Virus record (IMG/VR): IMGVR_UViG_3300021425_004462
Coordinates: 58,060 to 122,059 of that record
Length of the DNA stretch: 64,000 nucleotides
Origin: a virus
Direction: 5' to 3' (one strand)
The position numbers and the translations under genes were made by a program. A model generated the notes under the pieces. That model had not been told where the DNA came from and did no database searches. It worked only from the letters and a program-made list of their open reading frames with translations. Positions within the stretch are counted from its first letter, which is position 1; each line of letters begins with the position of its first letter. Below, one piece after another: positions 1-64,000 of the stretch.

Positions 1-1070
1 TCATTTTTTTTTGACAATACCATAATTTCATCTGCAGCTTTATCCCAATCAGAAAATTGTATCAATGGGTGATCACTGCCAAATAAATCGTTCCAATATT
101 CATCTGCCTCGATAATAGGAATGCTCCCACCCTCAATAGCTTCATATAATCTGAACGTATCTGGATTGGTGCGTCCCTTGGGGCAGATAGTAAAAATAGA
201 TTGTTCAATTATTTTTTTATACCTTATAATATCAATACTATCGTTGGATAGCCAGGACTTATTTACGTTAAGGAAATAAGGAGCGTCAATTTTGCTAAGA
301 CTTTTTATTATGTTTTTTCTATTTCCTTTTTTATAAGTTTGACCCATGAAGTTCCAGATGTATTTTTTTTGGGTCATATTAAAATATTTTTCATTCATTA
401 TTCGTGGGTACATTTTTCGATCTTCCTTTATAATAGTTCGAATACCACTATCTTTAGAACTGGTAGATCCTTTATATTCAACATTCATTTCGAAACCTCG
501 AATCAGGAAGTTGTTTAGTTTGTGATATCTAAAACAAAAAAAAGTAAATATATCTCCATACCAATGTTTTATTTCTTCTGGAATATATGTAAAGTCAGCT
601 TTAAAAAAGCAGAAAAACATTCCAGGTCCATGGTTGATTACTGTCTTATAAGGTGTTAGCTCTTTATGGTTGGGGAAATTACTATAATGAAACTCGTGAT
701 TTTTATCTGTCACAAGTTTTCCGTTTATGCTATTTGGGTCCATGAATATACCTCCAACTTTGTTGGGTATATTATTTAATATAAAATTAAATATATCGCA
801 ATCGATTAAGTTGTCGTCATTAATGATGCAACACAATTCGTTTTTAGCTCTATCTACTCCAAGGTTGGCGCTTGCATTAAAGTATAAACCTGTGCTTTGT
901 CGTAGAATTTTAACTTTATTAAAGCTGTATATCCATTCGGGAGTATTTTCGATTCTATTGTCGATAATTAATATTTCATCAATATCACCTGTGTTGTCTA
1001 AATCACAAATTAATTTTTGCATTAATTTATTGGCTTGCCAAACGGTGGGAATTATTACTGAAAATTTCAT
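1..1070 (-). CDS. GT2 glycosyltransferase with exostosin-like C-terminal half (partial)
   Basis: Reading from the ATG at 1070, the frame stays open to the window edge, so the C-terminus is missing (356 codons visible). Residues 1 to about 230 look like a GT2/GT-A transferase: MKFSVIIPT start, an acidic NDD motif at 84-86 for the nucleotide-sugar metal site, and a closing KEDRKMYPRI segment. From about residue 235 (YIWNFMG) onward it changes to the second half of an exostosin/RXYLT1-type domain, with ICPKGRTNPDTFRLYEAIEG near 294-313. The matching first half of that domain is the C-terminus of the upstream gene. The start overlaps that gene's stop by 4 bases (ATGA). A poly-T tract at 363-370 was checked and the frame runs through it. 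The family calls come from motifs and the GT2 part is the surer one. Confidence 0.8.
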   Translation of the reverse strand, partial: MKFSVIIPTVWQANKLMQKLICDLDNTGDIDEILIIDNRIENTPEWIYSFNKVKILRQSTGLYFNASANLGVDRAKNELCCIINDDNLIDCDIFNFILNNIPNKVGGIFMDPNSINGKLVTDKNHEFHYSNFPNHKELTPYKTVINHGPGMFFCFFKADFTYIPEEIKHWYGDIFTFFCFRYHKLNNFLIRGFEMNVEYKGSTSSKDSGIRTIIKEDRKMYPRIMNEKYFNMTQKKYIWNFMGQTYKKGNRKNIIKSLSKIDAPYFLNVNKSWLSNDSIDIIRYKKIIEQSIFTICPKGRTNPDTFRLYEAIEGGSIPIIEADEYWNDLFGSDHPLIQFSDWDKAADEIMVLSKKN

Positions 1071-2971
1071 TTTAAAAAATTTTTCTTGCAACCTAATGGA
1101 ATAAATGAAACGTTATCAGCGACAGCGTCGCTTCTGTAGTATTGTCGAAATACATGTTTGAAATTTTTGTAATGATCTATCTCTGCGTAGCAATGTTCGT
1201 CACTAAGGTGAACTAATATGCAGTTTTTACATTTATTGAAATATTCCTTCAGTGATTTAATTCGGTTTTTTAAAAATTGTCTAACATTTTCTTCATAAAG
1301 GTTTACATTTTTTGCATATATATCACTATATACTATAACGCTATTTTCTTGAGGGTTTTTCATTTCGATATCAAATACTTTTTCGGGATTCATGTCTTGA
1401 AATAATTCTAATATAAAATCTTCTTCATATAAGTTATTGTTTAAGAATACAATTTTTGCCTCAATAGGTTTTGTGATGGACCGCTTTAGTTTATGGAGAT
1501 CTATCGTGTTTCCCTTTGTGTACATTTTATTATTAAAATCTTCTGATAAAGAGTTTATGAAAACATTTTTTCTGCCTTGACTAAGGAAGTAATCTAAGTA
1601 TTTAAAATCTCCATAATCTTCCTTTTTGCCACAAGGAGGTAGGGGTCTTCCTGGAATTTTAATCCATAGATTTGGAATATTGAATGCATCAGCACAAATT
1701 AATCCATGTAGTGAGCTACTTACTATAGCAGAGCAAGAGTAGATTTTATCTATAACATTTTGCCATTTATCTGTGGGGTTAATTAAATGGAATCTATCGT
1801 CATCTCTGATTAAATTTTTAAAAATATCTATATTAGAAATGTGTGGCACTAATCCTATTTTTTTTCCCAGCTCTTTATTTTTTTTAGGCTTGTAAAACAT
1901 GGGTAAAAGTAAAGCCGGGTCACCGAGGTAGGTATTGCTAACATCCATTCCTGCTGAGCGTACACATTGGAGTGTTAATGGCCCCCTAACGCATCTGAAT
2001 TCATTATTGAAATTTGGTATCTTTTCTGAGTGGTGGTGTAGACCTGCACCGCAGACGATTTCTTTTTCTTTGAGATCGCCTAGAGTTGAACCTATTAGTT
2101 TAATTTGTTTATATTCACCTTTACAATTAAATTTTACGCTATCTCCGAATAAAAACTTAGCGATGGGCACGTTTAACTCGTCTCCAAAATTGCCGAAACC
2201 TTTTTTATAACGCCAGTACGAAACGTTAGTAACTTCTTTGGATGAAAATTTTTCTTTATCGTGTCTTATATCTGAGTTTTTATCAATTTCAGGGTTGTCA
2301 TTTTTTTCATGTAATTGATATGACATTAATGGGTTCAGGTGGTAAATAGAATTTGGCGCAGAGAATAATTTGTTTTGATTGAAAAATTTTTGCATAAAGT
2401 TATCTAGGGCCTCATTTATTCCTCCTTGTTCTACCCACTGACATAAAGTGGATGCTGCTTGCTTGCTTAGTATGTATGAGCTTGCGTTCATATGCCAATA
2501 ATGATCATTTTCTGAGAAGAAATTATTTTTTTTAATATTAAAGAAGTGGTTATTGTATTCTTTTGTTACCTTATGATAATGAGGTTTATTCCAGGGTTGG
2601 CAGCCACCTAGGTATATTAAGTTATAATTATTAGGTATATAATTACTGTAAACTTGATTCCAGGAATTGGTAAACCCTTTTTTAAAGACTACATCGTCTT
2701 CTAGTATTAAATAATTATCGGCCTCTCTATCTAGTGTTAGCTGTTTCCATAACCTGTAATGACTTAGAGCGCATGCTATTTCTGCTTTTGTTAGCTTATT
2801 GAAAGATTTTTTAAAAATATTTTTTATTTCTTGATTAAGTTCTAATTCTTTTGCGTTAATAGCTGGAAACCTTTCCGCTGAAAATGGTAGGTTTTTGTTT
2901 ATATGATCTAACCTATCTTTTCGTCTATCAAGGTTTATAAAAAAAGATCTACTTATTCGATTTAATTTCAT
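1067..2971 (-). CDS. GT25 / polysaccharide pyruvyl transferase / exostosin-N multidomain protein
   Basis: This 634-residue protein has three sugar-enzyme segments. Residues 1-220 are GT25 (LPS glycosyltransferase family): FFINLDRRKDR at 10-20, ALSHYRLW at 68-75 and EDD at 91-93. Residues about 250-470 are a polysaccharide pyruvyl transferase: GNFGDELN at 260-267, CVRGPLTL at 327-334, GDPALLL at 350-356 and SSSLHGL at 418-424. Residues about 500-634 look like the N-terminal half of an exostosin-type enzyme (VHLSDEHCY at 587-595, HVFRQYYRSD at 606-615, FIPLG at 623-627) and end abruptly where the second half should begin. That half appears in the next gene. The start overlaps the end of the upstream gene by 23 bases. 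It probably modifies a host-surface or virion glycan; the substrate is unknown. Confidence 0.8.
   Translation of the reverse strand: MKLNRISRSFFINLDRRKDRLDHINKNLPFSAERFPAINAKELELNQEIKNIFKKSFNKLTKAEIACALSHYRLWKQLTLDREADNYLILEDDVVFKKGFTNSWNQVYSNYIPNNYNLIYLGGCQPWNKPHYHKVTKEYNNHFFNIKKNNFFSENDHYWHMNASSYILSKQAASTLCQWVEQGGINEALDNFMQKFFNQNKLFSAPNSIYHLNPLMSYQLHEKNDNPEIDKNSDIRHDKEKFSSKEVTNVSYWRYKKGFGNFGDELNVPIAKFLFGDSVKFNCKGEYKQIKLIGSTLGDLKEKEIVCGAGLHHHSEKIPNFNNEFRCVRGPLTLQCVRSAGMDVSNTYLGDPALLLPMFYKPKKNKELGKKIGLVPHISNIDIFKNLIRDDDRFHLINPTDKWQNVIDKIYSCSAIVSSSLHGLICADAFNIPNLWIKIPGRPLPPCGKKEDYGDFKYLDYFLSQGRKNVFINSLSEDFNNKMYTKGNTIDLHKLKRSITKPIEAKIVFLNNNLYEEDFILELFQDMNPEKVFDIEMKNPQENSVIVYSDIYAKNVNLYEENVRQFLKNRIKSLKEYFNKCKNCILVHLSDEHCYAEIDHYKNFKHVFRQYYRSDAVADNVSFIPLGCKKNFLK
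1073..1079 (-). other. TTTTTTA slippery-type heptamer at gene junction
   Basis: Read on the minus strand, T TTT TTA lies in the X XXY YYZ phase of the 1067-2971 gene, one codon before its TGA stop. A -1 slip here would read AAA and then the ATG of the downstream gene, giving one continuous polypeptide through both genes. The sequence and phase are seen directly; actual frameshifting is inference, and such T runs are common in AT-rich DNA. Confidence 0.35.
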
Positions 2972-4070
2972 TTATTAATTTACTATATATATTTATATTT
3001 TTATATTCAAACGGACTAAATTGACTTAGGTGGGATCGAGCTTGCTGTGTATATTCACTTAAAGTTTTTTGATGATTTAAGATTGCATTATATAATTGAT
3101 TGGATCCCATTTTGATGTCGTGTTTGCTATAATAATATCCTATATCACATAGACTGGGGCAATTATGGATTAGGGGTAAGCCCATATATAATTGCTCGAA
3201 ATTCGCATAATTGAATTCATTATCATTCTGGTGGCTAATAACTGTACTACCAAACTTACTTAATGCATCGAGTGACCCCCATCTGTTATTAAAAAAACAG
3301 AAATTTTTCTTGCTTAAGATATTTAGTCTTTTTACGAAATTTTCAAAATATTTTCCAGTCCTGATTTTTTCTGCGCAAAAAGTATTGATAGCTCCTAAAG
3401 TGCCGGGCCTTTCGGTTTCAAGTCTTTCGCAAATCATTAAGGGGACAAAGCATGTTTTTATTGTATTTAAGTTTGGTTCGAAAATGCAGATTTTATTAAC
3501 ATAGTCAGGCTTAAAGAATGGATTTAAGTTTTTTTTATTTAGATCTTTAATTTTATCTTGAACAAAAGATGGTTCCCATATCATGGGAGTTACTATAACA
3601 TCATCCATCCCGTAGTATGTTTTTATGTATTCTATACCAGAGGAGTGATGTGGAAGGATCCATATTTGATCTATATACTTATTGGTATCTTTGGGATTAA
3701 TTTGTATATCTTGATTTTTATATCTTTCGTCAAATAAAGTATTATATGTATCTATGTATAATTTATGACCAAAATGAGCTATGATAATTTTTAATTTAGG
3801 ATTACGATCCTTTAATTCTTTATATATTTTTGCGGGGATATCGTATCCCGCGATAATTAGAATGTCTAGTTTTTCGTTTTTATCGATAATTAAATCTTGT
3901 AGTAGCATACCCTTGTGCTTAAAATGCATTTTATTTTTGGGTATATCTTTAGTAATATAATAGCATTCATGACCTATTCTTTTGAATAAATCATAAAGGA
4001 AGACAATATTTTGCTGCATTCCATTTGCCCAGAATGCAATGGACATATCGAGGGTAATTCCTATTTTCAT
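2949..4070 (-). CDS. DUF2827-like glycosyltransferase, copy B
   Basis: A 373-residue GT-B-like protein. It opens MKIGITLDMSIAFWANGMQQN, matching the 'W-x-NG-x-x-QN-x-x-FL' opening of DUF2827 proteins, which sit in surface-polysaccharide loci. The middle has ICIFEPNLNTIKTCFVPLMI and the end has NYANFEQLYMGLPLIHN, the region expected to bind the nucleotide sugar. It is a clear paralogue of the adjacent upstream gene, sharing the opening, FEPNLNT and LIHN blocks. It overlaps its neighbours at both ends (4 bases upstream, 23 downstream), so all four genes to the window edge are probably one transcript. No signal peptide or membrane segment is seen. The family is recalled from motif patterns; donor and acceptor are unknown. 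Confidence 0.7.
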   Translation of the reverse strand: MKIGITLDMSIAFWANGMQQNIVFLYDLFKRIGHECYYITKDIPKNKMHFKHKGMLLQDLIIDKNEKLDILIIAGYDIPAKIYKELKDRNPKLKIIIAHFGHKLYIDTYNTLFDERYKNQDIQINPKDTNKYIDQIWILPHHSSGIEYIKTYYGMDDVIVTPMIWEPSFVQDKIKDLNKKNLNPFFKPDYVNKICIFEPNLNTIKTCFVPLMICERLETERPGTLGAINTFCAEKIRTGKYFENFVKRLNILSKKNFCFFNNRWGSLDALSKFGSTVISHQNDNEFNYANFEQLYMGLPLIHNCPSLCDIGYYYSKHDIKMGSNQLYNAILNHQKTLSEYTQQARSHLSQFSPFEYKNINIYSKLINEIKSNK

Positions 4071-5143
4071 GACAATAATTTTTTATATTTCTCTATCACG
4101 AATGGATTGTTAGGTGAGAATTTATTAAGTATAGTTTCAGATTGTTTCTTGTATTCTTCTAAATTTTTATCGTGAAAAGTTAACGCTAGCCTTAGTGCTT
4201 CAGCGCCTTTTTTCGTATCATATTCAGGGTAGAAATAACCAGCTGATTTTATATATTCAGAGTTATGCACTAGGGGGATATTGAAATATAATGCTTCAAG
4301 ATAAGTATAATTCAGCCCGTTTAATAATTGATTTGATAGTGATACTGAAATTTTGTTCGCAAATAAATTAGTTACTCTTTGCCTGTGATTGAAATTCACT
4401 TTTCCACCTTTTTGTATATCTAGTTGCCACATCATTCTTTTGAAGAAATTAGCTTCTTTTAGTTTTGATGTGCAATAAACATTTAATGATTCAAATAAAC
4501 TTTTATCTTCCGAGTAAAGTTCTTCTGCTATCATGATTGAAGGTAGGCAGTGTTTTGTTGTGTTTAAGTTTGGTTCAAAAATTCCTATATGCTTGGGCTT
4601 ATCTTTTGAATAAAAGCAACTTTTACCGGCTTTATTCCATATCTTTTCATGCATTTTCATATATTGCGAACTCCATATATATGGAAGTTCGAGGACTTTT
4701 TCATTTTTGTAATAAGTTCTGAAATAATTGAAGGAAAATTTGTAATGAGGTGATACCCAATTTTCGTCAACTCTATATGGGATTAAGGGGGATGTTGTAT
4801 TCCAGCTTGATTGTTCTATGTCAGCTAATAATCTATTTCCATAGTGGACATGAATGTTCCTGCATGCAGGTTTAAGTTCTTTTATCTTATCTATTATTGA
4901 ATGCTTTAGCATCCATGTAGTTTGTAGGACAGCATATAGATCATCTATATAATCTAGTATTTCATGCTCTTCTAATATTAATATATCTGTAGGTGGGTCT
5001 ACGCAATCATCTATTTTGTGATTTACTGCAATTATAGGCTCGAAGCCTATGTTTTGTAAAAGTTCAGCCAGGAATACAATGTTTTGTTGCAAGCCATTGC
5101 TGAAAATTCCGTTTTTGTAATTCGCGGTCAATAATATTCTCAT
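4067..5143 (-). CDS. DUF2827-like glycosyltransferase, copy A
   Basis: A 358-residue paralogue of the next gene. It has the FSNGLQQNIVFLAELLQ opening, HIGIFEPNLNTTKHCLPSIMIAE in the middle and YTYLEALYFNIPLVHNSEY near the C-terminus, all typical of a GT-B-like DUF2827 transferase. It is the first gene of the leftmost cluster and is directly preceded by the GTGTAAAT late-type motif at 5151-5158, which begins 15 bases before the ATG with no Shine-Dalgarno site between. This places the whole 1-5143 glycosyltransferase group under late, probably leaderless, expression together with the fibre genes. It ends in an ATGA overlap with copy B. Tandem duplication followed by divergence is the likely origin of the pair. 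Confidence 0.72.
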   Translation of the reverse strand: MRILLTANYKNGIFSNGLQQNIVFLAELLQNIGFEPIIAVNHKIDDCVDPPTDILILEEHEILDYIDDLYAVLQTTWMLKHSIIDKIKELKPACRNIHVHYGNRLLADIEQSSWNTTSPLIPYRVDENWVSPHYKFSFNYFRTYYKNEKVLELPYIWSSQYMKMHEKIWNKAGKSCFYSKDKPKHIGIFEPNLNTTKHCLPSIMIAEELYSEDKSLFESLNVYCTSKLKEANFFKRMMWQLDIQKGGKVNFNHRQRVTNLFANKISVSLSNQLLNGLNYTYLEALYFNIPLVHNSEYIKSAGYFYPEYDTKKGAEALRLALTFHDKNLEEYKKQSETILNKFSPNNPFVIEKYKKLLS

Positions 5144-5150
5144 TGACTAA

Positions 5151-5158
5151 ATTTACAC
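5151..5158 (-). promoter_or_regulatory. late-type promoter motif GTGTAAAT
   Basis: In the 17-base gap between the fibre gene and the glycosyltransferase cluster. GTGTAAAT begins 15 bases upstream of the ATG at 5143. Same motif and spacing as at 8138, 10815, 54173, 58661 and 62355. Confidence 0.6.
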
Positions 5159-5160
5159 AA

Positions 5161-8124
5161 TTAATCTTCAGAAATAACAAAAGAAGCTGGATTTAATGTT
5201 GATGTATTTGCGGATCTATTTAGTTTATCTAAATTAAAAATAAAACTTCCGTCTGAATCCGTAAGTCCGCTTGAATTGCATATTGTAAATTTATTATTCA
5301 CATCGTAAGAATTATCTAATTGTATTCCATCAGAATAAGATTGATAGGTATATATTGTTCCTCCATTTGGAGCTGTACCGCCTTCAGAAACATTTTCAAA
5401 AGTTACGTTACTAGTGTTTGAAACAGTAGTTCCTATGTTAGCAAGGCCTGCCCCTAAGCTATTTGGGGAAGCATTGACTGTTCTGGATGAGAATCCTGCA
5501 AGGGTATAATTTGGATTAGTTAAAATTGAATTTGTTGTAATTCCCGCTAAATTAGTTGCAGTTACACTCCATGAAAAAGTTCCTTTTGTATCAGAGTCTG
5601 AAACTGTAATTGTATAAGAATTGCTTGTTTTTCCTGTTCCAGAACTATTTATAGTAAGAGTAGATTGGTTGCTTTGGGACGAATCTAGAGTTAAAGTTGG
5701 AGTGTTTAGCATTAACTGTGAACTTTCAAGATCGAAATTGTCTGATATTCCTGACGGTGAGCTTGATAGTTTTAAAGACAAATTGTTTATTGATAAAGTT
5801 AGTGGTGCGTTCGCTATATTTACTACATCTTGGAGTTGGATAGTTATACCATTTGATGTTTTTGTTCCTGATAGGGTGAAATTGTCAATAGATATATTAT
5901 ATGAACCACCTAGTCTAGAAACCTCTTTTTTAACTAAAGCGTACCCGTTTGAACTAACCTTGGGTGAAGTATTAATGCTTACAGTTTGCGTACCCCCTGA
6001 AGTGGGTTGTAATCCACTATGACTTAAATTTACGCCAGATGACGCAACTGCAGATAAATTTGGTTGAGAGTTGATGAAGTCTATCACTGGGCCGACATAG
6101 GGCCATCCAGCAGGGCGTTTTGGGAAATTAATTATAAGCATACTCCCGGAAGTAGTGACAGATGCAGGGTTTCCATAGTTAATTAAATTTAATCTAAGAT
6201 TTGTATAGGCTCCTTCAGCGTAAGGTCCGGTCATGGTAACTGTTACTACCCCTCCGGGTTGATTTAAAAGTGTTCTAACTGTAAAATTTCCATAATATTC
6301 TAATTCATTGTCGAATTGACTGTTGGTAGAGAAATTTAATTCACCGGCTCCGCCTAAGTTGCTATCATCTATGTAAAGAGTGTCTATGTTATTCTTTTCA
6401 AAATTAATAGTAGCGGATTCAGAATTTTTTAATGCGCTTTGATTAAGTGGATAATCTATTCCTAGTATGTTTAAGTGAGGTATTGATCCGTTGTTTAATG
6501 TCGCTGTATCTGATGTCGTAAACTTATCGCTCAGTGTGTTGAAATTGTTTTTTGCAATAAATGCCGCTGGTTGATTGCCATCTCTAGTTGAAGAGCCTAT
6601 TGAGCCGTATACGTTTATAGGAACGGTGAATTTATAACTTCCATCTGGTAGTGTTGACTTGTTGTAATTTGAATTATATGATGACTGAGATCCATTTGAT
6701 ACACCTTCATTCCTAACCGATAAAGATATATCATTTATAGAAGACCCTTTTCCGTCTATAAAAACTTCTGATTCAACTATGTCTCCAGCTTTTAACTCGG
6801 ATGAACCTATTGAATGTGGAGATGTAGCCGATGAAGCTATCGAACTTAATGAAGCTCCAGTTATCTGTGGACCATTCGCTATTTTTACTATGGCGTTTTT
6901 TCTATCAACAGCTCCGTTTCCAGATCTTACCGCAAATATTTCAATATTATTAGAGTTATTAAAAATTCCCTGAATATAATCAACTGTTTTTGTGGATTCG
7001 AATGAATTGGGATTGTTTATTGATACGTCTTGACTTGGGGTGTATAAAATTGAGTCTGTAGAACTATTCCAATTGGATATGCTATTAGAGAAGGTGGTAG
7101 ATTCTCCCTCTCTTAGTCCATCAGAGCGACCGTTATATGATGTTGGATTATTTATAGATATAATTGGGTAATCTTGGTCTACAGGTCGAGTTCCGCTTAC
7201 GTTTGAAATAACTTCAGAAGAAACGGCTTTTCCAGTAGATCCAAAAGCGTTAACAGCTTGTAGTGATACTCCATATGATCCATTTACTATATTTGATACG
7301 GTAATAGGTATTGTCGCAGTGAAGATACCGTTGTTTTCGGTTAGCGCATAACTAGTGAAATTTATTTCTTCAGCTAAACCTGATTCTAAAACCTTAATAG
7401 AATCAACATCACTTGTATCGAAGTCTGCATAAATATTTAAAATATCTCCTTGTTTTAAATGAGAGCTCCCTTGGTTTTGTCCGTTTTTCGGTGTAGAATT
7501 TTGTATAGAATCTATCCTGATTTCTATAGCTTCTGGCCCGCCTCCCGCTTCTGTTATAGGTAGAATAATACTCCTGCCATTTGCTTCTCCACTAAGTTGT
7601 GTTTTACCTTCTATGTTTACATTGTCTAGAAAACCAATAAATCTTCTTGTATGTTCTCCTAGTTGCTGTATGTTTTCAAGAGGTATTTCTTGTCCTTCTA
7701 TAGAGGCTTGCCCCAAGTAATCTCCATTGGGTCCATCCCACTGCATTTCCACTTTTAAATTAGAGGCAGATGTAACTTCAACGGAAGATAGATATAAATT
7801 TGGGTTAGGGGTATTGTTGTAATTTTTATTTGTTACTCCGTCATTGTCTATAACGTCAGAAAAGAAGACGAATTCAGCTGAACCTGACTCAATTTGAGAT
7901 ATCGATCCACCTAGTGTTCTAACGTCTACTCCGTCTAAAGTTAATCCGCTAACAAAATTTCCACTAAGGAACTCTACCGAATCCGTCGTTCTTATGTTTT
8001 GGTCCATAGAAACACGTAAACCGCCGAAATATAGGTTATCAAAAACTCCTGTAGCCCAGGCTCTTGTTATCTTACCTATGCCACCTTCACCACTGTTTCT
8101 TGGAACTAAATTTCTTGTACCCAT
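5161..8124 (-). CDS. large Ig-like virion protein, probable tail fibre
   Basis: A 987-residue protein rich in S, N, T and G, with no enzyme motif and no signal peptide. The N-terminus (MGTRNLVPRNSGEGGIGKI, then WATGVFDNLYFGGL) resembles the attachment segment that begins many phage fibre and structural proteins. The remainder alternates beta-rich stretches such as VEVTSASNLKVEMQWDGP, IKVLESGLAEEINFTSYAL and SYTITVSDSDTKGTFSWSV, which fit strings of Ig-like modules. It lies first in transcript order after the coiled-coil genes and carries its own late-type motif 14 bases before the ATG. It most likely forms part of the tail-tip fibres that touch the host surface. The exact role cannot be read from sequence, and neck decoration or another virion location remains possible. 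Confidence 0.6.
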   Translation of the reverse strand: MGTRNLVPRNSGEGGIGKITRAWATGVFDNLYFGGLRVSMDQNIRTTDSVEFLSGNFVSGLTLDGVDVRTLGGSISQIESGSAEFVFFSDVIDNDGVTNKNYNNTPNPNLYLSSVEVTSASNLKVEMQWDGPNGDYLGQASIEGQEIPLENIQQLGEHTRRFIGFLDNVNIEGKTQLSGEANGRSIILPITEAGGGPEAIEIRIDSIQNSTPKNGQNQGSSHLKQGDILNIYADFDTSDVDSIKVLESGLAEEINFTSYALTENNGIFTATIPITVSNIVNGSYGVSLQAVNAFGSTGKAVSSEVISNVSGTRPVDQDYPIISINNPTSYNGRSDGLREGESTTFSNSISNWNSSTDSILYTPSQDVSINNPNSFESTKTVDYIQGIFNNSNNIEIFAVRSGNGAVDRKNAIVKIANGPQITGASLSSIASSATSPHSIGSSELKAGDIVESEVFIDGKGSSINDISLSVRNEGVSNGSQSSYNSNYNKSTLPDGSYKFTVPINVYGSIGSSTRDGNQPAAFIAKNNFNTLSDKFTTSDTATLNNGSIPHLNILGIDYPLNQSALKNSESATINFEKNNIDTLYIDDSNLGGAGELNFSTNSQFDNELEYYGNFTVRTLLNQPGGVVTVTMTGPYAEGAYTNLRLNLINYGNPASVTTSGSMLIINFPKRPAGWPYVGPVIDFINSQPNLSAVASSGVNLSHSGLQPTSGGTQTVSINTSPKVSSNGYALVKKEVSRLGGSYNISIDNFTLSGTKTSNGITIQLQDVVNIANAPLTLSINNLSLKLSSSPSGISDNFDLESSQLMLNTPTLTLDSSQSNQSTLTINSSGTGKTSNSYTITVSDSDTKGTFSWSVTATNLAGITTNSILTNPNYTLAGFSSRTVNASPNSLGAGLANIGTTVSNTSNVTFENVSEGGTAPNGGTIYTYQSYSDGIQLDNSYDVNNKFTICNSSGLTDSDGSFIFNLDKLNRSANTSTLNPASFVISED

Positions 8125-8129
8125 TATTT

Positions 8130-8138
8130 ATATTACAC
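8130..8138 (-). promoter_or_regulatory. late-type promoter motif GTGTAATAT
   Basis: Lies in the 22-base gap before the ATG at 8124. The G is at -14 and no ribosome site fits in between, so the transcript would start at or near the ATG. Confidence 0.6.
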
Positions 8139-8146
8139 AAATTGTA

Positions 8147-9403
8147 TTAAAATGATATATCGTCAGTAAATGCTTCAGGGCCAGTATTGTATCTCCATAT
8201 ATTAGACCTTAACTCTAGGTCGTTTTCGCTTTTTAGTATCCACATTGTATCAGAAATAAAAACATGATCGTTTGGTGTTACATCTCCGTCTTCATTTATT
8301 TCGAAGGCTTCTTGTAATTCGTACCTATTTAAAGATCCAGTTATTTCAAATGAAGTGTCATCTAGCCTCGAAACCTGTCTTTCCACAGATTCTATTTTAG
8401 AATCTAGTAAAGCTCCTGTTTGATTTAAATTACCACTGAGAGATTCTATTTTAGAGTCTAGGAAGACTCCTGTTGTGAAACTACCACTAAGAGATTCTAT
8501 TTTAGAGTCTAAAAAGTTTTTTGTTTCGCTTAAATCACCGCTTAAAGATTTTATTTCAGAGCTTAGTAAATCTCCTGTTTGGTTTAGAGTTCCGCTAAGA
8601 GATTCTATTTTAGAGTCTAAGAAGGCACCTGTTTGATTTAAGGTTCCGCTGATAGATTCTATTTTAGAATCTAAGAAGATGCCTGTTTCATTTAGGGTTC
8701 CACTAAGAGATTCTATTTTAAAGTCTAAGAAGGCACCTGTTTGATTTAAGGTTCCGCTGAGAGATTCTATTTTAGAATCTAAGAAGATGCCTGTTTCATT
8801 CAGGGTTCCGCTGAGAGATTCTATTTTAGAATCTAAGAAGATGCCTGTTTGATTCAGGGTTCCACTGAGAGATTCTATTTTAGAATCCAAGAAGGCGCCT
8901 GTTTGATTTAGGGTTCCACTGAGAGATTCTATTTTAGAATCCAAGAAGGCGCCTGTTTGATTTAAGGTTCCGCTGAGAGATTCTATTTTAGAATCTAAGA
9001 AGGCGCCTGTTTGATTTAAGTTTCCGCTTAATTCTTGAATAAATTTTAATACATTAACGCCGCTAATATGTATTGATTCACTGTTTCCAGATATAAAGTC
9101 GATTGTATCTGTATTTATGTGTCCAGCTTCTCCACTATCAAAAAATATCTTTAACCCAGATAATTCAGTATAGTTTCCTGTTTTTACAGAAAGAGTATTA
9201 GAGACTATATCGTCTGATATGGTTCTTGTGTTTGTTAGTACATCAAAAAAGCCGGAAGTAGATTCTAGTATGTACGAGTTTAGTTTTACTGTTTCTAACC
9301 TCTTGCCATCTATCAAGACAAGAGGATCTTCGGGTTCTTGTCCGACAATGTACTTTTTGTCCCCTATCCTTCTTAAGGATTTTTTAATTTCAAAGAAATC
9401 CAT
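8147..9403 (-). CDS. coiled-coil repeat fibre protein
   Basis: A 418-residue protein. Residues 1-125 are a mixed N-terminal head (MDFFEIKKSLRRIGDKKYIVG, a likely virion-attachment part). Residues about 125-339 are twelve tandem 18-residue units with consensus LSGTLNQTGAFLDSKIES; hydrophobic positions recur as expected for a parallel trimeric coiled coil or beta-stalk. A C-terminal globular end of about 75 residues follows (VERQVSRLDD to SDNELRSNIWRY-like sequence). The middle copies are nearly identical in DNA, so copy number may vary between isolates. It ends 22 bases before the next fibre gene and starts only 5 bases after the preceding one, so it is probably co-transcribed from the 10800 promoter. 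Likely a trimeric fibre or spacer protein whose length scales with repeat number. Confidence 0.65.
   Translation of the reverse strand: MDFFEIKKSLRRIGDKKYIVGQEPEDPLVLIDGKRLETVKLNSYILESTSGFFDVLTNTRTISDDIVSNTLSVKTGNYTELSGLKIFFDSGEAGHINTDTIDFISGNSESIHISGVNVLKFIQELSGNLNQTGAFLDSKIESLSGTLNQTGAFLDSKIESLSGTLNQTGAFLDSKIESLSGTLNQTGIFLDSKIESLSGTLNETGIFLDSKIESLSGTLNQTGAFLDFKIESLSGTLNETGIFLDSKIESISGTLNQTGAFLDSKIESLSGTLNQTGDLLSSEIKSLSGDLSETKNFLDSKIESLSGSFTTGVFLDSKIESLSGNLNQTGALLDSKIESVERQVSRLDDTSFEITGSLNRYELQEAFEINEDGDVTPNDHVFISDTMWILKSENDLELRSNIWRYNTGPEAFTDDISF
8387..9031 (-). repeat. twelve tandem 54-bp units (18 residues each)
   Basis: In-frame tandem repeats coding LSG(T/N)LN(Q/E)TG(A/I)FLDSKIES. Eleven units are 54 bp and one near the 3' end is 51 bp. 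Central copies are near identical; outer copies have drifted (for example DLLSSEIKS), which is usual when unequal exchange keeps renewing the centre. Confidence 0.9.
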
Positions 9404-9408
9404 AAAAA

Positions 9409-10800
9409 TTAAAAATTATCGTATAACCCTGTTTCTTTGTATGTAACTGCGTACTTTATAGAGAAACCTGATATGGTATGCGGTCTTTTAACATAAATTC
9501 TTCCGGCTTCATCGTTTTCTATCTTTACTGCCATATCTATATCTAAATATATAAGATCTTCTGTTTTGGGAGACACGGGCTCAGAGTTGTCAAGTCTTCT
9601 TTCTGATGTGTGAAATTGTATAGGATAAGATGATTCATTGTGAATTACGACGCTTTCAACTAAACCTCTCTCATAAAGATCATTAAAGTCTATAAGCTCG
9701 TAAGAATTAATTAAGCTTGCGGATTTATTTTCTTGCCTCATTCCAAATTCTGTGTCTGTATGGAAGCAAAATTTACTATCTACGCATCTATTAGGGTCTG
9801 TATATTCTGCATGAATAAAGTAATCCGGGTGACCTGTTTCTAATAATGATTTATTTTTTCTTCCATTTTCAAAATAAGTTCCAAATACATCATCCATGAG
9901 GTTGCGATTTTCTCCATAACAATTTCCGCTATCTATACCGTATCTTTTTGTATCAGAAATAGATTCAAGAAGTAAAAAATCTTCTTCTATTTTTTGAGAA
10001 ACAGTTTTCGTTCTAAGCTTCCATGGTTGGTATAATTCCCTTCTTTCTATTTGGTGCCATATGTCTACAAGTTTTCCGGAAATTCCTACAAGCTCTCCAG
10101 AAATACCCACCAATTCTCCTGATATTCCATGAGTGCCTTCAACTAATTCTTCTGAAATTTCTACTAATTCTCCAGATATACCTTCCGTTCCTTCAACTAG
10201 TTCCTCTGATATTTCATGAAGCTGTCCAGAAATCCCTTTTAATTCTGAAGACATATTATCTAGATTTCCTGAAACACCAGATAGTAATCTATGAGTTTCT
10301 TGATCTGAATCTATTTCTACATCAATGTGAATACTAGAAAGTTCTCCAGAAATACCCGAAAGTAATCTATGAGTTTGTGTGTCCTCATCAATTTTTACAT
10401 CAATATGAATATCTGAAAGTTCTCCCGAAATTCCAGATAAAAGCCTATGGGTTTCTATGTCATTAGACAGAGAAAGTTGGCCAGAGATTCCAGATAAAAG
10501 CCTATGGGTTTCTATGTCATTAGACAGAGAAAGTTGGCCAGAGATTCCAGATAAAAGCCTATGGGTTTCTATGTCATTAGACAGAGAAAGTTGACCAGAG
10601 ATTCCAGATAAAAGCTTATGAGTTTCTGTATCGCTGGGCTCAATTGATAAGTCTAAATTATCTATCGTTATTCCGCCAGCCGGCTCCCATCTACCACTAG
10701 CTTTATTCCACTGATATGAAAAAGTAGGCTGAGGTGATAGGTGATCTAATTGCGTTATATCTTTATATAACGGATTATTTTTATAATCTTCGTTGGCCAT
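9409..10800 (-). CDS. repeat-stalk fibre protein with globular C-terminal domain
   Basis: A 463-residue protein. The N-terminal 55 residues (MANEDYKNNPLYKDITQLDH, then WNKASGRWEPAGG) probably attach it to the virion. Residues about 55-235 are a repeat stalk built on ETHRLLSGISGQLSLSNDI (19 residues), decaying into shorter GISGELVEISEELVEGT and GISGELVGISGELVGI units. Residues about 240-463 are a non-repetitive domain with cysteines (GIDSGNCYGENR, DPNRCVDSKFCFHTD) and a beta-rich end. The stalk phasing suggests a trimeric coiled coil like that of the downstream gene, with which it shares the LSG-x-L-x motif. A late-type motif starts 15 bases before the ATG. Probable fibre or tip-decoration protein; the C-terminal domain is not recognised and could be a receptor-binding or capping domain. 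Confidence 0.62.
   Translation of the reverse strand: MANEDYKNNPLYKDITQLDHLSPQPTFSYQWNKASGRWEPAGGITIDNLDLSIEPSDTETHKLLSGISGQLSLSNDIETHRLLSGISGQLSLSNDIETHRLLSGISGQLSLSNDIETHRLLSGISGELSDIHIDVKIDEDTQTHRLLSGISGELSSIHIDVEIDSDQETHRLLSGVSGNLDNMSSELKGISGQLHEISEELVEGTEGISGELVEISEELVEGTHGISGELVGISGELVGISGKLVDIWHQIERRELYQPWKLRTKTVSQKIEEDFLLLESISDTKRYGIDSGNCYGENRNLMDDVFGTYFENGRKNKSLLETGHPDYFIHAEYTDPNRCVDSKFCFHTDTEFGMRQENKSASLINSYELIDFNDLYERGLVESVVIHNESSYPIQFHTSERRLDNSEPVSPKTEDLIYLDIDMAVKIENDEAGRIYVKRPHTISGFSIKYAVTYKETGLYDNF
10444..10614 (-). repeat. three near-identical 57-bp tandem units
   Basis: Units begin at 10444, 10501 and 10558 and encode ETHRLLSGISGQLSLSNDI. They differ by single bases (ttggcc versus ttgacc), so the duplication is recent. 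More diverged copies lie on both sides inside the same gene. Confidence 0.9.
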
Positions 10801-10806
10801 ACGAAG

Positions 10807-10815
10807 ATATTACAC
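10807..10815 (-). promoter_or_regulatory. late-type promoter motif GTGTAATAT
   Basis: Sits in the 22-base gap between the early operon's last gene and the first fibre gene, beginning 15 bases before the ATG at 10800. It marks the early-to-late boundary on this strand. Confidence 0.62.
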
Positions 10816-10822
10816 CTTTTTT

Positions 10823-11167
10823 TTAGTCTCTATCTAAGTGGTGTTTTATGCCGTTTCTTTTCTTGCTATATTCTTTGAAATATTTTTGCTGAACTGGATC
10901 ATACCCTAGTTTATCTTTTCTTTTCTGACTAAGTTCTCTACTTTGATCAACTAAGTCTCCATATGTACCTTTTTGGTTTGCTGTTTTTTGTATAAAAGCT
11001 TGATTATCAAAAGGATCTGAGCTTGAATCTATACTAGCCTGAGGAATATCCCACACTCTATTCCATTTAATCCCTTCTTGATCTATATAGATGTGTTCAT
11101 CATTCATTGATTGAATAATATCTATAGTTTCTTCTGTCTCAGGGTGTTCGTATGTATATAAAGGCAT
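10823..11167 (-). CDS. FmdB-like small phage protein lacking zinc cysteines
   Basis: A 114-residue protein starting MPLYTYEHPETEE. This matches the opening of FmdB-type zinc-ribbon regulators (MP-x-Y-x-Y), and the later GIKWNRVWDIPQA block fits the same family. The paired cysteines that bind zinc in FmdB are absent, so any retained role would not depend on that metal. The C-terminus is basic and charged (KEYSKKRNGIKHHLDRD). It is the last gene of the early minus-strand operon and its ATG shares one base with the stop of the upstream glycosyltransferase (TAATG). Proteins of this type are widespread in phage genomes and usually unstudied. Regulatory or virion roles are both possible. Confidence 0.5.
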   Translation of the reverse strand: MPLYTYEHPETEETIDIIQSMNDEHIYIDQEGIKWNRVWDIPQASIDSSSDPFDNQAFIQKTANQKGTYGDLVDQSRELSQKRKDKLGYDPVQQKYFKEYSKKRNGIKHHLDRD

Positions 11168-12222
11168 TATTCTAATATTTTTTCTAAAGTATTTTTGTAT
11201 GTAAATTTATTTTTTAGTTTATTGCCTTCGGTATTTTCTTTTTTACAAATAGTTTCAGCTTTTTCCATTGCGGATATAAATTCTTCGTCATCAAAAGTAT
11301 ATATACTGCCTTGGTTGAAGTCAGAACCTTTTTTAAAAAAAATGTTATCATAAACTTCTTCTTTTCCGTTTGGCTCAATTAATATAGAATTATCTTTTGA
11401 GGCCCAGTCTTTATGTGCAGTTGAATTTAATACAATACTCCATTTCCCTAGGCATGTGGCATTGAAGGATGGTAGGTTCCAACCTTCTGCACCACTCATA
11501 CCTCCAAGATCGATATCTATTGAGTTTAAAAAATCATTAACTTGAGAGTTTTTAGGTAAAAATGGCAAGAAGTTTATGTTTCCATAACTTTTTCCTTGAA
11601 GTATATTTCTTATGGAAGCTTCCATTTCTTCTTTTTTGAAAAATGGATTAGAAATGCAACACGTTAATTGGTATTTGTAGTTATTGCCATATTTCTTGAT
11701 CCAGTTTCTTATAATTTTTTCTGTATGCTTTCTTTTTTCTAGCTTACCCATTAAACCAAAATGAATCTTATCGTTTAAATATTTTTTTTCGGTATTATAA
11801 AAAGAATCGTCAAAACCTAACGGCGCATAGGATGCGTTATTAAATTTACCTGCAGAATAAGAACTGCTAAAAACAACTTTATCTTGAAGTTCTGCTATTT
11901 TTACCTCTGATTCTGTGGGTTGATCTAATTCGTAAAAAGTGTAAAGTATTTGATTTTTAGATATCCTGCTTTCTGCGCCATTTAAGTGCCACATCTGAAG
12001 GGTCGTTGTGTTTTTATCTAATTTTTTATATCTATTATTAACCCCGTCTTCTACCCAAAGTTTAAAATTAGAGTCATTTATTTTAAATGAACTGACATCC
12101 ACATTGCCAGTTGGGAAAATTGCTACATCTATATTTTTAGAGTATATTTCTTTTAGTAAATTAAAGCAAACATTACCAAAAGATAGTGAGTTAAGTGGAC
12201 CTTTAAATATTAATTTGTTCAT
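11167..12222 (-). CDS. GT4-like glycosyltransferase within the replication operon
   Basis: A 351-residue GT-B-fold protein. Its motifs fit GT4: FGLMGKLEKRKHTEKII in the middle (start of the donor-binding lobe, with KRK for phosphate), and DLGGMSGAEGWNLPSFNAT, corresponding to the E-x7-E-type donor site, although the second acidic residue is not obvious. No transmembrane segment is seen. The gene lies between ssb and an FmdB-like gene, joined to both by TAATG overlaps, so it must be made with the early DNA-metabolism genes. That position fits early modification of a host surface sugar; a DNA-base glucosylation role is also possible. Nothing here separates the two. Confidence 0.6.
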   Translation of the reverse strand: MNKLIFKGPLNSLSFGNVCFNLLKEIYSKNIDVAIFPTGNVDVSSFKINDSNFKLWVEDGVNNRYKKLDKNTTTLQMWHLNGAESRISKNQILYTFYELDQPTESEVKIAELQDKVVFSSSYSAGKFNNASYAPLGFDDSFYNTEKKYLNDKIHFGLMGKLEKRKHTEKIIRNWIKKYGNNYKYQLTCCISNPFFKKEEMEASIRNILQGKSYGNINFLPFLPKNSQVNDFLNSIDIDLGGMSGAEGWNLPSFNATCLGKWSIVLNSTAHKDWASKDNSILIEPNGKEEVYDNIFFKKGSDFNQGSIYTFDDEEFISAMEKAETICKKENTEGNKLKNKFTYKNTLEKILE

Positions 12223-12605
12223 TAAAATGGAATATCTGCGAATTCATCGTCTTCTTGAGTATTTTGTTTTTCTTTAGGTACTGGATTATCTGTTGAGTTT
12301 TCATTATTTCCACTTAAAAATGTAACTAAATCAGCTATACAATATATTTTATTTCTTGTTTGTCCTTCTGCATTTTTCCAAGAATTTAAATGGAGCCTTC
12401 CATCTATCATTACTTTCCTGCCTTTACTTAAGAATCTAGCGCAGTTATCTGCAGTCTTGTTCCACGCTTCTACATCTAGATAAAGGACATTATCTGACGG
12501 TCTGTTGTTTATTGCTATAGTGAATACGCAAACTTTTTTACCTGTTTTAGTTTCTTTTACTTCTGGGTCCCTTGTTAAATTTCCTAGTCCTATAAATCTA
12601 TTCAA
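12222..12605 (-). CDS. ssb: single-stranded DNA-binding protein SSB
   Basis: A 127-residue bacterial-type SSB. The OB fold starts NRFIGLGNLTRDPEVK and continues through FTIAINNRP, LYLDVEAWNKTADNCARFLSKG and VMIDGRLHLNSWKN. A disordered linker leads to the acidic tip DDEFADIPF, which recruits repair and replication partners. Length and tail match cellular SSBs, so it should bind ssDNA as a tetramer. The start is TTG at 12605, set by AAGGAG nine bases upstream and by the conserved N-terminus; no ATG fits. It overlaps the sigma-like gene by 8 bases, and its stop overlaps the GT4 start (TAATG). Identification is firm. Confidence 0.95.
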   Translation of the reverse strand: MNRFIGLGNLTRDPEVKETKTGKKVCVFTIAINNRPSDNVLYLDVEAWNKTADNCARFLSKGRKVMIDGRLHLNSWKNAEGQTRNKIYCIADLVTFLSGNNENSTDNPVPKEKQNTQEDDEFADIPF

Positions 12606-13209
12606 TGTTAAATTCTCCTTTTAGTTCGTTTTGTATTTCTTTAATTGCTGAGTTATGTATATTTATGCAACCTTGGATACTTAAGTTTAATGAATCTCCT
12701 ATATTTTTCCAGGGCATTACTTTATTTTTCATTCCTTCAATGTATCTCATGTTGAATATTTTTTCAACTCTTTTATCTGGATGATTATCTATTATCTTTA
12801 AAACTTTATTAAATATATCTTCTTTTATAGAGTTTGCTATGTCTTTAGATTCTTCTGATTCTTGATCTGTCATATTTTCTATAAAATCTGAGTTAAAAAC
12901 AGGTCTTCTTTTATTTCTGTTGTACGTGTTTAGGCAGTTCCATTTTGTTTCATTACCTAAATATGTGCTGAATTTGGTACCTTTCGTTTCGTCGTATTTT
13001 AATGCAGCCATGTATATCTTGTATTCTTTTTCGTTAATTAACTCGTCTTTATCAATATAATTGCTTTGCCTAGAAGAATATGCATTTACCATATCTATAT
13101 ATATTCCGCTATGCCGATCTACTAATTCATTTAAACTCTCTTCAATATCATGTTGATTTTTTATATTATTAATAAGTTCAGAATCGGATTGATTATTGAA
13201 ATAGTTCAT
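12598..13209 (-). CDS. phage RNA polymerase sigma-like factor
   Basis: A 203-residue protein with two parts typical of small sigma70-family factors. Residues about 27-105 resemble region 2: LVDRHSGIYIDMVNAYSS, then DELINEKEYKIYMAALKYDETKGTKFSTYLG and the aromatic/basic strand-opening segment WNCLNTYNRNKRR. Residues about 145-195 resemble region 4: IFNMRYIEG, PWKNIGDSLNLSIQGCINIHNSAIKEI, a helix-turn-helix for DNA reading. It lies in the early operon between dNMP kinase and ssb. The window contains a repeated non-sigma70 motif (GTGTA plus A/T) before late genes, so this factor is the prime candidate for reading it; that link is inference. The gene overlaps the dNMP kinase by 17 bases. Confidence 0.8.
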   Translation of the reverse strand: MNYFNNQSDSELINNIKNQHDIEESLNELVDRHSGIYIDMVNAYSSRQSNYIDKDELINEKEYKIYMAALKYDETKGTKFSTYLGNETKWNCLNTYNRNKRRPVFNSDFIENMTDQESEESKDIANSIKEDIFNKVLKIIDNHPDKRVEKIFNMRYIEGMKNKVMPWKNIGDSLNLSIQGCINIHNSAIKEIQNELKGEFNIE

Positions 13210-13738
13210 TGTATATAGAATTTATTTTATTGTTTATATATAGATTATCTGTTTCTCTGAAATTTTTCCACTTTACTCTATATTGGGACATGTTTTTTAA
13301 GATAGGATCGTTCTTTAATTCCTCCTTATTGGGCGCGATGTTTCCGTGCCTTTCGATATGGATTGTTTTTCCGCCCTGAGATTCAACCCATTCTATTTCA
13401 TTTTTATACCTAACATCTGTAATGAAGACATAATCCTGATTGATACTTTTAAGTTTATTGGAGAGCCTATCGATCCAACAGTTCTTGTTAAGCCTTCTTC
13501 TTACCTTTGTCCCATAGCATACCAAGAAAGGTCTGATGATTTCTTTCTCTGTATTGATTTCGGTAAATGCTGATATACCTATATTCTTCTTGAGAAAATC
13601 ATCACATTCTTCTTTTAATTCATCAGCAAACGCTAGTCGTTTGGATGAAATATTTTTATTACTTAATTTTTTGGATAAGAACTGAAACAGAGTATCCTTA
13701 CCTGATCTCGCTAATCCTGATATTCCTATAATTGTCAT
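13193..13738 (-). CDS. deoxynucleoside monophosphate kinase
   Basis: A 181-residue P-loop kinase of the phage dNMP kinase type (T4 gp1-like). Walker A is GLARSGKDT at residues 8-16. The downstream blocks LAFADELKEECDDFL (LID/base-site region), CYGTKVRRRLNKNCWIDRL and VFITDVRYKNEIEWV (strand before the helix, with the D-x-R motif) match the family, as does the length. It converts dNMPs to dNDPs for phage DNA synthesis. The ATG overlaps the stop of the upstream early gene (ATGA), so the two are translationally coupled and driven by the promoter at 14054-14082. Its presence implies a phage-controlled nucleotide pool. Other nucleotide genes must lie outside the window. Confidence 0.88.
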   Translation of the reverse strand: MTIIGISGLARSGKDTLFQFLSKKLSNKNISSKRLAFADELKEECDDFLKKNIGISAFTEINTEKEIIRPFLVCYGTKVRRRLNKNCWIDRLSNKLKSINQDYVFITDVRYKNEIEWVESQGGKTIHIERHGNIAPNKEELKNDPILKNMSQYRVKWKNFRETDNLYINNKINSIYNELFQ

Positions 13739-14046
13739 GAACCGAAAATGTTTTTGACCTTAGAGGATAAATCATGAAATCCGGCATTAGCTAACATTCG
13801 TGATACTGAGTGATAGCTCGTTACTTCATTCATGTCTTCATCTACCTCGTTTGGTATATAGTCTTTACTTATCTTTGACGAAATCATGACCGAGGATAGT
13901 TTCAAGTCCTTACCTCGCTCCGCTAACATATTTACTAATGCTTTTGTGCAAGCCTCTGTTTCATCTTCAGCAGACAAAACTATCGACCAATCAGAGCATT
14001 TAACTATGAAACATGTTTCTTTATCTAAATCGATAATATTTTCCAT
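13735..14046 (-). CDS. small early protein of unknown function
   Basis: A 103-residue protein, not recognised. The ATG at 14046 is chosen over an upstream TTG at 14082 because a near-consensus promoter (TTGACT, 17 bases, TATAAT) ends 7 bases before this ATG, so the longer form would start inside the promoter. The sequence begins MENIIDLDKETCFIVKCSDW, followed by an amphipathic DETEACTKALVNMLAERGKDL helix and a KVKNIFGS end. The strand/helix pattern suggests a small alpha/beta protein, without cysteine pairs or a membrane segment. It is the first gene of the early minus-strand operon, a position often taken by host-takeover or regulatory proteins. Its stop overlaps the kinase start (ATGA). Confidence 0.7.
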   Translation of the reverse strand: MENIIDLDKETCFIVKCSDWSIVLSAEDETEACTKALVNMLAERGKDLKLSSVMISSKISKDYIPNEVDEDMNEVTSYHSVSRMLANAGFHDLSSKVKNIFGS

Positions 14047-14053
14047 GCTTTGA

Positions 14054-14082
14054 ATTATAGCCCATAGTTGAAGTAAAGTCAA
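14054..14082 (-). promoter_or_regulatory. early sigma70-like promoter, leaderless
   Basis: On the minus strand, TTGACT (14082-14077), a 17-base spacer and a perfect TATAAT (14059-14054) are followed by 7 bases and the ATG at 14046. The usual start, 6-7 bases after the -10 box, falls on the A of the ATG. No ribosome-binding site is possible. Confidence 0.8.
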
Positions 14083-14183
14083 TCTTATTTTATATATTTA
14101 TTAAATTAAGATATATAGTATATCCTATTGAATAACAATGCACAATTTTTTGCACGTCACTAATTCAATTTTTTGAATAAGAC

Positions 14184-14212
14184 TTGACAAAAATCTAATT
14201 TAAGTATAAGAT
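14184..14212 (+). promoter_or_regulatory. early sigma70-like promoter, leaderless, divergent
   Basis: A perfect TTGACA (14184-14189), a 17-base spacer and TAAGAT (14207-14212) are followed by 7 bases and the ATG at 14220. The geometry is identical to the opposite promoter at 14054-14082, 100 bases away. Together they drive the two early operons in opposite directions. TATAAG at 14205 is an alternative -10 with a 15-base spacer. Confidence 0.75.
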
Positions 14213-14219
14213 CTATCGA

Positions 14220-14543
14220 ATGAAAAAATTCATACAGATACCATTAGCTATTCAAGAGGATATTATTTCGGGCAAATTAATTGGTAACGATCTAGTTGTT
14301 TACTCCTACCTCGTTGATAAGGCCGGGCACGGCAAACCTATATATTTTTCTAACAACAAGATAGCAGGAGAACTAGGCGGAATGTCTTACGGTAAAATAT
14401 CGGCAAGCCTAAGCAGACTATATAAGGCTAAACATATTTTAAGAAAAAAAACAGCAGGAAATACAATGACACAGTTAAAGACTGTTGTTATAAATTCCAA
14501 AAATATCATGATAAAGGGGAGGCAGCATGAAGATATCTGTTAG
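14220..14543 (+). CDS. winged-helix DNA-binding protein
   Basis: A 107-residue basic protein. Residues about 20-75 read as a winged helix: LVVYSYLVDKAGHGKPIYFSNNKIAGELGGMSYGKISASLSRLYKAKHI, a pattern shared with HTH domains of replication initiators and phage regulators (first helix, then recognition helix SYGKISASLSRLY, then a beta wing around LRKKTAG). It is the first gene of the early plus-strand operon and begins exactly where the promoter predicts transcription to start. A leading-gene DNA-binding protein next to a divergent promoter pair is well placed to control both promoters; this is inference. The end overlaps the next gene by 17 bases. Confidence 0.65.
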   Translation: MKKFIQIPLAIQEDIISGKLIGNDLVVYSYLVDKAGHGKPIYFSNNKIAGELGGMSYGKISASLSRLYKAKHILRKKTAGNTMTQLKTVVINSKNIMIKGRQHEDIC

Positions 14544-15480
14544 GATGGAGGGTGGCTTAGGTGACCACTTCGCCGCTAATAGATTCATTCCTGCAATTAA
14601 GGAATATTACCCTGGGTGCGAAATAGACCTATGGTCAGACACGGAAGGTAGCCCGATACAGTCAGATATACTTAAGGAAATGTGGCCAGACCATTTCAAT
14701 AATGTTTTTGTTTTGGAAAAAAAGAAACATAAAAAATTTCGAATAAAATCATCAAATTTCCCAGAAGAAGATTATAGAGGGTCAATTAAAAATGTATCAC
14801 CTAATGATATGAAATTAATGGAAGGGGCTTATGATAAGTTTTACGACCTACATATTGACTCCTTAGATTGGTTGAACCATGACTACGATTGGTTTAAGTA
14901 TTTTAATATCTTTCCAAAACCCACTACCAACTTAACCGAAAATATAAAGTTACCTTTTGACAAATTCATTTTAGCGCACCTTTATGCGAGAGACGGTGCA
15001 GATTCAAATATGGAAGATTGGTATATTAAGAGATTAATTAACGATATAACAAAAGATTTCAACTTAATAATTCTTTACGATAGTCATTCCAAACATAAAT
15101 ACGAAGATTTTCTGGAATCAAAAAACCCAAAATTACATTTAGTGCACGCAGATCTAAGGCAAATATTTTATCTGTCCAGTAAATGTACAGCTATGTTCGG
15201 TATTGATTCAGGGATACGATATATTCCATATCATTTTGGTAAACCCACATTCACTTTCTCAAAATATTGTCAAAAATACGGAACGGTTCAATACTCTTAT
15301 TTAATTAGATGGTTATTTAATGAAAAGTACGTTTTTCCTTTACATTATGACATTAGTAGCGCAAGTCAAATAATAAAAAATTGCTTACGCAATCCTGCGT
15401 ATAGATTATACCCTTTCTTACTAGATGATATAGAGCGTCTGGTTGCCCAGAGAGACATTACGGAATATATTACAGAATGA
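14527..15480 (+). CDS. GT9-like (heptosyltransferase-type) glycosyltransferase
   Basis: A 317-residue GT-B protein. The start MKISVRMEGGLGDHFAANRFIPAIKEYYPGC matches the GGLGD opening of ADP-heptose:LPS heptosyltransferases (GT9). The second half shows the expected lobe pattern, with FILAHLYARDGADSNMEDW, LVHADLRQIFYLSSKC and AMFGIDSGIRYIPYHFGKPTF, the last like the conserved 'D-S-G-x-x-H' donor-site block but with R-Y replacing the usual histidine region. The start is fixed by GGGGAGG four bases upstream, one of the few clear ribosome sites here. It begins inside the winged-helix gene and overlaps the following gene by ATGA. Probably adds a sugar to a host LPS-type core or phage-specific glycan. 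Confidence 0.72.
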   Translation: MKISVRMEGGLGDHFAANRFIPAIKEYYPGCEIDLWSDTEGSPIQSDILKEMWPDHFNNVFVLEKKKHKKFRIKSSNFPEEDYRGSIKNVSPNDMKLMEGAYDKFYDLHIDSLDWLNHDYDWFKYFNIFPKPTTNLTENIKLPFDKFILAHLYARDGADSNMEDWYIKRLINDITKDFNLIILYDSHSKHKYEDFLESKNPKLHLVHADLRQIFYLSSKCTAMFGIDSGIRYIPYHFGKPTFTFSKYCQKYGTVQYSYLIRWLFNEKYVFPLHYDISSASQIIKNCLRNPAYRLYPFLLDDIERLVAQRDITEYITE

Positions 15481-16265
15481 AAGTAGCATTATGGTTTAGT
15501 GGGAAATTAGGAGACTGGGAAGAATGTTTAAAGTCGATAACAGAAAATATTATCTGGCCACTAAAGCCAGATATTTTCGTTACAACTTGGGACGATCAAC
15601 CCTCTTACGACTTCTGCCAATACTATAAACCAGTAAAACGTCAAATATTGAACTTCGAAAAAGCAATGGCATCGCTAGCGCCAACAGACAAGCTCCCATA
15701 CCAGCCAAACAAAGGATTAATACCTATGTTAGTAGGAATTAAAGCCTCTAATACTATATTCCAAAACTACGCTTTATTAAAAAAAATCAATTACGATTTA
15801 GTAATCAGGATAAGACCAGACATACAAGTATTAGAACAAATAAAACCTCATGAAATAAAAGATTGTTTAAAAAATAAACATATTAGACTACCACTATTTG
15901 AGAGTACCAATATATACAATCATGAAGAAGAAATCAAAAAACAATTTAGCTTCAGTTTTGTATATGACAAAGCTTCTCTGCCAAATCAAATAAATGATCA
16001 GCTAGCTATTGGACACCCCGACCAAATGAATAAGTACGCAAATTGTTTATCAAGCGTAGCAACTGCAATAAAAATTATGTGGAATGAAGGTTACCCTGAA
16101 TATATGATCAAAGTGCCAGAGTCAGTAATAACAATGTGCCTAAACTTACAGCAATGTAAATACAAGCAATTAACAGGAACAAATCCGTTTGGTAATATTA
16201 ATACAATCCTGTGTAAAAATGGCAAAAAATGGAGAAACCAAGGACACAACTCAATTTCAGTTTAA
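15477..16265 (+). CDS. glycosyltransferase-like protein, family A (first copy)
   Basis: A 262-residue protein. The N-terminus MKVALWFSGKLGDWEECLKSI, followed by KPDIFVTTWDDQ, fits a family of viral and bacterial GT-A-like proteins that open with 'ALxxSGxxR/GxxE-x-C' and an 'F-x-TW' strand. The stretch YDLVIRIRPDIQVLEQI supplies the R-x-R-x-D motif typical of the nucleotide-sugar site in that group. The tail is basic (GKKWRNQGHN). A second, diverged member is the 18817 gene. It overlaps both neighbours (ATGA, TAATG), as expected in a translationally coupled operon. No membrane segment. Function is assigned at fold level only; sugar and acceptor are unknown. Confidence 0.55.
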   Translation: MKVALWFSGKLGDWEECLKSITENIIWPLKPDIFVTTWDDQPSYDFCQYYKPVKRQILNFEKAMASLAPTDKLPYQPNKGLIPMLVGIKASNTIFQNYALLKKINYDLVIRIRPDIQVLEQIKPHEIKDCLKNKHIRLPLFESTNIYNHEEEIKKQFSFSFVYDKASLPNQINDQLAIGHPDQMNKYANCLSSVATAIKIMWNEGYPEYMIKVPESVITMCLNLQQCKYKQLTGTNPFGNINTILCKNGKKWRNQGHNSISV

Positions 16266-17221
16266 TGAAAATTTTCTTTCCAGATATCCACATAACTTTA
16301 ACAAAAAATTTAAGCAAATCCTTGCAACAGCTAGGTCACCAAATAGTACTACCCTCAAAAGATTACCGCATAACAGAGTTACCTCCTCAAAATTGGGTAT
16401 GGAACACTTCCCACTCAAAAGAATCTATTAAAAAATTCGACCTAGCGTCTAATTCTATTTTCGTAGATAAAGAAGAGCTTTTCGATATAAAACCTGACGT
16501 TATATTTGTTAGTGCATTCGAAAATCAATTCGAAGTACTAAATATTATATGGCCTGAAGCTAAAAAATGGGGAGCAAAACTAGCATTTTACAGCGGAAAC
16601 GATTATTGGGACACGGCTTATCCGTGGGAGATAATACAAAACTATATGCCCGCAGACCAACTAGCAGCAAAGCTTTGCGCTAAACACAAAAAACATTTTT
16701 TTCATTACAAACCCTGGATTGATTATGAAATGTTTTCCTTTGATGGGGTTTCTGACGGCAAAAAGATAGGTACATATATATGTGATTACAAAAATAACTT
16801 CCCGGAAGACTACGAGTGCTATACTCAAACCATTCGAGCTCATAATGCAGAATATATTTTATGCGAAAAAGAAACAAAACAAAGAACTTCAGAGATAATG
16901 AACGAAACAATCTCTACCTTACATATAAAAAGACTAGAAGGTTACGGTTTTGCTATTATCGAAAGCATGGCAAAAGGTAGACCGGTCTTTTTCTGGGAAC
17001 CTTTAACTGAGGGCAAAAGCTACCTTCAATGGTTAGAGCTTGGGGTTACCGGCTTTACATTTAGAGATTTAGGGGATTACATTTCTCAACAAAATTTCTT
17101 AATAACAGAAACTGAATTTAGACATGAAGTACAGAATAAGTGTGCCGAGAGGATAAGAGATATAATAAATAATGAAGAAGAGAATTTAAAATTAGACAAT
17201 TTCTTAAATAATCTATTATGA
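16265..17221 (+). CDS. GT4-like glycosyltransferase
   Basis: A 318-residue GT-B protein. The ATG at 16265 is chosen because it shares a base with the preceding stop (TAATG) and gives the normal MKIFFPDIHITLTKNLSKSL opening. An upstream in-frame ATG at 16229 would only add residues inside the previous gene. The second lobe has IKRLEGYGFAIIESMAKGRPVFFWEP, the classic E-x7-E donor-binding region of GT4 (E of LEGYGF and E of IIES). The first lobe shows DVIFVSAFENQ and KLAFYSGNDYW. It ends in an ATGA overlap with the GT25 gene. Likely a cytoplasmic transferase acting on a membrane-linked or soluble acceptor in the same pathway. Confidence 0.75.
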   Translation: MKIFFPDIHITLTKNLSKSLQQLGHQIVLPSKDYRITELPPQNWVWNTSHSKESIKKFDLASNSIFVDKEELFDIKPDVIFVSAFENQFEVLNIIWPEAKKWGAKLAFYSGNDYWDTAYPWEIIQNYMPADQLAAKLCAKHKKHFFHYKPWIDYEMFSFDGVSDGKKIGTYICDYKNNFPEDYECYTQTIRAHNAEYILCEKETKQRTSEIMNETISTLHIKRLEGYGFAIIESMAKGRPVFFWEPLTEGKSYLQWLELGVTGFTFRDLGDYISQQNFLITETEFRHEVQNKCAERIRDIINNEEENLKLDNFLNNLL

Positions 17222-17916
17222 AACTGAATGATTTATTTGATGCGGTTTATTATATTAACCTTGACTCAAGAACAGATAGAGATGAAGAGTTTTGGGAATT
17301 AAATAATAATTTTTTATGTAAAGAACGGACAATTAGAATATCTGCGTTTGATGCGAGAAACACAAATGTAGCAGACGGGGTCTTACCTCTAATGCGTGCA
17401 AGAGCGGCGCATTCAGTAAGCTATTCTAAACCTTTCCGCCATGCAATTGAGAATAACTTTAAAAAAATATTAGTTCTCGAAGATGACGCTGAACCAATGA
17501 TCAAGGACCCAGAAGAAATGTATTCCTTGATTAAAAATTGCCAACAAACAGATTATGATATATTATTCCTTGGAGGGACAGTCCAATCTCAATTAACAAA
17601 AGAAAATGAATTTCTGTACAAGGTTAAAAATAATGTACTAACCACACATGCAATATCTTTTTGTGATAATAATAACCTATTTAAAACAATAGCCCCATTA
17701 GGTAATAATTATGAAGCTACATTTGAGTACCTAACTAGACAAAGAAATTGTTTTGCGACAGACCTACTTACTTCAGAACTTACCTTAAAATACAGAAGTT
17801 TTTTTCCCAAGAGCCTTATCTACGGCCAATACGAAAGCTTTTCAGATATAGATGGAAAGAATGCATCTTACAATAACGATATGATAAATAGATTCGATAA
17901 ATTTACCGCATCATGA
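17218..17916 (+). CDS. GT25-like glycosyltransferase
   Basis: A 232-residue protein with the GT25 signature. YYINLDSRTDRDEEF near residues 11-25 is the opening motif, HSVSYSKPFRHAIENNFKKILVLEDDAEP gives the S-H-x-x-x-W-like helix and the EDD metal motif, and YDILFLGGTVQ is the next strand. GT25 enzymes are LPS galactosyl- or glucosyltransferases. It is related to the N-terminal domain of the late polyprotein at 1067-2971 but is a stand-alone, shorter form, so the phage has an early and a late GT25. Both ends overlap neighbours by ATGA. Confidence 0.78.
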   Translation: MKLNDLFDAVYYINLDSRTDRDEEFWELNNNFLCKERTIRISAFDARNTNVADGVLPLMRARAAHSVSYSKPFRHAIENNFKKILVLEDDAEPMIKDPEEMYSLIKNCQQTDYDILFLGGTVQSQLTKENEFLYKVKNNVLTTHAISFCDNNNLFKTIAPLGNNYEATFEYLTRQRNCFATDLLTSELTLKYRSFFPKSLIYGQYESFSDIDGKNASYNNDMINRFDKFTAS

Positions 17917-18812
17917 AAAAAACTAACTTCGGAGTATTAGTATACCAAAATCAATATTTACCTGAATGTTCTTCGATTAATGTTGGAGACTACATACAAT
18001 CATTAGCGGCGTTAAATATATATAAAAAAATTATAGAAGAAAAACTTAATGTTTCATTCGAAATAGATGAATTCACTAATTTAGTTTTAGAGAATAATAT
18101 AGACGGATTTAATTTTATTTTCATCAAAAGAGATAACTTACATGAACAATCCCAATATCAAGGATTAGATAATATCATCACAATCATGAATGGATGGTGG
18201 ATGTGGCCATTTAATAAAAACAAAGAATTAAGTTTTGAGATACCCAAAAATTTAAAACCCATATTTACTTCGTTCCATATTTACGATAATAACTTACTTA
18301 ATGAAAAAAATATTAAAACTTTCGAAAGGTTTCAACCGATAGGCTGTAGGGACATAGATACATTAAATAAATTAAAAAGTAAAAACATAGATTGCTTCTT
18401 TTCTGGATGCCTAACCACAACAATAGATTTTTATGACTGGGAAGGTCAGAATTCAGATTCAGTACTACTAGTTGATTATAACAAAAATAATTTAAATGTA
18501 AATGAATCCAGACTGACACATCATACCCCAGAAATTAAGGAAGATTTTAAAAAAGGATTTAAACTAGGGCTTAATCTACTTAAAAAATATAGTTTATGCA
18601 AAAAAGTATACACCTCAAGAATACATTGCTATCTTCCGTGTCTAGCTATGGGCGTACCCGTTGAATTTAATTACGGAGATAATTCTAAGCTTAATACCTG
18701 GGGTACGGGCAATGAAAGATTCAACGGTTTAAGGGAACTTGGGGCAGAACAAGATAAACTGAATAAAATTCAACTAGGATTCGATCAAATCATGAATCAC
18801 ATAAAAATATAA
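17913..18812 (+). CDS. polysaccharide pyruvyl transferase family protein
   Basis: A 299-residue protein of the WcaK/CsaB type. The family landmarks are SSINVGDYIQSLAAL (residues about 20-34; the 'N-x-GD' opening), RFQPIGCRDIDTLNKLKSKNIDCFFSGCLTTTI (the 'GxRD-x-x-T-x-x-L' and 'D-P/G' blocks) and VYTSRIHCYLPCLAMGVPVEF (the 'S-x-x-H-x-x-x-x-A-x-x-x-G-x-P' block). It would transfer pyruvate from phosphoenolpyruvate to a sugar, giving an acidic ketal group on a surface polymer. Together with the pyruvyl domain at 1067-2971 it makes two in this window, one early and one late. It starts with an ATGA overlap. Confidence 0.75.
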   Translation: MKKTNFGVLVYQNQYLPECSSINVGDYIQSLAALNIYKKIIEEKLNVSFEIDEFTNLVLENNIDGFNFIFIKRDNLHEQSQYQGLDNIITIMNGWWMWPFNKNKELSFEIPKNLKPIFTSFHIYDNNLLNEKNIKTFERFQPIGCRDIDTLNKLKSKNIDCFFSGCLTTTIDFYDWEGQNSDSVLLVDYNKNNLNVNESRLTHHTPEIKEDFKKGFKLGLNLLKKYSLCKKVYTSRIHCYLPCLAMGVPVEFNYGDNSKLNTWGTGNERFNGLRELGAEQDKLNKIQLGFDQIMNHIKI

Positions 18813-18816
18813 TACA

Positions 18817-19620
18817 GTGAAAAGGATAGCTATATGCTTTAGGGGAAAATGTTCCGACGAAAATATACATTGGGCTACAGGCACGCTTAGAAAAACAGAT
18901 TACAAAAAAACCTTAATTTCTATAAGAAATAATTTAATAAATACTAACCCAAATTATAATTTCGACATATACCTACATGGCTGGATATCTGAAGAAGCTG
19001 ACTCAAACAAGATAGAATCAGATTTTAATGCAAAATTAAGCAAACTTGACAAACAGATAGACTTTTCTCCGTATTACGAAAAAATTAAAAACTACAGAGA
19101 GATATTGCAATCTAGATTTAGCCATTTACATCAGAAAAATCAATATTCCTACAATGATATAAAATTTTTCGATTATTTTAATAATATATTCTCATATGCA
19201 TACAGTATATCTAATGCGGTAAAACTAATAGATCAACCTAAGAATTACGAATTAATAATAAATACTAGATACGACATTAATTTAATAGAAGCCATAAATT
19301 TAAATTCACTAGATAAAAATAAAACTTATACTGACAACACAGGATTAAACCACAGCCCTCTATTTTATGGTGATTTCATACATATTTCGAAACCAGAGAA
19401 GAGTGTTTTATGGGCAAATTTTTTCAATTTTTTAAGCGAAGAGATCTTCTTTAAAAAAGATTTTGAACAATGGGCGAGAAGCTTTAAATCAAAAAATATT
19501 AACGGAAAAACCGACCACGGTATATATTCACCTCAAATGATATACGCTAATTTTTCCCAGACACACACACCACACAGAGATGTTGTGCCAAAAATAAACG
19601 CATCACTTTTTAGATATTAA
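18817..19620 (+). CDS. glycosyltransferase-like protein, family A (second copy)
   Basis: A 267-residue protein that starts with GTG at 18817; no in-frame ATG lies near the conserved N-terminus MKRIAICFRGKCSDENIHWATG. The pattern 'IAICFRG ... YKKTLISIRNNLI ... FDIYLHGW' matches the family seen at 15477, and YELIINTRYDINLIEAI supplies the R-x-D strand of its proposed donor site. Divergence between the two copies is high, so they probably differ in sugar or linkage. It sits 4 bases after the pyruvyl transferase gene and 2 bases before the HAD-nucleotidyltransferase gene, with no visible ribosome site, and is likely translated by coupling. Confidence 0.55.
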   Translation: MKRIAICFRGKCSDENIHWATGTLRKTDYKKTLISIRNNLINTNPNYNFDIYLHGWISEEADSNKIESDFNAKLSKLDKQIDFSPYYEKIKNYREILQSRFSHLHQKNQYSYNDIKFFDYFNNIFSYAYSISNAVKLIDQPKNYELIINTRYDINLIEAINLNSLDKNKTYTDNTGLNHSPLFYGDFIHISKPEKSVLWANFFNFLSEEIFFKKDFEQWARSFKSKNINGKTDHGIYSPQMIYANFSQTHTPHRDVVPKINASLFRY

Positions 19621-19622
19621 TA

Positions 19623-21044
19623 ATGATAAAAGCGGTACTATTTGACTTAGATGGAGTTCTCGTTGACTCAAGAGAAATGCATTACCTAGCACTAAATAAA
19701 GCTTTAGAATATATAGATCCAAAATTTATAATCAAAAGAGAAGAACATCTATCTACTTTTGACGGTTTACCAACAAAAAGTAAACTCAATAAATTAACAG
19801 AAACAAAAGGTTTACCAAAAGATCTTTACAATGAAGTATGGAAGCTTAAGCAAAAATTTACAGTTGAAGCAATAAACGAGCAGTACTCTGTAGATGAGAG
19901 ATTGTGTGGTATACTTAAAAATTTAAAGGAAAAAGGGATCAAAATGTGCGTTTGCTCTAATTCTATCAGAGAAACTACAAAAATGATACTTTTAAGGAAG
20001 GGGCTTATAGAGTATATTGAATTTTTGATAACGAATGAAGACGTAAAGAATCCAAAGCCTAACCCTGAGATGTATTTAAGGGCAATGATACGACTTGGAT
20101 TATCACCTAAAGAATGTGTTATAGTAGAGGATTCTCACATTGGAAGAAAGGCAGCTATGCTATCAGGAGCAAGTCTTTGCGCTGTAATAAATCCAAATGA
20201 TGTCGAATTATCTAAAATAGAATATATTATACAAAAAGCAAATGATAAATCAAAACTCAACCCCAAATGGCAAGGAGGAAAAATGAACGTACTTATACCA
20301 ATGGCTGGAGCGGGATCCAGATTCGAAAAAGCTGGATATACATTCCCTAAACCATTAATCGAAGTTAGAGGTCAACCAATGATACAGGCAGTCGTCAATA
20401 ATATAAATATTGACGCAAAACATATCTTTATAGTGCAAAAGGAACACTTTAAAAAGTACAACCTAAAAGAAACTTTAAATGCAATATCACCAGGTTGTGA
20501 TATCGTAACAGTAGAAGGAGTAACTGAAGGCGCAGCTTGCACAACCTTATTAGCTAAAGATTTAATAAATAACAACGAACCTTTATTAATAGCAAACTCA
20601 GATCAATTTGTAGAATGGGATAGTAATCAATTCATGTACTCTATGGTGGGAGACACTATTGACGGAGGTATACTAACATTCTACTCTACGCACCCCAAAT
20701 GGAGCTACGCAAAATTAAATGAAGACGGTTTTGTTTCGGAGGTTCAAGAGAAGAAACCTATAAGTGATAAAGCTACAGTAGGTATTTACTACTGGACGAA
20801 AGGCTCTGATTACGTCAAATACGCAGAGCAAATGATTGAAAATAATACAAGGGTGAACAACGAGTTCTACGTATGCCCTGTTTACAATGAAGCTATCAAA
20901 GACAACAAGAAAATTAAAATTTTTGATATTCCGAAGATGTGGGGCTTAGGAACACCAGAAGACCTAAATTATTTTTTAGAGCACCAAGGAAAAGAAGATT
21001 CTGATCCAGATATGTGGGCTAACACCCCAAACCCTAATGAATAA
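19623..21044 (+). CDS. HAD phosphatase - sugar nucleotidyltransferase fusion
   Basis: A 473-residue two-domain enzyme. Residues 1-205 are a HAD hydrolase of the beta-phosphoglucomutase type: FDLDGVLVDS with D8 and D10, CSNS, KNPKPNPE and VEDSHIG complete the four motifs. Residues about 221-460 are a nucleotidyltransferase: MNVLIPMAGAGSRFEKAGYTFPKPLIEV has the G-x-G-x-R and lysine signature, with ANSDQFVEWD as the metal strand and GLGTPEDL near the end. Phosphosugar trimming or isomerisation followed by NDP-sugar formation would supply donors to the surrounding transferases. The second domain begins at an in-frame ATG preceded by AAGGAGG, so it may also be made alone. Confidence 0.82.
   Translation: MIKAVLFDLDGVLVDSREMHYLALNKALEYIDPKFIIKREEHLSTFDGLPTKSKLNKLTETKGLPKDLYNEVWKLKQKFTVEAINEQYSVDERLCGILKNLKEKGIKMCVCSNSIRETTKMILLRKGLIEYIEFLITNEDVKNPKPNPEMYLRAMIRLGLSPKECVIVEDSHIGRKAAMLSGASLCAVINPNDVELSKIEYIIQKANDKSKLNPKWQGGKMNVLIPMAGAGSRFEKAGYTFPKPLIEVRGQPMIQAVVNNINIDAKHIFIVQKEHFKKYNLKETLNAISPGCDIVTVEGVTEGAACTTLLAKDLINNNEPLLIANSDQFVEWDSNQFMYSMVGDTIDGGILTFYSTHPKWSYAKLNEDGFVSEVQEKKPISDKATVGIYYWTKGSDYVKYAEQMIENNTRVNNEFYVCPVYNEAIKDNKKIKIFDIPKMWGLGTPEDLNYFLEHQGKEDSDPDMWANTPNPNE
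20272..20285 (+). promoter_or_regulatory. internal ribosome-binding site and start inside the fusion gene
   Basis: AAGGAGG at 20272-20278, four bases, then the in-frame ATG at 20283, exactly at the start of the nucleotidyltransferase domain (residue 221). It is the strongest Shine-Dalgarno site seen in this operon. It may be a relic of two separate genes or a working internal start. Confidence 0.6.
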
Positions 21045-21363
21045 GTTTAATTTAAAAGATTTTACAAGAGGCTGGTTCATTGGCAACTTCAACCCTTCTC
21101 TAATTAAAACTAACGATGTTGAAGTTGGAGTTAAAGAATATAAAGCTGGAGATTATGAAGAATTTCATCACCACAAGATTTCAACAGAAATCACTTGCAT
21201 TACAAAAGGAGAAGTAGAAATGAATGGAGTGAGGTATAAAGAGGGAGATATTATTGAAATAAAACCCTTAGAAGGTACAGACTTCAAGGCGATTACAGAC
21301 AGTCAAAATGTTGTCATAAAACTTCCTGGGGCAAATGATGACAAATATCTAGGAAAAGCATGA
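21037..21363 (+). CDS. cupin-fold sugar-metabolism-type protein
   Basis: A 108-residue single-domain cupin. The first cupin motif is visible as YKAGDYEEFHHHKISTEITCITKGEVEMNG, with the three-histidine cluster and a glutamate placed to bind a metal ion. The second, weaker motif follows at YKEGDIIEIKPLEGTDFKAI. Cupins of this size in sugar operons are isomerases, epimerase-like proteins or sensors; the exact reaction cannot be told. It overlaps the nucleotidyltransferase gene by 8 bases and the next gene by ATGA, so it belongs to the same pathway. Lack of a C-terminal extension argues against a full RmlC-type epimerase (about 180 residues). Confidence 0.7.
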   Translation: MNKFNLKDFTRGWFIGNFNPSLIKTNDVEVGVKEYKAGDYEEFHHHKISTEITCITKGEVEMNGVRYKEGDIIEIKPLEGTDFKAITDSQNVVIKLPGANDDKYLGKA

Positions 21364-21782
21364 TACTAGTATCTCATAGAGGAAATATATCTGGACCAAA
21401 TCCAGAAAAAGAAAATCATCCAGACTACATAAAAGAAGCTCTTTCGCAAGGATTTGATGTAGAGGTAGATATATGGGGAGATAAAGAATTATGGCTTGGT
21501 CACGATAAACCTCAATACAAATGCTCAGTTAGTTTCCTTATTAACAATTACCAAAAGCTATGGATCCATTGCAAAAACTTAATAGCTATAGATATATTGT
21601 CTGAATTTAAAGTTTTAAATTACTTCTGGCATCAAAACGATGACTATACATTAACCTCTAAAAATTTTATATGGACATACCCAGGTAAACACGTATGCAA
21701 TAAAAGCGTCTTAGTTGTAGATGACGCAAGAGAATATGCTGGCCCGATTTGCTTTGGTTTATGCTCTGACTATATTAGGTGA
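21360..21782 (+). CDS. GDPD/PI-PLC-like phosphodiesterase-fold protein
   Basis: A 140-residue protein resembling a trimmed glycerophosphodiester phosphodiesterase barrel. MILVSHRGNISGPNPEKENHPDYIKEAL contains the HRGN-x-x-GP-x-P-x-x-EN opening with its catalytic histidine, and GFDVEVDIWGDKELWLGHD contains E-x-D and the second histidine. LWIHCKN continues the barrel strands. It is about half the usual 240-residue length, so some of the barrel is missing or the fold is reduced. It may act on a phosphodiester-linked glycan unit made by this operon, for example glycerol-phosphate or sugar-phosphate. It starts at ATGA and ends in a GTGA overlap. Confidence 0.6.
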   Translation: MILVSHRGNISGPNPEKENHPDYIKEALSQGFDVEVDIWGDKELWLGHDKPQYKCSVSFLINNYQKLWIHCKNLIAIDILSEFKVLNYFWHQNDDYTLTSKNFIWTYPGKHVCNKSVLVVDDAREYAGPICFGLCSDYIR

Positions 21783-22645
21783 ATATTAGCGATATATTTT
21801 CAAAAAATTATTTCAAACATAACTACCACTTAAGCCAGGAGCAAAGATTTCTTCACAGCTTCCTTGAAAGGTACTTATTGAGAATGGAGCGGTACATTGA
21901 AACCGTATCTATAATTATTCAAGGAAAATTAAACAAGAGGTCTATTGATACCATTCCAGAATACTTAAAGTATGGGGAAGTTATTATCAGCTGCTGGGAC
22001 AATGATGATTTATCTATGCTTGATAAATATAAAGATAAAGTTAAAATCATAATAAATAAATATTCGAACGCAAAAACAAAACAAAAAAAAACAGGAAGTC
22101 AAGCTCCCTGGATCTTTCAAAATTTAACAACACTAAACGGCCTTAATGCCGCAAGCGGATACTTATGCATTAAGTTAAGATCTGATGAAAGTTATCCTAT
22201 CCTAGACCCATTAATAAATAAATTTAAAAATAATAGAGACACAAAAGATCCAAGTACGAATTTGTACAAAGATTATAAAATAATCACATCAAACATTTAC
22301 TTTAGGCACGACAGAGAGAACAAATTTCACCCATCAGATCACATAATAGCAGGAACAAAAAGTCGAATGCTAGAGTCCTTTAAGTTATCAAACTCCTATT
22401 GTTATAAACCTCACACAAAATTCCCAGAGCAATTAATAGCTCACGCAATAATTAACAGCTATTTCGACCCCGTTAATAAAAGAAAAGATAGAGTAAAAAA
22501 CGAAAATTCTAAAGAGTTAATGAAAAAACATTTTGACATAATAAGAATAAAAGATTTACCTAATCATATATGGACTTCAAGCTACAGAAAGTATGATCCA
22601 TTATACAGCGAAGAAGACTGGTGTCATGATATAAATTCCATATAA
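21779..22645 (+). CDS. WavE-like LPS core glycosyltransferase
   Basis: A 288-residue protein. From residue about 40 it follows the WavE (Vibrio LPS core) pattern: VSIIIQGKLNKRSIDTIPEYLKYGEVIISCWDNDDLSML, then a gap, GYLCIKLRSDESYPI (the K-L-R-x-D strand) and HPSDHIIAGTKSRMLESFKL near the end. The start is a GTG at 21779 overlapping the previous stop (GTGA); an ATG at 21884, just before the conserved part, is a possible shorter start. It is the last gene of the early glycan operon. A hairpin-bearing promoter region follows at once. Probably a cytoplasmic sugar transferase acting on an LPS-like acceptor. Confidence 0.68.
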   Translation: MNISDIFSKNYFKHNYHLSQEQRFLHSFLERYLLRMERYIETVSIIIQGKLNKRSIDTIPEYLKYGEVIISCWDNDDLSMLDKYKDKVKIIINKYSNAKTKQKKTGSQAPWIFQNLTTLNGLNAASGYLCIKLRSDESYPILDPLINKFKNNRDTKDPSTNLYKDYKIITSNIYFRHDRENKFHPSDHIIAGTKSRMLESFKLSNSYCYKPHTKFPEQLIAHAIINSYFDPVNKRKDRVKNENSKELMKKHFDIIRIKDLPNHIWTSSYRKYDPLYSEEDWCHDINSI

Positions 22646-22652
22646 ATAATAG

Positions 22653-22680
22653 TTGAGAAAATAAATACAGGACATATAAT
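22653..22680 (+). promoter_or_regulatory. third leaderless sigma70-like promoter
   Basis: TTGAGA (22653-22658), 16 bases and a perfect TATAAT (22675-22680) are followed by 8 bases and the ATG at 22689. The predicted start is at or within 1-2 bases of the ATG, as in the two promoters near 14.1 kb. The -10 box lies inside an inverted repeat. Confidence 0.68.
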
Positions 22681-22687
22681 CCTGTAT
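22665..22687. promoter_or_regulatory. inverted repeat over the -10 box, probable operator
   Basis: ATACAGGA (22665-22672), 7 bases, TCCTGTAT (22680-22687): a perfect 8-bp inverted repeat covering the -10 box and ending one base before the ATG. The position suits a repressor site. There is no T tract, so it is not a terminator. Confidence 0.6.
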
Positions 22688-22688
22688 C

Positions 22689-23249
22689 ATGAGTATTTCA
22701 CTTTATAAACCAAATAGCAAAAACACAGGGTGTGCTTTTAATTTTAAAATCGGAGTAAATAAGTCTAAAGAACCTGTAATTTACGCAAGCGCTATCCAGC
22801 AGTATAGCTGGGACGATTCAAAGAAAACCGGAAACTTTTCAGGAAACGGGACTGATCCAGATAAAAAAATAAACTTAAAATTCACAGAGTTTGAAATAGG
22901 TGGAATAATTAGCGCTTTTAAAAACAGAAATGAATTCTCTACATTTCACGCGTTCGAAGAGAATAAGACGTCAATCAAATGCACCCCATGGGATAAAAAA
23001 AGTAAAGTAAAACAAGGAGATAAAGAAACCTGGGTGACTATACCTGCATTCGGAATTAATGTTACGCGAAACGGTAATCAAATTTTCAGAATACCCATTG
23101 AACCTGGAGAAGTTGAAAATTTAATGGAATTTTTAAAATTTTATCTATCAGAACTATATAAACATAGAAGAAAAGAAGAGATTAAAAGACTCAAAGAATC
23201 CCAATCACAAAACACTTCATCAGGTAATAGCGGCGCAGCCCCTTTTTAA
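22689..23249 (+). CDS. putative ssDNA-binding phage protein
   Basis: A 186-residue protein of a phage family I do not recognise by name. It is beta-rich (GCAFNFKIG, PVIYASAIQQYSWDD, KINLKFTEFEIGGIISAF, STFHAFEENKTSIKCTPW) and has a long C-terminal helix (NLMEFLKFYLSELYKHRRKEEIKRL) and a flexible tail ending SGAAPF. The fold order (sheet, then helix, then disordered tail ending in PF) recalls single-strand DNA-binding proteins of the PC4/Whirly kind and the SSB tip, but no motif proves it. It leads the second early operon from the 22653 promoter and its stop overlaps the next ATG (TAATG). The nearby 26300 gene also looks like DNA metabolism. Confidence 0.45.
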   Translation: MSISLYKPNSKNTGCAFNFKIGVNKSKEPVIYASAIQQYSWDDSKKTGNFSGNGTDPDKKINLKFTEFEIGGIISAFKNRNEFSTFHAFEENKTSIKCTPWDKKSKVKQGDKETWVTIPAFGINVTRNGNQIFRIPIEPGEVENLMEFLKFYLSELYKHRRKEEIKRLKESQSQNTSSGNSGAAPF

Positions 23250-25153
23250 TGAAGAAAAAAATCTTAATACATAGTAATCATTGTAAAGCGTATACGGGTT
23301 TTGGTAAAAATGCTAAAAACATTCTACTCCATTTACATAAAACAGGTAAATATGAAATAGTAGAATTTTCAAACGGCATTAAATGGGGAGACCCTTCTTT
23401 AAGTTTATTACCATGGAAAGCTCAAGGTTCGCTACCAAACGACCCCTCTATAATTAAAAAAATAAATCAAGATCAAGCCTTATACAGAAACGCTGGTTAT
23501 GGCGGGCAAACTATAGACAAAATTATAGAAGAAGAGAAACCAGATCTTTATTTAGGGATTGAAGATATTTGGGCCTTTTCTGGTTATACAGACAAAAAAT
23601 GGTGGAATAAAATAAATTGCGCAATCTGGACTACCCTAGATAGCCTACCAATTTTACCCGAAGCAGTTAGCGCCGCTCCTAAAATAAAAAATTATTTCAC
23701 TTGGTCTTCTTTCGCATCTAAAGCTTTAAACAAACTAGGGTATGATCATGTAAAAACCTTACATGGAGCAATAGATTGTAAAAATTTTTACAAAATTAAA
23801 GATGAAAAAAAATTAAATCTTAGGAAAAAATTCAATATAAGCGACAAAGATTTCGTAATTGGTTTTGTATTCAGGAATCAACTAAGAAAATCTGTACCAA
23901 ACTTATTAGAAGGTTATAAAATTTTCTGCAAAGAAAACCCTGACTGTTCCGCAAAACTTCTATTGCATACTCACTGGAAAGAAGGTTGGGATATAACTTC
24001 CTTAATTAAAGAAAAAGGCATTAACCCTAAAAACATTTTAACAACCTATATCTGCTCTCATTGTAAAAATTTTGAAATAAAACCTTACGAAGAAGAGGGC
24101 AAGGATTGTCGACTTTGTGGTGCAGAAAAATCACAGGTAACTCCAAACACAAAATTAGGAGTTACAGAGTCTCAACTTAATGAAATATACAATATCATGG
24201 ATGTTTACTGCCATCCATTTACTAGCGGAGGTCAAGAAATACCAATACAAGAAGCTAAATTAACAGAGCTTGTTACCCTAGTAACAAATTATAGTTGCGG
24301 AGAAGACTGCTGTACAGAAGAAAGCGGAGGCTTACCATTAAATTGGTCTGAATACAGAGAACCTGGAACTCAATTTATTAAAGCCAGTACAAGCGCAAAA
24401 AGCATAGCAAATCAACTAAAAAAAGTTTTAAAAATGAAGCCCGCAAAACTAAAAGAGTTAGGGCAAAAAGCTAGAAACTTTGTTATAAATAATTATAGCA
24501 CTGAAGTTATAGGAAAAAAACTTGAAGATTTAATAGATGGCATGCCTAAAGTAGATTGGGATTTTGATTTCAAGCCTGTAGAAAAAAACCCAGACTATAA
24601 CCCCCCAGAAATTAAAGATGATGGAGATTTCGTAAAAGATCTATACAAAAATATTCTTCAACTCGAGGTCGGAGAATCCGATGAAGGTTATCTCCACTGG
24701 ATTAAAAGACTTTCCTCAGATATGGATAGAGACTCCGTGTTAGCTTATTTTAAAAATGTAGCTAAAAAAGAAAACAAAAAAAACGAAAAGATAGATTTTA
24801 GAGACATACTGGATAAAGATGACGAAGGAAAAAGATTGCTTTTCTCTATACCAGAAAGTATTGGAGATATATACATGTGCACATCTTTATTAAAAAATAT
24901 AAAAAAATTATACCCCAAATATAATATTTATTTTGCAACAAAACCAGAATATTTTGAAATTTTAGAAGGTAACCCTTATATACATAAAGTTATACCTTAT
25001 AGTAACAGTCTAGACAGTCTTCCTGCCATGGAGGGACAAGGCAACCATAAAGGTTATTTCGAAATAGCTTTCCTACCCTTTATCGGCACACAAAGAATGT
25101 TAAATTACATACATAATGGAAAGGATAAAATACAATTTAATATATGCACTTAA
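23249..25153 (+). CDS. GT4 with inserted zinc ribbon, DUF4214 segment and GT9 N-lobe
   Basis: A 634-residue mosaic. Residues 1-450 are a GT4-like GT-B enzyme, including FVIGFVFRNQLRKSVPNLLEGYKIF at the inter-lobe hinge and TSGGQEIPIQEAKLTELVTLV as the donor block. Inside it, near 270-290, CSHC and CRLC form a zinc-ribbon-like insert. Residues about 460-510 (FVKDLYKNILQLEVGESDEG, then WIKRLSSDMDRDSVLAYF) resemble DUF4214. From about 530, RLLFSIPESIGDIYMCTSLLKNIKKL begins a GT9 heptosyltransferase N-lobe, which stops at the point where the C-lobe should start. The next gene supplies that lobe and overlaps by 10 bases. Likely builds the same glycan as the neighbouring operon. Confidence 0.7.
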   Translation: MKKKILIHSNHCKAYTGFGKNAKNILLHLHKTGKYEIVEFSNGIKWGDPSLSLLPWKAQGSLPNDPSIIKKINQDQALYRNAGYGGQTIDKIIEEEKPDLYLGIEDIWAFSGYTDKKWWNKINCAIWTTLDSLPILPEAVSAAPKIKNYFTWSSFASKALNKLGYDHVKTLHGAIDCKNFYKIKDEKKLNLRKKFNISDKDFVIGFVFRNQLRKSVPNLLEGYKIFCKENPDCSAKLLLHTHWKEGWDITSLIKEKGINPKNILTTYICSHCKNFEIKPYEEEGKDCRLCGAEKSQVTPNTKLGVTESQLNEIYNIMDVYCHPFTSGGQEIPIQEAKLTELVTLVTNYSCGEDCCTEESGGLPLNWSEYREPGTQFIKASTSAKSIANQLKKVLKMKPAKLKELGQKARNFVINNYSTEVIGKKLEDLIDGMPKVDWDFDFKPVEKNPDYNPPEIKDDGDFVKDLYKNILQLEVGESDEGYLHWIKRLSSDMDRDSVLAYFKNVAKKENKKNEKIDFRDILDKDDEGKRLLFSIPESIGDIYMCTSLLKNIKKLYPKYNIYFATKPEYFEILEGNPYIHKVIPYSNSLDSLPAMEGQGNHKGYFEIAFLPFIGTQRMLNYIHNGKDKIQFNICT

Positions 25154-26298
25154 TAGAACAATATGCACTTTCGTGTGGAGTTAAAATAGATAAGCCACAT
25201 ATTGAAGAATCATTCTTTCCAGTACCTTTTGAAAAATACATAACCATTCATGCTAGTAGCGGCATGGACTCCAAAAACTATGATTACTATTCAGACGTCA
25301 TAGAAATGATTACTCCATATTTAGCAGAAAAAGATATTCATATTATACAGATTGGAGCCAAAGACGACATAAAATTAGATGGCTGTGAACATTTAAACGG
25401 AACAACTACAATAAGACAGACATCTTATATAATTAAAAATAGTTTATTACATTTTGGCAACGACTCATTCTCAACTCATGTAGCTTCAGGTTTTAATAAA
25501 AAAATAGTTTGCCTATATAGTATATTATACAAAGAATGTTGCGGCCCATATTGGGGCGATAAAAACAATCAGATCTTAATAGAGTCACACAGAAACGGAC
25601 TGAAACCGTCTTTTTCGAACAAAGAATCTCCCAAAAGTATTAATTTAATAAATCCAGAAACTATAGCCTCCAGCATACTAAATTTACTAGAGATAGATAA
25701 TGAATTAGAAAAAATTAATACAATATACATAGGTAAGGAATACGCTTCATCATCAGTTTCTGTTGTTCCAAACTATGTAATGCCATCAAATTTTGCGCAA
25801 GGACAACCAATGAATATATGGGGCCACGAGTTCTTCGATGAGGGAAATATAGTCCAATGGGCATATGGAAGAAAATGTAATATTTTTTTAAAACAGAACA
25901 TGTCAGTAAAATACCTAGACACAATAAGGCAAAACATTAATCAAATCAATTATTTCATAAATGATAATACTGACGCGAAATACTTTGAAGTTTTAGAGAG
26001 AGGAGGTATTAATTTTAAACTAGTTTGTGAAGATGCAAATAAAATCAATGAGTACAGAACGAAATTTTTCGACTGGAACATTCACCTAGTAGAAAAAAAA
26101 CAAAAAAAAGACCTTGACATAATAGACAAAATCTGCGATAATACTCGCTATAAAAGCTCCCTACAAATACTATCAAATGGAAAAATGTATAATAGCAAAG
26201 CAGCCTGGAGGCAAGATATCACAGAAAGTGATAAAATTATAGATTGCGATGAATTCTGGGAGCAAGTAGAACACTTCAAACTTTACAACAAAAATTAA
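25144..26298 (+). CDS. GT9 C-lobe with a second glycosyltransferase-like domain
   Basis: A 384-residue protein. Residues 1-170 form the donor-binding lobe of a GT9 enzyme: FEKYITIHASSGMDSKNYDYY, then IIQIGAKDDIKLDGCEHLNGTTTIRQTSYIIKNSLLHFGNDSFSTHVAS (the conserved G-N-D-S-x-x-x-H-x-A block) and KKIVCLYS. It has no N-lobe of its own; that half is the end of the preceding gene, in the frame reached by a -1 shift. No canonical slippery heptamer lies at the overlap, so translational coupling into a two-chain enzyme is likelier than frameshifting. The C-terminal 200 residues (NIWGHEFFDEGNIVQWAYGRK and beyond) are not recognised. Confidence 0.65.
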   Translation: MHLIEQYALSCGVKIDKPHIEESFFPVPFEKYITIHASSGMDSKNYDYYSDVIEMITPYLAEKDIHIIQIGAKDDIKLDGCEHLNGTTTIRQTSYIIKNSLLHFGNDSFSTHVASGFNKKIVCLYSILYKECCGPYWGDKNNQILIESHRNGLKPSFSNKESPKSINLINPETIASSILNLLEIDNELEKINTIYIGKEYASSSVSVVPNYVMPSNFAQGQPMNIWGHEFFDEGNIVQWAYGRKCNIFLKQNMSVKYLDTIRQNINQINYFINDNTDAKYFEVLERGGINFKLVCEDANKINEYRTKFFDWNIHLVEKKQKKDLDIIDKICDNTRYKSSLQILSNGKMYNSKAAWRQDITESDKIIDCDEFWEQVEHFKLYNKN

Positions 26299-26299
26299 T

Positions 26300-27121
26300 A
26301 TGTCAACAAAAACAACCGCAGATAATTCAGTAACATACGAAGCGCAAACTTCAATTAAAACTTCTAAAAAATCGATACCAGAAAAATATTTAAAAGGTCC
26401 AGGTCGTTTTTGTAGAGATGGATTTGGACTATTAAATGAAGTATCATACGAATTTGATGAAGATGGCTCAGTGAATTGGAGATCTATGATCAAAGATGAA
26501 CATTTATTCCCAAATAAATCATGGTTCGATTTACGCAAAAAAGATGTACCGAGAACAATCGACGGACTAAAAGATCATCAATTGCTTATTAAATTGTCGG
26601 GAATCAAAGAGCTTGCCAAACTGCGAGGGTTCTCGGACGTATCTTATGAAGTTGTTAAATGTCAATCAGATCACGTTGCAGTTATCTGTAGAGTAACTTT
26701 TTTACCTAATTACGAAACAGGAGGTAAAGCTGTAACCTTTCAAGATATGGCGAATGCAACTTTAAACAATACAAGTAGTTTTGCAACAAAGTTTTTAGAG
26801 ACTATAGCCTGCAACCGCGCATTTGTACGCTGTGTTAGAAACTTTCTTAACGTTCATATCGTTGGAGATGATGAAATAGACAAATCTTCTCTTAATAATA
26901 ATACACAAGTTAATGTATCCGCAACACTGACACCCTATTCAATGATAGAAAATTTAGCTAAAGATAAATTAAATTGTGGAAACTTTGAAGAATTTAAAGT
27001 TGTTCTTCGTGACTGGTGGGCCGCAGGTAAATATAAAAACGACGAAGTTAAAAACTGGAACGACTATTCAGATATTCCCGCAACACAAGCAAGAATATTA
27101 ATGAAAGTAATAAACGAATAA
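26300..27121 (+). CDS. possible Rad52-like ssDNA annealing protein
   Basis: A 273-residue protein. The central stretch, LAKLRGFSDVSYEVVKCQSDHVAVICRVTFLP, then VTFQDMANATLNN, then ETIACNRAFVRCVRNFLNVHIVGDDEID, has the strand-strand-helix order and the basic helix (R-A-x-x-R-x-x-R-x-x-L) seen in Rad52-type annealing proteins. The match is by pattern only. The N-terminus is polar and probably disordered (MSTKTTADNSVTYEAQTS); a small C-terminal helical part follows residue 200. It starts one base after the preceding gene and ends 3 bases from the convergent tail gene. Together with the putative ssDNA-binding protein at 22689 and the early promoter, a recombination role is plausible. Another phage DNA-binding function cannot be excluded. 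Confidence 0.4.
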   Translation: MSTKTTADNSVTYEAQTSIKTSKKSIPEKYLKGPGRFCRDGFGLLNEVSYEFDEDGSVNWRSMIKDEHLFPNKSWFDLRKKDVPRTIDGLKDHQLLIKLSGIKELAKLRGFSDVSYEVVKCQSDHVAVICRVTFLPNYETGGKAVTFQDMANATLNNTSSFATKFLETIACNRAFVRCVRNFLNVHIVGDDEIDKSSLNNNTQVNVSATLTPYSMIENLAKDKLNCGNFEEFKVVLRDWWAAGKYKNDEVKNWNDYSDIPATQARILMKVINE

Positions 27122-27124
27122 AGT

Positions 27125-30100
27125 TTAAAAATTATTTTCTAGTTTAGATATTCTTTCTTCTAAAGACTCTATTGTTTTTTGTTGCTCTTTAATAGCTCCA
27201 ACTAAAAATGGAATTATACCATCGTATTTAAGACCAAGGTATCCATCTTCTCTTTGCTTAACTAAATGAGGAGCAATCTTCTTAACATCTTGAGCGATCA
27301 AGCCATAATCTTTTCCGGAATAAATTTTAGACTTATTATTCCACTCAAACTCAACTCCTTTTATTGATAATATTTTAGATAAAGGGTTTTTGATTTCAAT
27401 AATATTATCTTTAAGTCTTTTATCTGAAGAAGATCCATAGAAAGCCACAACATCTCCAGTTACAGTTAAACTAGTTCCTGTTATATCTCCTCCGTTCAAA
27501 CTTGAGCTTGCATTTATGGTTGTACCATTTATAGTAGGAGAAGTTATCGATGTGCTAGTTAAATCAGTTATAGTTGCTTCAGCGGAAGTTATATTTTTAG
27601 CATTAGAAATAGTTGCATGATTTATTGTAATGAGATCTGAAGCAGACTGCCCTAATGCAAATTTATTATCGCCGTTAAGTATTCCTGCCATAAAGAAATT
27701 CTCATTATGAGTTCGTATATAAGCAGTGCCATTATTATCGTAGTCATCTTGATCTCCTATAGTAAGAATATCTTTCACTACAGATGATTCTGTGATTAAT
27801 AATTTTGTTGCGACACTAGAAAATTGTGCACCTAAACTCCGCCAATCACTTGTGTTTTGATCTGGGCGCTTATTAACATTATCTCTTAAAGCTATATAAT
27901 CAGAACCGCCGTAACGAACTATATCTACATTAAGATTATCCCCTACAGCGCCCTTATAATTGGTTGCATCATTCCACTCCCCCCTATAACTAGGCCCTGA
28001 GCCTCGCTCGCCCCTATCACCTTTAAAAGTCACAGAGAAAGTTTGCTTTTTAGTGATTGGAGAGGCAGAAACTTGACCCTTAAAATCCTTAACTGTAATA
28101 TTATAGTTAATAAATGCTCCATTATCTGTAGATTTAAATCCAGAAGCATCAGCAAAAATTAATGTTTTACTTGAAATTGATTGAGATCCGGCAGTTATAT
28201 TTGAAGAAGGGCTCGCTTGAACAAAAAATTCTCCATCCGATAGCTGAGACCCGCTAGTTACTTCGCCCGCTGCGCTTCCATATTTTCTAGGTGTTAATGC
28301 AACACTTCCAAGGAAAACTTGAATATTTGTACCAGATCCAGTTGGTGATGGATCATTTTCTAAATCATAAGTTAAGCCATGATGCTCATTACTTAATATA
28401 ATAGTGGTGGCATTAGAACCAGCTCTTAAAGCAAAAATACTTATTTGATCTGAAGCCAATTCAGAGTTGGCCGAACCTGTTTCAGAAAAATTACAAGTTA
28501 TAGTCGCTAAAAGACTCTCTGAAGTACCTTTAATATCAGCGGGAGGCACATAAACAATTTCATCTAAATCTTCAATGTAAGAGCCTTCGGTATAAGATCC
28601 TCCCCCTATTCGTTTTAGTGTGCCGAGTCCACTTTTTGAATATTTATAAAATTTATTCCCCCCAAGATCATTGCGAGGGGCAGCGCTTATAGTTATATCG
28701 CCAGAAGTTATTTTGGTTAAATCATCTTCATTGTAAGATACGGCCTGAACTGGAGATGCGGTCAGATCAACCGCTCTAGCAGGGCTTCCCTCTTTATTCT
28801 TACTTAAACTTTGTCTTTTTGTAAAAGTTTTTGATTGTCCGTCTTGATCCTTTACAGTAATTTGGTAATCTATATGAGCTATATTAGAGCTAGATGTCCA
28901 ACTAGCTACCTTAAAACTGGGCTTTGTAGTGTTAGAATCAAGAGTTACTCCTGATAGAGTAGTTTCAACATGAAATTGTTCAGGTGCTAAATTTGCCTTT
29001 ACATTTTGATAAGAAAAAGATGTAACCCCCTCAAAAACAGATATAGTATTTAAAGTATTATCAAAATTTAAATTTTCTTGGTTATTAGCTCCCAAGGTTA
29101 CAGGTACATTTGAAAATTCTTGAGACATAACGACCGTCAAGGCATTAGAGCCTTCTTTTAACCCGAAAATAGTAGTCCTGTCTTCAGCAACAAATTCAAA
29201 GTCGGAACTTGATTCATTATTACTTCCGTCCCAAGATCTGCATTTAATTTTTATAGGAAGATCGTTAGATTCATAGGTTCCAGCAATTTTGCCGCTTCCA
29301 GAACCTATAGCGAGAGTTATTTTTTTATCTTTTGTTTTATAAGAAGCTGGAGGATTATCTATATCGTTAGGTACAGGTTTAGTGCCTAGGGGGGGATGCA
29401 ATATTTGCCACTCATTATTTGTATTACTGTATTTATAAAAGATAAATTCGGGATTATTATTATGAAAATTAAATCCTTCTACCTCTACGTCTATAGATGT
29501 AGGAGCCCTAACATTCCCAACGGTATCATATTGTATTGTTTGGTCTGTTACGCTTAATTCAATACCCCTGCTTTTCTTACCCTCTCTTGATTTTGTGAAG
29601 GTATACTTTTTATCAAATCTAACAGGAGGAAATTCATCATTAGCAGAATTATCAACGTATTTATTATCAAAAATAGGTAAATCAAGCACAGCTTCGCTAA
29701 CAATATTATCATTAGAATCTATTAATCTTTCAGGTAAATTAAGAATTTCTAATTCTGCCAATTTAACTTGCGCTCCATCTATAGTTCTAGTTATGGTATT
29801 TATTCTATAGTTTGTACCCAAAGTAAAATCCTTTAAATTATGAGCTATTGTTCCAACACTATAAGAATCACTTTCGTATGGACTGCTTGAATCAAAATTA
29901 TAATACTTGTGTCCCCTTCTAAATATTATAGCCGTTTTCCCTTCAGCCAATAGAGACGTTGTAACTTGGCCATACTCATCCGCAACATATGTATGATTTT
30001 CATTCTCTAATAAAACAGTATAAGAATCATTTCCGGGCTGACTGCCGTATACAGTAACAAAGTCGCTAGCTAAAAACAAGTCGGTAGGGCCATTGCCTAG

Positions 30101-33100
30101 ATCTACATTTTCATGTATAGCAGAAACTTTACAAGTAAAAGGAGTCATGGACATTCTTGGTATATGGTCTCCATATTTGTCAATCAGACTTGCTGTACCC
30201 AGAGCGCCATTAATTGACCAATTATTTTCATTATTCTCCAACAAAACAAGGTCAGATGGTTTCAAGCTTTTTCCAGTATAAAAATCAAACCTGACATTAC
30301 CAAAAGTATTAAAAGCGCCAGCAGATAATTTTAAATCATTGCTTTCGTTTTTATCTTCGTCAAAAAATCCATCAAAATCATAATTATATATTTGATTCTC
30401 GACATCCAAATCAACATAAACCGCAGACGCTCCATCTGCAACAAAATCTACAGCCAAAGATCTCTCCATAGAAGTCTTAGCTCCAGAAACATTTATTATA
30501 ACAGAACTATACTGAGGCAAAATACTTGAACTAGATTCATCATTAAATCTTATCATTTTTTCAAAACCAGTAACCGAAAGCTCTGCTTTTGCTAATCTAG
30601 CTCTAAGCGCTCCGTCCGAACCATCGCTAAATAATGATGCGTCATATTTAAATCCTGAAATTTCATAAAGATCTCCATTTCTAGAATTCTTAAACTGATC
30701 GTAAGAGAAAAATTCATAACCATCAGGAGAAGACAATCTAAAAAGAACATCATGAGGACCCATGGTACTATTTTGATATGTTGCAGTAAACACGCACTTA
30801 TCTTCTTGCCTTGCAGGTAAATATGTACCATCAGATTGCTCTACATACATAAAAGATTTAGGCTCTGCACTCATATCAAGAAAAGTGTATTCTGCGCCAT
30901 CAAATTGTTTTAATTTTCCAAAAAGGGTCAATGAGTCTCCATCGAAAAACAGTTTTCCATCAGGAGTTTGAAAAACGAATGTTCCATCTCCACTAACAGC
31001 GAAACCCTGTTGAGGAGCCCCATTACTATCTTTGCTATCTAAGCCTCCAAAACCTGCACTGCGAATTTGCCCGCTTAAATTATTGCCACCGATTTGTAAA
31101 TCTTGACCATATATAACTTCAGATCTTAACTTATCTGCAGTCAAATTATGGATCTTAGCATTTGTTATCGCTGCATTTTGTATATGTGCACTACCTATCG
31201 AAGCATTGGAAAAAGAATGCCACATAGGAGAAGGTATACCCCCTGCATTTCTTGCTATAATAAAATCATCTGTTTCACCAAGTAAATTAATCTTTGCTTC
31301 GTCAACTCCTATACTAGTTCCCTCTCCTGCGGGATGATAGGATGAAGTATCATAACCTCCACTATAAACTATATTTCTTAAAGGATTTGATATTTCTGAA
31401 GTAAGCAGCTCATTACCCCCTCCTTCCCCTACAAGGCCAAGCTCCTCTTTTTGCTGAGAAGTTAACTGTACAATATTTTTATCATGAGTAGGTATTCTTC
31501 CAGTAGCGCTCCAGTAAATAAAAGGGTCTTCTGTTTTTCCAGCTTCAATAACATAACCCGTGCCTTGATAGTAGACAAAGTGCCTCACCCATTCTACAGA
31601 ACCCTCAGAAGTATTGCCTTTAAATGGATTATTTGGCACTAGAGAAAGAGTGTTGGGAAATGCGGTGGTTATATTTTGTTCAAAATCAGATATATCTGTA
31701 GTTTTTACTTGTCCCAAAGTTAACTCTAAACCCTCTAAATTATCAGAGCTTGAGTTACTTGAGCCAGTGAAAGGTCCTTTATTTCCCGCAAAATCTACAG
31801 GTCTAACCCAAAAATATCTACGATCATTTGCGAGACCTTTTTGAGAAGCTTGCACTGAAGGAGCAGAAGCATCTATATTAAATATATTAGTAGCATTTAC
31901 GATATCTCCAGCAAAGTCATTAAATTCTTTAGGGATCTCGCCAATTGTATATTGAACTCCTTCAATTCTTCTATATCCTGTAGAGTTTTGATGTTGACTC
32001 AAAAATTTTCCGTCGCTGAACTCTAAAAATTTATCAGACAAACCTGTGGACTGCCAAACTTCATAATAATCTATATCATTAGGCTTGCTATTAATTAACC
32101 CATTATCTTTTATTTGTGAACCGGGCTGAGACCAATTCAAGAAATAATTTTCAAATGAAGTATTCCCTTCAAGCCCTTCAACCGGTCCAGGAATTTCGTC
32201 TGTTGTTATATTTAGAGCTGGCCCAGGGTATGAATTAGGATTTCTTGAATAATAATTTTTAGGTAGAACCCATACTTTTTCTAAGTTTCCCTGATTATTA
32301 GTGCATTCGAAAAGCTGACCGCTACCAAAATCATCGAAAGGTAATATCTTATAATAATAACCTGTAATTTCTTCTCCAACTTCAGGGTTATCGTCAATAA
32401 TTTGATTAATATTATCACCAAAACTTAAATCTCCTGCACCCAAAACGCTTTTCACGAAAGGAGCTTCTCCCCTAATAGGTTTTTTATTAGAATCTAGAAT
32501 AGAAAAATTTTCTTTATCAGACCTATATAAAACAACTTCGCTAGTTTTTTCGCCTCTTCCATTGGCGTAATTAAAATTAAATTTTACTTTAGTTACTTGA
32601 TCTTTAGAATCAGCGGTAAAACCTTGAGTCTTAATGACTGGAGGAGGATTATCTCCTATGATTCTTTCTTTTTGAATTACTTCCCCTAAATTATTAATAA
32701 TACCAAGCTCTAGACCCACAGATCTTTTACCGCTTTCAGGCAGATACTTATCTCCATGTATTTGATTATTTAATTCGCGAGTATATTCAAAGTTATAAAA
32801 AACCTTGGCATTATGTATGTTTCCTACAAGAGGTCTATTACCAAGGTCGTCTACATTCGATGACAAAGTATCATTACCTTCGGTTATTCCAGTTAAAAAT
32901 TCATTAGTATGAGGATCAAATAAAGAACCGCTAATTCCAACTATTCCAGGAACAACATCTTGTTTAAATAAAAATTTATATTGATTTAAATCTACTAAAT
33001 TACCGACGCCATCAACAACATCCCAATTAAAAATGAGATCATCTTCTCTTTCGTCAAATCTAATATTATCTAACTTAATGGAAGTAGCAACTTTTTTTAG

Positions 33101-34354
33101 AGTTCCGCCTTCCTCTAAGCCATTTTCTGTTAAATTTAAATATTCTTGAATACCATATTCATCAACGGCGGCAAAAGAATAATAATAATCAAACCCAAAT
33201 TTTTGTTGATTTGAAAAATCTTCCTTACTTCCAGCTTTACCGAACGAACCAAAAATTGGAGGTTTTCCAAGATCTTGCCAGTATTCGGTTGAGGGAGGAG
33301 AAGTATTGCTTGGGTCATTTTGGTGATTTTTCTTAGCTTCATATACCTTACCATCTTCAAATAAAACTTTATCTCCAATATCATATTGAGTTGTAGATAA
33401 TTGAGAATATTCTTCTGCATCTCTAATCGAAGTATAATAATTGACATTATCAACAATGCTATTTGAGCTATAAATTTCATAGTCCTGCTGAATATAAAAA
33501 CCTTGACAATTTAAATTTAAAAAGTCAGTATCTGCACAAATATATGACGCATTGAATTTCCCACCCTCCATATTATATAGAAAATTATCTATATTAGATG
33601 GGTAATTTATTCCAGTCATAACCCCAGTACAAGTTCTATTAAACTTATCGTGAGCAACAATCTCAAGGGTTAAATTTCGATCTATATCTAATTCATTAAA
33701 AAAGTTTTCATTTAAATTTATAGAAAAATCCCTATAGTTATTTAATGAACCTAAAACATCTTGAGACAAAAGGATATCTCGCAACGCTTCTGATTCGCTC
33801 AATATAGAGTTATCAATTGCCTCGGGATTCTCACCGGTTTTAAAGGATAGTGAAAACTTATTAAAAAAAGTGTCGCCGAGCAATTCGCTTGAAAGAACCT
33901 GACCCTCTTTTGCATGTCCGTATGGAGCTATCAAACTCCAAGATATATCTGCGGATCTTCCTACGTATTCTGATTTTATGTAAAGAGAATCTCCCTGTGT
34001 TAAAGGTTCTTTAATAATCTCTTTTCCAATAGATGCATCATTAGGAAGATTATCTATATTAATATCTGAAAATGTAAAAGTATTTTCCAAAAAATTAGGA
34101 AAAATTTCAATTCTATCTTGAATAAATTCAGAACGAATACCTATATCACTTACAGCAAAAATTCTAACATCAAAAATTCCATAATTACCCTGAAGGGGAA
34201 CTGATTTGAAAACACTATCCCCTTCACTTTCAACCAAAGATGAGCCCCTTCCTAATTCGTATCTAAATGAGTAATTATCAGAAGTGCCAACAACTTCATA
34301 ACTTGCGTTAAGGTCGTTAACCGTAAATTCTACACCTATAGCTGTTCTAGACAT
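27125..34354 (-). CDS. giant tail-tip fibre with C-terminal S74 chaperone
   Basis: A 2,409-residue virion protein. The C-terminus (about 2310-2409) is a Peptidase_S74 intramolecular chaperone: SDKRLKDNIIEIKNPLSKIL, GLIAQDVKKIAPHLV, LKYDGIIPFLVGAIKEQQ and a final coiled coil. Such domains trimerise fibres and normally cut themselves off. Other visible parts are a CBM5/12-like segment near 311-370 (YDIGDKVLFEDGKVYEAKKN), fibronectin-like modules in 380-950, a lambda-J-like end around 1020-1160 (NAAITNAKIHNLTADKL), three related modules in about 1500-2090 with an FGLKEGSNALTVVMSQE-type motif, a short GDRGERGSG stretch and a second CBM-like segment near 2120-2175 (VRYGGSDYIALRDN). It follows the J-like gene with TAATG and is probably the central receptor-binding fibre. 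Confidence 0.8.
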   Translation of the reverse strand: MSRTAIGVEFTVNDLNASYEVVGTSDNYSFRYELGRGSSLVESEGDSVFKSVPLQGNYGIFDVRIFAVSDIGIRSEFIQDRIEIFPNFLENTFTFSDINIDNLPNDASIGKEIIKEPLTQGDSLYIKSEYVGRSADISWSLIAPYGHAKEGQVLSSELLGDTFFNKFSLSFKTGENPEAIDNSILSESEALRDILLSQDVLGSLNNYRDFSINLNENFFNELDIDRNLTLEIVAHDKFNRTCTGVMTGINYPSNIDNFLYNMEGGKFNASYICADTDFLNLNCQGFYIQQDYEIYSSNSIVDNVNYYTSIRDAEEYSQLSTTQYDIGDKVLFEDGKVYEAKKNHQNDPSNTSPPSTEYWQDLGKPPIFGSFGKAGSKEDFSNQQKFGFDYYYSFAAVDEYGIQEYLNLTENGLEEGGTLKKVATSIKLDNIRFDEREDDLIFNWDVVDGVGNLVDLNQYKFLFKQDVVPGIVGISGSLFDPHTNEFLTGITEGNDTLSSNVDDLGNRPLVGNIHNAKVFYNFEYTRELNNQIHGDKYLPESGKRSVGLELGIINNLGEVIQKERIIGDNPPPVIKTQGFTADSKDQVTKVKFNFNYANGRGEKTSEVVLYRSDKENFSILDSNKKPIRGEAPFVKSVLGAGDLSFGDNINQIIDDNPEVGEEITGYYYKILPFDDFGSGQLFECTNNQGNLEKVWVLPKNYYSRNPNSYPGPALNITTDEIPGPVEGLEGNTSFENYFLNWSQPGSQIKDNGLINSKPNDIDYYEVWQSTGLSDKFLEFSDGKFLSQHQNSTGYRRIEGVQYTIGEIPKEFNDFAGDIVNATNIFNIDASAPSVQASQKGLANDRRYFWVRPVDFAGNKGPFTGSSNSSSDNLEGLELTLGQVKTTDISDFEQNITTAFPNTLSLVPNNPFKGNTSEGSVEWVRHFVYYQGTGYVIEAGKTEDPFIYWSATGRIPTHDKNIVQLTSQQKEELGLVGEGGGNELLTSEISNPLRNIVYSGGYDTSSYHPAGEGTSIGVDEAKINLLGETDDFIIARNAGGIPSPMWHSFSNASIGSAHIQNAAITNAKIHNLTADKLRSEVIYGQDLQIGGNNLSGQIRSAGFGGLDSKDSNGAPQQGFAVSGDGTFVFQTPDGKLFFDGDSLTLFGKLKQFDGAEYTFLDMSAEPKSFMYVEQSDGTYLPARQEDKCVFTATYQNSTMGPHDVLFRLSSPDGYEFFSYDQFKNSRNGDLYEISGFKYDASLFSDGSDGALRARLAKAELSVTGFEKMIRFNDESSSSILPQYSSVIINVSGAKTSMERSLAVDFVADGASAVYVDLDVENQIYNYDFDGFFDEDKNESNDLKLSAGAFNTFGNVRFDFYTGKSLKPSDLVLLENNENNWSINGALGTASLIDKYGDHIPRMSMTPFTCKVSAIHENVDLGNGPTDLFLASDFVTVYGSQPGNDSYTVLLENENHTYVADEYGQVTTSLLAEGKTAIIFRRGHKYYNFDSSSPYESDSYSVGTIAHNLKDFTLGTNYRINTITRTIDGAQVKLAELEILNLPERLIDSNDNIVSEAVLDLPIFDNKYVDNSANDEFPPVRFDKKYTFTKSREGKKSRGIELSVTDQTIQYDTVGNVRAPTSIDVEVEGFNFHNNNPEFIFYKYSNTNNEWQILHPPLGTKPVPNDIDNPPASYKTKDKKITLAIGSGSGKIAGTYESNDLPIKIKCRSWDGSNNESSSDFEFVAEDRTTIFGLKEGSNALTVVMSQEFSNVPVTLGANNQENLNFDNTLNTISVFEGVTSFSYQNVKANLAPEQFHVETTLSGVTLDSNTTKPSFKVASWTSSSNIAHIDYQITVKDQDGQSKTFTKRQSLSKNKEGSPARAVDLTASPVQAVSYNEDDLTKITSGDITISAAPRNDLGGNKFYKYSKSGLGTLKRIGGGSYTEGSYIEDLDEIVYVPPADIKGTSESLLATITCNFSETGSANSELASDQISIFALRAGSNATTIILSNEHHGLTYDLENDPSPTGSGTNIQVFLGSVALTPRKYGSAAGEVTSGSQLSDGEFFVQASPSSNITAGSQSISSKTLIFADASGFKSTDNGAFINYNITVKDFKGQVSASPITKKQTFSVTFKGDRGERGSGPSYRGEWNDATNYKGAVGDNLNVDIVRYGGSDYIALRDNVNKRPDQNTSDWRSLGAQFSSVATKLLITESSVVKDILTIGDQDDYDNNGTAYIRTHNENFFMAGILNGDNKFALGQSASDLITINHATISNAKNITSAEATITDLTSTSITSPTINGTTINASSSLNGGDITGTSLTVTGDVVAFYGSSSDKRLKDNIIEIKNPLSKILSIKGVEFEWNNKSKIYSGKDYGLIAQDVKKIAPHLVKQREDGYLGLKYDGIIPFLVGAIKEQQKTIESLEERISKLENNF

Positions 34355-37300
34355 TATATACTTAAATCTGAAAGGATTAAACTTGTTGGGGCTTCAGGCA
34401 AAGTCATATTAGCCTGAGGCGGAATTGGCATTAAAGGAACTCTAACAGACGAGTCCTTGTCGACAAAATTAAATTTAGAAGAGTTATACTCAATACCTTG
34501 AACTTCATATTGATTGTTATCTAATTCTTTTACACTTAATGTCCTAAATAATTGAGATTCAAAAGCCCTAGAAGCTTTAGTGCTTACATCTTCAACAAAA
34601 TAAATTTCTCCTTTATCGGATATTGTTGCGCCTTGAAATTGCTCATAAGCAGAAGTAGAATCAATTAATTCTATAGTATTAACATCAATATATATTGTAT
34701 TCCATTCTTTATTTATAATATTATTTAAGCCCTGATTAGAAGAATTGAAATTTTTAATTTTTATTTTTCTATTTTTAAATAAATCAACTCCATGATTTTC
34801 ATTTAATTTTATTATAAGAGCGTTAACGTTTTGCCTAGAGCTGTCTTCTGAAGAGCTTTCTATACTCAATATCTCAGATTCATTATAAGCAGGATTCGAA
34901 GATTCTTCTAAATAATTACTAACTTCTGAAGGAACCGATGTTGGGATTTGATTAGAGTTGGAAGATTCTCTAAGTTTCAAACCTAAAAATTGACTAGACA
35001 CATGAATAACATCAAAATTTCTATCTCCTAATAAATATGTATCACCTACAGAGTACCCAGATATGTTATTATAAACATATATTCTTATTGGGTCAGGGTT
35101 GCTACCTTCATACACAACCGCAGCCCACGAACCTCCAGATATTGCATCGAGGTAAAACCATGCAATTTTATTCTCTCCAAAAGAATGCGTTTTTGCTATT
35201 TCTGAATTACTCCACACCCAACCTATTTCTGTCCAAAAAAACCAAAACCCATCATTCCCAGAATTATCTTTATTAACCATATTTCCTAAGTACAACCAAC
35301 CAAAACTCACAGACCAAAACCAATCACTACCCTCAGGATTATATATTTGTCCAAATAAGCTTGAATTATAAAATTTGTCAGGCTCAGGGTTACCTGATTG
35401 ATTAACAAAAACTCTATTCAAAACCCCGCTATAGGTAGAAGGTTGCCCTCTGGAGCCGCTAGATCCGAAAAGGCCTCTTAAAGAGAATGATGCACCTATT
35501 TCTAGCTTTTTGAACGCTTTTAAGGTTGCTTGGGAAATAGAACTACCTATATCTTCTACAGAAACAAAATGCTCGCCACCCTCATTAAGGAAGTAATCTT
35601 TTCCTTCGTCAATTATATTAACCTCCTTACCATTGGAGGTTTCTGATACCTTAAACGTATTCGATGTAGAGTTTATTACAAAATAAGAACTAACCCCCTT
35701 CTTTTCTTTATCTAAGCCAGACGGCAAAACCCCAAGAGAAGAAAATCTAACTCTATCACCATCCTGAAGACCGTGTTTATATATATTTATTGTATTAGTT
35801 GCAGTGTCTACAAAAAATTGAAATTTTATCCTTAAATCCGAAATAAGAGTTTTTTGCCCTTGAGGCCCTTTGTTTTTAAGATTTTCATCAACAATTATAG
35901 ACCCATCGAATCTTAAAGCTTGAGGGGCGCCAATAGAATCTATATCTATATCTTGATCCTCTTTAGATATTTCATTAATAGCTCTTGCAGAAATAGATTC
36001 ATAAGTTTCTCTATCAAGCCCAGTATTTATTAAAATTTCTACACGCCTGATATTAGGCACATTCCTTAAACTCTTATCTATTAAAATACTTAACCTATCT
36101 TTTTCTTTTGTATCTCCATTTTCATCAATATATTCACTTTTTGTTAACAAATCAAGTATTCTTCCACTCATAGACTCTCCACTTCTATTTTCGTCAGACA
36201 CCTCGAAAACCGAACCTGGATAAAGAAATGCTCCTTCCGTACCAGTAACAAATTGAATTTTTTCTGATTCTAAATTAGAAGAAGCAAGAACCCATTTAGC
36301 TAATCTCCTGGCCATACTTTTAGAAGTTATCCCTAACCCCATAGTTTCTTTTTCTATATAACCATATATTTGCATAGCGGCCGGATCTTCTTCGTAAACA
36401 ACATCAGGCTTATAGTTCTTTTCTCTATTATTAAATCTTACAAGACTCGCGGTAATTTTTTTATTCCTTGCGAATCCAGAATATGAAAACCCTTCTTTTT
36501 TTCTTACATTAGAATTGTTAAATAGAATAATTGGATTTTTTTTCGAATCTTGCACTACTGATATTTTACCCGCGGTGTATATAACCATACCCCTGAATAA
36601 TGAAGCTAGAGAATTAAGAGAGTTAACTGCTTCAGACTGTTCAGTTAAATATAGATTGCAAGCAAATCTTGGTTCAACAGTAGAATGGTTAATCTGAGTA
36701 GCGCAAGCTCCGATTGTCTTTCTAATATTGCCATCAGCATAAGATGATGGCACATCATTAAAAGCTGGCCCAGATAATGTTAAAACCATTTTACTACCAT
36801 TTAACACTTCAGACCTTATCAAAAATCTTTCCTCAATATTGTACTCCCCGCTCCTAATTGAAGAATTTTTAGATAAATTTTTCCTTACAGCTATGGCTTT
36901 CGATGAAGTCCCTGAGATTTGATCATCAGAATAATTATGTTGATGAATGAAAAAAGCAACTTTCTTACCTTGGAACTGTTGATTTTTTCCAAAATCTTTT
37001 AAAAAATCCTCAACCCCATATGCAACTTCTTGTATATTTCCAGAAACATTTACGTATTGAATAGAGTCAATAGTTATAGTAAAACTTCCGGCAGAAGTTC
37101 CTGAATTATAGTCTATATCATTATTTGTAGTAAAAGCCAAAGGGAATCCCGTTTTAGTTTCTATTGGATAATTAGTCTCAACAAGTTCATCGCAATATTT
37201 TGATATCTTATAGAGCTGCCACTTATCAACCATTAAATCACTTACGCCGTATCTACCAAGCCCATACCTATAATTAGTTAACAAATCAAAAAAGACCCAA

Positions 37301-39093
37301 GCAGGATTATTACTCCAATATTTTTTTTCATCAGATATAGAAAAAATGGATTGATTTTCATCTGATTGCCCTTTAAATAAACCGTCCCAAGGCCCATCGT
37401 ATCGCCTAGACTCAGGGTCATAGTTAGAAGGAATTAATACTTTTTTAAGTTTTGCGTGATAAGACCTTAAAGGTATATTTTGGAAATTTTTACTATCAAA
37501 ACGAATTTTTACGGCGGCAGTATTTGGGTAAATTAGTTTTTCATTTATCATTTCTTGAACATAAGCAATTCTTAGCATTTTATTCCTCATAACTCCACCA
37601 ACATTTCCAATATATGTACTATTTGATCCTAACGGATTATCGTAAGCTACATTGTTAGCTTGATCTTTTGTCAGATCAAGTTCTGCATTTAATTTTACTA
37701 CAGAAAAACTTAATTGCTCAGAGTTATTAAAAAATAATACCTTTGGATCATATTTTATAGAAATACTAAAGTTGTAAGAGCTTGACGCTAACCCCTGCAC
37801 AAAGAAGAACTGATTAGAGCCTGACTCTATAATTTGTATACCTCTAGTAATTTTTGATGAATTTACCTCTGTTGCGCCTTCCGTCGCTTTTATGAAATCT
37901 ATATCGCTACGACTAATTCCACTATCAGGGTTTAAAATATTTATTCTCTTACCGTTTTTTGTTATGAATATAGCGAACCTCATGGAATCACTAAGCGAGT
38001 CTCCAGGGTCATCATTCATTTGCAGTAATTGCACAGAAAATTCAAAGACAATTTGATCTACATCGCTACTTGTTATTCCATGAGAAAAAATATACGCACC
38101 CCTATTAATAGCTTGATTAAAATCCTCATAAACAGAAATTCCAGTGCTACCAACATAAGGTCCCGGACCATGAAGCTTTGTATTATATTCTATTGTATAA
38201 CTACAAGTATCCGAAAGTGAGCCAACATCTGTCTCAGAACCATCCTTTAAAACAGGTCCGCCTTTTTTATTTTTTTGATCCTCATTTAAAACGTAATTAA
38301 AAGTTGCAGAGCTCCCTTCTGAAGTTGTATTTTTAATAGGGACATTATTTAAATAAATACCTTGACGAATATCTTCTTTAGGCAAAAGATTTCCTCTCTC
38401 ATCAACTAATCCAGCTATAGGACCTTCACATAGAGCATCTATATATTCCGTTTCAGAAAAAGACTCTAAAACTGTAGAGTTTGAAGTGGTATTCCTTCTT
38501 AAATCAAATGTTTCAACTTTAGCATTTATATTTACACAACCAACTCTCAAAAGACCGTAACCCAAGGGAACAGGAATCCCTTGAGCTTGTCGATTCCTAC
38601 TGCCAGACATTAACATTGATTTAGTGGAAACTTTTGTTCCTGGCTTAGGCGGCTTAGGTGGCTTAAATAAGGCTTGAACAACAAAAGATATAGCAACAGC
38701 AACAGCGACATAAGTTGCAACAGTTAACGCTCCAGCGAGAAAAGTCGAAGTTACACCCATCTTCACCCAAAATCCAAATACAGCGGTACTTGTTATAGCT
38801 CCCCCTTTAGGTACTGGAACTAAATGCAACTCATTAGATTCAATTTTATCAGCTATATTATTACTTAATTTAAGCAAATTTTCATCAAGATCATCTTCCC
38901 CACTAATATTTTCAGGTTTTTTAGTAAGTATAACATATTTATTTCCTTTAATATGCTCAGACGATGTATAACTATAAAAACCATCCGAATTAGCTTCTAT
39001 AGCAGCTAAAGCTTCTTGCACAGAATTAATATTCAACTCAAAACTCGAGCCAAACTTTTTACCTAATTTTCCATGCAGATAAACCTTTTTCAT
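34354..39093 (-). CDS. tail tip protein: lambda I-like domain fused to J-like protein
   Basis: A 1,579-residue protein from the ATG at 39093 (a GTG three bases earlier is an alternative; AAGG nine bases before the ATG supports it). Residues 1-75 are a beta-grasp domain like lambda gpI (VYLHGKLGKKFGSSFELNINSVQEALAAI). Residues about 110-150 are a hydrophobic segment (GALTVATYVAVAVAISFVVQALF) of the kind at the end of gpI. The rest is gpJ-like: GIPVPLGYGLLRVG, IDALCEGPIAGLVDERG, IYLNNVPIKN, then a large hub. In lambda, I is a separate assembly protein and is not in the finished virion. Aromatic repeats around 1250-1330 (GSDWFWSVSFGWLYLGN, EIGWVWSNSE) resemble short SH3- or lectin-like modules. 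Central hub of the tail tip. Confidence 0.82.
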   Translation of the reverse strand: MKKVYLHGKLGKKFGSSFELNINSVQEALAAIEANSDGFYSYTSSEHIKGNKYVILTKKPENISGEDDLDENLLKLSNNIADKIESNELHLVPVPKGGAITSTAVFGFWVKMGVTSTFLAGALTVATYVAVAVAISFVVQALFKPPKPPKPGTKVSTKSMLMSGSRNRQAQGIPVPLGYGLLRVGCVNINAKVETFDLRRNTTSNSTVLESFSETEYIDALCEGPIAGLVDERGNLLPKEDIRQGIYLNNVPIKNTTSEGSSATFNYVLNEDQKNKKGGPVLKDGSETDVGSLSDTCSYTIEYNTKLHGPGPYVGSTGISVYEDFNQAINRGAYIFSHGITSSDVDQIVFEFSVQLLQMNDDPGDSLSDSMRFAIFITKNGKRINILNPDSGISRSDIDFIKATEGATEVNSSKITRGIQIIESGSNQFFFVQGLASSSYNFSISIKYDPKVLFFNNSEQLSFSVVKLNAELDLTKDQANNVAYDNPLGSNSTYIGNVGGVMRNKMLRIAYVQEMINEKLIYPNTAAVKIRFDSKNFQNIPLRSYHAKLKKVLIPSNYDPESRRYDGPWDGLFKGQSDENQSIFSISDEKKYWSNNPAWVFFDLLTNYRYGLGRYGVSDLMVDKWQLYKISKYCDELVETNYPIETKTGFPLAFTTNNDIDYNSGTSAGSFTITIDSIQYVNVSGNIQEVAYGVEDFLKDFGKNQQFQGKKVAFFIHQHNYSDDQISGTSSKAIAVRKNLSKNSSIRSGEYNIEERFLIRSEVLNGSKMVLTLSGPAFNDVPSSYADGNIRKTIGACATQINHSTVEPRFACNLYLTEQSEAVNSLNSLASLFRGMVIYTAGKISVVQDSKKNPIILFNNSNVRKKEGFSYSGFARNKKITASLVRFNNREKNYKPDVVYEEDPAAMQIYGYIEKETMGLGITSKSMARRLAKWVLASSNLESEKIQFVTGTEGAFLYPGSVFEVSDENRSGESMSGRILDLLTKSEYIDENGDTKEKDRLSILIDKSLRNVPNIRRVEILINTGLDRETYESISARAINEISKEDQDIDIDSIGAPQALRFDGSIIVDENLKNKGPQGQKTLISDLRIKFQFFVDTATNTINIYKHGLQDGDRVRFSSLGVLPSGLDKEKKGVSSYFVINSTSNTFKVSETSNGKEVNIIDEGKDYFLNEGGEHFVSVEDIGSSISQATLKAFKKLEIGASFSLRGLFGSSGSRGQPSTYSGVLNRVFVNQSGNPEPDKFYNSSLFGQIYNPEGSDWFWSVSFGWLYLGNMVNKDNSGNDGFWFFWTEIGWVWSNSEIAKTHSFGENKIAWFYLDAISGGSWAAVVYEGSNPDPIRIYVYNNISGYSVGDTYLLGDRNFDVIHVSSQFLGLKLRESSNSNQIPTSVPSEVSNYLEESSNPAYNESEILSIESSSEDSSRQNVNALIIKLNENHGVDLFKNRKIKIKNFNSSNQGLNNIINKEWNTIYIDVNTIELIDSTSAYEQFQGATISDKGEIYFVEDVSTKASRAFESQLFRTLSVKELDNNQYEVQGIEYNSSKFNFVDKDSSVRVPLMPIPPQANMTLPEAPTSLILSDLSI

Positions 39094-39113
39094 CACCTTA
39101 GACCTTAATTTTA

Positions 39114-39122
39114 ATATTACAC
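39114..39122 (-). promoter_or_regulatory. late-type promoter motif GTGTAATAT
   Basis: Overlaps the last codons of the JAB gene and lies 29 bases before the ATG at 39093. The leader contains AAGG nine bases before the ATG, so this is a leadered variant. Confidence 0.5.
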
Positions 39123-39482
39123 ACTAATTTCATGAAAATAAAAACAATCTGTCTTTAAACTATATATTAAAAAGGGAAGTCCCAACATAGAAGAATTTTG
39201 CTTATCAGAAAAGCTTGGCTTCTCAGATATGTTTATGTGAGAATGAAAGATGCAATATATATTTTTCGCAAGAATATAAGCGGGATTAATGATAAAAGTT
39301 TTCTCTGGGGAAGCGCTTAAATTTTCTAAAGGTATAAATTCATACTTGCCTCTTTCTAAGGTAAAGATGCCACAAGATTCTTGCTTTGGTCTTTGTAGAG
39401 AATATATTTTTGCTTCTTCAAGCAATTCTTCTGGAATATCACCTTTCAACAGGAAATTGCTCTGTTCCAGGAAAACCCCCAA
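39117..39482 (-). CDS. stand-alone JAB/MPN peptidase (tail assembly K-like)
   Basis: A 121-residue JAMM metalloprotease. The motif is complete: glutamate E35 in ESCGIF, H80-S81-H82, then S90 and D93 in HSH-x7-S-x2-D spacing, giving a zinc site. In lambda, gpK has this JAB domain followed by an NlpC/P60 domain; here only the JAB part is present. No ATG precedes the conserved region. A TTG at 39482 is the longest start and another TTG at 39449 is possible. It begins 44 bases inside the L-like gene, in another frame. Position between L and the I-J fusion is exactly as in lambda. It probably trims a tail-tip protein or host ubiquitin-like/peptide substrate during assembly. Confidence 0.78.
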   Translation of the reverse strand: MGVFLEQSNFLLKGDIPEELLEEAKIYSLQRPKQESCGIFTLERGKYEFIPLENLSASPEKTFIINPAYILAKNIYCIFHSHINISEKPSFSDKQNSSMLGLPFLIYSLKTDCFYFHEISV

Positions 39483-40518
39483 ACCTTAACCCTCTATCAT
39501 CAGATTTATTGTAAGGCAAAAGACTTTCGTCTTTTTGAGAAAATCTTTTTTTGCAGGATTCTATACTTTTACTGCAGGCATCTTCAAGCCAATACTCTTG
39601 ACTAAAAAAAGGGTGAAAATCTTTAGCGGAATCATGTTTTTTTGCGCACACAAAAACCTTAGGGGTTGAGACATAAGGATCTTGAGAATGATGATTTATA
39701 ACCTTCACTACATCGTTCATATCATAACCCTTTTGATTTTCGCTGTCGCCATCTTTACCGAATCTACTCCATTCAGCAATACTAGATATACCATCTGGAT
39801 ATACTGATGGATTAATATACCCTTCGCCATTTCTAGCGAATGAAGAAGTTAATGGTTTACCAGAAGAGGTCTCAATGGGAAGACCTTTATACTTGCAACC
39901 AATTTCGCACCTATAAGTCCAATTGCAGTACTTAGACAAAACAACTCTAGCCGGAACCATTGAGTCTTCGATTTCCAAAACAGAAGTTAACTCAAATTCA
40001 ATGAAAGCGTTTTGTTCGCCGACTTTTTTATTTACATAAAAGACATCATCTAAAAAACTTGCCCCAGGATCAGACATTCCAAATGGATTTTCAAACAAAT
40101 CATTGATGTTTCTGTTTAAATAATTATTATTATCCAAAAAAGCTGCGTAAGTTCTTTTTCTTGTAACCTTACAGCCCAAAAAATCTTTATTCATCTTTAC
40201 AATTTTAGATAATAGGCCCGCCGGAGAAGCAATTCTTAATTTCGGCCTAGGCATTTTGCCGTCGCTTTTTTTCTCAAAACCTGAAGCGTTAATAGGAAGA
40301 GGCTGATAAGCATTTCCTTGCCAATATATAGGATTAGTTCCATTTTGCATTGAGCAAAACCTGTATATAGGTTCTGATTCAACAGAAGTGTCCAACAACG
40401 ATTCAAACTCCTCCATTACATACTGTAAGCTACTAAAATCTATTTCAAAAAGCTCAATGACTACATCAGGCAAAATAGATACAGCCTGCCTATTTAACTT
40501 TACTTCAGAACTTCCCAT
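39439..40518 (-). CDS. minor tail protein L-like, with insert between cysteine pairs
   Basis: A 359-residue tail-tip protein matching lambda gpL. The N-terminal half has ILPDVVIELFEIDF and PIYWQGNAYQPLPINASGFEKKSDGKMPRPKLRIAS. The C-terminal cysteine cluster is split: C-N-W-T-Y-R-C-E-I-G-C (around residue 200) and DACSKSIESCKKRF (around 320), with FGGFPGTEQFP at the end. In lambda L these cysteines hold an iron-sulphur cluster. Between the pairs lies an extra segment of about 100 residues (SVYPDGISSIAEWSRFGKDG, then DVVKVINHH and VFVCAKKHD) that resembles a small carbohydrate-binding module. It overlaps the next gene by 44 bases and the previous one by TAATG. Confidence 0.82.
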   Translation of the reverse strand: MGSSEVKLNRQAVSILPDVVIELFEIDFSSLQYVMEEFESLLDTSVESEPIYRFCSMQNGTNPIYWQGNAYQPLPINASGFEKKSDGKMPRPKLRIASPAGLLSKIVKMNKDFLGCKVTRKRTYAAFLDNNNYLNRNINDLFENPFGMSDPGASFLDDVFYVNKKVGEQNAFIEFELTSVLEIEDSMVPARVVLSKYCNWTYRCEIGCKYKGLPIETSSGKPLTSSFARNGEGYINPSVYPDGISSIAEWSRFGKDGDSENQKGYDMNDVVKVINHHSQDPYVSTPKVFVCAKKHDSAKDFHPFFSQEYWLEDACSKSIESCKKRFSQKDESLLPYNKSDDRGLRFGGFPGTEQFPVER

Positions 40519-43517
40519 TATATACTAATATTAACTATACCTTGTAAATTTTCTATAATACCATCATTAATAACATTAAATGTTGAAGTAGAAAAAGATT
40601 GAGTTCTTTTCGTTATTAATATATCATCATCTTCATTAGAAATATTATTACCTTGATTATCTACAATATAAACCAGTGATTCATCAGATATATATATTAT
40701 ATCAGCAAAACCTTTTTGCCCACCCTTAAGCTTCCTTATAGATTTAGATTTGAAAAACTCCTCATCAATAAATATATCACAATATTGCCTTTTCGCTAAA
40801 ACAGAAGAATAGATGAGCCCGTCGTTTCTTTGTGTGAAAAGATTTGATCTATTACCGCCAACCTTCTGTTCTGAAAACGTCCCATCTCCATTATCAATCA
40901 TAACCCTAAAAGATATTTCTCCTTCCGGCCCGTTGGTAAAAACTTTGCTTAGTTTAATATACTTAGAGTTTAAATCAAACGGAAGATTACTGGAAGGTAA
41001 TTGAAAAATATAATCATTATTATTTAATTCATCCGGAACAATTAAAGGAATTTCCGTAGACTGTTGCCCTAAAATTTGAAACTTTACATCAGGGTGTGAA
41101 GACATTTCCATAGAAGATATATTAACTTCCGAATCGCCAATATTCTCAAAGAATATTCTATGCCTAAAATTTCGAGCTTGATCTATAATATCCTCAGGGG
41201 TAGATATATTAACAGGAGAAGAAAACTTAAGCTGGCCAGGACTCTTATCTACCACGTTAAACCTATTATCAATTTTTTCTGCAGAATAATTAAATGGAAT
41301 CTGTTTGAAATTTACAGATATATTATGACAATTTTTATACACATAGGTATGGTTCCACGATTCGCAGATAAAATTTAACTTCCTATCGTAAGGCGCGGGA
41401 GGAGAATATATAAAAGGTAAAAAGCCCAAATGATCTTCTAAAAAATGAAGTATGGCATAAGCTTCAGAGTCATCCCTAGAATTAAAGTTCAAATTTAATT
41501 CTAACAAACTCTCATTTATTCCTTCCCTGTAGTATTGAGAATAACCATTTACAGAAGATATTCTTGATAAATAAAATTTTTGATTCACATCTAAACCAAT
41601 AGACGGCTTCCATGTAAATTCCCTACTCCAAACCCCTGTATTTAAGTCCTTAAATTTTAATACTTGATCCTCATCATAATAAGACTCAACAGGAGGAGTA
41701 TCAACAGTCGGATTCTCAGAAATATTATAGTAGTATTTATGATTACCGCTTGAGAAAACAACATCATTGTATTCATAATACTCGGAAGAAGAATAACTAT
41801 CCGCTCTTTTTACAAAAATCCCTTCGGACTTATTCAGGATAGATGAACTAAAATTTTTTAAAGTTAGAGATATATCATTGCTATTCTCAAAGTTCATTTT
41901 ATGATTTACTTCGTCACACAAAAAACGAGTGGTTTGTGAATTCAAAGAATCATATGGATGAAACGAGGACTCTCCAGCCCATAAAAATCCAGATATACCT
42001 TGCGAATACTTTAAGTAATCAGTTGGAGAATCTCTTTCTAATTGCCCTTGATGATTTTCGACAAAATGTATAATTGCATTAGATTCCTTGTTAGTTCTAT
42101 TCTTAAAGTTTAGATCTATATTCAAACTTAATCCATTAATTGACTTTGGGGCTCTAAAGATATATCCATTACCATATTCAATTTCATTATTTTCCATTTT
42201 ATAAGATACTTTAGATCCATAATCCGCATCAAAGAAAAATAAATCAGAGCTCCAAACATCTGGGCTATCAGAAGGAAAAGAATCGAGAATATTGATTGAT
42301 AGTTCATTAGATGAAGCAGCTTCGAATTCCTTAATTTCGGTCGAATCATTAATGCCTTGAATTAATATTTTAGACCTAAAATCTTTTTCTAGCTCCGGTG
42401 TAGCTACAGAAGGCGGAGAAGGAAGTGAAACGCTTGGCGAATTAGGGTAGTCTCTTTGCTGAACAGCTCTAGGAACTTTTTTACTTTGCTGAACATTACT
42501 AATCCTATACCATTTACTATTAGTAAAGTTATAAACCCCAATAGCCTCCCGATCATCTTTTGATTTTTGGCTAATAGCCCCAGGCCACCTTTGCCAATAA
42601 GTCCAACCTGCAGGGCCATAGTAACCTTCTCCACCATCAAACAAATAAGCTAACCCCTGACTACTTAAACTTTGATTAGTATAGAACCAATCAGGGTTAC
42701 TGTCATCTAGATTTTCTACTTGAGGTAAATAAAAATTAATTTCTTTACTTGAACTTTCTATGGTTGAAAAATTTACCAACCCAAAACTTGAATGAGAAAC
42801 TTCTAATTCGCTAATCGGTATAAGCAAGTCGTCTATTCCACCAGGATCGCTTTTATAATAATGATAGCCAAACCCATCTACATCTAAATTCTTAGGTAAA
42901 CTAGGATGAGACAAACCCCCTGTTTCTTCATATCTAAGCCATTGATAATAAATTTTGTCAAACAAATAAACCCACTCACCAAAGTCTCTGCCGTACCAAA
43001 AAAAGTTATCTAAAACAATATTATCCGAACCAGCAACATTATTTTTTAAAAACCAAGATCCTTCAAAAAAACTGTCAGAGCCCACTTCTGTTGCACCTAA
43101 AATATCCTCAAAACTTAAGCTGGACTTAATCCTAATATCAAAATTTTTATTTATTTCATATATTTTATATTTACCATTAGAACCCTCTTGAGAGCCGTTT
43201 ATTTCGATAGTCTGACCCTCCTTAAAAGAAACACCTAAAGTATCCAATTGATTATATTCATCAATAATGTTATTGGTATGCCTACCTTTTATTTTTATAA
43301 ACTTTCTTCCACTAGGAACTAAAGAAAATCGATTAGCAGCCTCAATTTGTGCGCCACCGCCACGAACATTATCTTCTCTTGCATAGTAGAAAAGCCCATC
43401 CCCAGTATTATAAACAAAATCAAATTTCTCGTATGCGCCGTCAGGATCAAATACGCCGCTATAATTAGAGATATGGCTCATTTGTTGATTTTCGAAAACT
43501 TTATATTCTCCAGCCAT
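40518..43517 (-). CDS. tail-tip protein with two M-like domains
   Basis: A 999-residue protein. Two copies of a lambda-gpM-like domain are visible: LSLNIDLNFKNRTNKESNAIIHFVENHQG to FLCDEVNHKMNFENSNDISLTLKNF (about 470-560), and LLELNLNFNSRDDSEAYAILHFLEDHLG to FICESWNHTYVYKNCHNISVNFKQIP (about 660-770). In each, a beta-strand, helix AI-x-HF-x-E, then C-x-E/S-W-x-H-T/K. The first 380 residues hold aromatic-rich modules (SGVFDPDGAYEKFDFVYNTG, WTYWQRWPGA) like fibre carbohydrate-binding parts. The C-terminal 220 residues are beta-rich. Lambda gpM is 109 residues, so this is an enlarged, duplicated form. It lies upstream of L, in the lambda M-L-K-I-J order. Confidence 0.75.
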   Translation of the reverse strand: MAGEYKVFENQQMSHISNYSGVFDPDGAYEKFDFVYNTGDGLFYYAREDNVRGGGAQIEAANRFSLVPSGRKFIKIKGRHTNNIIDEYNQLDTLGVSFKEGQTIEINGSQEGSNGKYKIYEINKNFDIRIKSSLSFEDILGATEVGSDSFFEGSWFLKNNVAGSDNIVLDNFFWYGRDFGEWVYLFDKIYYQWLRYEETGGLSHPSLPKNLDVDGFGYHYYKSDPGGIDDLLIPISELEVSHSSFGLVNFSTIESSSKEINFYLPQVENLDDSNPDWFYTNQSLSSQGLAYLFDGGEGYYGPAGWTYWQRWPGAISQKSKDDREAIGVYNFTNSKWYRISNVQQSKKVPRAVQQRDYPNSPSVSLPSPPSVATPELEKDFRSKILIQGINDSTEIKEFEAASSNELSINILDSFPSDSPDVWSSDLFFFDADYGSKVSYKMENNEIEYGNGYIFRAPKSINGLSLNIDLNFKNRTNKESNAIIHFVENHQGQLERDSPTDYLKYSQGISGFLWAGESSFHPYDSLNSQTTRFLCDEVNHKMNFENSNDISLTLKNFSSSILNKSEGIFVKRADSYSSSEYYEYNDVVFSSGNHKYYYNISENPTVDTPPVESYYDEDQVLKFKDLNTGVWSREFTWKPSIGLDVNQKFYLSRISSVNGYSQYYREGINESLLELNLNFNSRDDSEAYAILHFLEDHLGFLPFIYSPPAPYDRKLNFICESWNHTYVYKNCHNISVNFKQIPFNYSAEKIDNRFNVVDKSPGQLKFSSPVNISTPEDIIDQARNFRHRIFFENIGDSEVNISSMEMSSHPDVKFQILGQQSTEIPLIVPDELNNNDYIFQLPSSNLPFDLNSKYIKLSKVFTNGPEGEISFRVMIDNGDGTFSEQKVGGNRSNLFTQRNDGLIYSSVLAKRQYCDIFIDEEFFKSKSIRKLKGGQKGFADIIYISDESLVYIVDNQGNNISNEDDDILITKRTQSFSTSTFNVINDGIIENLQGIVNISI

Positions 43518-44434
43518 TACTTAATAATCTCTTTAATTGTTATTTCAGAAGAAGCGAGGGAACCTTCTTGTATTGAAATAGATTGATTTTGAATTTTACC
43601 CTTGGAGGAAAACTTAGCTAGCTTTTCTCCATTCAAGCCATAAAGATAAGCAGAGATTTCTGAATCAATTATACCCTCTATAGTGTTCAAGTTTTGATAG
43701 TCTCCAAACATATTTAAATTTTGCACGATTTCATTTCCCGATATAGACATTTCAGATTCAATCTTTTCAACAGAAACTCTATTAGGTGCAGGGCCATCAG
43801 CATTAGTAAAAATATATGTATTTTCATTTTCTCTTATATTATTATTAAGTTTTCTTTCTACTTTTATACTATATCTTAGCGATGAAGCTTCAAACTGCCC
43901 TCCAGCAATAGAGTCTGAATTTATCCCAGCAACCTTTAAATTTCCAAAAGATTTTAATGAATGCGCAAAATCAACCAAACCCTTACGGAACCTTTTGTCA
44001 ACATTTTTTCTTATAGTTCCATAAATATCATATTCCGCAGAAGCTCTTATTACAGAAAAAGGGGTCATTTCAAAACCAAAAGATTTTAGATACATATTGT
44101 TGAACGAGTATCTACCTACTTCATTATTATCTATAGGTTTTTCGGACATGCCTTCCTTAATATCAAACAATCTATCTATTGAATTGGGAGAACCTTCTTG
44201 AGCAAACGTTTCTGCAGAAATATAAAAAGACAAAGACAAGCTTCCCTTTAATCCATCCGTGGCTGCATATTTGACAAATTCAGTCTTCGACCCAACAATT
44301 GACAAATCCAAATCACCATAAACCCTTTCTTCTTGAAGAGACGGAGCAATAGACAAGCTTGCGCTGCTGACCATAATATTCTTACCGTTTAAAGTAATCT
44401 TTCCATCTTCAAATCTTAAGTATGGATTTTTCAT
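43517..44434 (-). CDS. tail-tube-like protein paralogue (C)
   Basis: A 305-residue beta-rich protein related to the next gene and to the two large genes at 56180 and 57526. The shared elements are a 'V-x-x-AxxSIxP-x-xQEERxxG' opening (SASLSIAPSLQEERVYGDLD), a middle with the FNNMYLKSFGFEMTPFSVIRASAEYDIYG pattern (a Y-L-x-x-Y/F, V-G/P, A-x-x-x-Y strand set) and strands near the end (MSISGNEIVQNLN). The common framework is that of phage tail-tube/major-tail proteins, but the degree of match is modest. It begins at ATGA with its neighbour and is transcribed between the tape measure and the M-like gene. It probably forms part of the distal tube or tip ring. Confidence 0.5.
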   Translation of the reverse strand: MKNPYLRFEDGKITLNGKNIMVSSASLSIAPSLQEERVYGDLDLSIVGSKTEFVKYAATDGLKGSLSLSFYISAETFAQEGSPNSIDRLFDIKEGMSEKPIDNNEVGRYSFNNMYLKSFGFEMTPFSVIRASAEYDIYGTIRKNVDKRFRKGLVDFAHSLKSFGNLKVAGINSDSIAGGQFEASSLRYSIKVERKLNNNIRENENTYIFTNADGPAPNRVSVEKIESEMSISGNEIVQNLNMFGDYQNLNTIEGIIDSEISAYLYGLNGEKLAKFSSKGKIQNQSISIQEGSLASSEITIKEIIK

Positions 44435-45561
44435 GATGCAGGATTATGGTAAGTATCATAACCTTTATAACTTAAAGATATAGACATTTCACCCTCTATA
44501 GATGAATTTATAGTCTCTCCGATTAATCTTACATTATTTCCGGTAAAAGAGTTGATGATAGTATCATTTCTTGAATCTCTTAACTCTATTTCTACAGTGC
44601 TTTTTGGAGCGGATTGAATTCTATCCTTAACCTCCCTAACTTCATATTCATCTGCAATCATAGTAAAATTTATATTAGTTTCAATTGGGTACTCCACATT
44701 AATTTGTATAGGCTCTAAGTTTTGATAACTTGCCTGGTTTGTCAAATTCCAATCTTCATTGTCTCCCTTTGGTAATGCATATATTGGATTTAAACTAATT
44801 GATCTACTATAACTGAAATCACTAATAGCGTCGATCTCGAAATCGCTCACTTTTAGTTTTATTTTTGATTGATCAGTGAATTGAACCTCAGGGTGTTCTT
44901 GGTGAATAATGTCCGATAATTTATATGAAACCCCTTGGAAAGCATTTTTACCCAAACCAAGAACGTCTCCATCTTCTACTATTATAGATTCATCATATAG
45001 ACTAGCGTATAAACCTTCAGATATGGAAATATCTTTTTGAATAAATTTTGGCTGTAAATTTACTGTGCCCGCATCAAGAACCCTTCCTAAAGAATTAGTA
45101 TAAAAAACATAATCTCCGTCAAACGAACTCATATGATCACTTTTTAATTCATAAGAATTTGTTTTCATTACATTTTTACCTAGTTCTCCATAAACAGTTA
45201 TATCTGTTTGTATTTCAGGTATTTGGCCAACAGAGCAAGATATAGAATAACTATTAATTCTCCCGTTCTTAAAACCGAAACCCTTACGATTATCATCGTA
45301 TAATATAACTCCACTCAAATTATTTTCATCAAAGGAATATTTCCCTAAAACATTAGTTTCAAGCAAAGGGTCAAAACCAACCATTTGTCTTGATATTGAA
45401 AAATTACCCTCTAAAGGTTTTTCGATTAATGCATCTATAAAACCAACTCCAGCAACCTTAATAGGTTTTTCGCTAATACCATAACTTCCATCAATATTAG
45501 TCACGCCAGATAGCGCATAGCCATTTACAACTATTGTTTGCTCATAATTAGAATAGCTCAT
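44431..45561 (-). CDS. tail-tube-like protein paralogue (B)
   Basis: A 376-residue beta-rich protein. It starts MSYSNYEQTIVVNGYALSGVTNIDGSYGI, followed by LEGNFSISRQMVGFDPLLETNVLGKYSFDE and FGFKNGRINSYSISCSVGQIPEIQTDITVYGELG. The latter is the same 'N-G-x-I-x-x-Y-S-x-x-x-x-V-G-x-x-P-x-x-x' strand pair seen in the 56180 product (NGYISNYSVEASVGSMPTANV) and in the 57526 product (NCFLKNYSYSAEVGSLPESTI). It starts at an ATGA overlap with the tape-measure gene and is the first gene after it. By analogy with siphophages this slot holds the distal tail protein or other tip-ring proteins, which share the tube fold. Confidence 0.55.
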   Translation of the reverse strand: MSYSNYEQTIVVNGYALSGVTNIDGSYGISEKPIKVAGVGFIDALIEKPLEGNFSISRQMVGFDPLLETNVLGKYSFDENNLSGVILYDDNRKGFGFKNGRINSYSISCSVGQIPEIQTDITVYGELGKNVMKTNSYELKSDHMSSFDGDYVFYTNSLGRVLDAGTVNLQPKFIQKDISISEGLYASLYDESIIVEDGDVLGLGKNAFQGVSYKLSDIIHQEHPEVQFTDQSKIKLKVSDFEIDAISDFSYSRSISLNPIYALPKGDNEDWNLTNQASYQNLEPIQINVEYPIETNINFTMIADEYEVREVKDRIQSAPKSTVEIELRDSRNDTIINSFTGNNVRLIGETINSSIEGEMSISLSYKGYDTYHNPAS

Positions 45562-48500
45562 GATGGACGAGTATCTTCAAGTAATCCTCCTGGTCTTTGC
45601 TCTTCAACAATTACCCCTAAAACTTGTAGTTTTATTTTTTCTGTCAACTCTTTCATTCTATCTCTAGAATCCTTACTTTTATCATCTCCGTCTTGAGAAT
45701 TTTCTTGAGATTGTTTTCCAGATTTATCGATATTAAGAGTTATATTAAAATTATTAGTTGCCGAGGATGAATTAACTTTAGATACCCCAGGATCTTCGCT
45801 CCCGACCATGCCTCCGTCATAAAATTTACCTGCATTTATTTTGTCAAGCATAGGTTTACCAATTTGTCTTGCACTACTTGCCTTTATAACATATTCTCCT
45901 TCGCTAAGCATTGCTGGAATTTGGTCGATCCCAGATTTACCAGAAATATGTCCACCAGAGGCGTATTTATTAATTCGTCCTCCGTTATTAAAGACTCCCG
46001 GCGCAATGGGAACACTACCTTCCATACCAGCGCTAACACCTCCTGGAACAAATGTTGCCCCCGGATTAAATAAGCTGTTAACCCCCATACTTAAACCAAT
46101 AGATAAAGCAGTGCCAAGTAATTGATTCCTCAAAGCCTTCTTTTTCATTTTTTTTCTTATAGCCTCCTGCCTTTTCCTCTCTCGTTCTGCGCGCATAGCC
46201 GAAGCAGCATCAGTATCTTCCGCCAGAGCGACGCTTTGGGCTTCTCCGCTATAGAAAAAACCAGACATAGGCATACTTTGATAAGCTCTGCCAGAATCAA
46301 TCCATCGACTTGATCCTTTATTGGCGCGTAGTGCAGAGCCAGGTTCACCTCCTGCGTTTAAACCTTGAATCTCACCTCTTGCATTTAAATTATGCATAAA
46401 ACTTGAGCCGTACTTATTTACAGCTCTTCTATTCATAACATACTCCCCATTTGTTACCATTGCAGGAACGCCTCCACCTGCAGAGTATTTTCTCACGCTT
46501 CCTCCGTTAGACATAAGTCCCATGCTTCCTACAATTGTATTTGCCGCAGAAGTTAAAAATGCATTTTGAATAGCTTGAAGAAAGCCGATTGCAATATTAT
46601 TCAAAACATCACCTAAGTCTTCGCTTCTATTAATGGCCGCATCCATAGCCGAGACTAGTCCATCACGAAAATGAGTTGCGGTTATCGTTCCTAACTGGTA
46701 ATCCAATTTACTAGCGTCATCTAACATCTTATCAGATGCGTCAGTAAAACCGCCAGAAAAAGATGCTTCATGCTTAATTTGTTCTGCAGCTATTCTCTTC
46801 TCTAGAGAAAGCTGTTTTGTTTTTTGATCGATAATGGCATCATTTGTGGCTTTAATTTGCTCACTTCGATCGTGGCTTTTTCTAAGTTCTTCAGTTAATT
46901 TTCTTTGCGCCCCCTCTTTTGTTTCGCCTTTTTTTAATTCTATATCTCCAGATTCTAAACCTTTTTGCCTTTGGGTTAATTCCAATCGCTTTTCAGCCTC
47001 TTTACTTTCTTCTATTAGTTGATTTTTTCTTATTTCAGCTATTTCATAACTTAAATCTAGTTCTTTTTCCCTAAACTTTATGTTATGACGTTCTGATATC
47101 CTTTTGTAGCCTGGACCATCAGAAAGAGTGCGTTGCAATTTTGTGGTTTTTCTAACTTCATTACTGATTTTGTCCCCTAATGCCATCGTCCTAATATAAT
47201 CTTGGTGAGCTTCTTTTTGCTTCTTTATTGCATCAAGTCTACCGGCAACAAGATCATTTATCACTTTTTCCTTACCAGCCCTTTCTCCAGCTAACTCGTT
47301 CTCTTTCTTTGCAAGGTCAACGGAGTTTTCCTTTGCTAAAACCATAACTTCTATTTTCTTCTTAATAGCATCATCAACTTTTACTTGTTCATATAAAGTT
47401 TGGAGTTCTTCAGCACTCATCTCATTTAATCTTTCGGTAAGATTTACTGTTTTAGCAAGAAATTCTAACCTAGACTTATATTCTGTGCTTTGAGGATCTA
47501 CATCGCCATAATCCTTGTCCATTTCTGATTTTAATAAATTTTTCTTTAATTCATTTTGCAACGTGTCATCTTTCATTGATAAAAGCTGATTTCTCAAGTT
47601 GGCAGATGCAGAATCTTCTTTGAGAGCTAGTTGTTCAGAGGCTCTATTTAAAGCTTCTTGGTATTTAATTTCTGATTTTTGCCGTTCTGTCAAAAATTCA
47701 CCCCCAAGAGAAGTTAGAGCTTTTAAATCCATTGCTTGTTTATCATATTTATCTTTTATCTTTAACTGGCTCATCGCCGCCGCTTTTTGAGCTTTTAATT
47801 GAGCTTTTTGGAGATTAAGTTGAAGAATAATTCCTTCATTTTGTTTTGTATTCAAGTCTCTTTGCGCTTCTACCTGCTTAAGTATATCTGCATAAGCTTT
47901 TGCTATTTCTGCAGGGTTTCCTTCGTCGATTTGTTTTTTTAATTCTTCGGGGGAGAAATATTCGAGATCGCCCTTATCAAAGCTTCTCCCTCTTGCGGTT
48001 GAACCTTTTTTAAGGGCTGCAGTTTGAATTTTCATATCTGCAGGCAATTCATCTAATGCAGCCTTAATCGCTTCGGGTCTAGCGGCAGTACCCATTTGAG
48101 CTAAGATTTGATCTTCAATTCTTTTTCTTTGTTCTTCCGAACCTCTTCTTTCTCGTCTTTGCGTCGCACCTCCTCGATTCGAGACCATTTTTCCTGTATA
48201 AACTGCTTTATCAATTTGCTCTCTTGAAACATTTATTCCAGATTCTTTTAATAGATTTGAAATTGCAGATGGAGAACCTGCCCCTCTTCTAAGTATATCT
48301 TGCATATCTAAATTAAGACTGCCTAGCATTTGACTCCTAACATTTTCTCCCATTCTCATACCAAATCCACCACTTTTACTTGGGTCTATAGCGGAGAGCT
48401 TATTGAAATTATCCACATCTATCTTTCGCTTTTTTCCTCCAAAAGAAAATTCTACTAAACCACCTTTTCCAAAATTTGTTTTAGCTAAAGATGGTGCTAA

Positions 48501-51500
48501 CGATTGAGCTAAAGCAGCACCAGTTTGAATGCTTGCTTCTGTTCGTGCTTTCGCGAATTCCTGCTGAGCAACTGAAGCTTCTTTAGCGCTATTTGCCAAT
48601 CCATACAAAGCTCCGCCTACGGCACCTATTGCCGTACCAAGAGGTCCAAACATCATGCCCATTGCAGCGCCTGTACCTGCGCCCATCAAGGCCCCACCAG
48701 CAGCATAACTTCCCCCTTGCATTCTTTGAACTCTTTCTTGCTCGGTTTCTCCTTGTCTTCCTTCTTGTAAAAAGCCAGCAATCATTGGAGCTCCCATCAT
48801 TAAACCCATACCCCCAAACCCAGACAACCCTCTTCCAACCGCACTATTTGAAAAAGCTTGATTAGCGTTAATAGCTTTTTGTGTTAAACCTCCAGCTCTA
48901 GCAGCAATCCCCATTTTTTTAGTAGAATCTGCAGCCATTTTTGATGCATAAGCTTGATCTTGAAGATTTCTCGTTAATTGTTTTTCAACACCTTGCAATC
49001 TTTTAGTTACATCTTTTCCAGATTTCTTTAGTTGGTTAAGTTCTTTTTGTTCTTTAAGTAATTTTTTATTTTCAACATTTAATTCTTTTTGTAATTCGGC
49101 TGCTGACTTATATTCATCTCTTCCTGCACCAAAATCAGATAAAAAGCTTGAGGCGTAATTAGGCACATACCCGTTGGCTCCAAATACATCTTTTAATCCA
49201 TTTGGTTCGTCTCGAGTATTAGTTACTCCAAGACCAATTGGATTACCTTTATTCATTAGAGCGGGATGTGTTCCTACTCTGATTTGGGAAACGGGAACTC
49301 CTGCCTCTCGCTCTCTACCTATTGCATCAGATAATGGGTTTGCGAAATTAGGAATGTAACCTTGCGCAAACAAACCTCTTTTTTGCGTTCTTGGATCAAC
49401 TCCTGGTTTTTTGCCAAAAGCAAATGCTAGTGCAGGATCAGTACTTTTACCTCCAGAGCGAAAAAGCTTTTCTTTGAGTATTTTATCGGCCATGTTCTGA
49501 GCATTACTTGTAGAATCTTGAGCTTTGTAATCAGCCAGATTAGTTTTAGACCAGCTTCCTCCAAATAATAATTTTAGATCCTCTTTTTGCTCTTTAGTAG
49601 GATTCCTTAAATCAAAATCTCCACCTATACCCTGAGCAACACCTTCTATGCCACCAGATTGCCCCTTTACTTGTTTTATTTTTGTACTTATAGCAGCTTC
49701 AAATAATGCTCCCACAACAGAAGTTAGAGCTCCAGCTGCCCCACTAGAGCCATCATTTAATGAATCTTTTATAGATTTTAAGCTAGCCGTCCCCGTCCCA
49801 ATTCTAAAAGAGTCGGCAAGCATTTTACCTTGTCTAACCGCAGTTTTCTCAACAGATTCATAAAGCTGTTCGACTAAATTTTTTTTCTTATTTTCCGCTC
49901 TTGTGGAAGCATTTTGTAAGACGCCATATTTTTTAAATCTTACTTTTGGTAATTTAGCTTTAGGCACTCCATATATAGAGGTTGCTGGTTTCTCTAAAAC
50001 AGTTCTAGAACCAGTTTCGGGAGTTAGCATATGCGCGTAATTAATAGCGTTAAATATTTGTCCCTGAGGATTGACTCCTGCTCCGCCTCGATTAAAATTA
50101 GGAACAAACCCTTTAGCTGCGTATGGATCAAATCCATGTACAGCCCCAAATGCTTGTTGATAATTTTTGCCTGCCTTACTAGACAAAGGAGGCATTATTG
50201 CTGGTTGACTTAATCCCGAGAATGTTTTTACTTTTTCTGCGCTATTATAAATAATAGATCCCTCGCCAGGCATATCCATTGATCTAATACTTCCTGCAGC
50301 ATACCCACCGCGAGCAGCTTGTTCTCTTTCTGGATTTGCAAAATTTGGTATATGACCATAAGCCCTTCCCCTGCGAGGTGTTAGGTTTGCTCCGAAGCCT
50401 TTCGAGTATAATGTAGCTGCACTGCTTTTAGCGACAGAGTCGAGCATTTTTGCTTCAGCCACTTGAGCTCTTAAAAGTCCAAGAATAATTTTTTCTTTTT
50501 CTGTCCTAGAAATGTCCGTGCGCAACATTTCTTTGCTCAACTCAGAGCTTCTTCCAAACAGTCCTACAAGAGATGTTTGAATTGCTTTTTGTTTTTGAGC
50601 TTCGCTAGTTACTCCAATTAATGAAGTTAAACTTTCTTTAGCGAAACTTGCAGCTTTTAAAAATAACTTACCGAATACAGCTGTTATAATAACTAAGCCT
50701 GGACCACTAATTACGTTACCTAAACCTCTCAGGAATCCATTTGCAAATTTATTTCCAGTTCCTTCTCCGTCTCCTAAAATTCCAGATAAACCCTCTGCGC
50801 CGCTTTTGACTATATTTAAAACCTTTTCAATTCCTGGGGCAAGCATTATCTCCCCGATTTGAGCAGAAACTTGTTTAATTGCTAGCCCAGTTTCGGTCGC
50901 CATCGCGGCCATGGTATTTCTTAATTGTTCATTTTTTTCTATAGCTTCGTTTGTTGCTCCTGCAGAAATTTGAGTTGCGTTCGCGAGAATACCATTTTGT
51001 TTCGCGGCATCACCAAGAACAGCTTTCAAAACGTTGATTTGAAAAACTCCACCGACAGTCTGAGCTATTTGAGCTTTTTGAGCTTCAGATAATGAATCGA
51101 AAGTGTTTGCGAGATCAGTTAATATTTTTTTTGCTCCAAGCGTTTTACCTTCGACATCTCTAACAGCAATCCCTAAATTCTCAAGTTGATTTAAAGTATC
51201 AGTTCTTCCAATACGAGTAAAAATTGTTTTAAAGGAGTTACCAATAACTTTACCGCCTCGAGCTGTTTGTTGCTGAGCGGCAGTAACCAAGCCAATTAGC
51301 TCATCAATATCTACTCCAGCCCCTTTAGCTGCCGCACCAGTTCTAGCTATAGCGTCAGCGAAATCTTCTGCGCTAACCGCAAATTTAACATCAACAGCGG
51401 CGAACTTACTTACTAATTCAGTAGTATCTTTAATTTGATTACCATAAGTATTCATTGCAGCGGTTAAAGATTTAACTGCTTCAGCGGAATCCATACCTGT

Positions 51501-51980
51501 CAACCTAGTAAGAATAAGTGCGTCTTTTGTGCGCTTTAAGGATTCTTCTACGCTAAGGCCTTGACGAGCATATTCTGTCGCTGCATCGGCAGCCACTTTG
51601 AATGCAGCCCCAGTTTCTTTAGCTACTTTAAACAATCCATCACTAAATGCATCTAGCTTTTGAGTGCTCAGGCCCATCACGACATTGATATCTGCTAAAG
51701 ATTTCTCAACTTCAACCATATTACGAACCATTCCTTTAAATGCGTCCGCCATACCATTAATTATTGCCATGGAAGCTCCGAAAGCTATAATACGAGCATT
51801 TGCAGCTTCCATCGACTTGCTGAATTCATCAGCAGCCCGTTTCATGTTTCCTAGGGGTTGAGTTGCACCCTTATCATCAACCGTAATTTTAATGGGTTGA
51901 CGCCGAATTCTGTTTACAGCAGACTGAACCGCTGCCTCAAGAGGTTGTGTATTACCGTGTACATCAAGATTTATAGCCAT
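45558..51980 (-). CDS. tape measure protein with nuclease-like insert
   Basis: A 2,140-residue tape measure. Residues 1-400 carry the TP901/phage-minor-tail core (AFGASMAIINGMADAFKGMVRNMVEVEKSLADIN, ATEYARQGLSVEESLKRTKDALIL, GGKVIGNSFKTIFTRIG). Hydrophobic helices follow near 420-470, and long coiled-coil parts occur around 1300-1800. Residues 540-945 are unusual: four GYIPNFAN-type motifs at 542, 624, 874 and 937 bracket short modules. One of these contains E761, D788-F-D790 and D817-Y-K819, a layout like PD-(D/E)XK nucleases. The C-terminus has two copies of an AGGGVPAMVTNGEYVMNRRA-type module. Its gene length predicts a tail of roughly 0.3 micrometres by the usual 1.5 angstrom per residue rule. 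Confidence 0.9.
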   Translation of the reverse strand: MAINLDVHGNTQPLEAAVQSAVNRIRRQPIKITVDDKGATQPLGNMKRAADEFSKSMEAANARIIAFGASMAIINGMADAFKGMVRNMVEVEKSLADINVVMGLSTQKLDAFSDGLFKVAKETGAAFKVAADAATEYARQGLSVEESLKRTKDALILTRLTGMDSAEAVKSLTAAMNTYGNQIKDTTELVSKFAAVDVKFAVSAEDFADAIARTGAAAKGAGVDIDELIGLVTAAQQQTARGGKVIGNSFKTIFTRIGRTDTLNQLENLGIAVRDVEGKTLGAKKILTDLANTFDSLSEAQKAQIAQTVGGVFQINVLKAVLGDAAKQNGILANATQISAGATNEAIEKNEQLRNTMAAMATETGLAIKQVSAQIGEIMLAPGIEKVLNIVKSGAEGLSGILGDGEGTGNKFANGFLRGLGNVISGPGLVIITAVFGKLFLKAASFAKESLTSLIGVTSEAQKQKAIQTSLVGLFGRSSELSKEMLRTDISRTEKEKIILGLLRAQVAEAKMLDSVAKSSAATLYSKGFGANLTPRRGRAYGHIPNFANPEREQAARGGYAAGSIRSMDMPGEGSIIYNSAEKVKTFSGLSQPAIMPPLSSKAGKNYQQAFGAVHGFDPYAAKGFVPNFNRGGAGVNPQGQIFNAINYAHMLTPETGSRTVLEKPATSIYGVPKAKLPKVRFKKYGVLQNASTRAENKKKNLVEQLYESVEKTAVRQGKMLADSFRIGTGTASLKSIKDSLNDGSSGAAGALTSVVGALFEAAISTKIKQVKGQSGGIEGVAQGIGGDFDLRNPTKEQKEDLKLLFGGSWSKTNLADYKAQDSTSNAQNMADKILKEKLFRSGGKSTDPALAFAFGKKPGVDPRTQKRGLFAQGYIPNFANPLSDAIGREREAGVPVSQIRVGTHPALMNKGNPIGLGVTNTRDEPNGLKDVFGANGYVPNYASSFLSDFGAGRDEYKSAAELQKELNVENKKLLKEQKELNQLKKSGKDVTKRLQGVEKQLTRNLQDQAYASKMAADSTKKMGIAARAGGLTQKAINANQAFSNSAVGRGLSGFGGMGLMMGAPMIAGFLQEGRQGETEQERVQRMQGGSYAAGGALMGAGTGAAMGMMFGPLGTAIGAVGGALYGLANSAKEASVAQQEFAKARTEASIQTGAALAQSLAPSLAKTNFGKGGLVEFSFGGKKRKIDVDNFNKLSAIDPSKSGGFGMRMGENVRSQMLGSLNLDMQDILRRGAGSPSAISNLLKESGINVSREQIDKAVYTGKMVSNRGGATQRRERRGSEEQRKRIEDQILAQMGTAARPEAIKAALDELPADMKIQTAALKKGSTARGRSFDKGDLEYFSPEELKKQIDEGNPAEIAKAYADILKQVEAQRDLNTKQNEGIILQLNLQKAQLKAQKAAAMSQLKIKDKYDKQAMDLKALTSLGGEFLTERQKSEIKYQEALNRASEQLALKEDSASANLRNQLLSMKDDTLQNELKKNLLKSEMDKDYGDVDPQSTEYKSRLEFLAKTVNLTERLNEMSAEELQTLYEQVKVDDAIKKKIEVMVLAKENSVDLAKKENELAGERAGKEKVINDLVAGRLDAIKKQKEAHQDYIRTMALGDKISNEVRKTTKLQRTLSDGPGYKRISERHNIKFREKELDLSYEIAEIRKNQLIEESKEAEKRLELTQRQKGLESGDIELKKGETKEGAQRKLTEELRKSHDRSEQIKATNDAIIDQKTKQLSLEKRIAAEQIKHEASFSGGFTDASDKMLDDASKLDYQLGTITATHFRDGLVSAMDAAINRSEDLGDVLNNIAIGFLQAIQNAFLTSAANTIVGSMGLMSNGGSVRKYSAGGGVPAMVTNGEYVMNRRAVNKYGSSFMHNLNARGEIQGLNAGGEPGSALRANKGSSRWIDSGRAYQSMPMSGFFYSGEAQSVALAEDTDAASAMRAERERKRQEAIRKKMKKKALRNQLLGTALSIGLSMGVNSLFNPGATFVPGGVSAGMEGSVPIAPGVFNNGGRINKYASGGHISGKSGIDQIPAMLSEGEYVIKASSARQIGKPMLDKINAGKFYDGGMVGSEDPGVSKVNSSSATNNFNITLNIDKSGKQSQENSQDGDDKSKDSRDRMKELTEKIKLQVLGVIVEEQRPGGLLEDTRPS
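49476..50358 (-). other. PNFA-motif and nuclease-like segment of the tape measure
   Basis: Residues about 542-835 of the tape measure. Motif copies: GHIPNFAN at 542-549, GFVPNFN at 624-630 here; GYIPNFAN at 874-881 and GYVPNYA at 937-943 just beyond. Acidic and lysine residues: E761, D788, D790, D817 and K819. The region is neither helical coiled coil nor hydrophobic, unlike the rest of the tape measure. Confidence 0.5.
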
Positions 51981-52003
51981 ATTACCTTATTCCTTAGTTC
52001 AGG

Positions 52004-52014
52004 TAATTATACAC
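52004..52014 (-). promoter_or_regulatory. late-type promoter motif GTGTATAATTA
   Basis: In the 40-base gap before the tape-measure gene, 34 bases from the ATG at 51980, with an AAGG ribosome site near the ATG. It allows separate transcription of tape measure and tip genes. Confidence 0.6.
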
Positions 52015-52020
52015 TAAATA

Positions 52021-53007
52021 TTACTCTACGCCGTGCAATTTCATCAAATCCTGCATATTTAAAGTCCCGCCTTTTTTCTTTGCTTCTTCGTATAAACTTA
52101 CTCCACCCTTAGGCTTCTCAATGCCAAGATACTCATAATCTTCATCTTTAGCACCTACAAGAGTTCCCGCAGCACCTTGCGATAGTTTATCTTTTGCTTT
52201 ATCTCTTTCTTCTTTTGAGCTGCTACCAAACTCTAATAATTTAGCAGGATCTTTTCTTATGCTTTCTGGTATATTTTCATTACTATCAAATATATTTTTA
52301 AATACTCTAGTATAAACAATTAATCTTATTTGATTATATGTTAATGCACAAAATGGCTTTCCATAAAATTGCATACTATCTTCAGCAAAACTTAAATATG
52401 GACTATAAAAATCTTCTAATATTGTATATTGTATATTTTCTTCAGTAAAGCCCTTAAATATTTCATTATAATTAAATATATATTTCTTAATGTCATGATC
52501 TTCCAATTCATCATAAATTTTTTCACTAAATAATACTTCATTTAAATTCTTATCTTTGTAAAAACTTTTAATCATATAAAAATCATTCATACGATCTTTT
52601 GCATATTTTTCACAAGTGTTACCAATAAGAGATTCTTTGTGATTTTGTTTTTCTAATAAAGTTTTTTCCTCTTTGTCTATAAGCTCAGACTGTTTATCGA
52701 TAGAGCTTTTAAGTACCATTTTATTTCGGGCTTTCTTTAAGCTATCAATAAAAATAGTTTTTTCTTCAATAAACTTATCTTCCGCTTTGCTCCACTCTCC
52801 TTCTTTAATTAAGAAGTCAAGCATATCCTTTTCTGTCGGAACTCCACGTTTTTGCGCGATTTTGAAATACTTATTTTCCACCTCTTCAAGCTCTACTTGA
52901 TCGTGAGGTGTTAGGTGCTTAATGTATATAAATTCTTCTTCGATTATAGCCGTAGAGTATCCCCGAACTATATCTCTAAATATTTTTCTGCGCGCTACAG
53001 TTTCCAC
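52021..53007 (-). CDS. tail assembly chaperone-like protein 2
   Basis: A 328-residue charged, mostly helical protein. The start is GTG at 53007; the overlapping ATG three bases before is out of frame. It shares its middle part with the upstream neighbour: here KMVLKSSIDKQSELIDKEEKTLLEKQN, then YAKDRMNDFYMIKSFY; there RVRIKSSISDEDQKKLDDISAEITELRKN, then RAENKVIQWYILHLTY. The C-terminal half has IFNYNEIFKGFTEENIQY and a low-complexity end (SSSKEERDKAKDKLSQGAAGT). It lies directly before the tape-measure gene, where siphophages encode the chaperone pair that coats the tape measure. The pair here are separate genes, not one gene with a frameshift, since stops block that route. Confidence 0.6.
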   Translation of the reverse strand: METVARRKIFRDIVRGYSTAIIEEEFIYIKHLTPHDQVELEEVENKYFKIAQKRGVPTEKDMLDFLIKEGEWSKAEDKFIEEKTIFIDSLKKARNKMVLKSSIDKQSELIDKEEKTLLEKQNHKESLIGNTCEKYAKDRMNDFYMIKSFYKDKNLNEVLFSEKIYDELEDHDIKKYIFNYNEIFKGFTEENIQYTILEDFYSPYLSFAEDSMQFYGKPFCALTYNQIRLIVYTRVFKNIFDSNENIPESIRKDPAKLLEFGSSSKEERDKAKDKLSQGAAGTLVGAKDEDYEYLGIEKPKGGVSLYEEAKKKGGTLNMQDLMKLHGVE

Positions 53008-53012
53008 GCATA

Positions 53013-53834
53013 TTAAATCCTACCTTCTTCGATATCTTCGTCTAGTTTCGCGAAATCAGCTGTTGATACTGCGCCAGAACTATAATACCAGAAGCTAAAT
53101 AATGCAGCAACTTTACCACCAACAATATCGTAAAGTTCATCGCCTTCTTCTTCAAGCTCATAATATCTCTCTAGCTTTTGATCAAAGTCATTTCCCTCGA
53201 ATAGCGGAATAAGATCATCACTATCTTCTTTTTGAGTATAAGTGAGATGAAGAATATACCACTGAATAACTTTATTTTCTGCACGAACATCTGCAGTATG
53301 ATTAAATAAATTAGAATATGAAGTTTCTACATCAACAATATTTTTTCTAAGCTCAGTGATTTCAGCGGAAATATCATCTAATTTTTTTTGATCTTCGTCA
53401 GAGATGCTACTTTTAATTCTGACCCTTTCGCTTTCTTGGGATAACTCGCCATAGCGGATATACATTTTTGTTAAAGCTTTTGCGTCTTCCTCTGGAAGTA
53501 GCCCTCCTGTATCGCTGTACTTTTTTGCTAACATGGCTTTAGTAAGAATTCCTTTTTTGACGCACTTACTCATCTCAACACTAAATTCTAATTCCGCATC
53601 TTCGATTTGTCTACGGGTTGGTTGTTTCATGACAAGTCTATAAGGCACAGGTTCTTCAACTTCTTTCGTCATTGAAACCTCTTCTTCCTCGCCAGTCTCT
53701 TCGTTTTTAATCTTTTTTGTTTCGGTCTGTTTAACCTTTTCTTTCTTTTCAAAAGTAAAACTATAAATTTCACGTAATTTTTTACGAGTATCATTCATAG
53801 TTGGTGTCTTTTCTGGTGTTTCCGTAGTTGCCAT
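53013..53834 (-). CDS. tail assembly chaperone-like protein 1
   Basis: A 273-residue acidic, helical protein. The N-terminal 80 residues contain a charged linker (EKKEKVKQTETKKIKNEETG). Then come QPTRRQIEDAELEFSVEMSKCVKKGILTKAMLAKKYSDTGG, a coiled coil (DDISAEITELRKNIVDVET) and a C-terminal acidic part (YYELEEEGDELYDIVGGKVA). The KCVKKGILTKAML segment resembles phage proteins that precede tape measures. With the next gene it forms a pair of relatives, as expected for chaperones that began by duplication. It is transcribed 5 bases upstream of that gene and 7 bases after the small gene at 53842. Role inferred from order and homology between the two genes. Confidence 0.55.
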   Translation of the reverse strand: MATTETPEKTPTMNDTRKKLREIYSFTFEKKEKVKQTETKKIKNEETGEEEEVSMTKEVEEPVPYRLVMKQPTRRQIEDAELEFSVEMSKCVKKGILTKAMLAKKYSDTGGLLPEEDAKALTKMYIRYGELSQESERVRIKSSISDEDQKKLDDISAEITELRKNIVDVETSYSNLFNHTADVRAENKVIQWYILHLTYTQKEDSDDLIPLFEGNDFDQKLERYYELEEEGDELYDIVGGKVAALFSFWYYSSGAVSTADFAKLDEDIEEGRI

Positions 53835-53841
53835 AATATTT

Positions 53842-54129
53842 TTATTTAAATGTAAATCCTATAGTATAATTATCTAATTCTGTTTCGATATTTCTAATAG
53901 TTTCGTTGCCAATATCTAAAGTTCTTTTTCTTAAATATTGCAACTTCTCTTCATCGAAGTAATTAGCTTGATTGATAATAGGTTCACAACCTTCAGGCAG
54001 ATTCCGTTTTAATTTTTGAAAATGAATCTGATGCTCATTATGCAAATCCTCAAGCATAACGAGGAAACCCTTAAATAGGGAAACCGTATTCCTTTGACAG
54101 GACTTCTTGAAAATACCTTCTGCGTCCAT
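53842..54129 (-). CDS. small early-in-operon tail protein, unknown
   Basis: A 95-residue protein, MDAEGIFKKSCQRNTVSLFKG to the end GNETIRNIETELDNYTIGFTFK. It has a helix-rich middle (LVMLEDLHNEHQIHFQKLKRN). The ATG at 54129 is preferred over an upstream TTG at 54159 because AAGG lies 3 to 7 bases before it and a late-type motif lies 28 bases before. Not recognised. It is first in the minus-strand tail operon, ahead of the chaperone pair, and shares a 57-base divergent promoter region with the neck gene cluster. A chaperone-associated or tail-tube capping role would fit the place, but no motif supports either. Confidence 0.5.
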   Translation of the reverse strand: MDAEGIFKKSCQRNTVSLFKGFLVMLEDLHNEHQIHFQKLKRNLPEGCEPIINQANYFDEEKLQYLRKRTLDIGNETIRNIETELDNYTIGFTFK

Positions 54130-54148
54130 AAACCTTGTACCTACAAAG

Positions 54149-54157
54149 GTAATACAC
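54149..54157 (-). promoter_or_regulatory. late-type promoter motif GTGTATTAC
   Basis: One of a divergent pair in 54130-54186. It lies 28 bases before the ATG at 54129, and an AAGG ribosome site is nearby. Confidence 0.5.
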
Positions 54158-54172
54158 AAAAAATATAGTTTA

Positions 54173-54182
54173 GTGTAAAGTT
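54173..54182 (+). promoter_or_regulatory. late-type promoter motif GTGTAAAGTT
   Basis: Begins 14 bases before the ATG at 54187. It faces away from the 54149 motif, so one short region drives tail genes to the left and neck genes to the right. Confidence 0.58.
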
Positions 54183-54186
54183 ACTT

Positions 54187-54654
54187 ATGGCAGAATTTTT
54201 ATCATCGACTGACAGGGCCGCGATTGCAGCCAATTTACTTGATCTTCATGATACATTTGGAAGAGATATAATTGTTTACAAAGAAGCTCAAAAAGTAATT
54301 ATTAGCACAGACCCAAACTACAACTATTTATATAACACCGGAGGCGCAACTAATCAAAGCGTAGAAAACGTCCCTGTTAAAAAAGTATTTAAAGCAAGAA
54401 TAAGATATGATACAGATCGCAGTTTAGAAAATTTCGGAGAAGCAGACGCACAAATAAAAATTGATAGACCAGATGCAAATAGTTTAGTTAGAATTAAATT
54501 AAAAATCGAAGATTATCAATATATAAAAGAAGCTAAAAGAATTGAATTTGACGGCAGAATGTTCAGGGTAGAATCTGATCCTAGAGCTCACGGACTTTTT
54601 GATGTAGTTCAATTTTATACTTTATACCTCAGACCAATCGAATCAAGTGGCTAG
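54187..54654 (+). CDS. putative head-tail connector (head-closure-like) protein
   Basis: A 155-residue protein. It starts MAEFLSSTDRAAIAANLLDLHDTFGRDIIVYKE; the C-terminal half is a beta barrel pattern (VFKARIRYDTD, DAQIKIDRPDANSLVRIKLKIEDYQYI, IEFDGRMFRVESDPRAHGLFDVVQFYTLYL). The sequence 'I-x-x-D-G-R-M-F-R-V-E-S-D-P-x-x-x-G' is typical of small head-closure or head-tail joining proteins of siphophages (120-160 residues). Gene order (this gene, two neck-size proteins, then a tube-like protein) fits the neck region. No enzyme motif. The end overlaps the next gene by 8 bases. Confidence 0.5.
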   Translation: MAEFLSSTDRAAIAANLLDLHDTFGRDIIVYKEAQKVIISTDPNYNYLYNTGGATNQSVENVPVKKVFKARIRYDTDRSLENFGEADAQIKIDRPDANSLVRIKLKIEDYQYIKEAKRIEFDGRMFRVESDPRAHGLFDVVQFYTLYLRPIESSG

Positions 54655-55270
54655 AATAAAAGATAGATCTGTTAGAGATAGCGTTCAAAAACAACTTAGA
54701 TCAGATAAAGATTTAAATTTACAAGTTCGTATTTTAATAGATAAACAATTTAAAACGGCGCATCAAAAATTACTTTCAGACTTCAGAGCTCATCCTATTA
54801 CGAGAGAATTAAAGGTTGCTGAAGGAGCTCCTAATTATAGTGGAGGCTTGTCAGAAGGAAATCTTTTTGGCTTTATAGGTTTCGAATCAGGCTATGACCC
54901 TATTGGGCCTATTGAACAATTATTAGTGAAAGCGAATATTTTAATTAAACAAAGAAGAGTAATGAGATCAGGTTTTACTTGGGCTTATGCGGTAAATATA
55001 CCATCAATAAATGATCTTTATAAAGTGACCCCGATGCCATGGGCTCAAGGATCTAGTTGGCTAAGAGAGCTTGAAGGCAGGGGTATACCAAATCTGGGCC
55101 AATACATGTATGTTGACGCCAAGAGCAGTCGTTCTTCCGAAGGCATACAAGGAGGTAATAGGTTAGGTGGTAGACTTAGAATGGCATATATAAAACCTAT
55201 GCTAGAAGAATTTGAAAATAATTTAAATAATATTAGTGGCGCACAAAGAATATCTGCGCGCAATTTTTAA
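54647..55270 (+). CDS. putative neck or tail completion protein
   Basis: A 207-residue protein starting with GTG at 54647, where the reading overlaps the preceding stop. It is basic at the N-terminus (MARIKDRSVRDSVQKQLRSD) and has a QFKTAHQKLLSDFRAHPITREL helix similar in feel to HK97 gp10-type neck proteins. A central aromatic block SGFTWAYAVNIPSINDLY and a long QGGNRLGGRLRMAYIKPMLEEFENNLNN helix follow. No match by motif to a named family. Located after the head-closure-like gene and 2 bases before the next gene; a neck or tail-terminator role is likely from position. Confidence 0.4.
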   Translation: MARIKDRSVRDSVQKQLRSDKDLNLQVRILIDKQFKTAHQKLLSDFRAHPITRELKVAEGAPNYSGGLSEGNLFGFIGFESGYDPIGPIEQLLVKANILIKQRRVMRSGFTWAYAVNIPSINDLYKVTPMPWAQGSSWLRELEGRGIPNLGQYMYVDAKSSRSSEGIQGGNRLGGRLRMAYIKPMLEEFENNLNNISGAQRISARNF

Positions 55271-55272
55271 AT

Positions 55273-56121
55273 ATGAAACCGCAATTCCAACACGAAGTAA
55301 CAACAAGTTTTATGTTATGGGCAGATAATTTTCTATTAAGAAAAGGTGAAGCTTATACAAATTATGTATCAACTTTCTATCCAAACACGAGTGACGATAG
55401 ATTAGGCCCAGGATTAGTCAGCTATAGCAGCCCTCACAAGCAGTGGGTTTTTGATAGCAGCATAGAAGGCGCAAATATTCCTAGCGGAGTATATGATGAC
55501 GGCACATTTATCCCAAGAGATGCAGATGGATTAAAATTAGACTTTGATAACGGACGAGCAATACTTGATTCTTCATTTGGAGATTCTAAATCTACAGTTA
55601 GTGGAGAATATGCAGTAAAAGACTTTAATTTTTATATCACTAATCAAACAGAAGAGCAATTAATAATAGATAGTAAATTCGATACAAATAATAGATTTAA
55701 ACAAGACGTATCAGGAATCGCGCCTTATAAACAAGTTATACCTGCTATCTTTGTTAATTCAGAAATATCAGAGAATGAACCTTATTCGTTCGGCGGAGAA
55801 GATAAAACATCAACAAATATAAGATGTGTTGTTTTCGCAGAAAATACATATCAACTTGACGGCGCGCTATCTATTTTTAATGATGCAAAAAATGAAGTAT
55901 ATGCAAAATTAAGTTTTGAAGATTATCCATTAAATGAATATGGAGATGTTACAGGCTTTAATTATAAACAGCTTTCAGATAATACAAAACAACAATACTT
56001 TCACATAGAAGAAGCGCGAGTTTCTAAATTAAGCGACAGAATAAATAAAAATATAGACCCTAGTTTATTTGTGGGATTTATTGACTTTGAGGTAACTAAT
56101 TTAAGATTTCCGCGATCATAA
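55273..56121 (+). CDS. putative tail terminator or neck protein
   Basis: A 282-residue beta-rich protein. QFQHEVTTSFMLWADNFLLRKGEAYTNYVS at the start, then LKLDFDNGRAILDSSFG and STVSGEYAVKDFNFYITNQTEEQLIIDSKFD, with IRCVVFAENTYQLDGALSIFNDAKNEVYAKLSF in the middle and VGFIDFEVTNLRFPRS at the end. The motif 'D-F-E-V-T-N-L-R' near the C-terminus is the kind of final strand seen in tail proteins that bind the tube end. It lies between neck genes and the largest tube-like gene. A late motif follows directly for that gene. Function is assigned from order only. Confidence 0.4.
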   Translation: MKPQFQHEVTTSFMLWADNFLLRKGEAYTNYVSTFYPNTSDDRLGPGLVSYSSPHKQWVFDSSIEGANIPSGVYDDGTFIPRDADGLKLDFDNGRAILDSSFGDSKSTVSGEYAVKDFNFYITNQTEEQLIIDSKFDTNNRFKQDVSGIAPYKQVIPAIFVNSEISENEPYSFGGEDKTSTNIRCVVFAENTYQLDGALSIFNDAKNEVYAKLSFEDYPLNEYGDVTGFNYKQLSDNTKQQYFHIEEARVSKLSDRINKNIDPSLFVGFIDFEVTNLRFPRS

Positions 56122-56129
56122 TTCCCTTT

Positions 56130-56137
56130 TATAAATA
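56130..56137 (+). promoter_or_regulatory. T4-late-like TATAAATA box
   Basis: TATAAATA with a T-rich upstream flank, 42 bases before the ATG at 56180. It lacks the GTG that precedes the other late motifs, and no Shine-Dalgarno match stronger than AGAG is seen in the leader. Likely a promoter variant for the abundant tail-tube gene. Confidence 0.5.
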
Positions 56138-56179
56138 AAAAATGTAACTAGAGAAAGAAATTTAACCTTTTAAAATATT

Positions 56180-57472
56180 ATGGCAGACAAACATAGAGCA
56201 CGAGTAATTTATCAAAGTGAGGCATTATATGCAGGCACAGTTGACGCTACAGGACATCACTTTAGTACCGCATCTGACTGGAGTACCAGAGCAGGATATA
56301 AAACGCACGCAACATACGCATCTGCAGTTGCGGAGGGAGGAGAGATTCGTACAGGTATTCAACAACTAAGAAGAGTGCAGAGCGCAAACTACAGCTTTTC
56401 CATTAATAGGCAAGATGTAAATCAGTTTGGGCAATTAGCAAGAATTGACTCTGTTGCGATAGATCCTCCGACAGTAACTTTAGATTTCTCTTATTATATT
56501 ACTAATGGAGTTAATGAAAGAATTTTAGGAATGAATGTATTGGGTGAACAAAGTGCTCTAGCTGATGAAATAGTAGAAGGCTTAGTTTGTGGAGACCCAG
56601 TTGGCCATGATGGACAAAACTTTTTCATCTTAACTACTTGCGAAGGCCATGACGCCGTAAATAATACAGACATGGATAATATGAAAAACGTGATTGCTCT
56701 AGGCAATGGTTACATATCCAATTATTCTGTAGAAGCTTCGGTGGGTAGTATGCCAACCGCAAACGTTACAGTCGACGGACTTAACTTAAAAAGTTATGTT
56801 GGTACAACAGGGCTAGCCTCTCCTGCAATCAATACAAATTATGGAATTCCTGTTGACGGAATTGAATTTAGTATTCCACCTGCAATTAGTGGAGTTTTAA
56901 ATGATAGTGCTCCAAACCTAGATGACGAAACAGAAGGCTGGTCATGCTTGCGTCCAGGAGATATCACAATGTCTCTCGGAACAGATGGAAGAGCTGCAGA
57001 ATTTGAACAACTTCCAAGCGCAGATGCTCCATATGATTACACTCCAGGAGCAGCGCATATTCAAAGCTTTTCAATTGACATCCCTCTTTCTCGTTCTATT
57101 CTTAATAGACTTGGTAGCCCTTATGGATATGCTAGAGTTGTAGACTATCCAGTTAACGTTAATGTTAGCGTTAATGCGATTATGTCGGACTTAAAAGAAG
57201 GTAATGTAGCAGATTTGATCTGGGACACAGAAGAACATGATTTGGTATTTACTCTTCGCGAACCAGAACCTTATGGTACAGGAAAGAAAGCTATCGAATA
57301 TAGAGTGAAAGGAGCTCTTCTTGAGGGAGAATCATTTAGTTCCTCTATTGGAGATAACAAGAGCGTAGATTTGACATTTACCGCTCAAATTGGTGGCCCA
57401 GAAGATTTAGCAAGAGGACTGATGATCTCTGGATCAAGAAACGCTTTAACTATTACCGGGCAATTTGCTTAA
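56180..57472 (+). CDS. probable major tail tube protein (paralogue A)
   Basis: A 430-residue protein, largest of four related genes. The body shows SANYSFSINRQDVNQFGQLARIDSVAIDPPTVTLDFSYYITNG, typical of tail-tube strands ('D-P-P-T-V-T-L-x-F'), then NVIALGNGYISNYSVEASVGSMPTANVTVDGLNL (tube hairpin and central strand), a C-terminal PSADAPYDYTPGAAHIQSFSIDIPLSRSILNRLG and a final LTFTAQIGGPEDLARGLMISG. It has its own TATAAATA promoter and a strong terminator after it, as expected of an abundant protein. It is followed by a convergent paralogue. Major tail protein is the best guess; its place after neck genes agrees. Confidence 0.6.
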   Translation: MADKHRARVIYQSEALYAGTVDATGHHFSTASDWSTRAGYKTHATYASAVAEGGEIRTGIQQLRRVQSANYSFSINRQDVNQFGQLARIDSVAIDPPTVTLDFSYYITNGVNERILGMNVLGEQSALADEIVEGLVCGDPVGHDGQNFFILTTCEGHDAVNNTDMDNMKNVIALGNGYISNYSVEASVGSMPTANVTVDGLNLKSYVGTTGLASPAINTNYGIPVDGIEFSIPPAISGVLNDSAPNLDDETEGWSCLRPGDITMSLGTDGRAAEFEQLPSADAPYDYTPGAAHIQSFSIDIPLSRSILNRLGSPYGYARVVDYPVNVNVSVNAIMSDLKEGNVADLIWDTEEHDLVFTLREPEPYGTGKKAIEYRVKGALLEGESFSSSIGDNKSVDLTFTAQIGGPEDLARGLMISGSRNALTITGQFA

Positions 57473-57502
57473 AAGGTATTTAAAAAATCTCTTATAATAT
57501 AG

Positions 57503-57530
57503 AAAACCCGCTTTATGCGGGTTTTTTATT
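57503..57530. terminator. bidirectional rho-independent terminator
   Basis: AAAACCCGC (57503-57511), TTTAT loop, GCGGGTTTT (57517-57525) and a following T run. A perfect 9-bp stem with A/T tracts on both flanks works for both strands, between convergent genes ending at 57472 and 57526. It overlaps the minus-strand gene's stop codon. The only clear intrinsic terminator in this window. Confidence 0.9.
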
Positions 57531-58647
57531 TATCGTAAATCCTTAAACCTTTTGAAACACTAACTCCAAAAGAAAACGAACTGGATACATTAGACTGGCC
57601 TCCTATTTGATTAGTAAAAGATTGAGATTTTAATTGAGCATTATCTATAGCGATATTTTGAATAACGTTAGCTTCCGCTAAGGTTCCTTTTTGATGAGAT
57701 CTATCGGTATGTTTTATCAATATTTCATATCTTGAACCCTCTCTAAAAAAAGATTCTATTTGACCAGTAGAATACTCTCTTACGATCATATTTATATCAG
57801 CAGATGCAATAATAGGTAATTTTAGTTTTCTGTCAAATACATAATTACTACCAAACCCAAAGATATCTTGGCGATCTACAGGTAGATTAATATTTACACT
57901 TTGAATGGCTGCATGCACCGATTCTAATGGAGCTCCTCCATATTCACCCGCTTTTTTTGTAATTTCAACGATCATGTCTCCAGGCATAATTGCATTAGCT
58001 TCCTCTTGAAGACTTTCGCTAAAAGAGTCTTCATCAAGATATAGCCTTTCCTCAGAAAAGGGGTTATTAACGCCAAGTTTAACTGATGGTAGCGAAGGGA
58101 CTTCCTCAGGGTTATAAATATCAAATTTCAAGTTGCTTCCAGCATAAGAAATTGTTGATTCGGGCAAGGATCCTACTTCAGCGCTGTAAGAGTAATTTTT
58201 TAAAAAACAGTTACCAAAACCGATTACATGATATCCCGAAAAACCATTTTTTTCCACAAAGTTTAGATCACGAAGATCTCTGTCATTAGCTCCCACAGCA
58301 ACTATGTTTATATCGTCTGTAGAATCTGCTTCAAAAAAATTCTTAAAAACACTTCCATCTGACTTGTTATATAACCCAATTGCTTGTTCATTTTGTCCGC
58401 TAGAAAAAAGATAATTAATCTCGCATGTTACTTCTGGTTGACGCAATATTGGAGACTCATCATTTCTTAATACTAAATTATCAGAACCGATTTCTTTTAT
58501 GTCTATAGCTGGATGCTGGAAACCATAATTAAAACTCTGAACTCTAATTAAATCCCCAGAAGTTGTACCATTATCTTTGTATGCTGGAAAATCAGTTACT
58601 AATATACCTAATTTTTCATATGTTATTCTTGAAACCGCGCAGCCCAT
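57526..58647 (-). CDS. tail-tube-like protein paralogue (D)
   Basis: A 373-residue protein related to the 56180 product and to the pair at 43517-45561. Shared blocks are IRVQSFNYGFQHPAIDIKEIGS (versus RRVQSANYSFSINRQDVNQFGQ), PEVTCEINYLFSSGQNEQAIGLYN (versus PPTVTLDFSYYITNGVNERILGMN), VIGFGNCFLKNYSYSAEVGSLPESTISYAGSNL (versus NVIALGNGYISNYSVEASVGSM) and a final FGVSVSKGLRIYDK. It is on the opposite strand to its neighbours, between the terminator and a divergent pair of late motifs. Likely a second tube or tube-decorating subunit. The GTGTAATTG motif 14 bases before the ATG implies a leaderless mRNA. Confidence 0.55.
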   Translation of the reverse strand: MGCAVSRITYEKLGILVTDFPAYKDNGTTSGDLIRVQSFNYGFQHPAIDIKEIGSDNLVLRNDESPILRQPEVTCEINYLFSSGQNEQAIGLYNKSDGSVFKNFFEADSTDDINIVAVGANDRDLRDLNFVEKNGFSGYHVIGFGNCFLKNYSYSAEVGSLPESTISYAGSNLKFDIYNPEEVPSLPSVKLGVNNPFSEERLYLDEDSFSESLQEEANAIMPGDMIVEITKKAGEYGGAPLESVHAAIQSVNINLPVDRQDIFGFGSNYVFDRKLKLPIIASADINMIVREYSTGQIESFFREGSRYEILIKHTDRSHQKGTLAEANVIQNIAIDNAQLKSQSFTNQIGGQSNVSSSFSFGVSVSKGLRIYDK

Positions 58648-58652
58648 TAATG

Positions 58653-58661
58653 CAATTACAC
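58653..58661 (-). promoter_or_regulatory. late-type promoter motif GTGTAATTG
   Basis: Begins 14 bases before the ATG at 58647. It lies next to the oppositely directed motif at 58677, so a 51-base gap serves two genes. Confidence 0.55.
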
Positions 58662-58676
58662 CTTTTGATCTATTAA

Positions 58677-58687
58677 GTGTATAAATA
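58677..58687 (+). promoter_or_regulatory. late-type promoter motif GTGTATAAATA
   Basis: GTG joined to a complete TATAAATA box (58680-58687), 22 bases before the ATG at 58699. It shows that the GTGTA motif and the T4-like late box are the same element. Confidence 0.65.
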
Positions 58688-58698
58688 AAAGACTAGCT

Positions 58699-60108
58699 AT
58701 GCCAAATAAAAGAATTTCAGAACTTAAAGAAACAGAGGACTTGTCCGCTGATTTAGCTTCTCATCATTTTCCCTACCATCCCTTTAATGGATTATTAAAT
58801 GAAGATGACGCAGATATTGAATTTTTGGTAGCTAGAGAAAAAATAAACAATTACAAGATAAACTACCAAGATCTTAAGACATCTATTTTAGATCACTGTG
58901 TGTTTATGACTGGCCAGCAATTAATTAGCGGACAAAAGATTTTTACAGATGTATGTACATTCCAAAGTAGAATACAAACAAATGAATTAATAGACATAAC
59001 TCTAACTGGAGACATTAGTGGCGTTGCAATTGTAGGAAAAACTGGGCTACTTGAAAACTTAAGAGTAGGAAAACCTTTTTACAACCGGGAATTAGACGAA
59101 TCTACATATAACTTACATATATCAGGCGACACCTTGATGCTTGGAGACGCTCGCCATACAGGCCATTTTAGGCAAGAAGGGGACTATTTAAGGTTTGGAG
59201 ATTCGGTGCAGGTTGGAAATACAGTTATCTCTGGAAGCAAAACTTACACGAAAGACATTTATGCAGACGAAAAAATTATACACCTGAATGATGAAGATAC
59301 ATTTTTGCAGTTAAGTAATGAGTCTATTAATTTTACCGCTGGAAGTTCAACAAAAACAGAATTAAAAGAAGATTCTCAAGAAATTATATTTCATACTAGC
59401 GACGAGAATCAAGCTCAAATCAATAACACAGGTTTTTTATCCATAAATAATACGGACCCAATTGGAGAACTTTCGGTAAGCGGAAAAGCTTTTGTAGAGA
59501 ATATATACAGATATGATGATTTTTATAAAACGTTCTATAGAGTATATGGAGGTGATAGCGAAACGGTTTCATTCAAGCACGAAATAAGGCCCGGAAATAA
59601 TGAGTATAAAATAAATTTACCAAAGACTTTTTTCGATAAACCAATTATTTCATTAAGTCTCGAGGGCCATAACGTTCCTCCTATTTCCGTTCCAATTATT
59701 AAAAATTTAACAGAATATAACTTAAATATAAAGTTCCCCCTTGAGATTACCTCAAGAGGCTACTTGCTACACGTGACAGCGCTGGAAACATCATTTAAAA
59801 AAGGGAGTAATTATGTTCACTACGAGAAGTACCCGCACGTATCATGTGAAGACGCAGGCTCAAATAGACTTGCAATCCAAAGATTTAAAACTCCATTCTC
59901 AAATCCAGGCAAAGAATTTAAAATCAATTTTCCAATTGATTTCGGAACAACGCCAATTGTGTCGGCAACAATAGAAGGCGTAGATACAAATGTAGAATAT
60001 GCCATATTTAGTGTAAACAAAAGTTCATATAACATTATTTTTTCAAAAGAGATAAACAACTTCACAGTACATACTTTTTCAAGCATATCAGGATATAAAG
60101 GTTTTTAA
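58699..60108 (+). CDS. virion fibre protein (short paralogue)
   Basis: A 469-residue protein. Residues 1-65 are an N-terminal segment (MPNKRISELKETEDLSADLA) shared in outline with the next gene (NRISNLGRKQYLKSHG). Residues 65-150 (YKINYQDLKTSILDHCVFMTGQQLISGQKIFTDVCTF) are a conserved base. Short beta-repeat units follow (YNLHISGDTLMLGDARHTGH, RFGDSVQVGNTVISGSK, IIHLNDEDTFLQLSNESINFTAG), then two 95-residue C-terminal modules (VSFKHEIRPGNNEYKINLPKTF; FSNPGKEFKINFPIDF), each ending in a P-x-V/I-S-x-x-x-E-G strand. Likely a trimeric tail-side fibre or adhesin. It ends 3 bases before its larger paralogue. Confidence 0.68.
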   Translation: MPNKRISELKETEDLSADLASHHFPYHPFNGLLNEDDADIEFLVAREKINNYKINYQDLKTSILDHCVFMTGQQLISGQKIFTDVCTFQSRIQTNELIDITLTGDISGVAIVGKTGLLENLRVGKPFYNRELDESTYNLHISGDTLMLGDARHTGHFRQEGDYLRFGDSVQVGNTVISGSKTYTKDIYADEKIIHLNDEDTFLQLSNESINFTAGSSTKTELKEDSQEIIFHTSDENQAQINNTGFLSINNTDPIGELSVSGKAFVENIYRYDDFYKTFYRVYGGDSETVSFKHEIRPGNNEYKINLPKTFFDKPIISLSLEGHNVPPISVPIIKNLTEYNLNIKFPLEITSRGYLLHVTALETSFKKGSNYVHYEKYPHVSCEDAGSNRLAIQRFKTPFSNPGKEFKINFPIDFGTTPIVSATIEGVDTNVEYAIFSVNKSSYNIIFSKEINNFTVHTFSSISGYKGF

Positions 60109-60111
60109 TAA

Positions 60112-62349
60112 ATGAACAAAGATAATAGAATTTCAAACTTAGGTCGCAAGCAATACTTGAAATCTCATGGGCTTGAACCTTTTCCTCATGCAGCTATGCC
60201 TGTAAGCCAAGGAAATGAAGATGATGACATATTATTTCTTATTACAGAGTCTGGATCTCATAACGAAAAGATAAACTACAAAAACCTAAAAGCTTCAATA
60301 TTGGACAATTCAGTTATGCTAACGGGCAACCAATTAATTAGCGGAGAAAAAACTTTTGCAGATGTATGTACATTCCAAAGCACAATTTATACAAATGAAA
60401 TTATAGATATTGTTCAAACTGGAGATATAAGTGGAAATATTTTTGTTGGACAAACAGGTCTTTTTCAAAAAGTGGGTATTGGTTTAGATTTTTCGGACAG
60501 AAGGGAAATGAAACCTGTTTATAGCGACTTTCCAGACTCGGCCGAAGGTTATATTTCATATGATTTTGGAGGAGGAATAAAAACAGAAACACTTTCGGAC
60601 CAAAATTTCAATTTTTACTTAACTTCTGGAGACGGACAAGACTATACGTTTACTGGAGATGCCAATGGAAAGGATCCAAGTTTATCGGTAAAACAGGGAG
60701 ATCAACTCAATTTTATTAATGAAATAGGTGCTCATCCATTATCAATTCAAGATTATAATGGTAATATAATTGCCCAAGAAAACCAAGGGCTAACGACTTT
60801 CAATGCGTCTGCTACCGGAGCGTATTTTTATCAATGTACGGTTGTCGGTCACCAACAAATGAGCGGGAATATACTGGTAACCAAAAATTCTTTTGGAGGA
60901 ATAGACTTTAATGCTCCAGGAGAACCAAATTTAAATACCTCTATATCTTCTTATGAGATTTATGAGCCGCTAGGATATTATAACTCAAATACGCCTGAGT
61001 CTCAATTAAACAACGACACCACAAACATAACTCTTGATGGTCACTTATTGCACCCTGATGATGTTCATAGGGAAATGAGGGGAGCTTGGTTAGAAATTAA
61101 TTTCGAAAAACCTTTTCATTATAAAGGATTTTCAATATATAGAAAAAACATAGAAAGCGCAGCCCAAAACCTTAAAGTAGTTGCCTCTAATGACGGAAAA
61201 AGCTGGCGCACAATTCATAAAGTTTCAGGGTTAAGCCAATCGGATTATAACGACGAAAACACTGAAACCTCGTTTTCTTTAAATCAGTATATCGAAGATA
61301 AATATTCAAAATATAGGCTTGTCGGAGAAAAAACATTTTCAAAACCATTTTGGGATTTAGGTCATTTTAGTTTTTCTGGTGTTTTGATAAAAGAGTTTAC
61401 CACAATTAAAGAACCTCAATATACACTCCATGTTTCAGGAGAGTCATGTTTTATAGGAAACACAACACATACAGGATTTGCGAGGCATAGCGGAGATTTA
61501 TATAGAATAGGCAATTTCACACAAACAGGAAATTCATTCATTGACGGAAGCGAAAAAATCACTGGAAACATTTTTCTCGGAAAAACATTGTACCATTTAA
61601 ATGATGAAGATACTTTTATTGAATATACTGACGATAAAATAGACATAACGGCAGGTAGCGGAACAAAAATCGTATTAAATGAGATAGAAGATAACAAAAT
61701 TCAATTTTTTACAAACGGAAAAGAACAAGCAAGGATTGACCAGAGTGGATTCTTCGGGATAAATACAACAACTCCCTTCGCAGAGCTTTCTGTGACTGGG
61801 GACGCATACCTAGAATGTTTATTCACGACTGGTCTAGACGGACAATGGGAAAGAGTATATGGAGGAAGCGATGAAACAGTTTCATTTACCACCGAATTAA
61901 ATAAAGGCTCAGATTCTTACAGAATTAATTTTCCAAAAACTTTCGGAGAAGAACCATCAGTTACTTTATCTCTAGAAAATAATGAAGGTGGACCTATTGT
62001 ACCATATTTTATTTCTGGAGTAAACTTGCACGAATACCACATAAACTTTGGTTCAAATTTATTAAATGATGGATATAAAATTCATACATCAGCTAGAGTA
62101 ACAGGGCAATCAGCAGTACACAAAACAAGAACTCAATCTTTTATTACAGAAGTTTCGGGGGGCAAGGATATTTATGAAATTGATTTTCCAGAACCATTTC
62201 ATACAGAGCCCGTAATTTCAACTGCGATAGAATCGAAAGACATACTAATACCTTATTTGGTTTCTGGAGTCAGTAAAAATTCCTACAATTTAATTTTCGG
62301 ACAACAGTTACCCACATCATGCAAAATACATACTCATGCAGTTCGTTAA
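60112..62349 (+). CDS. virion fibre protein with inserted cupredoxin and discoidin-like domains
   Basis: A 745-residue paralogue of the previous gene. The base (YKNLKASILDNSVMLTGNQLISGEKTF), the fibre repeats and the two C-terminal modules align with the 469-residue gene. The extra 275 residues (about 130-435) are inserted at one place. Residues 184-258 are a cupredoxin: H208 in GAHPLSI, C242, H247 and M250 in YQCTVVGHQQM fit a blue-copper site. Residues about 310-425 resemble a discoidin (F5/8 type C) domain: AWLEINFEKPFHYKGFSIYRK, then LKVVASNDGKSWRTIHKV. These may bind host surface sugars. It is the second gene of the late fibre operon. Confidence 0.72.
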   Translation: MNKDNRISNLGRKQYLKSHGLEPFPHAAMPVSQGNEDDDILFLITESGSHNEKINYKNLKASILDNSVMLTGNQLISGEKTFADVCTFQSTIYTNEIIDIVQTGDISGNIFVGQTGLFQKVGIGLDFSDRREMKPVYSDFPDSAEGYISYDFGGGIKTETLSDQNFNFYLTSGDGQDYTFTGDANGKDPSLSVKQGDQLNFINEIGAHPLSIQDYNGNIIAQENQGLTTFNASATGAYFYQCTVVGHQQMSGNILVTKNSFGGIDFNAPGEPNLNTSISSYEIYEPLGYYNSNTPESQLNNDTTNITLDGHLLHPDDVHREMRGAWLEINFEKPFHYKGFSIYRKNIESAAQNLKVVASNDGKSWRTIHKVSGLSQSDYNDENTETSFSLNQYIEDKYSKYRLVGEKTFSKPFWDLGHFSFSGVLIKEFTTIKEPQYTLHVSGESCFIGNTTHTGFARHSGDLYRIGNFTQTGNSFIDGSEKITGNIFLGKTLYHLNDEDTFIEYTDDKIDITAGSGTKIVLNEIEDNKIQFFTNGKEQARIDQSGFFGINTTTPFAELSVTGDAYLECLFTTGLDGQWERVYGGSDETVSFTTELNKGSDSYRINFPKTFGEEPSVTLSLENNEGGPIVPYFISGVNLHEYHINFGSNLLNDGYKIHTSARVTGQSAVHKTRTQSFITEVSGGKDIYEIDFPEPFHTEPVISTAIESKDILIPYLVSGVSKNSYNLIFGQQLPTSCKIHTHAVR

Positions 62350-62354
62350 AAAAA

Positions 62355-62365
62355 GTGTATAAATT
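62355..62365 (+). promoter_or_regulatory. late-type promoter motif GTGTATAAATT
   Basis: Begins 14 bases before the ATG at 62369, in the 19-base gap after the copper-type fibre gene. Confidence 0.62.
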
Positions 62366-62368
62366 AAA

Positions 62369-64000
62369 ATGATATCTAAACATATATTTAATTCGGATGT
62401 AATAAGTGGAAACAATTTATGGATTGATGAGATACGTTCAACCGGAGATACGGTATATATTGATGACAATGTAAATATTTCAAATAATGTCGATATATCA
62501 GGTAATGTTTTTATCAAAAATAATTTAACAGTAAAAGGCAGCACGACTACACTCGATACAATCACAGTGACAGTTGATGACCACAATATTGAATTAGGTT
62601 CTGTAGACAATCCTACAAATACTACCGCTGAAGGGGGTGGTATAACCCTAAAGGGCTCTACAGATAAAAAATTCACATGGGGATCTACCTTCAATGAGTC
62701 ATGGGAATCAAGCGAAAATTTAGGGGTTGCAGATGGAAAATATATATTTGCAGATAAAATTAGAGCAAGAGATTCTGCGGGATTATTTTTAGAAGACGAT
62801 GGTGGAAACGGAATTTTTGTAAAAGATGGAGGCAATGTTGGCGTTGGTACAACAAATCCAGGAGAGAAGTTAAGAATTGAAGAGTCAAACTCTGGAGTGC
62901 ATTTAATGGCAAGATTTCAAGATGTTTCTAATTCTGATTTAGTAAAAGGTATTCGAATAAATAAAAGAAACAAAGCAAACTCACAAAACACTTTTTTTGA
63001 CCTATCTATTGACGCAGAAGAAAATAAAATAGGAATAGGATTAGGAAACAATTCAGCAGAGCTTTCAAATGGAAAAGCAGATTTATCTAATTCAGAGATA
63101 GTTATAGATAGCTTTGGCCGCGTAGGGATTGGAGCTACAAGCCCTAGTCACGAATTAACTATTGGATCATCAACTGATCCTGGAACAACTGATGAAAGGT
63201 TAAAAATATTTAGAGGTGCGGACGATGCAGGTCAAAATCTTGAAATGGGATATAGAAGTATCACAGTGACTCGCGACTCAAATACATTAGCACAGCCACA
63301 ATCAACTTTCTCAATCAAGCAAAGAGGTAGTAATGGTGAAAGAACAGAGATATTCGTCGACTCCATGGGTAATTTAGGTATTGGCACCATAGTCCCAAGC
63401 GGAAAGTTAGATGTTAACGGAGACATTAAATTCAATGGAGACATACTTCCTTATACATCCGAAACCTTTGATATAGGGTCTGCTTCAAAAAAAGTTAGAG
63501 ATATATACTTAAGCGCATCATCCTTGCATATAGGTAACCAAGATATTTCTGTAGACGCAGAGGAAACGCTTCTACTTCCTTCCGGAGTTAGGATTGGATA
63601 CGTAGGGGGCCCTAAATTTTCCACAGACGGAACGGATCTTTCATTAAGTTCATCACTATCTTTAGCAAATATGCTATCTGTTTCAAAAGCCGCAACTTTA
63701 TCAAACACCCTTTCCGTTGCAGGAGCTACTACGCTTTCAGATTCTTTATCTGTCGCCGAAAACGCTACTTTATCGAAAGCTCTTTCGGTTGGAGGGGCTG
63801 CTTCCGTTGCAGGAGCTACTACGCTTTCAGATTCTTTATCTGTCGCCGAAAATGCTACTTTATCGAAAGCTCTTTCGGTTGGAGGGGCTGCTTCCGTTGC
63901 AGGAGCTACTACGCTTTCAGATTCTTTATCTGTCGCCGAAAATGCTACTTTATCGAAAGCTCTTTCGGTTGGAGGAGCTACTACGCTTTCAGATTCTTTA
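62369..64000 (+). CDS. long tail fibre with tandem repeats (partial)
   Basis: Open from the ATG at 62369 to the window edge (544 codons visible; C-terminus missing). The N-terminus MISKHIFNSDVISGNNLWIDEI leads to a beta-helical run (VYIDDNVNISNNVDISGNV) and LTVKGSTTTLDTITVTVDDHNIELGSVDN, typical of cyanophage-type tail fibres. Two repeats of the VGVGTTNPGEKLRIEE / VGIGATSPSHELTIGS type follow and a third, LGIGTIVPSGKLDVNG. From residue about 430 the protein becomes a 12-residue repeat, SVAGATTLSDSL / SVAENATLSKAL, grouped in 30- or 24-residue units. A late-type motif begins 14 bases before the start. Very likely the long side fibre with a triple-stranded beta stalk. Confidence 0.8.
   Translation, partial: MISKHIFNSDVISGNNLWIDEIRSTGDTVYIDDNVNISNNVDISGNVFIKNNLTVKGSTTTLDTITVTVDDHNIELGSVDNPTNTTAEGGGITLKGSTDKKFTWGSTFNESWESSENLGVADGKYIFADKIRARDSAGLFLEDDGGNGIFVKDGGNVGVGTTNPGEKLRIEESNSGVHLMARFQDVSNSDLVKGIRINKRNKANSQNTFFDLSIDAEENKIGIGLGNNSAELSNGKADLSNSEIVIDSFGRVGIGATSPSHELTIGSSTDPGTTDERLKIFRGADDAGQNLEMGYRSITVTRDSNTLAQPQSTFSIKQRGSNGERTEIFVDSMGNLGIGTIVPSGKLDVNGDIKFNGDILPYTSETFDIGSASKKVRDIYLSASSLHIGNQDISVDAEETLLLPSGVRIGYVGGPKFSTDGTDLSLSSSLSLANMLSVSKAATLSNTLSVAGATTLSDSLSVAENATLSKALSVGGAASVAGATTLSDSLSVAENATLSKALSVGGAASVAGATTLSDSLSVAENATLSKALSVGGATTLSDSL
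63710..64000 (+). repeat. tandem 90-bp and 72-bp fibre repeats
   Basis: Near-identical units begin (aggagctact) at 63721, 63811, 63901 and 63973, so steps are 90, 90 and 72 bp and the array runs off the window edge. The 90-bp unit is two 12-residue repeats plus a six-residue SVGGAA; the 72-bp step lacks those six residues. Confidence 0.9.

What the first reader, a model, noticed from the sequence alone, without database searches (positions are those of the whole stretch)
14527..26298. A phage-encoded early glycan pathway of more than a dozen genes
One early operon carries GT9, two family-A GTs, GT4, GT25, a pyruvyl transferase, HAD-nucleotidyltransferase, cupin, GDPD-like and WavE-like proteins, followed by a second with GT4 and split GT9. 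Another five GT modules sit in the late cluster at 1-5143 and one in the replication operon. This supplies donor formation, chain transfer and acidic decoration (pyruvate). Likely roles: remodelling of host LPS to exclude other phages, or masking of phage receptors. Glycosylation of virion or DNA remains possible. Early plus late expression suggests two targets.
Basis: partly seen in the sequence, partly recalled or inferred. Interest (0 to 1): 0.8.

Follow-up and report, generated by a model that had tools for sequence, protein, structure and literature searches.

The report
Phage-borne surface-glycan gene cassette
A large marine phage carries a conserved set of sugar-activating and sugar-transferring genes whose closest cellular counterpart lies in a bacterial surface-polysaccharide locus, so it most likely redecorates the surface of the infected cell; this kind of cargo is already known in marine phages, but its core enzymes (a fused sugar-activating enzyme, a mini-phosphodiesterase and an always-split glycosyltransferase) are unstudied.

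Summary
Observation confirmed, with corrections. 14527-26298 holds 13 intact, tightly packed + strand ORFs; 12 are glycan-related, one (22689-23249) is not. About twenty relatives, one a 184-kb syntenic record, share the backbone, and dN/dS is 0.02-0.11. The cassette has three layers: (i) a core: WavE-like GT, fused HAD-nucleotidyltransferase, 140-aa mini-GDPD, second WavE-like GT; (ii) variable cargo (GT9-like, GT25, pyruvyl transferase, cupin); (iii) a two-gene enzyme, GT4-Zn-ribbon-DUF4214-GT9N plus GT9C, split in all 79 testable loci; relatives in at least 597 virus contigs. The fused HAD-nucleotidyltransferase is in at least 116 virus contigs, including cyanophage isolates. In a Bacteroidota chromosome the same parts occur as separate genes inside a polysaccharide-export locus (GMD, FCL, Wzm/Wzt-like ABC transporter, GDPD, HAD, NTase, cupin, NTase, WavE-like). 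That argues for a cell-surface glycan; absence of base-hydroxymethylating enzymes argues against DNA glycosylation. No polymerase or exporter genes were seen, so the phage probably modifies host glycan rather than building a new one. Superinfection exclusion is plausible but untested; early/late timing is inferred. Published work already proposes this for pelagimyophages. New member of a known kind.

The parts
14083..14219 (.). Divergent regulatory region upstream of the cassette: TTGAC boxes at both ends and two CAATTTTTTG copies; conserved in relatives
   Evidence: alignment of 5 relatives; a generic promoter scan of the region is not above chance, so only the conservation counts
14527..15480 (+). 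GT9-like protein (GGLGD motif only); accessory, in about 10 relatives
   Evidence: no profile hit
15477..16265 (+). WavE1: GT-A fold glycosyltransferase; core
   Evidence: phrog_13607; AF2 pLDDT 85, Foldseek best match alpha-1,3-galactosyltransferase E 8e-7
16229..17221 (+). GT4/GT-B-like glycosyltransferase; accessory
   Evidence: weak NCBIfam hits; 3 relatives plus G002
17218..17916 (+). GT25 family glycosyltransferase; accessory
   Evidence: PF01755 E 2.6e-4; 45% identical gene at the same place in G002
17913..18812 (+). Polysaccharide pyruvyl transferase; accessory, no near relative found in viral contigs or phage records
   Evidence: PF04230 E 5e-8
18817..19620 (+). WavE2: GT of the same PHROG as WavE1; accessory
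   Evidence: phrog_13607 E 5e-13; dN/dS 0.10 against L104
19623..21044 (+). Fused HAD (beta-phosphoglucomutase-like) and sugar nucleotidyltransferase; core
   Evidence: in at least 116 virus contigs
21037..21363 (+). Small cupin; accessory
   Evidence: phrog_24762; 58% identity to a cellular O-antigen-type-locus cupin
21360..21782 (+). 140-aa mini-GDPD phosphodiesterase-like protein; core
   Evidence: phrog_34507; invariant H6 R7 E35 D37 H48 H70 K72; pLDDT 97.5; best fold match 2pz0 GDPD, prob 0.90
21779..22645 (+). WavE3: WavE family glycosyltransferase; core
   Evidence: PF07507 E 1e-7
22689..23249 (+). Conserved unassigned protein (possibly ssDNA-binding, by eye only); fixed partner of the split GT
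   Evidence: 78 of 80 loci; no profile identity
23249..25153 (+). GT4 with inserted CxxC...CxxC zinc-ribbon-like motif, DUF4214, and N-terminal half of a GT9
25144..26298 (+). C-terminal half of the GT9 plus an extra domain, separate ORF overlapping the previous by 10 bases
26300..27121 (+). Conserved unassigned protein (Rad52/Sak-like by eye only); fixed partner of the split GT
   Evidence: 80 of 80 loci; no profile identity
11167..12222 (-). GT4b glycosyltransferase next to the SSB-like and sigma-like genes; conserved in relatives at about 69-74%
   Evidence: phrog_2170
1..1091 (-). Second glycan cluster: GT2 plus RXYLT1/exostosin GT (gene continues outside the window)
1067..2971 (-). GT25 fused to pyruvyl transferase
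2949..4070 (-). DUF2827 protein (GT-like)
   Evidence: PF10933 E 3e-64
4067..5143 (-). DUF2827 protein (GT-like), next to the fibre-type gene 5161-8124
   Evidence: PF10933 E 3e-59

Best explanation
The cassette is a viral version of part of a bacterial surface-polysaccharide (O-antigen/capsule type) locus. Inferred mechanism: the HAD half of 19623 (beta-phosphoglucomutase-like mutase or phosphatase) prepares a sugar phosphate; its nucleotidyltransferase half makes the activated sugar; the cupin and mini-GDPD tailor or recycle an intermediate (their exact step is unknown); the WavE-type, GT4, GT25 and GT9-type transferases add these sugars, together with GDP-fucose made by the GMD/FCL genes elsewhere in the genome, to a glycan that the host already assembles and exports; the pyruvyl transferase adds negative charge. 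The altered surface would probably block adsorption of competing phages and re-adsorption of progeny. Shown: gene content, intactness, purifying selection, GT-A fold of one WavE-like protein (predicted model), conserved catalytic residues, and the same enzyme set in a cellular polysaccharide-export locus. Inferred: host surface as target, exclusion as purpose, expression timing, sugar identity.
For: Same set (GMD, FCL 52% identical, Wzm/KpsM-like permease, Wzt-like ATPase, GDPD, HAD 45%, NTase 41%, cupin 58%, NTase 51%, WavE1-like) in a Bacteroidota chromosome, and GDPD-HAD-NTase-WavE beside a WbuX-type amidotransferase in a second. GMD, FCL and Nudix genes in this record. In 80 diverse virus loci the HAD-NTase is accompanied by GDPD (57), a WavE-type GT (40) and sugar epimerases/dehydratases (34), with GT2, GT4 and a TylF-type methyltransferase; similar clusters in cyanophage isolates. 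Core under strong purifying selection. No clear membrane segments, as expected for cytosolic enzymes relying on a host exporter. Variable middle of the cassette among relatives, as expected for an adsorption arms race.
Against: No experiment; host not identified. Product of HAD-NTase/GDPD unknown. The split GT pair is tied to two unassigned genes and, in some phages, to DNA polymerase III rather than to the glycan core, so it may serve another target. The second cluster lies next to fibre genes, which also fits virion glycosylation. Only 6 of 296 sampled Bacteroidota genomes carry clear homologs, and host-lineage loci were not searched.
Confidence: 0.62

Rival explanations
1. The GTs decorate the phage's own particle, above all the repeat-rich fibre proteins at 5161-10800, to tune receptor binding or hide the virion.
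For: The cluster at 1-5143 directly follows the fibre-type genes, and GT4b (11167) precedes them in the same strand run; the same holds in G002. A mycobacteriophage report proposes capsid glycosylation by its two phage GTs (PMC11256854).
Against: In three relatives (L017, L026, L038) the late cluster is absent while the fibre genes and the core cassette remain. The core module occurs in unrelated phages and has cellular O-antigen-type counterparts.
Confidence: 0.2
2. Some or all GTs glycosylate phage DNA as protection against restriction, with the split GT4/GT9 pair as the best candidate because it is fixed near replication genes and carries a zinc-ribbon-like motif.
For: The block [unassigned gene]-GT4.Zn.DUF4214.GT9N-GT9C-[unassigned gene] is kept in 78-80 of 80 loci, next to DNA polymerase III in some phages; CxxC...CxxC invariant.
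Against: No thymidylate synthase/hydroxymethylase or C5-methyltransferase in 12 records including a 184-kb near-complete relative; no TET/JBP hit, though that control did not ring. The GT9 part points to polysaccharide enzymes. The two neighbours could not be identified by profile.
Confidence: 0.07
3. The cassette changes the host surface for another reason (aggregation, grazing, protection of a long-lived infected cell), not phage exclusion.
For: Marine phages carry many auxiliary genes; this one also has PVC-type DUF1501/PSCyt2 genes.
Against: Nothing in the sequence speaks for it over exclusion.
Confidence: 0.08
4. Non-functional or passenger DNA picked up from hosts.
For: Middle genes vary between relatives.
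Against: All ORFs open, catalytic motifs invariant, dN/dS 0.02-0.11.
Confidence: 0.02

Closest known systems
LPS/O-chain gene sets of pelagimyophages and cyanomyophages (mSystems 2020, PMC7029224)
   Same: Several GTs plus sugar-nucleotide genes, partly near tail-fibre genes; the authors already propose host O-chain modification against co-infection.
   Different: There T4-like myophages with GT8 the commonest family; here a siphovirus-type tail (lambda J-like fibre, long tape measure), a WavE/HAD-NTase/mini-GDPD core and a split GT4/GT9 pair.
Glycan clusters of Synechococcus phages DSL-LC03, S-8S55, S-CAM9, S-PRM1 (Kyanoviridae)
   Same: The fused HAD-NTase is 57-59% identical; GDPD annotated in DSL-LC03, and GTs, epimerase or fucosyltransferase annotated alongside.
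   Different: Other GTs around it; the records state no experimental function there either.
Bacteroidota polysaccharide-export locus (G314:C1:1054000-1072000, locus L126)
   Same: GMD, FCL, GDPD, HAD, NTase, cupin, NTase, WavE-like GT in one run.
   Different: HAD and NTase are separate genes, GDPD is 211 not 140 aa, and the locus has its own Wzm/Wzt-like exporter, which was not seen in the phage.
Temperate-phage seroconversion cassettes (gtrABC, oac; own knowledge)
   Same: Phage genes that would alter the host O-antigen.
   Different: Those use membrane proteins; no clear membrane segment here and a much larger gene set.
PDB 4evw (sugar-nucleotide pyrophosphorylase) and beta-phosphoglucomutase 1lvh
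   Same: Close solved relatives of the two halves of 19623.
   Different: Fused in one chain here; substrate unknown.

Membership tests
Phage-encoded host-surface (LPS/O-antigen) modification cluster | Several co-located GTs in an intact, selected operon | tested here: met
Phage-encoded host-surface (LPS/O-antigen) modification cluster | Sugar-nucleotide synthesis genes in the same phage | tested here: met
   HAD-NTase; GMD, FCL, Nudix
Phage-encoded host-surface (LPS/O-antigen) modification cluster | Homology to a cellular surface-polysaccharide locus | tested here: met
Phage-encoded host-surface (LPS/O-antigen) modification cluster | Changed host surface glycan during infection | not testable with these tools
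   needs LPS/capsule analysis
Temperate seroconversion cassette (gtrABC/oac) | Membrane flippase, bactoprenol GT and membrane O-antigen transferase | tested here: not met
   no clear membrane segment (max KD19 1.63, one borderline protein) and no such Pfam families
DNA-glycosylating phage (T4-like) | Enzyme making hydroxymethylated bases (TS-like hydroxymethylase) | tested here: not met
   PF00303 in 0 of 12 records; this record is incomplete but the 184-kb relative is near complete
DNA-glycosylating phage (TET route) | C5-methyltransferase plus TET/JBP dioxygenase | tested here: inconclusive
   PF00145 0 of 12; PF12851 0 of 12 but its control did not ring
DNA-glycosylating phage | Modified nucleosides in virion DNA | not testable with these tools
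   needs mass spectrometry
Virion-glycosylating phage | GT genes next to structural genes | tested here: met
   for the 1-5143 cluster only; absent in three relatives
Virion-glycosylating phage | Glycan on virion protein | not testable with these tools
   needs mass spectrometry
GDPD (glycerophosphodiester phosphodiesterase) | HRG, ExD and second catalytic His; full TIM barrel of about 240 aa | tested here: inconclusive
   HRG, E35, D37, H48 invariant, best fold match a GDPD but E 0.03 and only 140 aa; profile match to a solved GDPD E 0.0013 over 53 residues
GT9 heptosyltransferase (split pair) | Two Rossmann halves of GT9 | tested here: inconclusive
   C half matches PF01075 (just under cut-off) and 1psw; N half by position and motif only

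The most novel reading that the evidence does not exclude
The GT4-zinc-ribbon-DUF4214-GT9N / GT9C pair is a new two-chain glycosyltransferase that is part of the core (not cargo) of a very large, uncultured group of marine phages, always split at the same inter-domain point and always flanked by the same two unidentified genes, and it acts on a target tied to phage replication (nucleic acid or a replication-linked carrier) rather than on host O-antigen.
Probability: 0.12. Interest if true: 0.75.

Novelty: new member of a known kind. Interest (0 to 1): 0.45.

Why it matters
Marine phages very often carry glycan genes of unknown product. The cellular O-antigen-type counterpart found here turns a vague annotation into a testable pathway (HAD-NTase, GDPD, cupin, WavE-type GT). 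The fused HAD-NTase (at least 116 virus contigs against 1 contig, itself phage-like, in the 84,980-species genome set) and the always-split GT4/GT9 pair (relatives in at least 597 virus contigs) are markers and enzymes worth expressing. If the surface-remodelling reading holds, it explains how these phages compete for one host.

Tried and rejected
Split GT9 as sequencing error or programmed frameshift: rejected; the same split in 79 of 79 testable loci, overlaps of 4-20 bases in most or other ORFs (DUF6165-like or HNH-like by eye) inserted between the halves, no canonical slippery heptamer seen. Fused single-chain version: none found in 80 loci. GT9 identity of 14527: not confirmed. Profile link of WavE1 to WavE3: not found. 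Close viral relatives of the pyruvyl transferase: none by pattern scan or in phage records. Identity of the two flanking genes (ssDNA-binding / Rad52-like by eye): not confirmed by profile. Promoter and terminator scans: not above chance. Rfam: nothing. DNA-modification genes: none found. Host by search of its lineage: not possible with the handles available; the PVC guess rests on DUF1501/PSCyt2 genes. Isolated phage relatives by terminase: only distant (about 24-28% identity). Literature on a HAD-NTase/cupin/GDPD phage module: none found.

Full report
What the window is. It is the last 64,000 bases of a 122,059-base linear virus record. Outside the window the record has a terminase, DNA polymerase III alpha, class I ribonucleotide reductase, a ClpA/B-type AAA protein, DnaB, RecA and, notably, GDP-mannose dehydratase, GDP-fucose synthase and a Nudix hydrolase. 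The tail genes include a lambda-J-like fibre and a 2,140-aa tape measure, so the virion is probably a long-tailed siphovirus. A relative, G002 (184,324 bases), is syntenic over almost the whole record and has the same gene at both ends, so it is probably a complete circular genome; the window's record lacks a stretch of about 60 kb.

Checking the observation. The 13 ORFs at 14527-26298 are real, all on the + strand and tightly packed. Domain calls are confirmed for GT25, pyruvyl transferase, HAD plus nucleotidyltransferase, WavE, GT4 plus DUF4214 and GT9 C-half (GT25 and GT9 slightly under the curated cut-offs), by predicted fold for the WavE-like 15477 (GT-A) and by residues and fold for the GDPD-like protein. 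The 'GT9' label of 14527 is motif only; 16229 is a weak GT4. One ORF, 22689-23249, is not a glycan gene. The cluster at 1-5143 and the GT at 11167 are also confirmed.

Three layers. Comparing about 20 relatives separates the region into: a core kept even in the shortest versions (L017, L026, L038): WavE1, HAD-NTase, mini-GDPD, WavE3; a cargo zone that differs between relatives (GT9-like, GT4-like, GT25, pyruvyl transferase, WavE2, cupin); and the split GT block. The late cluster at 1-5143 is also optional: absent in L017, L026 and L038, present in a related form in G002. Selection is purifying throughout the genes that could be tested (dN/dS 0.02-0.11; some dS values saturated).

The HAD-nucleotidyltransferase. 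It is 58-82% identical across 24 diverse virus loci with every HAD and nucleotidyltransferase motif invariant or nearly so. Its HAD half keeps, at the same numbers, the residues that I recall for beta-phosphoglucomutase (D8, D10, H20, K76, S114, K145, E169, D170; own knowledge for the enzyme side), so a mutase that turns a sugar-6-phosphate into a sugar-1-phosphate for the second half is an attractive but unproven idea. At least 116 virus contigs carry it, cyanophage isolates too. The genome collection (84,980 species) gave one contig of 3.4 kb with the same phage gene order, so it is viral or phage-like. That scan used patterns from one query, so distant cellular forms would be missed; a profile search of 296 Bacteroidota genomes found them as separate, adjacent HAD and NTase genes.

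The cellular counterpart. In locus L126, of a genome in the Bacteroidota phylum sample, the order is RmlA-like, epimerase, GMD, FCL (52% identical to the phage FCL), Wzm/KpsM-like permease, Wzt-like ATPase, GDPD (211 aa), HAD (45%), NTase (41%), cupin (58%), NTase (51%), WavE1-like. L127, a second genome, has a WbuX-type N-acetyl sugar amidotransferase, GT2, WavE3-like, GDPD, HAD, NTase, WavE3-like. This is the strongest evidence on function: the phage core and its GDP-fucose genes correspond to part of an ABC-exported surface polysaccharide locus, with two phage-side changes, a HAD-NTase fusion and a shortened GDPD. No exporter was seen in the phage, so host machinery would have to finish the product.

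The split GT. 23249-25153 is a GT4 with an inserted CxxC...CxxC motif, DUF4214 and (by motif and position) the N-terminal half of a GT9; 25144-26298 is the C-terminal half. The first thought, a frameshift error, fails: 79 of 79 testable loci are split, mostly with short overlaps, twelve with about 300-640 bases of other sequence between the halves (eleven measured gaps of that size plus inserted ORFs in L107, L108 and L110), none fused. At least 597 virus contigs encode a relative. The same two unassigned genes flank it in 78-80 of 80 loci, and in distant phages it stands next to DNA polymerase III. It is therefore core to a large phage group and may have a job different from the HAD-NTase module; this is the most novel reading left open.

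Mechanism and rivals. Best reading: host surface polysaccharide remodelling, probably against other phages (0.62 for the target; the purpose is less sure). Virion glycosylation fits the 1-5143 cluster next to fibre genes (0.20). DNA glycosylation is unlikely (0.07): no hydroxymethylase-type or C5-methyltransferase gene in 12 records; the TET search is uninformative because its control was silent. 'Early' expression is plausible from divergent, conserved TTGAC-bearing promoter-like sequences and neighbouring replication-type genes but is not shown.

Novelty. Marine phage GT sets with the same proposed role are published (PMC7029224), and cyanophage isolates carry the same HAD-NTase module without a stated function. 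The finding is therefore a new member of a known kind, made more useful by the cellular counterpart and by two conserved unstudied enzymes.

Noticed in passing
L003:13926-18057 (record positions 33923-38057, outside the window): Phage-borne DUF1501 and PSCyt2/PSD1 (plus DUF4214) proteins typical of Planctomycetota/Verrucomicrobiota; both conserved at the same place in G002 (53% and 41%) and PSCyt2 relatives in 23 virus loci (up to 96%). Suggests a PVC host and an unstudied auxiliary gene pair.
   Followed up: partly
L003:12806-13885 (record 32803-33885): Type III polyketide synthase (chalcone/stilbene synthase family) in a phage genome; not seen at that place in G002.
   Followed up: no
window 25144-25153: Identical 10-base overlap (13 in some) between the two GT9 halves in about 15 relatives; in other phages other ORFs are inserted at this very point.
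   Followed up: partly
window 8147-10800: Two fibre-type proteins made of near-perfect repeats (SGTLNQTGAFLDSKIESL; ETHRLLSGISGQLSLSND), of variable length between relatives.
   Followed up: no
window 14083-14219: Conserved divergent control region with two copies of CAATTTTTTG, a possible operator.
   Followed up: no
L115:12716-18455 (G002 72.7-78.5 kb): A third glycan cluster in the 184-kb relative (GT25-GT2 fusion, epimerase-like), in the region missing from this record.
   Followed up: partly
L111 (RFXU01000199.1): A contig binned in a Flavobacteriaceae MAG has the phage order DnaD-like, WavE1, HAD-NTase, GDPD, WavE3: likely a phage contig in the bin.
   Followed up: partly

What the first reader, a model, noticed from the sequence alone, without database searches (positions are those of the whole stretch)
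49160..50358. PD-(D/E)XK-like segment between PNFA motifs in the tape measure
Between residues 624 and 874 of the tape measure lies a segment with E761 (helix GALFEAAIS), D788/D790 (GGDFDL) and D817-x-K819 (ADYKAQ), with spacing of 27 and 29 residues as in PD-(D/E)XK nucleases. Motifs GHIPNFAN, GFVPNFN, GYIPNFAN and GYVPNYA at 542, 624, 874 and 937 border it and neighbouring modules. Tape measures enter the host with the DNA, so this may be a delivered nuclease or a self-processing cargo region. The four motifs look like repeated module borders or cleavage sites.
Basis: partly seen in the sequence, partly recalled or inferred. Interest (0 to 1): 0.78.

Follow-up and report, generated by a model that had tools for sequence, protein, structure and literature searches.

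The report
Swappable nuclease cargo in phage tape-measure
The long 'ruler' protein of this uncultured aquatic virus carries a DNA-cutting-enzyme-like domain in a slot bordered by a short repeated peptide, and hundreds of related viruses carry the same slot with interchangeable enzyme-like modules, suggesting that the ruler doubles as a cargo rack whose contents are injected into bacteria.

Summary
The tape measure protein (TMP; window 45558-51980, minus, 2140 aa) has GxxPN[FY] motifs at residues 542, 624, 874 and 937, and E761, D790, D817 and K819 between the middle two. Both parts go far beyond this window. The motif (AAxG[FY][IV]PNFA) occurs 931 times in 263 non-redundant IMG/VR or MAG ORFs, nearly all TMPs, against 1.5 expected in shuffles. 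The segment founds a family of at least 176 very divergent domains whose near-invariant residues are G, E, D, [DE]xK and K/Q (D790, not D788). A profile chain with shuffled controls links it to UPF0102, which I recall as a PD-(D/E)XK family. It is in 66 of 76 complete TMPs. Homology between near-identical TMPs stops and restarts at the motifs, even where the nucleases they border are 17% identical: these are exchange borders. Other slots hold SNase, GNAT, GHKL ATPase and P-loop modules, and by eye kinase-, HAD-, zincin- and ADP-ribosyltransferase-like ones. Best reading: an injected, motif-delimited, interchangeable effector rack whose near-constant item is a PD-(D/E)XK nuclease. The module matched nothing in cultured-phage records, Pfam, PHROGs or PDB.

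The parts
45558..51980 (-). tape measure protein gene, 2140 aa
   Evidence: single ORF; PhageMin_Tail 2e-29, PHROG tape measure 4e-54
50358..51980 (-). constant N-terminal TMP part, residues 1-541
   Evidence: 83-86% identical in L096, L056, L116
50658..50714 (-). hydrophobic, membrane-helix-like stretch, residues 423-441
   Evidence: hydropathy 1.93 over 19 aa
50337..50357 (-). motif 1 GHIPNFA, residues 542-548
   Evidence: family motif AAxG[FY][IV]PNFA
50112..50336 (-). entry-side constant segment, residues 549-623 (...IIYNSAEKVKTFSG..QPAIMPP..SKAG..Y...F...HGFDPY)
   Evidence: 77-82% identical in close relatives other than L004 (91%); recognisable in the distant TMP of L395
50094..50111 (-). 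motif 2 GFVPNF, residues 624-629: upstream border of the cargo slot
   Evidence: identity to L096/L056/L116 drops here; same border in L296 vs L373 and L066 vs L071
49362..50093 (-). cargo module, residues 630-873, PD-(D/E)XK nuclease-like
   Evidence: 176-member family; profile chain to UPF0102
49698..49700 (-). E761, putative metal-binding acid in GxxFE helix
   Evidence: E 168, D 5 of 173
49611..49613 (-). D790, putative metal-binding aspartate
   Evidence: D 173, E 2 of 175
49524..49532 (-). D817-Y818-K819, the (D/E)xK signature
   Evidence: D/E 176 of 176; K 175 of 176
49482..49484 (-). K833, conserved K/Q in the following predicted helix
   Evidence: K 150, Q 26 of 176; helix by averaged propensities
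49341..49361 (-). motif 3 GYIPNFA, residues 874-880: downstream border of the cargo slot
   Evidence: identity to relatives resumes here
49173..49340 (-). exit-side constant segment, residues 881-936 (SDAIGREREAGVPxSxIRV...GLGVTNTRDEPNG)
   Evidence: 82-84% identical in L005, L116, L096, L056 and L020, 95% in L004; present in L395 and L036
49152..49172 (-). motif 4 GYVPNYA, residues 937-943: border to the variable C-terminal half
   Evidence: W and L004 95-100% identical up to here (seg1 91%), 36% after
48606..48827 (-). glycine-zipper hydrophobic region, residues 1052-1125
   Evidence: hydropathy and sequence

Best explanation
Residues 630-873 are a PD-(D/E)XK-type nuclease domain carried as an exchangeable cargo module inside the tape measure protein. 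The slot lies between a constant N-terminal TMP part plus entry segment and a constant exit segment, and every border is a short peptide, AAxG[FY][IV]PNFA. Shown here: the motif, the conserved nuclease signature across at least 176 divergent modules, exchange of modules with borders at the motifs, and other enzyme-like modules in the same kind of slot. Inferred: the TMP leaves the tail at ejection, enters or spans the host envelope (the module lies between two hydrophobic regions, 423-441 and 1052-1125), and presents or releases the nuclease in the host, where it cuts host DNA or RNA (chromosome, plasmid or defence nucleic acid) at the very start of infection. The PNFA peptides most likely act at the protein level as inter-module linkers or docking or processing sites. 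The homologous constant segments on either side would let modules be exchanged by recombination.
For: Signature invariant in 176 domains about 20% identical. Purifying selection on the core, dN/dS 0.085 between the window and L005. Profile chain TMP family - Z modules (58%, catalytic residues aligned) - Y modules (78%) - UPF0102 (34%), against 43% for Mrr_cat vs UPF0102; none of 100 column shuffles reached any of these scores. Module in 66 of 76 complete TMPs, and at least six of the other ten show E...D...[DE]x[KR] patterns of their own. An unrelated, unambiguous nuclease, SNase, fills motif-bordered slots in the TMPs of L388 and L395, above Pfam's cut-off. Other modules: GNAT above cut-off, GHKL ATPase 4e-5, P-loop. 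TMP pairs 99% identical at the N-terminus carry nucleases 17% identical, with identity ending and restarting at the motifs. Motif copies within a gene share synonymous codons little more than the gene's usage predicts (0.54 vs 0.50), so selection is on the peptide.
Against: No structure could be predicted. No direct profile match to any Pfam, PHROGs, NCBIfam or PADLOC family or PDB chain; direct comparison with Mrr_cat and UPF0102 failed, and in the Y-UPF0102 link the middle aspartate is not aligned. A helix is predicted between D790 and D817 where many members of the superfamily have a hairpin, and the shortest E-D spacing leaves little room for strand 1. The best PDB hit by sequence is a hemopexin-fold lectin covering only GxxFE...FD, not DxK. 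Delivery and catalysis are not shown. A folded domain of about 240 residues in the tail tube is spatially demanding.
Confidence: 0.68

Rival explanations
1. The domain is an active PD-(D/E)XK nuclease whose substrate is the phage's own DNA: it trims, nicks or resolves the genome end that sits next to the TMP in the tail, or acts during packaging or circularisation, rather than attacking the host.
For: Near-universal presence (66 of 76 complete TMPs) fits a core function better than an accessory toxin; the TMP is close to the leading DNA end (general knowledge).
Against: A core enzyme with a fixed phage substrate should not be swapped for 17%-identical versions between near-identical phages, nor be flanked or replaced by SNase, GNAT, P-loop and other effector-like modules.
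Confidence: 0.15
2. The segment has the superfamily fold or active site but a non-nucleolytic role, for example DNA binding or a metal-dependent structural role inside the tail.
For: TMPs are structural; no activity shown.
Against: The conserved residues are exactly the catalytic set while almost everything else varies.
Confidence: 0.08
3. The conserved acids and lysine belong to a different enzyme fold, or the shared pattern is convergent.
For: No direct profile or structure match; unusual helix between D790 and D817; partial hemopexin-lectin hit.
Against: Profile chain to UPF0102 with clean nulls; GxxFE / D / (D/E)xK / K-Q order is the superfamily's own.
Confidence: 0.12
4. The PNFA motifs are only hinge peptides between domains, and the exchange pattern is ordinary mosaic evolution of long phage proteins without any delivery role.
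For: Mosaicism is known in phage proteins, and Smug et al. 2023 (PMC10684548) report sequence-level mosaic signals in TMPs.
Against: The modules include enzyme-like domains with no structural rationale, and one motif recurs up to nine times per protein at every border.
Confidence: 0.15

Closest known systems
Polyvalent proteins of phages and conjugative elements (Iyer et al. 2017, PMC5512222)
   Same: Large multidomain proteins thought to be injected with the DNA; domain repertoire overlaps (GNAT, kinases, zincin-like metallopeptidases, nucleic-acid-targeting enzymes, ARTs).
   Different: A term search of that paper found no mention of tape measures. Here the carrier is the TMP itself, the modules sit in a slot bordered by one repeated peptide, and a PD-(D/E)XK-like module is almost always present.
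Tme, tapemeasure-related effector of the Streptomyces davawensis contractile injection system (PMC11126660)
   Same: A TMP homologue carrying a nuclease with shown DNase activity; hydrophobic helices plus nuclease in one polypeptide.
   Different: EndA-like (DRGH) nuclease at the C-terminus of a bacterial injection-system protein; here an internal, exchangeable module of another nuclease type in viral TMPs.
PD-(D/E)XK families UPF0102 (YraN) and Mrr_cat
   Same: GE or GxxFE helix, D, (D/E)xK order; profile chain reaches UPF0102.
   Different: No direct profile match to the TMP family; extra predicted helix between D and (D/E)xK.
Polymorphic toxins (Zhang et al. 2012, recalled)
   Same: Constant carrier with exchangeable effector tips; nuclease-fold effectors common.
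   Different: Toxins are usually C-terminal with immunity genes; here cargo is internal and no immunity gene was sought or noticed.
SNIPE defence nuclease (PMC13190303)
   Same: Nuclease acting at the TMP during genome injection.
   Different: A host enzyme that binds phage TMPs and cuts phage DNA, the reverse situation.

Membership tests
Phage tape measure protein | PhageMin_Tail / PHROG tape-measure similarity and large size | tested here: met
Phage tape measure protein | position among tail genes | tested here: met
   downstream minor-tail and J-like genes by PHROGs
PD-(D/E)XK superfamily | acidic residue in helix 1, D, and (D/E)xK, conserved in relatives | tested here: met
PD-(D/E)XK superfamily | direct profile similarity to a known family | tested here: not met
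   Mrr_cat and UPF0102 direct hhalign below 1%; no Pfam or PDB match. Not a strict requirement: many families of this superfamily are known to be mutually undetectable by sequence (recalled).
PD-(D/E)XK superfamily | transitive profile similarity to a known family | tested here: met
   TMP family - Z - Y - UPF0102, 0 of 100 shuffles at each link; middle D not aligned in the last link
PD-(D/E)XK superfamily | alpha-beta-beta-beta-alpha-beta core | not testable with these tools
PD-(D/E)XK superfamily | metal-dependent nuclease activity | not testable with these tools
   needs bench assay
Polyvalent (injected multidomain) protein | several disparate effector-like domains in one polypeptide | tested here: met
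   met for relatives (SNase + PD-(D/E)XK-like in L388 and L395; P-loop + HAD-like + nuclease in L028), not for the window's own TMP, which has one module
Polyvalent (injected multidomain) protein | enters the host with the DNA | not testable with these tools
   general TMP biology only
Polymorphic toxin | variable effector on a constant carrier | tested here: met
Polymorphic toxin | adjacent immunity gene | not tested
   not examined

The most novel reading that the evidence does not exclude
Tape measure proteins of a large, uncultured group of aquatic phages are self-contained effector racks: the PNFA peptide is a dedicated processing or docking signal that lets folded enzyme modules (nucleases, kinases, acetyltransferases, ADP-ribosyltransferase-like and others) ride in the tail, be released in the host during ejection, and be exchanged between phages as cassettes.
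Probability: 0.4. Interest if true: 0.92.

Novelty: new variant of a known kind. Interest (0 to 1): 0.82.

Why it matters
If true, the largest structural gene of many aquatic phages, usually treated only as a ruler, is also an injected arsenal. That would make first-minute host takeover searchable by sequence: the motif marks where each unknown module begins and ends, giving a ready catalogue of candidate anti-host or anti-defence enzymes (87 clusters of other segments in this sample alone). It also suggests natural insertion points for loading protein cargo into phage tails.

Tried and rejected
Direct annotation of the segment by Pfam, PHROGs, NCBIfam, PADLOC, PDB, single sequences, profiles and consensus sequences: nothing convincing; the hemopexin-lectin match was rejected because it covers only GxxFE..FD and not the (D/E)xK. 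Direct hhalign to Mrr_cat and UPF0102: nothing (one search was spoiled by strand errors and redone). VRR_NUC and Phage_endo_I members could not be collected in numbers. D788 as catalytic residue: rejected, variable. PNFA as a conserved DNA site: not favoured, synonymous codons hardly shared. Cultured phages: no tblastn match to the module; the whole TMP matched only around residues 10-475 in the rows listed. Host: PNFA-type TMPs turned up in contigs binned as Flavobacteriales, Flavobacteriaceae, Verrucomicrobiales and others, but these are short MAG contigs that may be mis-binned; 1 of 296 genomes of the phylum searched, the query genome itself, had the module. Kinase-like module: no PDB match, kept as by-eye. 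HAD-like and HExxH modules: by eye only. ADP-ribosyltransferase-like module of L064: by eye only, no Pfam match.

Full report
What was checked. The window is the last 64 kb of a 122,059-base IMG/VR virus record. The gene at 45558-51980 (minus) encodes a 2140-aa tape measure protein (PhageMin_Tail 2e-29, PHROG tape measure 4e-54). Neighbouring genes are tail genes: J-like, minor tail, tail fibre, and a sheath-like protein further away.

The motif. Two further patterns extended this. Among 263 non-redundant frames, 168 have detectable homology to the N-terminal TMP part (many others are cut by the end of the fetched stretch), and there are 931 motifs against 1.5 in shuffles (the frames were chosen for having motifs, so read this as a description). 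The consensus is A-A-x-G-[FY]-[IV]-P-N-F-A. In 76 complete TMPs no motif lies in the last 500 residues and 7 of 331 in the first 500; the last two are usually 54-77 residues apart, around a constant piece (in the window ...GLGVTNTRDEP...); the cargo span before them runs from 210 to 2563 residues.

The nuclease module. Iterated profile searches starting from the window's segment collected 77, then 176, relatives. Most are 15-25% identical to the window. The near-invariant positions are G757, E761 (168 E, 5 D of 173), D790 (173 D, 2 E of 175), D/E817 (176 of 176), K819 (175 of 176), and K833 as K or Q. This is the order and chemistry of the PD-(D/E)XK active site, with a K/Q in the following helix. 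Between the window and L005 (77% identical) the core has dN/dS of 0.085. No library names the family. Three further sets of cargo modules bear the same order of residues (GExFE/RLDF/GEAK; GExDA/FFDL/EVKT; VVDA/IEVKSG), and hhalign links the main family to one of them (58%, catalytic residues aligned), that to the next (78%), and that to UPF0102/YraN (34%), the same order as the positive control Mrr_cat-UPF0102 (43%). None of 100 column-shuffled targets reached the observed score at any link. UPF0102 and Mrr_cat are members of the PD-(D/E)XK clan by my own knowledge. The last link pairs the GE and EVK motifs but not the middle D, so it is supportive rather than conclusive.

The slot and its exchange. 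The window and L096, L056 and L116 are 83-86% identical over residues 1-541, about 80% in the entry segment, 22-36% in the cargo and 82-84% in the exit segment; the identity falls at motif 2 and resumes at motif 3. The window and L004 are 91-100% identical through motif 4 and 36% in the stretch after it. Of 143 TMP pairs at least 70% identical at the N-terminus, 109 have nuclease modules under 40% identical (the N-terminal identities are rough, in at least one case too low). In L296 against L373 (99% and 17%) identity runs up to motif 626, is lost immediately after it, and restarts at motif 908. Synonymous codons of motif copies in one gene agree little more than codon usage predicts (0.54 vs 0.50), so the peptide is what is conserved.

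Other cargo. Sixty-six of 76 complete TMPs carry the nuclease family; at least six of the remaining ten carry one of the other E...D...[DE]x[KR] patterns (the pattern was partly judged by eye, and a regular expression for it hit 17 of 133 other segments against 3.4 in shuffles). Further slots hold an SNase domain (L388 and L395 placed between motifs; a third TMP-sized frame in the record of L413, there outside the fetched stretch), GNAT, GHKL ATPase, a P-loop protein (PDB phosphate-loop protein 2e-6), and, by eye only, protein-kinase-like, HAD-like, HExxH and ADP-ribosyltransferase-like modules.

Mechanism. TMPs leave the tail at ejection and help DNA cross the envelope (established for several siphophages; summarised in PMC11126660 and PMC13190303). 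The module lies between a hydrophobic stretch at 423-441 and a glycine-zipper region at 1052-1125. The most economical reading is that the TMP carries effectors into the cell with the DNA, that the nuclease is the near-constant item, and that its extreme divergence and exchange reflect conflict with host factors. What it cuts, whether it is released, and whether PNFA is a cleavage or docking peptide are unknown. The main rival, action on the phage's own DNA, fits the near-universality but not the frequent replacement.

Known or new. Polyvalent proteins (PMC5512222) are the nearest concept and Tme (PMC11126660) the nearest experimentally shown case of a TMP-related nuclease. A term search found no mention of tape measures in the former, and the latter uses a different nuclease at the C-terminus. 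Smug et al. (PMC10684548) saw sequence-level mosaicism in TMPs but could not confirm recent cases. Eight literature searches found no description of the motif or of this architecture; the library holds only openly licensed papers, so prior description elsewhere cannot be excluded.

Noticed in passing
L064:7921-8550 (-): First cargo module of this TMP looks like an ADP-ribosyltransferase by eye (LYRG ... TTTSF ... EREV); no Pfam match.
   Followed up: partly
L039:5042-6751 (-), L065:5327-7036 (+): A 570-aa module with a GHKL ATPase domain (Pfam 4e-5) followed by HEAAH, as in zinc metallopeptidases.
   Followed up: partly
L040:3864-4442 (-), L072:2622-3200 (+), L089:7387-7974 (-), L299:4273-4854 (-), L319:1093-1674 (-): Kinase-like module (GxGxxG, GVKKF, D[LF]HGSNY, [LI]D[PVA]G) without any convincing Pfam or PDB match.
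   Followed up: partly
L025:9086-9601 (-), L261:9327-9863 (-), L380 residues 551-733: Short module with GRxFE ... [VI]DF ... FADA[HY]xGxGH: looks like a variant of the nuclease pattern in which the lysine of (D/E)xK is replaced.
   Followed up: no
window 5161-8124 (-) and 34354-39096 (-): The genome combines a tail-sheath-like protein with a lambda J-like central fibre and a minor tail protein.
   Followed up: no
window 27125-34354 (-): 2409-aa protein whose last about 170 residues match baseplate wedge initiator and tail fibre C-termini (PHROG 2e-32).
   Followed up: no
window 49173-49340 (-), also L036 and L395: Exit-side constant segment with the sequence GLGVTNTRDEP, recognisable in otherwise very different TMPs; function unknown.
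   Followed up: no

What the first reader, a model, noticed from the sequence alone, without database searches (positions are those of the whole stretch)
60500..61400. Blue-copper-like (cupredoxin) domain inserted into a phage fibre
H208, C242, H247 and M250 form the ligand set of a type-1 copper site (C-x4-H-x2-M). The insert of about 275 residues, cupredoxin plus a discoidin-like domain, is absent from the adjacent paralogue, which is otherwise alignable. So the module came in at one point in the fibre. Possible uses: metal-dependent binding to host, structural cupredoxin, or interaction with host outer-membrane electron-transfer proteins.
Basis: partly seen in the sequence, partly recalled or inferred. 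Interest (0 to 1): 0.7.

Follow-up and report, generated by a model that had tools for sequence, protein, structure and literature searches.

The report
Blue-copper domain in a phage fibre
A tail-fibre protein of an uncultured virus carries an inserted domain with the complete metal site of blue copper proteins, and the same kind of domain, with its metal-holding residues almost perfectly kept, sits in tail and neck proteins of hundreds of phages, mainly marine cyanophages, so many ocean viruses may carry copper on their tails.

Summary
H208, C242, H247 and M250 lie in a ~103-aa insert (window ~60583-60891) of a 745-aa fibre-like protein. A model from 48 relatives has mean pLDDT 90.5, and its best structural matches are type-1 copper proteins (2dv6, Z 11.3). 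Profiles built without the window score the domain at 51-113 bits; its paralogue and 200 shuffles give nothing.

The '275-residue module acquired at one point' is not supported. Two sister orthologues (66-67% identity) have the discoidin-like domain but no cupredoxin, so there are two modules.

The domain is not peculiar to this phage. A cyanophage member finds relatives in 323 of 50,697 phage records, all cyanophage or marine, mostly in 'baseplate wedge tail fiber connector' proteins. In 84 non-redundant viral copies the four ligands are kept in 82; two copies lost Cys, second His and Met together. The nearest relatives (41-51% identity) are viral and share the C-x4-H-x2-M loop, in a T4-type neck protein and in large, probably beta-helical proteins. 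The same virus has a second cupredoxin outside the window. No paper in the library searched describes virion cupredoxins.

Best explanation: an exchangeable, copper-loaded surface module of tail adhesins. Copper binding and role are inferred, untested.

The parts
60112..62349 (+). 745-aa fibre-like protein carrying the domain: N-terminal part shared with the paralogue, cupredoxin, discoidin-like domain, stalk-like part, C-terminal part with weak H-type-lectin similarity
   Evidence: ORF and translation; alignment with sisters and paralogue; Pfam
60583..60891 (+). inserted cupredoxin module, residues ~158-260, absent from sister orthologues L014 and L015
   Evidence: alignment A3; coordinates; AF2 model pLDDT 90.5; PDB matches
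60733..60735 (+). H208, first copper ligand (in the conserved His-Pro)
   Evidence: His in 83 of 84 non-redundant viral copies
60835..60861 (+). ligand loop C242-x4-H247-x2-M250
   Evidence: all three kept in 82 of 84 copies
60901..61404 (+). discoidin-like (F5/8 type C) domain, residues ~264-431, also present in the sisters
   Evidence: Pfam E 8.3e-6, 26.4 bits against a cut-off of 28.2; present in L014 and L015
60564..60573 (+). left copy of the 10-bp direct repeat TTTTGGAGGA at the insert's edge
   Evidence: 4 of 1595 control pairs as long; position read from the sequence
60891..60900 (+). right copy of TTTTGGAGGA at the insert's edge
   Evidence: position read from the sequence
58699..60108 (+). 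adjacent paralogous fibre protein (469 aa) without cupredoxin and discoidin

Best explanation
The insert is a genuine cupredoxin domain with an intact type-1 copper site, one member of a large family of virion-borne cupredoxins that move between tail, fibre and neck proteins of aquatic, mainly marine, phages. Shown: fold (predicted), ligand set and its conservation, clean presence/absence between sister viruses, recurrence in unrelated virion proteins. Inferred: the protein is made without metal in the host cytoplasm, takes up copper when released, and the metal ties the ligand loop to the beta-sandwich, giving a rigid, stable exposed module. On the fibre it works beside the discoidin-like and lectin-like domains as an auxiliary adhesion/docking surface toward the host envelope. 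I rate 'copper site intact' at about 0.95, 'copper bound in virions' at about 0.75, and 'main role is copper-stabilised adhesion/decoration' at about 0.55.
For: Ligands as numbered. Profiles without the window: 51, 79 and 113 bits; paralogue and shuffles silent. AF2 mean pLDDT 90.5; VIA-align best chain 2dv6 N-terminal cupredoxin Z 11.3, rmsd 2.8, 96 aligned, then rusticyanin 9.3 and auracyanin A 8.5. HMMER pairs the four ligand positions with those of 2dv6. In 84 viral copies at 70% identity, first His 83, Cys 82, second His 82, Met 82; in the 57 copies that fit the Cys-His-Met search pattern, the first His, not in the pattern, is present in 57 of 57; two exceptions lost Cys, second His and Met together. 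All 16 further phage copies fetched by similarity alone show all four (its filter printed 14, the other two read TNHPF and TVHPF). Sisters without the insert. Carriers: baseplate wedge tail fibre connectors, a T4-type neck protein with a laminin-G domain, long proteins I read as beta-helical. BFVD matches are cyanophage tail and baseplate proteins.
Against: Copper binding has not been measured for any member. Ligand distances were not available from the model. Ligand-less copies exist (L076, L022), so the fold can serve without metal. The host and habitat of this virus are not known. No receptor is known, and adhesion is argued from the neighbouring domains, themselves weak Pfam matches.
Confidence: 0.55

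Rival explanations
1. Copper as bait: the copper-loaded domain docks on host outer-membrane copper-uptake or copper-binding proteins, a copper counterpart of the iron 'Ferrojan horse' proposal.
For: Metal-site conservation far above the rest of the domain; concentration in cyanophages, whose hosts need copper for plastocyanin (general knowledge); iron in phage tail fibres has been proposed to be used in this way (PMC11705849).
Against: No receptor identified; in type-1 sites the metal is largely buried, so the ion itself is a poor bait (general knowledge); copies also sit on a neck protein, far from the host-facing tip.
Confidence: 0.15
2. Electron transfer: the domain exchanges electrons with host surface redox proteins or detoxifies reactive oxygen at the virion surface.
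For: Nearest solved relatives are electron-transfer cupredoxin domains.
Against: The domain is embedded singly in varied virion proteins; no partner redox gene was tied to it; no reason was found for a virion to carry current.
Confidence: 0.08
3. Structural cupredoxin without metal: only the beta-sandwich is used, as Ig-like domains are in other phages.
For: Ligand-less copies exist in the family (L076 and L022); the domain stands where other decorating domains stand.
Against: 82 of 84 copies keep all four ligands while overall identity falls to about 25-30%, and the ligands are among the most conserved columns.
Confidence: 0.15
4. Another metal (zinc or silver, for example) is the physiological ligand of the same site.
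For: Cupredoxin sites can bind other soft metals (general knowledge); cytoplasmic assembly would expose the site to zinc first (inference).
Against: The His-Cys-His-Met set is the copper set of the solved relatives found.
Confidence: 0.07

Closest known systems
N-terminal cupredoxin domain of Hyphomicrobium denitrificans nitrite reductase (2dv6, 6tfo)
   Same: Fold (Z 11.3, 27% identity over 96 residues) and the four aligned ligand positions
   Different: That is a domain of an enzyme, with H-x4-M in place of H-x2-M; here a module of a virion protein
Amicyanin, plastocyanin, auracyanin and rusticyanin (type-1 copper proteins)
   Same: His...Cys-xn-His-xm-Met site and beta-sandwich; amicyanin also has His-x2-Met
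   Different: Those are electron carriers; loop lengths differ (two to four residues between Cys and His is usual in blue and red cupredoxins, PMC4059628)
Unnamed cupredoxin domain of cyanophage gp9 'baseplate wedge tail fiber connector' and related proteins (phrog_677, phrog_9158, phrog_27200)
   Same: Homologous domain with the same four ligands in virion proteins
   Different: Cyanophage copies mostly have C-x2-H-x2-M; the window belongs to the C-x4-H-x2-M group
Iron-binding HxH motifs of phage tail fibres (T4 gp37; phage R22Y)
   Same: Metal carried in a phage fibre; proposed Trojan-horse use (PMC11705849)
   Different: Unrelated fold, metal and site; the iron sites of T4 gp37 are seen in a crystal structure, here copper is inferred

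Membership tests
Cupredoxin fold with type-1 copper site | Greek-key beta-sandwich | tested here: met
   AF2 mean pLDDT 90.5, nine strands; Foldseek and VIA-align best matches all cupredoxins
Cupredoxin fold with type-1 copper site | Ligand set His...Cys-xn-His-xm-Met with the last three in the loop before the last strand | tested here: met
   H208, C242, H247, M250; model strands 80-86 and 95-101 flank the loop
Cupredoxin fold with type-1 copper site | Copper bound, with the spectrum of a type-1 site | not testable with these tools
   needs purified protein
Cupredoxin fold with type-1 copper site | Ligand distances compatible with copper | not testable with these tools
   no coordinates are given out for the model
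Pfam PF00127 Copper-bind (plastocyanin/azurin) | Score above the curated cut-off | tested here: not met
   15.7 to 16.6 bits against 21.2; so not filed in PF00127
   79 bits, E 3.5e-24; A1 without window 51 bits; independent PHROG match phrog_9158 E 2.9e-4
Discoidin / F5_F8_type_C (PF00754) | Score above the curated cut-off | tested here: not met
   26.4 bits against 28.2 for the domain alone, E 8.3e-6; called discoidin-like only

The most novel reading that the evidence does not exclude
Marine phages widely carry copper-loaded type-1 sites on their tails, and use the metal in host recognition (docking on host copper-handling proteins), so that virions are both copper-dependent for infection and a pool of bound copper in the sea.
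Probability: 0.15. Interest if true: 0.88.

Novelty: new variant of a known kind. Interest (0 to 1): 0.62.

Why it matters
If copper is bound, hundreds of sequenced phages, mostly of Synechococcus and Prochlorococcus, carry blue-copper sites in baseplate or fibre proteins that are annotated only as structural. That would give virions a copper content, make infection testably copper-dependent, extend the iron-in-tails debate to copper, and warn that plastocyanin-like hits in viral metagenomes may be virion domains and not metabolic genes.

Tried and rejected
One joint 275-aa acquisition: rejected by sisters L014/L015. Gain versus loss: the paralogue lacks both modules, so the direction of the cupredoxin change is not polarised; the 10-bp direct repeat at both edges (4 of 1595 control pairs) fits insertion or deletion. 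Unusual loop: rejected, many Streptomyces and Burkholderia genes give the same C-x4-H-x2-M spacing. Plasmids: no match. Stenotrophomonas phage hits: strand opposite to the annotated genes, read as chance. Tree: the window groups with the viral C-x4 group at 84/98, few columns. Copper mentions in three cyanophage papers are microscopy grids. Reading the long L050/L055 proteins as beta-helical is mine; Pfam gave only weak matches.

Full report
What is there. The window is C1:58060-122059 of an uncultured virus record of 122,059 bases. ORF 60112-62349 (+) encodes a 745-aa protein. H208, C242, H247 and M250 are present as reported. Tail genes of lambda type (J-like, minor tail proteins) lie upstream; the next gene's relative in L014 ends in a Peptidase_S74 chaperone, so the surroundings are those of tail fibres. 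That the protein itself is a fibre is inferred from this setting and its repeats.

Is it a cupredoxin? Single-sequence searches are weak (Pfam Copper-bind E 0.021, below cut-off; PDB 2dv6 E 0.0074). Profiles settle it: built from other viral copies without the window they score the domain at 51, 79 and 113 bits, and none of 200 shuffles nor the paralogue. A profile of the close group finds 2dv6 at E 6.1e-7, amicyanin and auracyanin; the broad profile finds amicyanin at E 3.6e-6. AF2 on a 48-row alignment gives mean pLDDT 90.5. VIA-align puts 2dv6 (Z 11.3, rmsd 2.8, 96 aligned) and rusticyanin (9.3) on top; values near 8 below that are less telling.

Is the copper site under selection? From 202 domains found in 168 fetched sources, 84 representatives at 70% identity keep the first His in 83, Cys in 82, second His in 82 and Met in 82. 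Some of those were fetched with a Cys-His-Met pattern; in the 57 that fit the pattern the first His, not part of it, is always there. Of 27 not forced by the pattern, 25 have all four, and the two exceptions lack Cys, second His and Met together. Sixteen more phage copies fetched by similarity alone have all four by reading. Identity between the window and the other groups is 23-36%, so this is strong conservation. Two facts limit it: copies are related, and conservation of a site is not proof of bound copper.

How did it get here? Orthologues in L014 and L015 (66-67% identity, same flanking genes) run FGGGIK-S-GILDF where the window has FGGGIK, then about 103 residues, then FGGIDF. They keep the discoidin-like domain. 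The neighbouring paralogue lacks both. So the cupredoxin and the discoidin-like domain are separate modules. A 10-bp direct repeat lies at both edges. Whether the cupredoxin was gained by the window lineage or lost by the sisters is open.

How widespread? A cyanophage gp9 copy finds 323 of 50,697 phage records, all cyanophage or marine by name; a second seed finds 98, including one actinobacterial phage and a T7-like cyanophage (P-GSP1). The nearest relatives of the window are uncultured viral proteins at 41-51% identity with the C-x4-H-x2-M loop, with one C-x3 variant: long proteins I read as beta-helical (L050, L055) and a T4-type neck protein with a laminin-G domain (L036, PF11649 E 1.6e-36). 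The same virus has a second cupredoxin, of C-x2-H-x2-M type, at C1:6711-6935, at the start of a 608-aa protein.

What does it do? The carriers differ (fibre, baseplate connector, neck, S8-peptidase-like), the neighbours are often binding-type domains, and no redox partner was tied to it. I therefore prefer a copper-stabilised exposed adhesion/decoration module (0.55 for role, 0.75 for copper). Docking through copper, electron transfer, metal-free use and another metal are the rivals.

What is known? Searches of an open-access library of 5.39 million papers gave no paper on cupredoxins in phage virions; titles and abstracts were read, and only a few of the papers were opened. Automatic superfamily labels may exist elsewhere. 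Iron in phage fibres is the nearest known idea. The loop spacing is ordinary among cellular cupredoxins and Cys-x4-His lies in the usual range.

Limits. No metal, spectrum or distances were measured. Host and sample are unknown. The genome scan for cellular relatives used one pattern and stopped at its limit. PHROG and record annotations are as their authors wrote them.

Noticed in passing
G000:C1:6624-8450 (L301 3625-5451), outside the window: Second cupredoxin of the same virus (C-x2-H-x2-M) at the N-terminus of a 608-aa protein, next to an 881-aa protein that shares its C-terminal part but not the cupredoxin.
   Followed up: partly
L036 1038-3125 and L048: A T4-type neck protein (PF11649) with a laminin-G-like domain and a cupredoxin inserted.
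   Followed up: partly
323 phage records, for example PP110484.1 and NC_008296.2: Cyanophage 'baseplate wedge tail fiber connector' proteins carry an unannotated cupredoxin with a full type-1 ligand set.
   Followed up: partly
L076:3535-3831 and L022:5651-5986: Cupredoxin copies that have lost Cys, second His and Met together, beside intact copies in the same protein.
   Followed up: no
window 62369-64000: Highly repetitive fibre protein (repeats of TTLSDSLSVAENATLSKALSVGGA) running off the window's end.
   Followed up: no
window 1067-25153: Three glycosyltransferase-like genes and a HAD-hydrolase-like gene in the virus, possibly for virion or host glycan modification.
   Followed up: no
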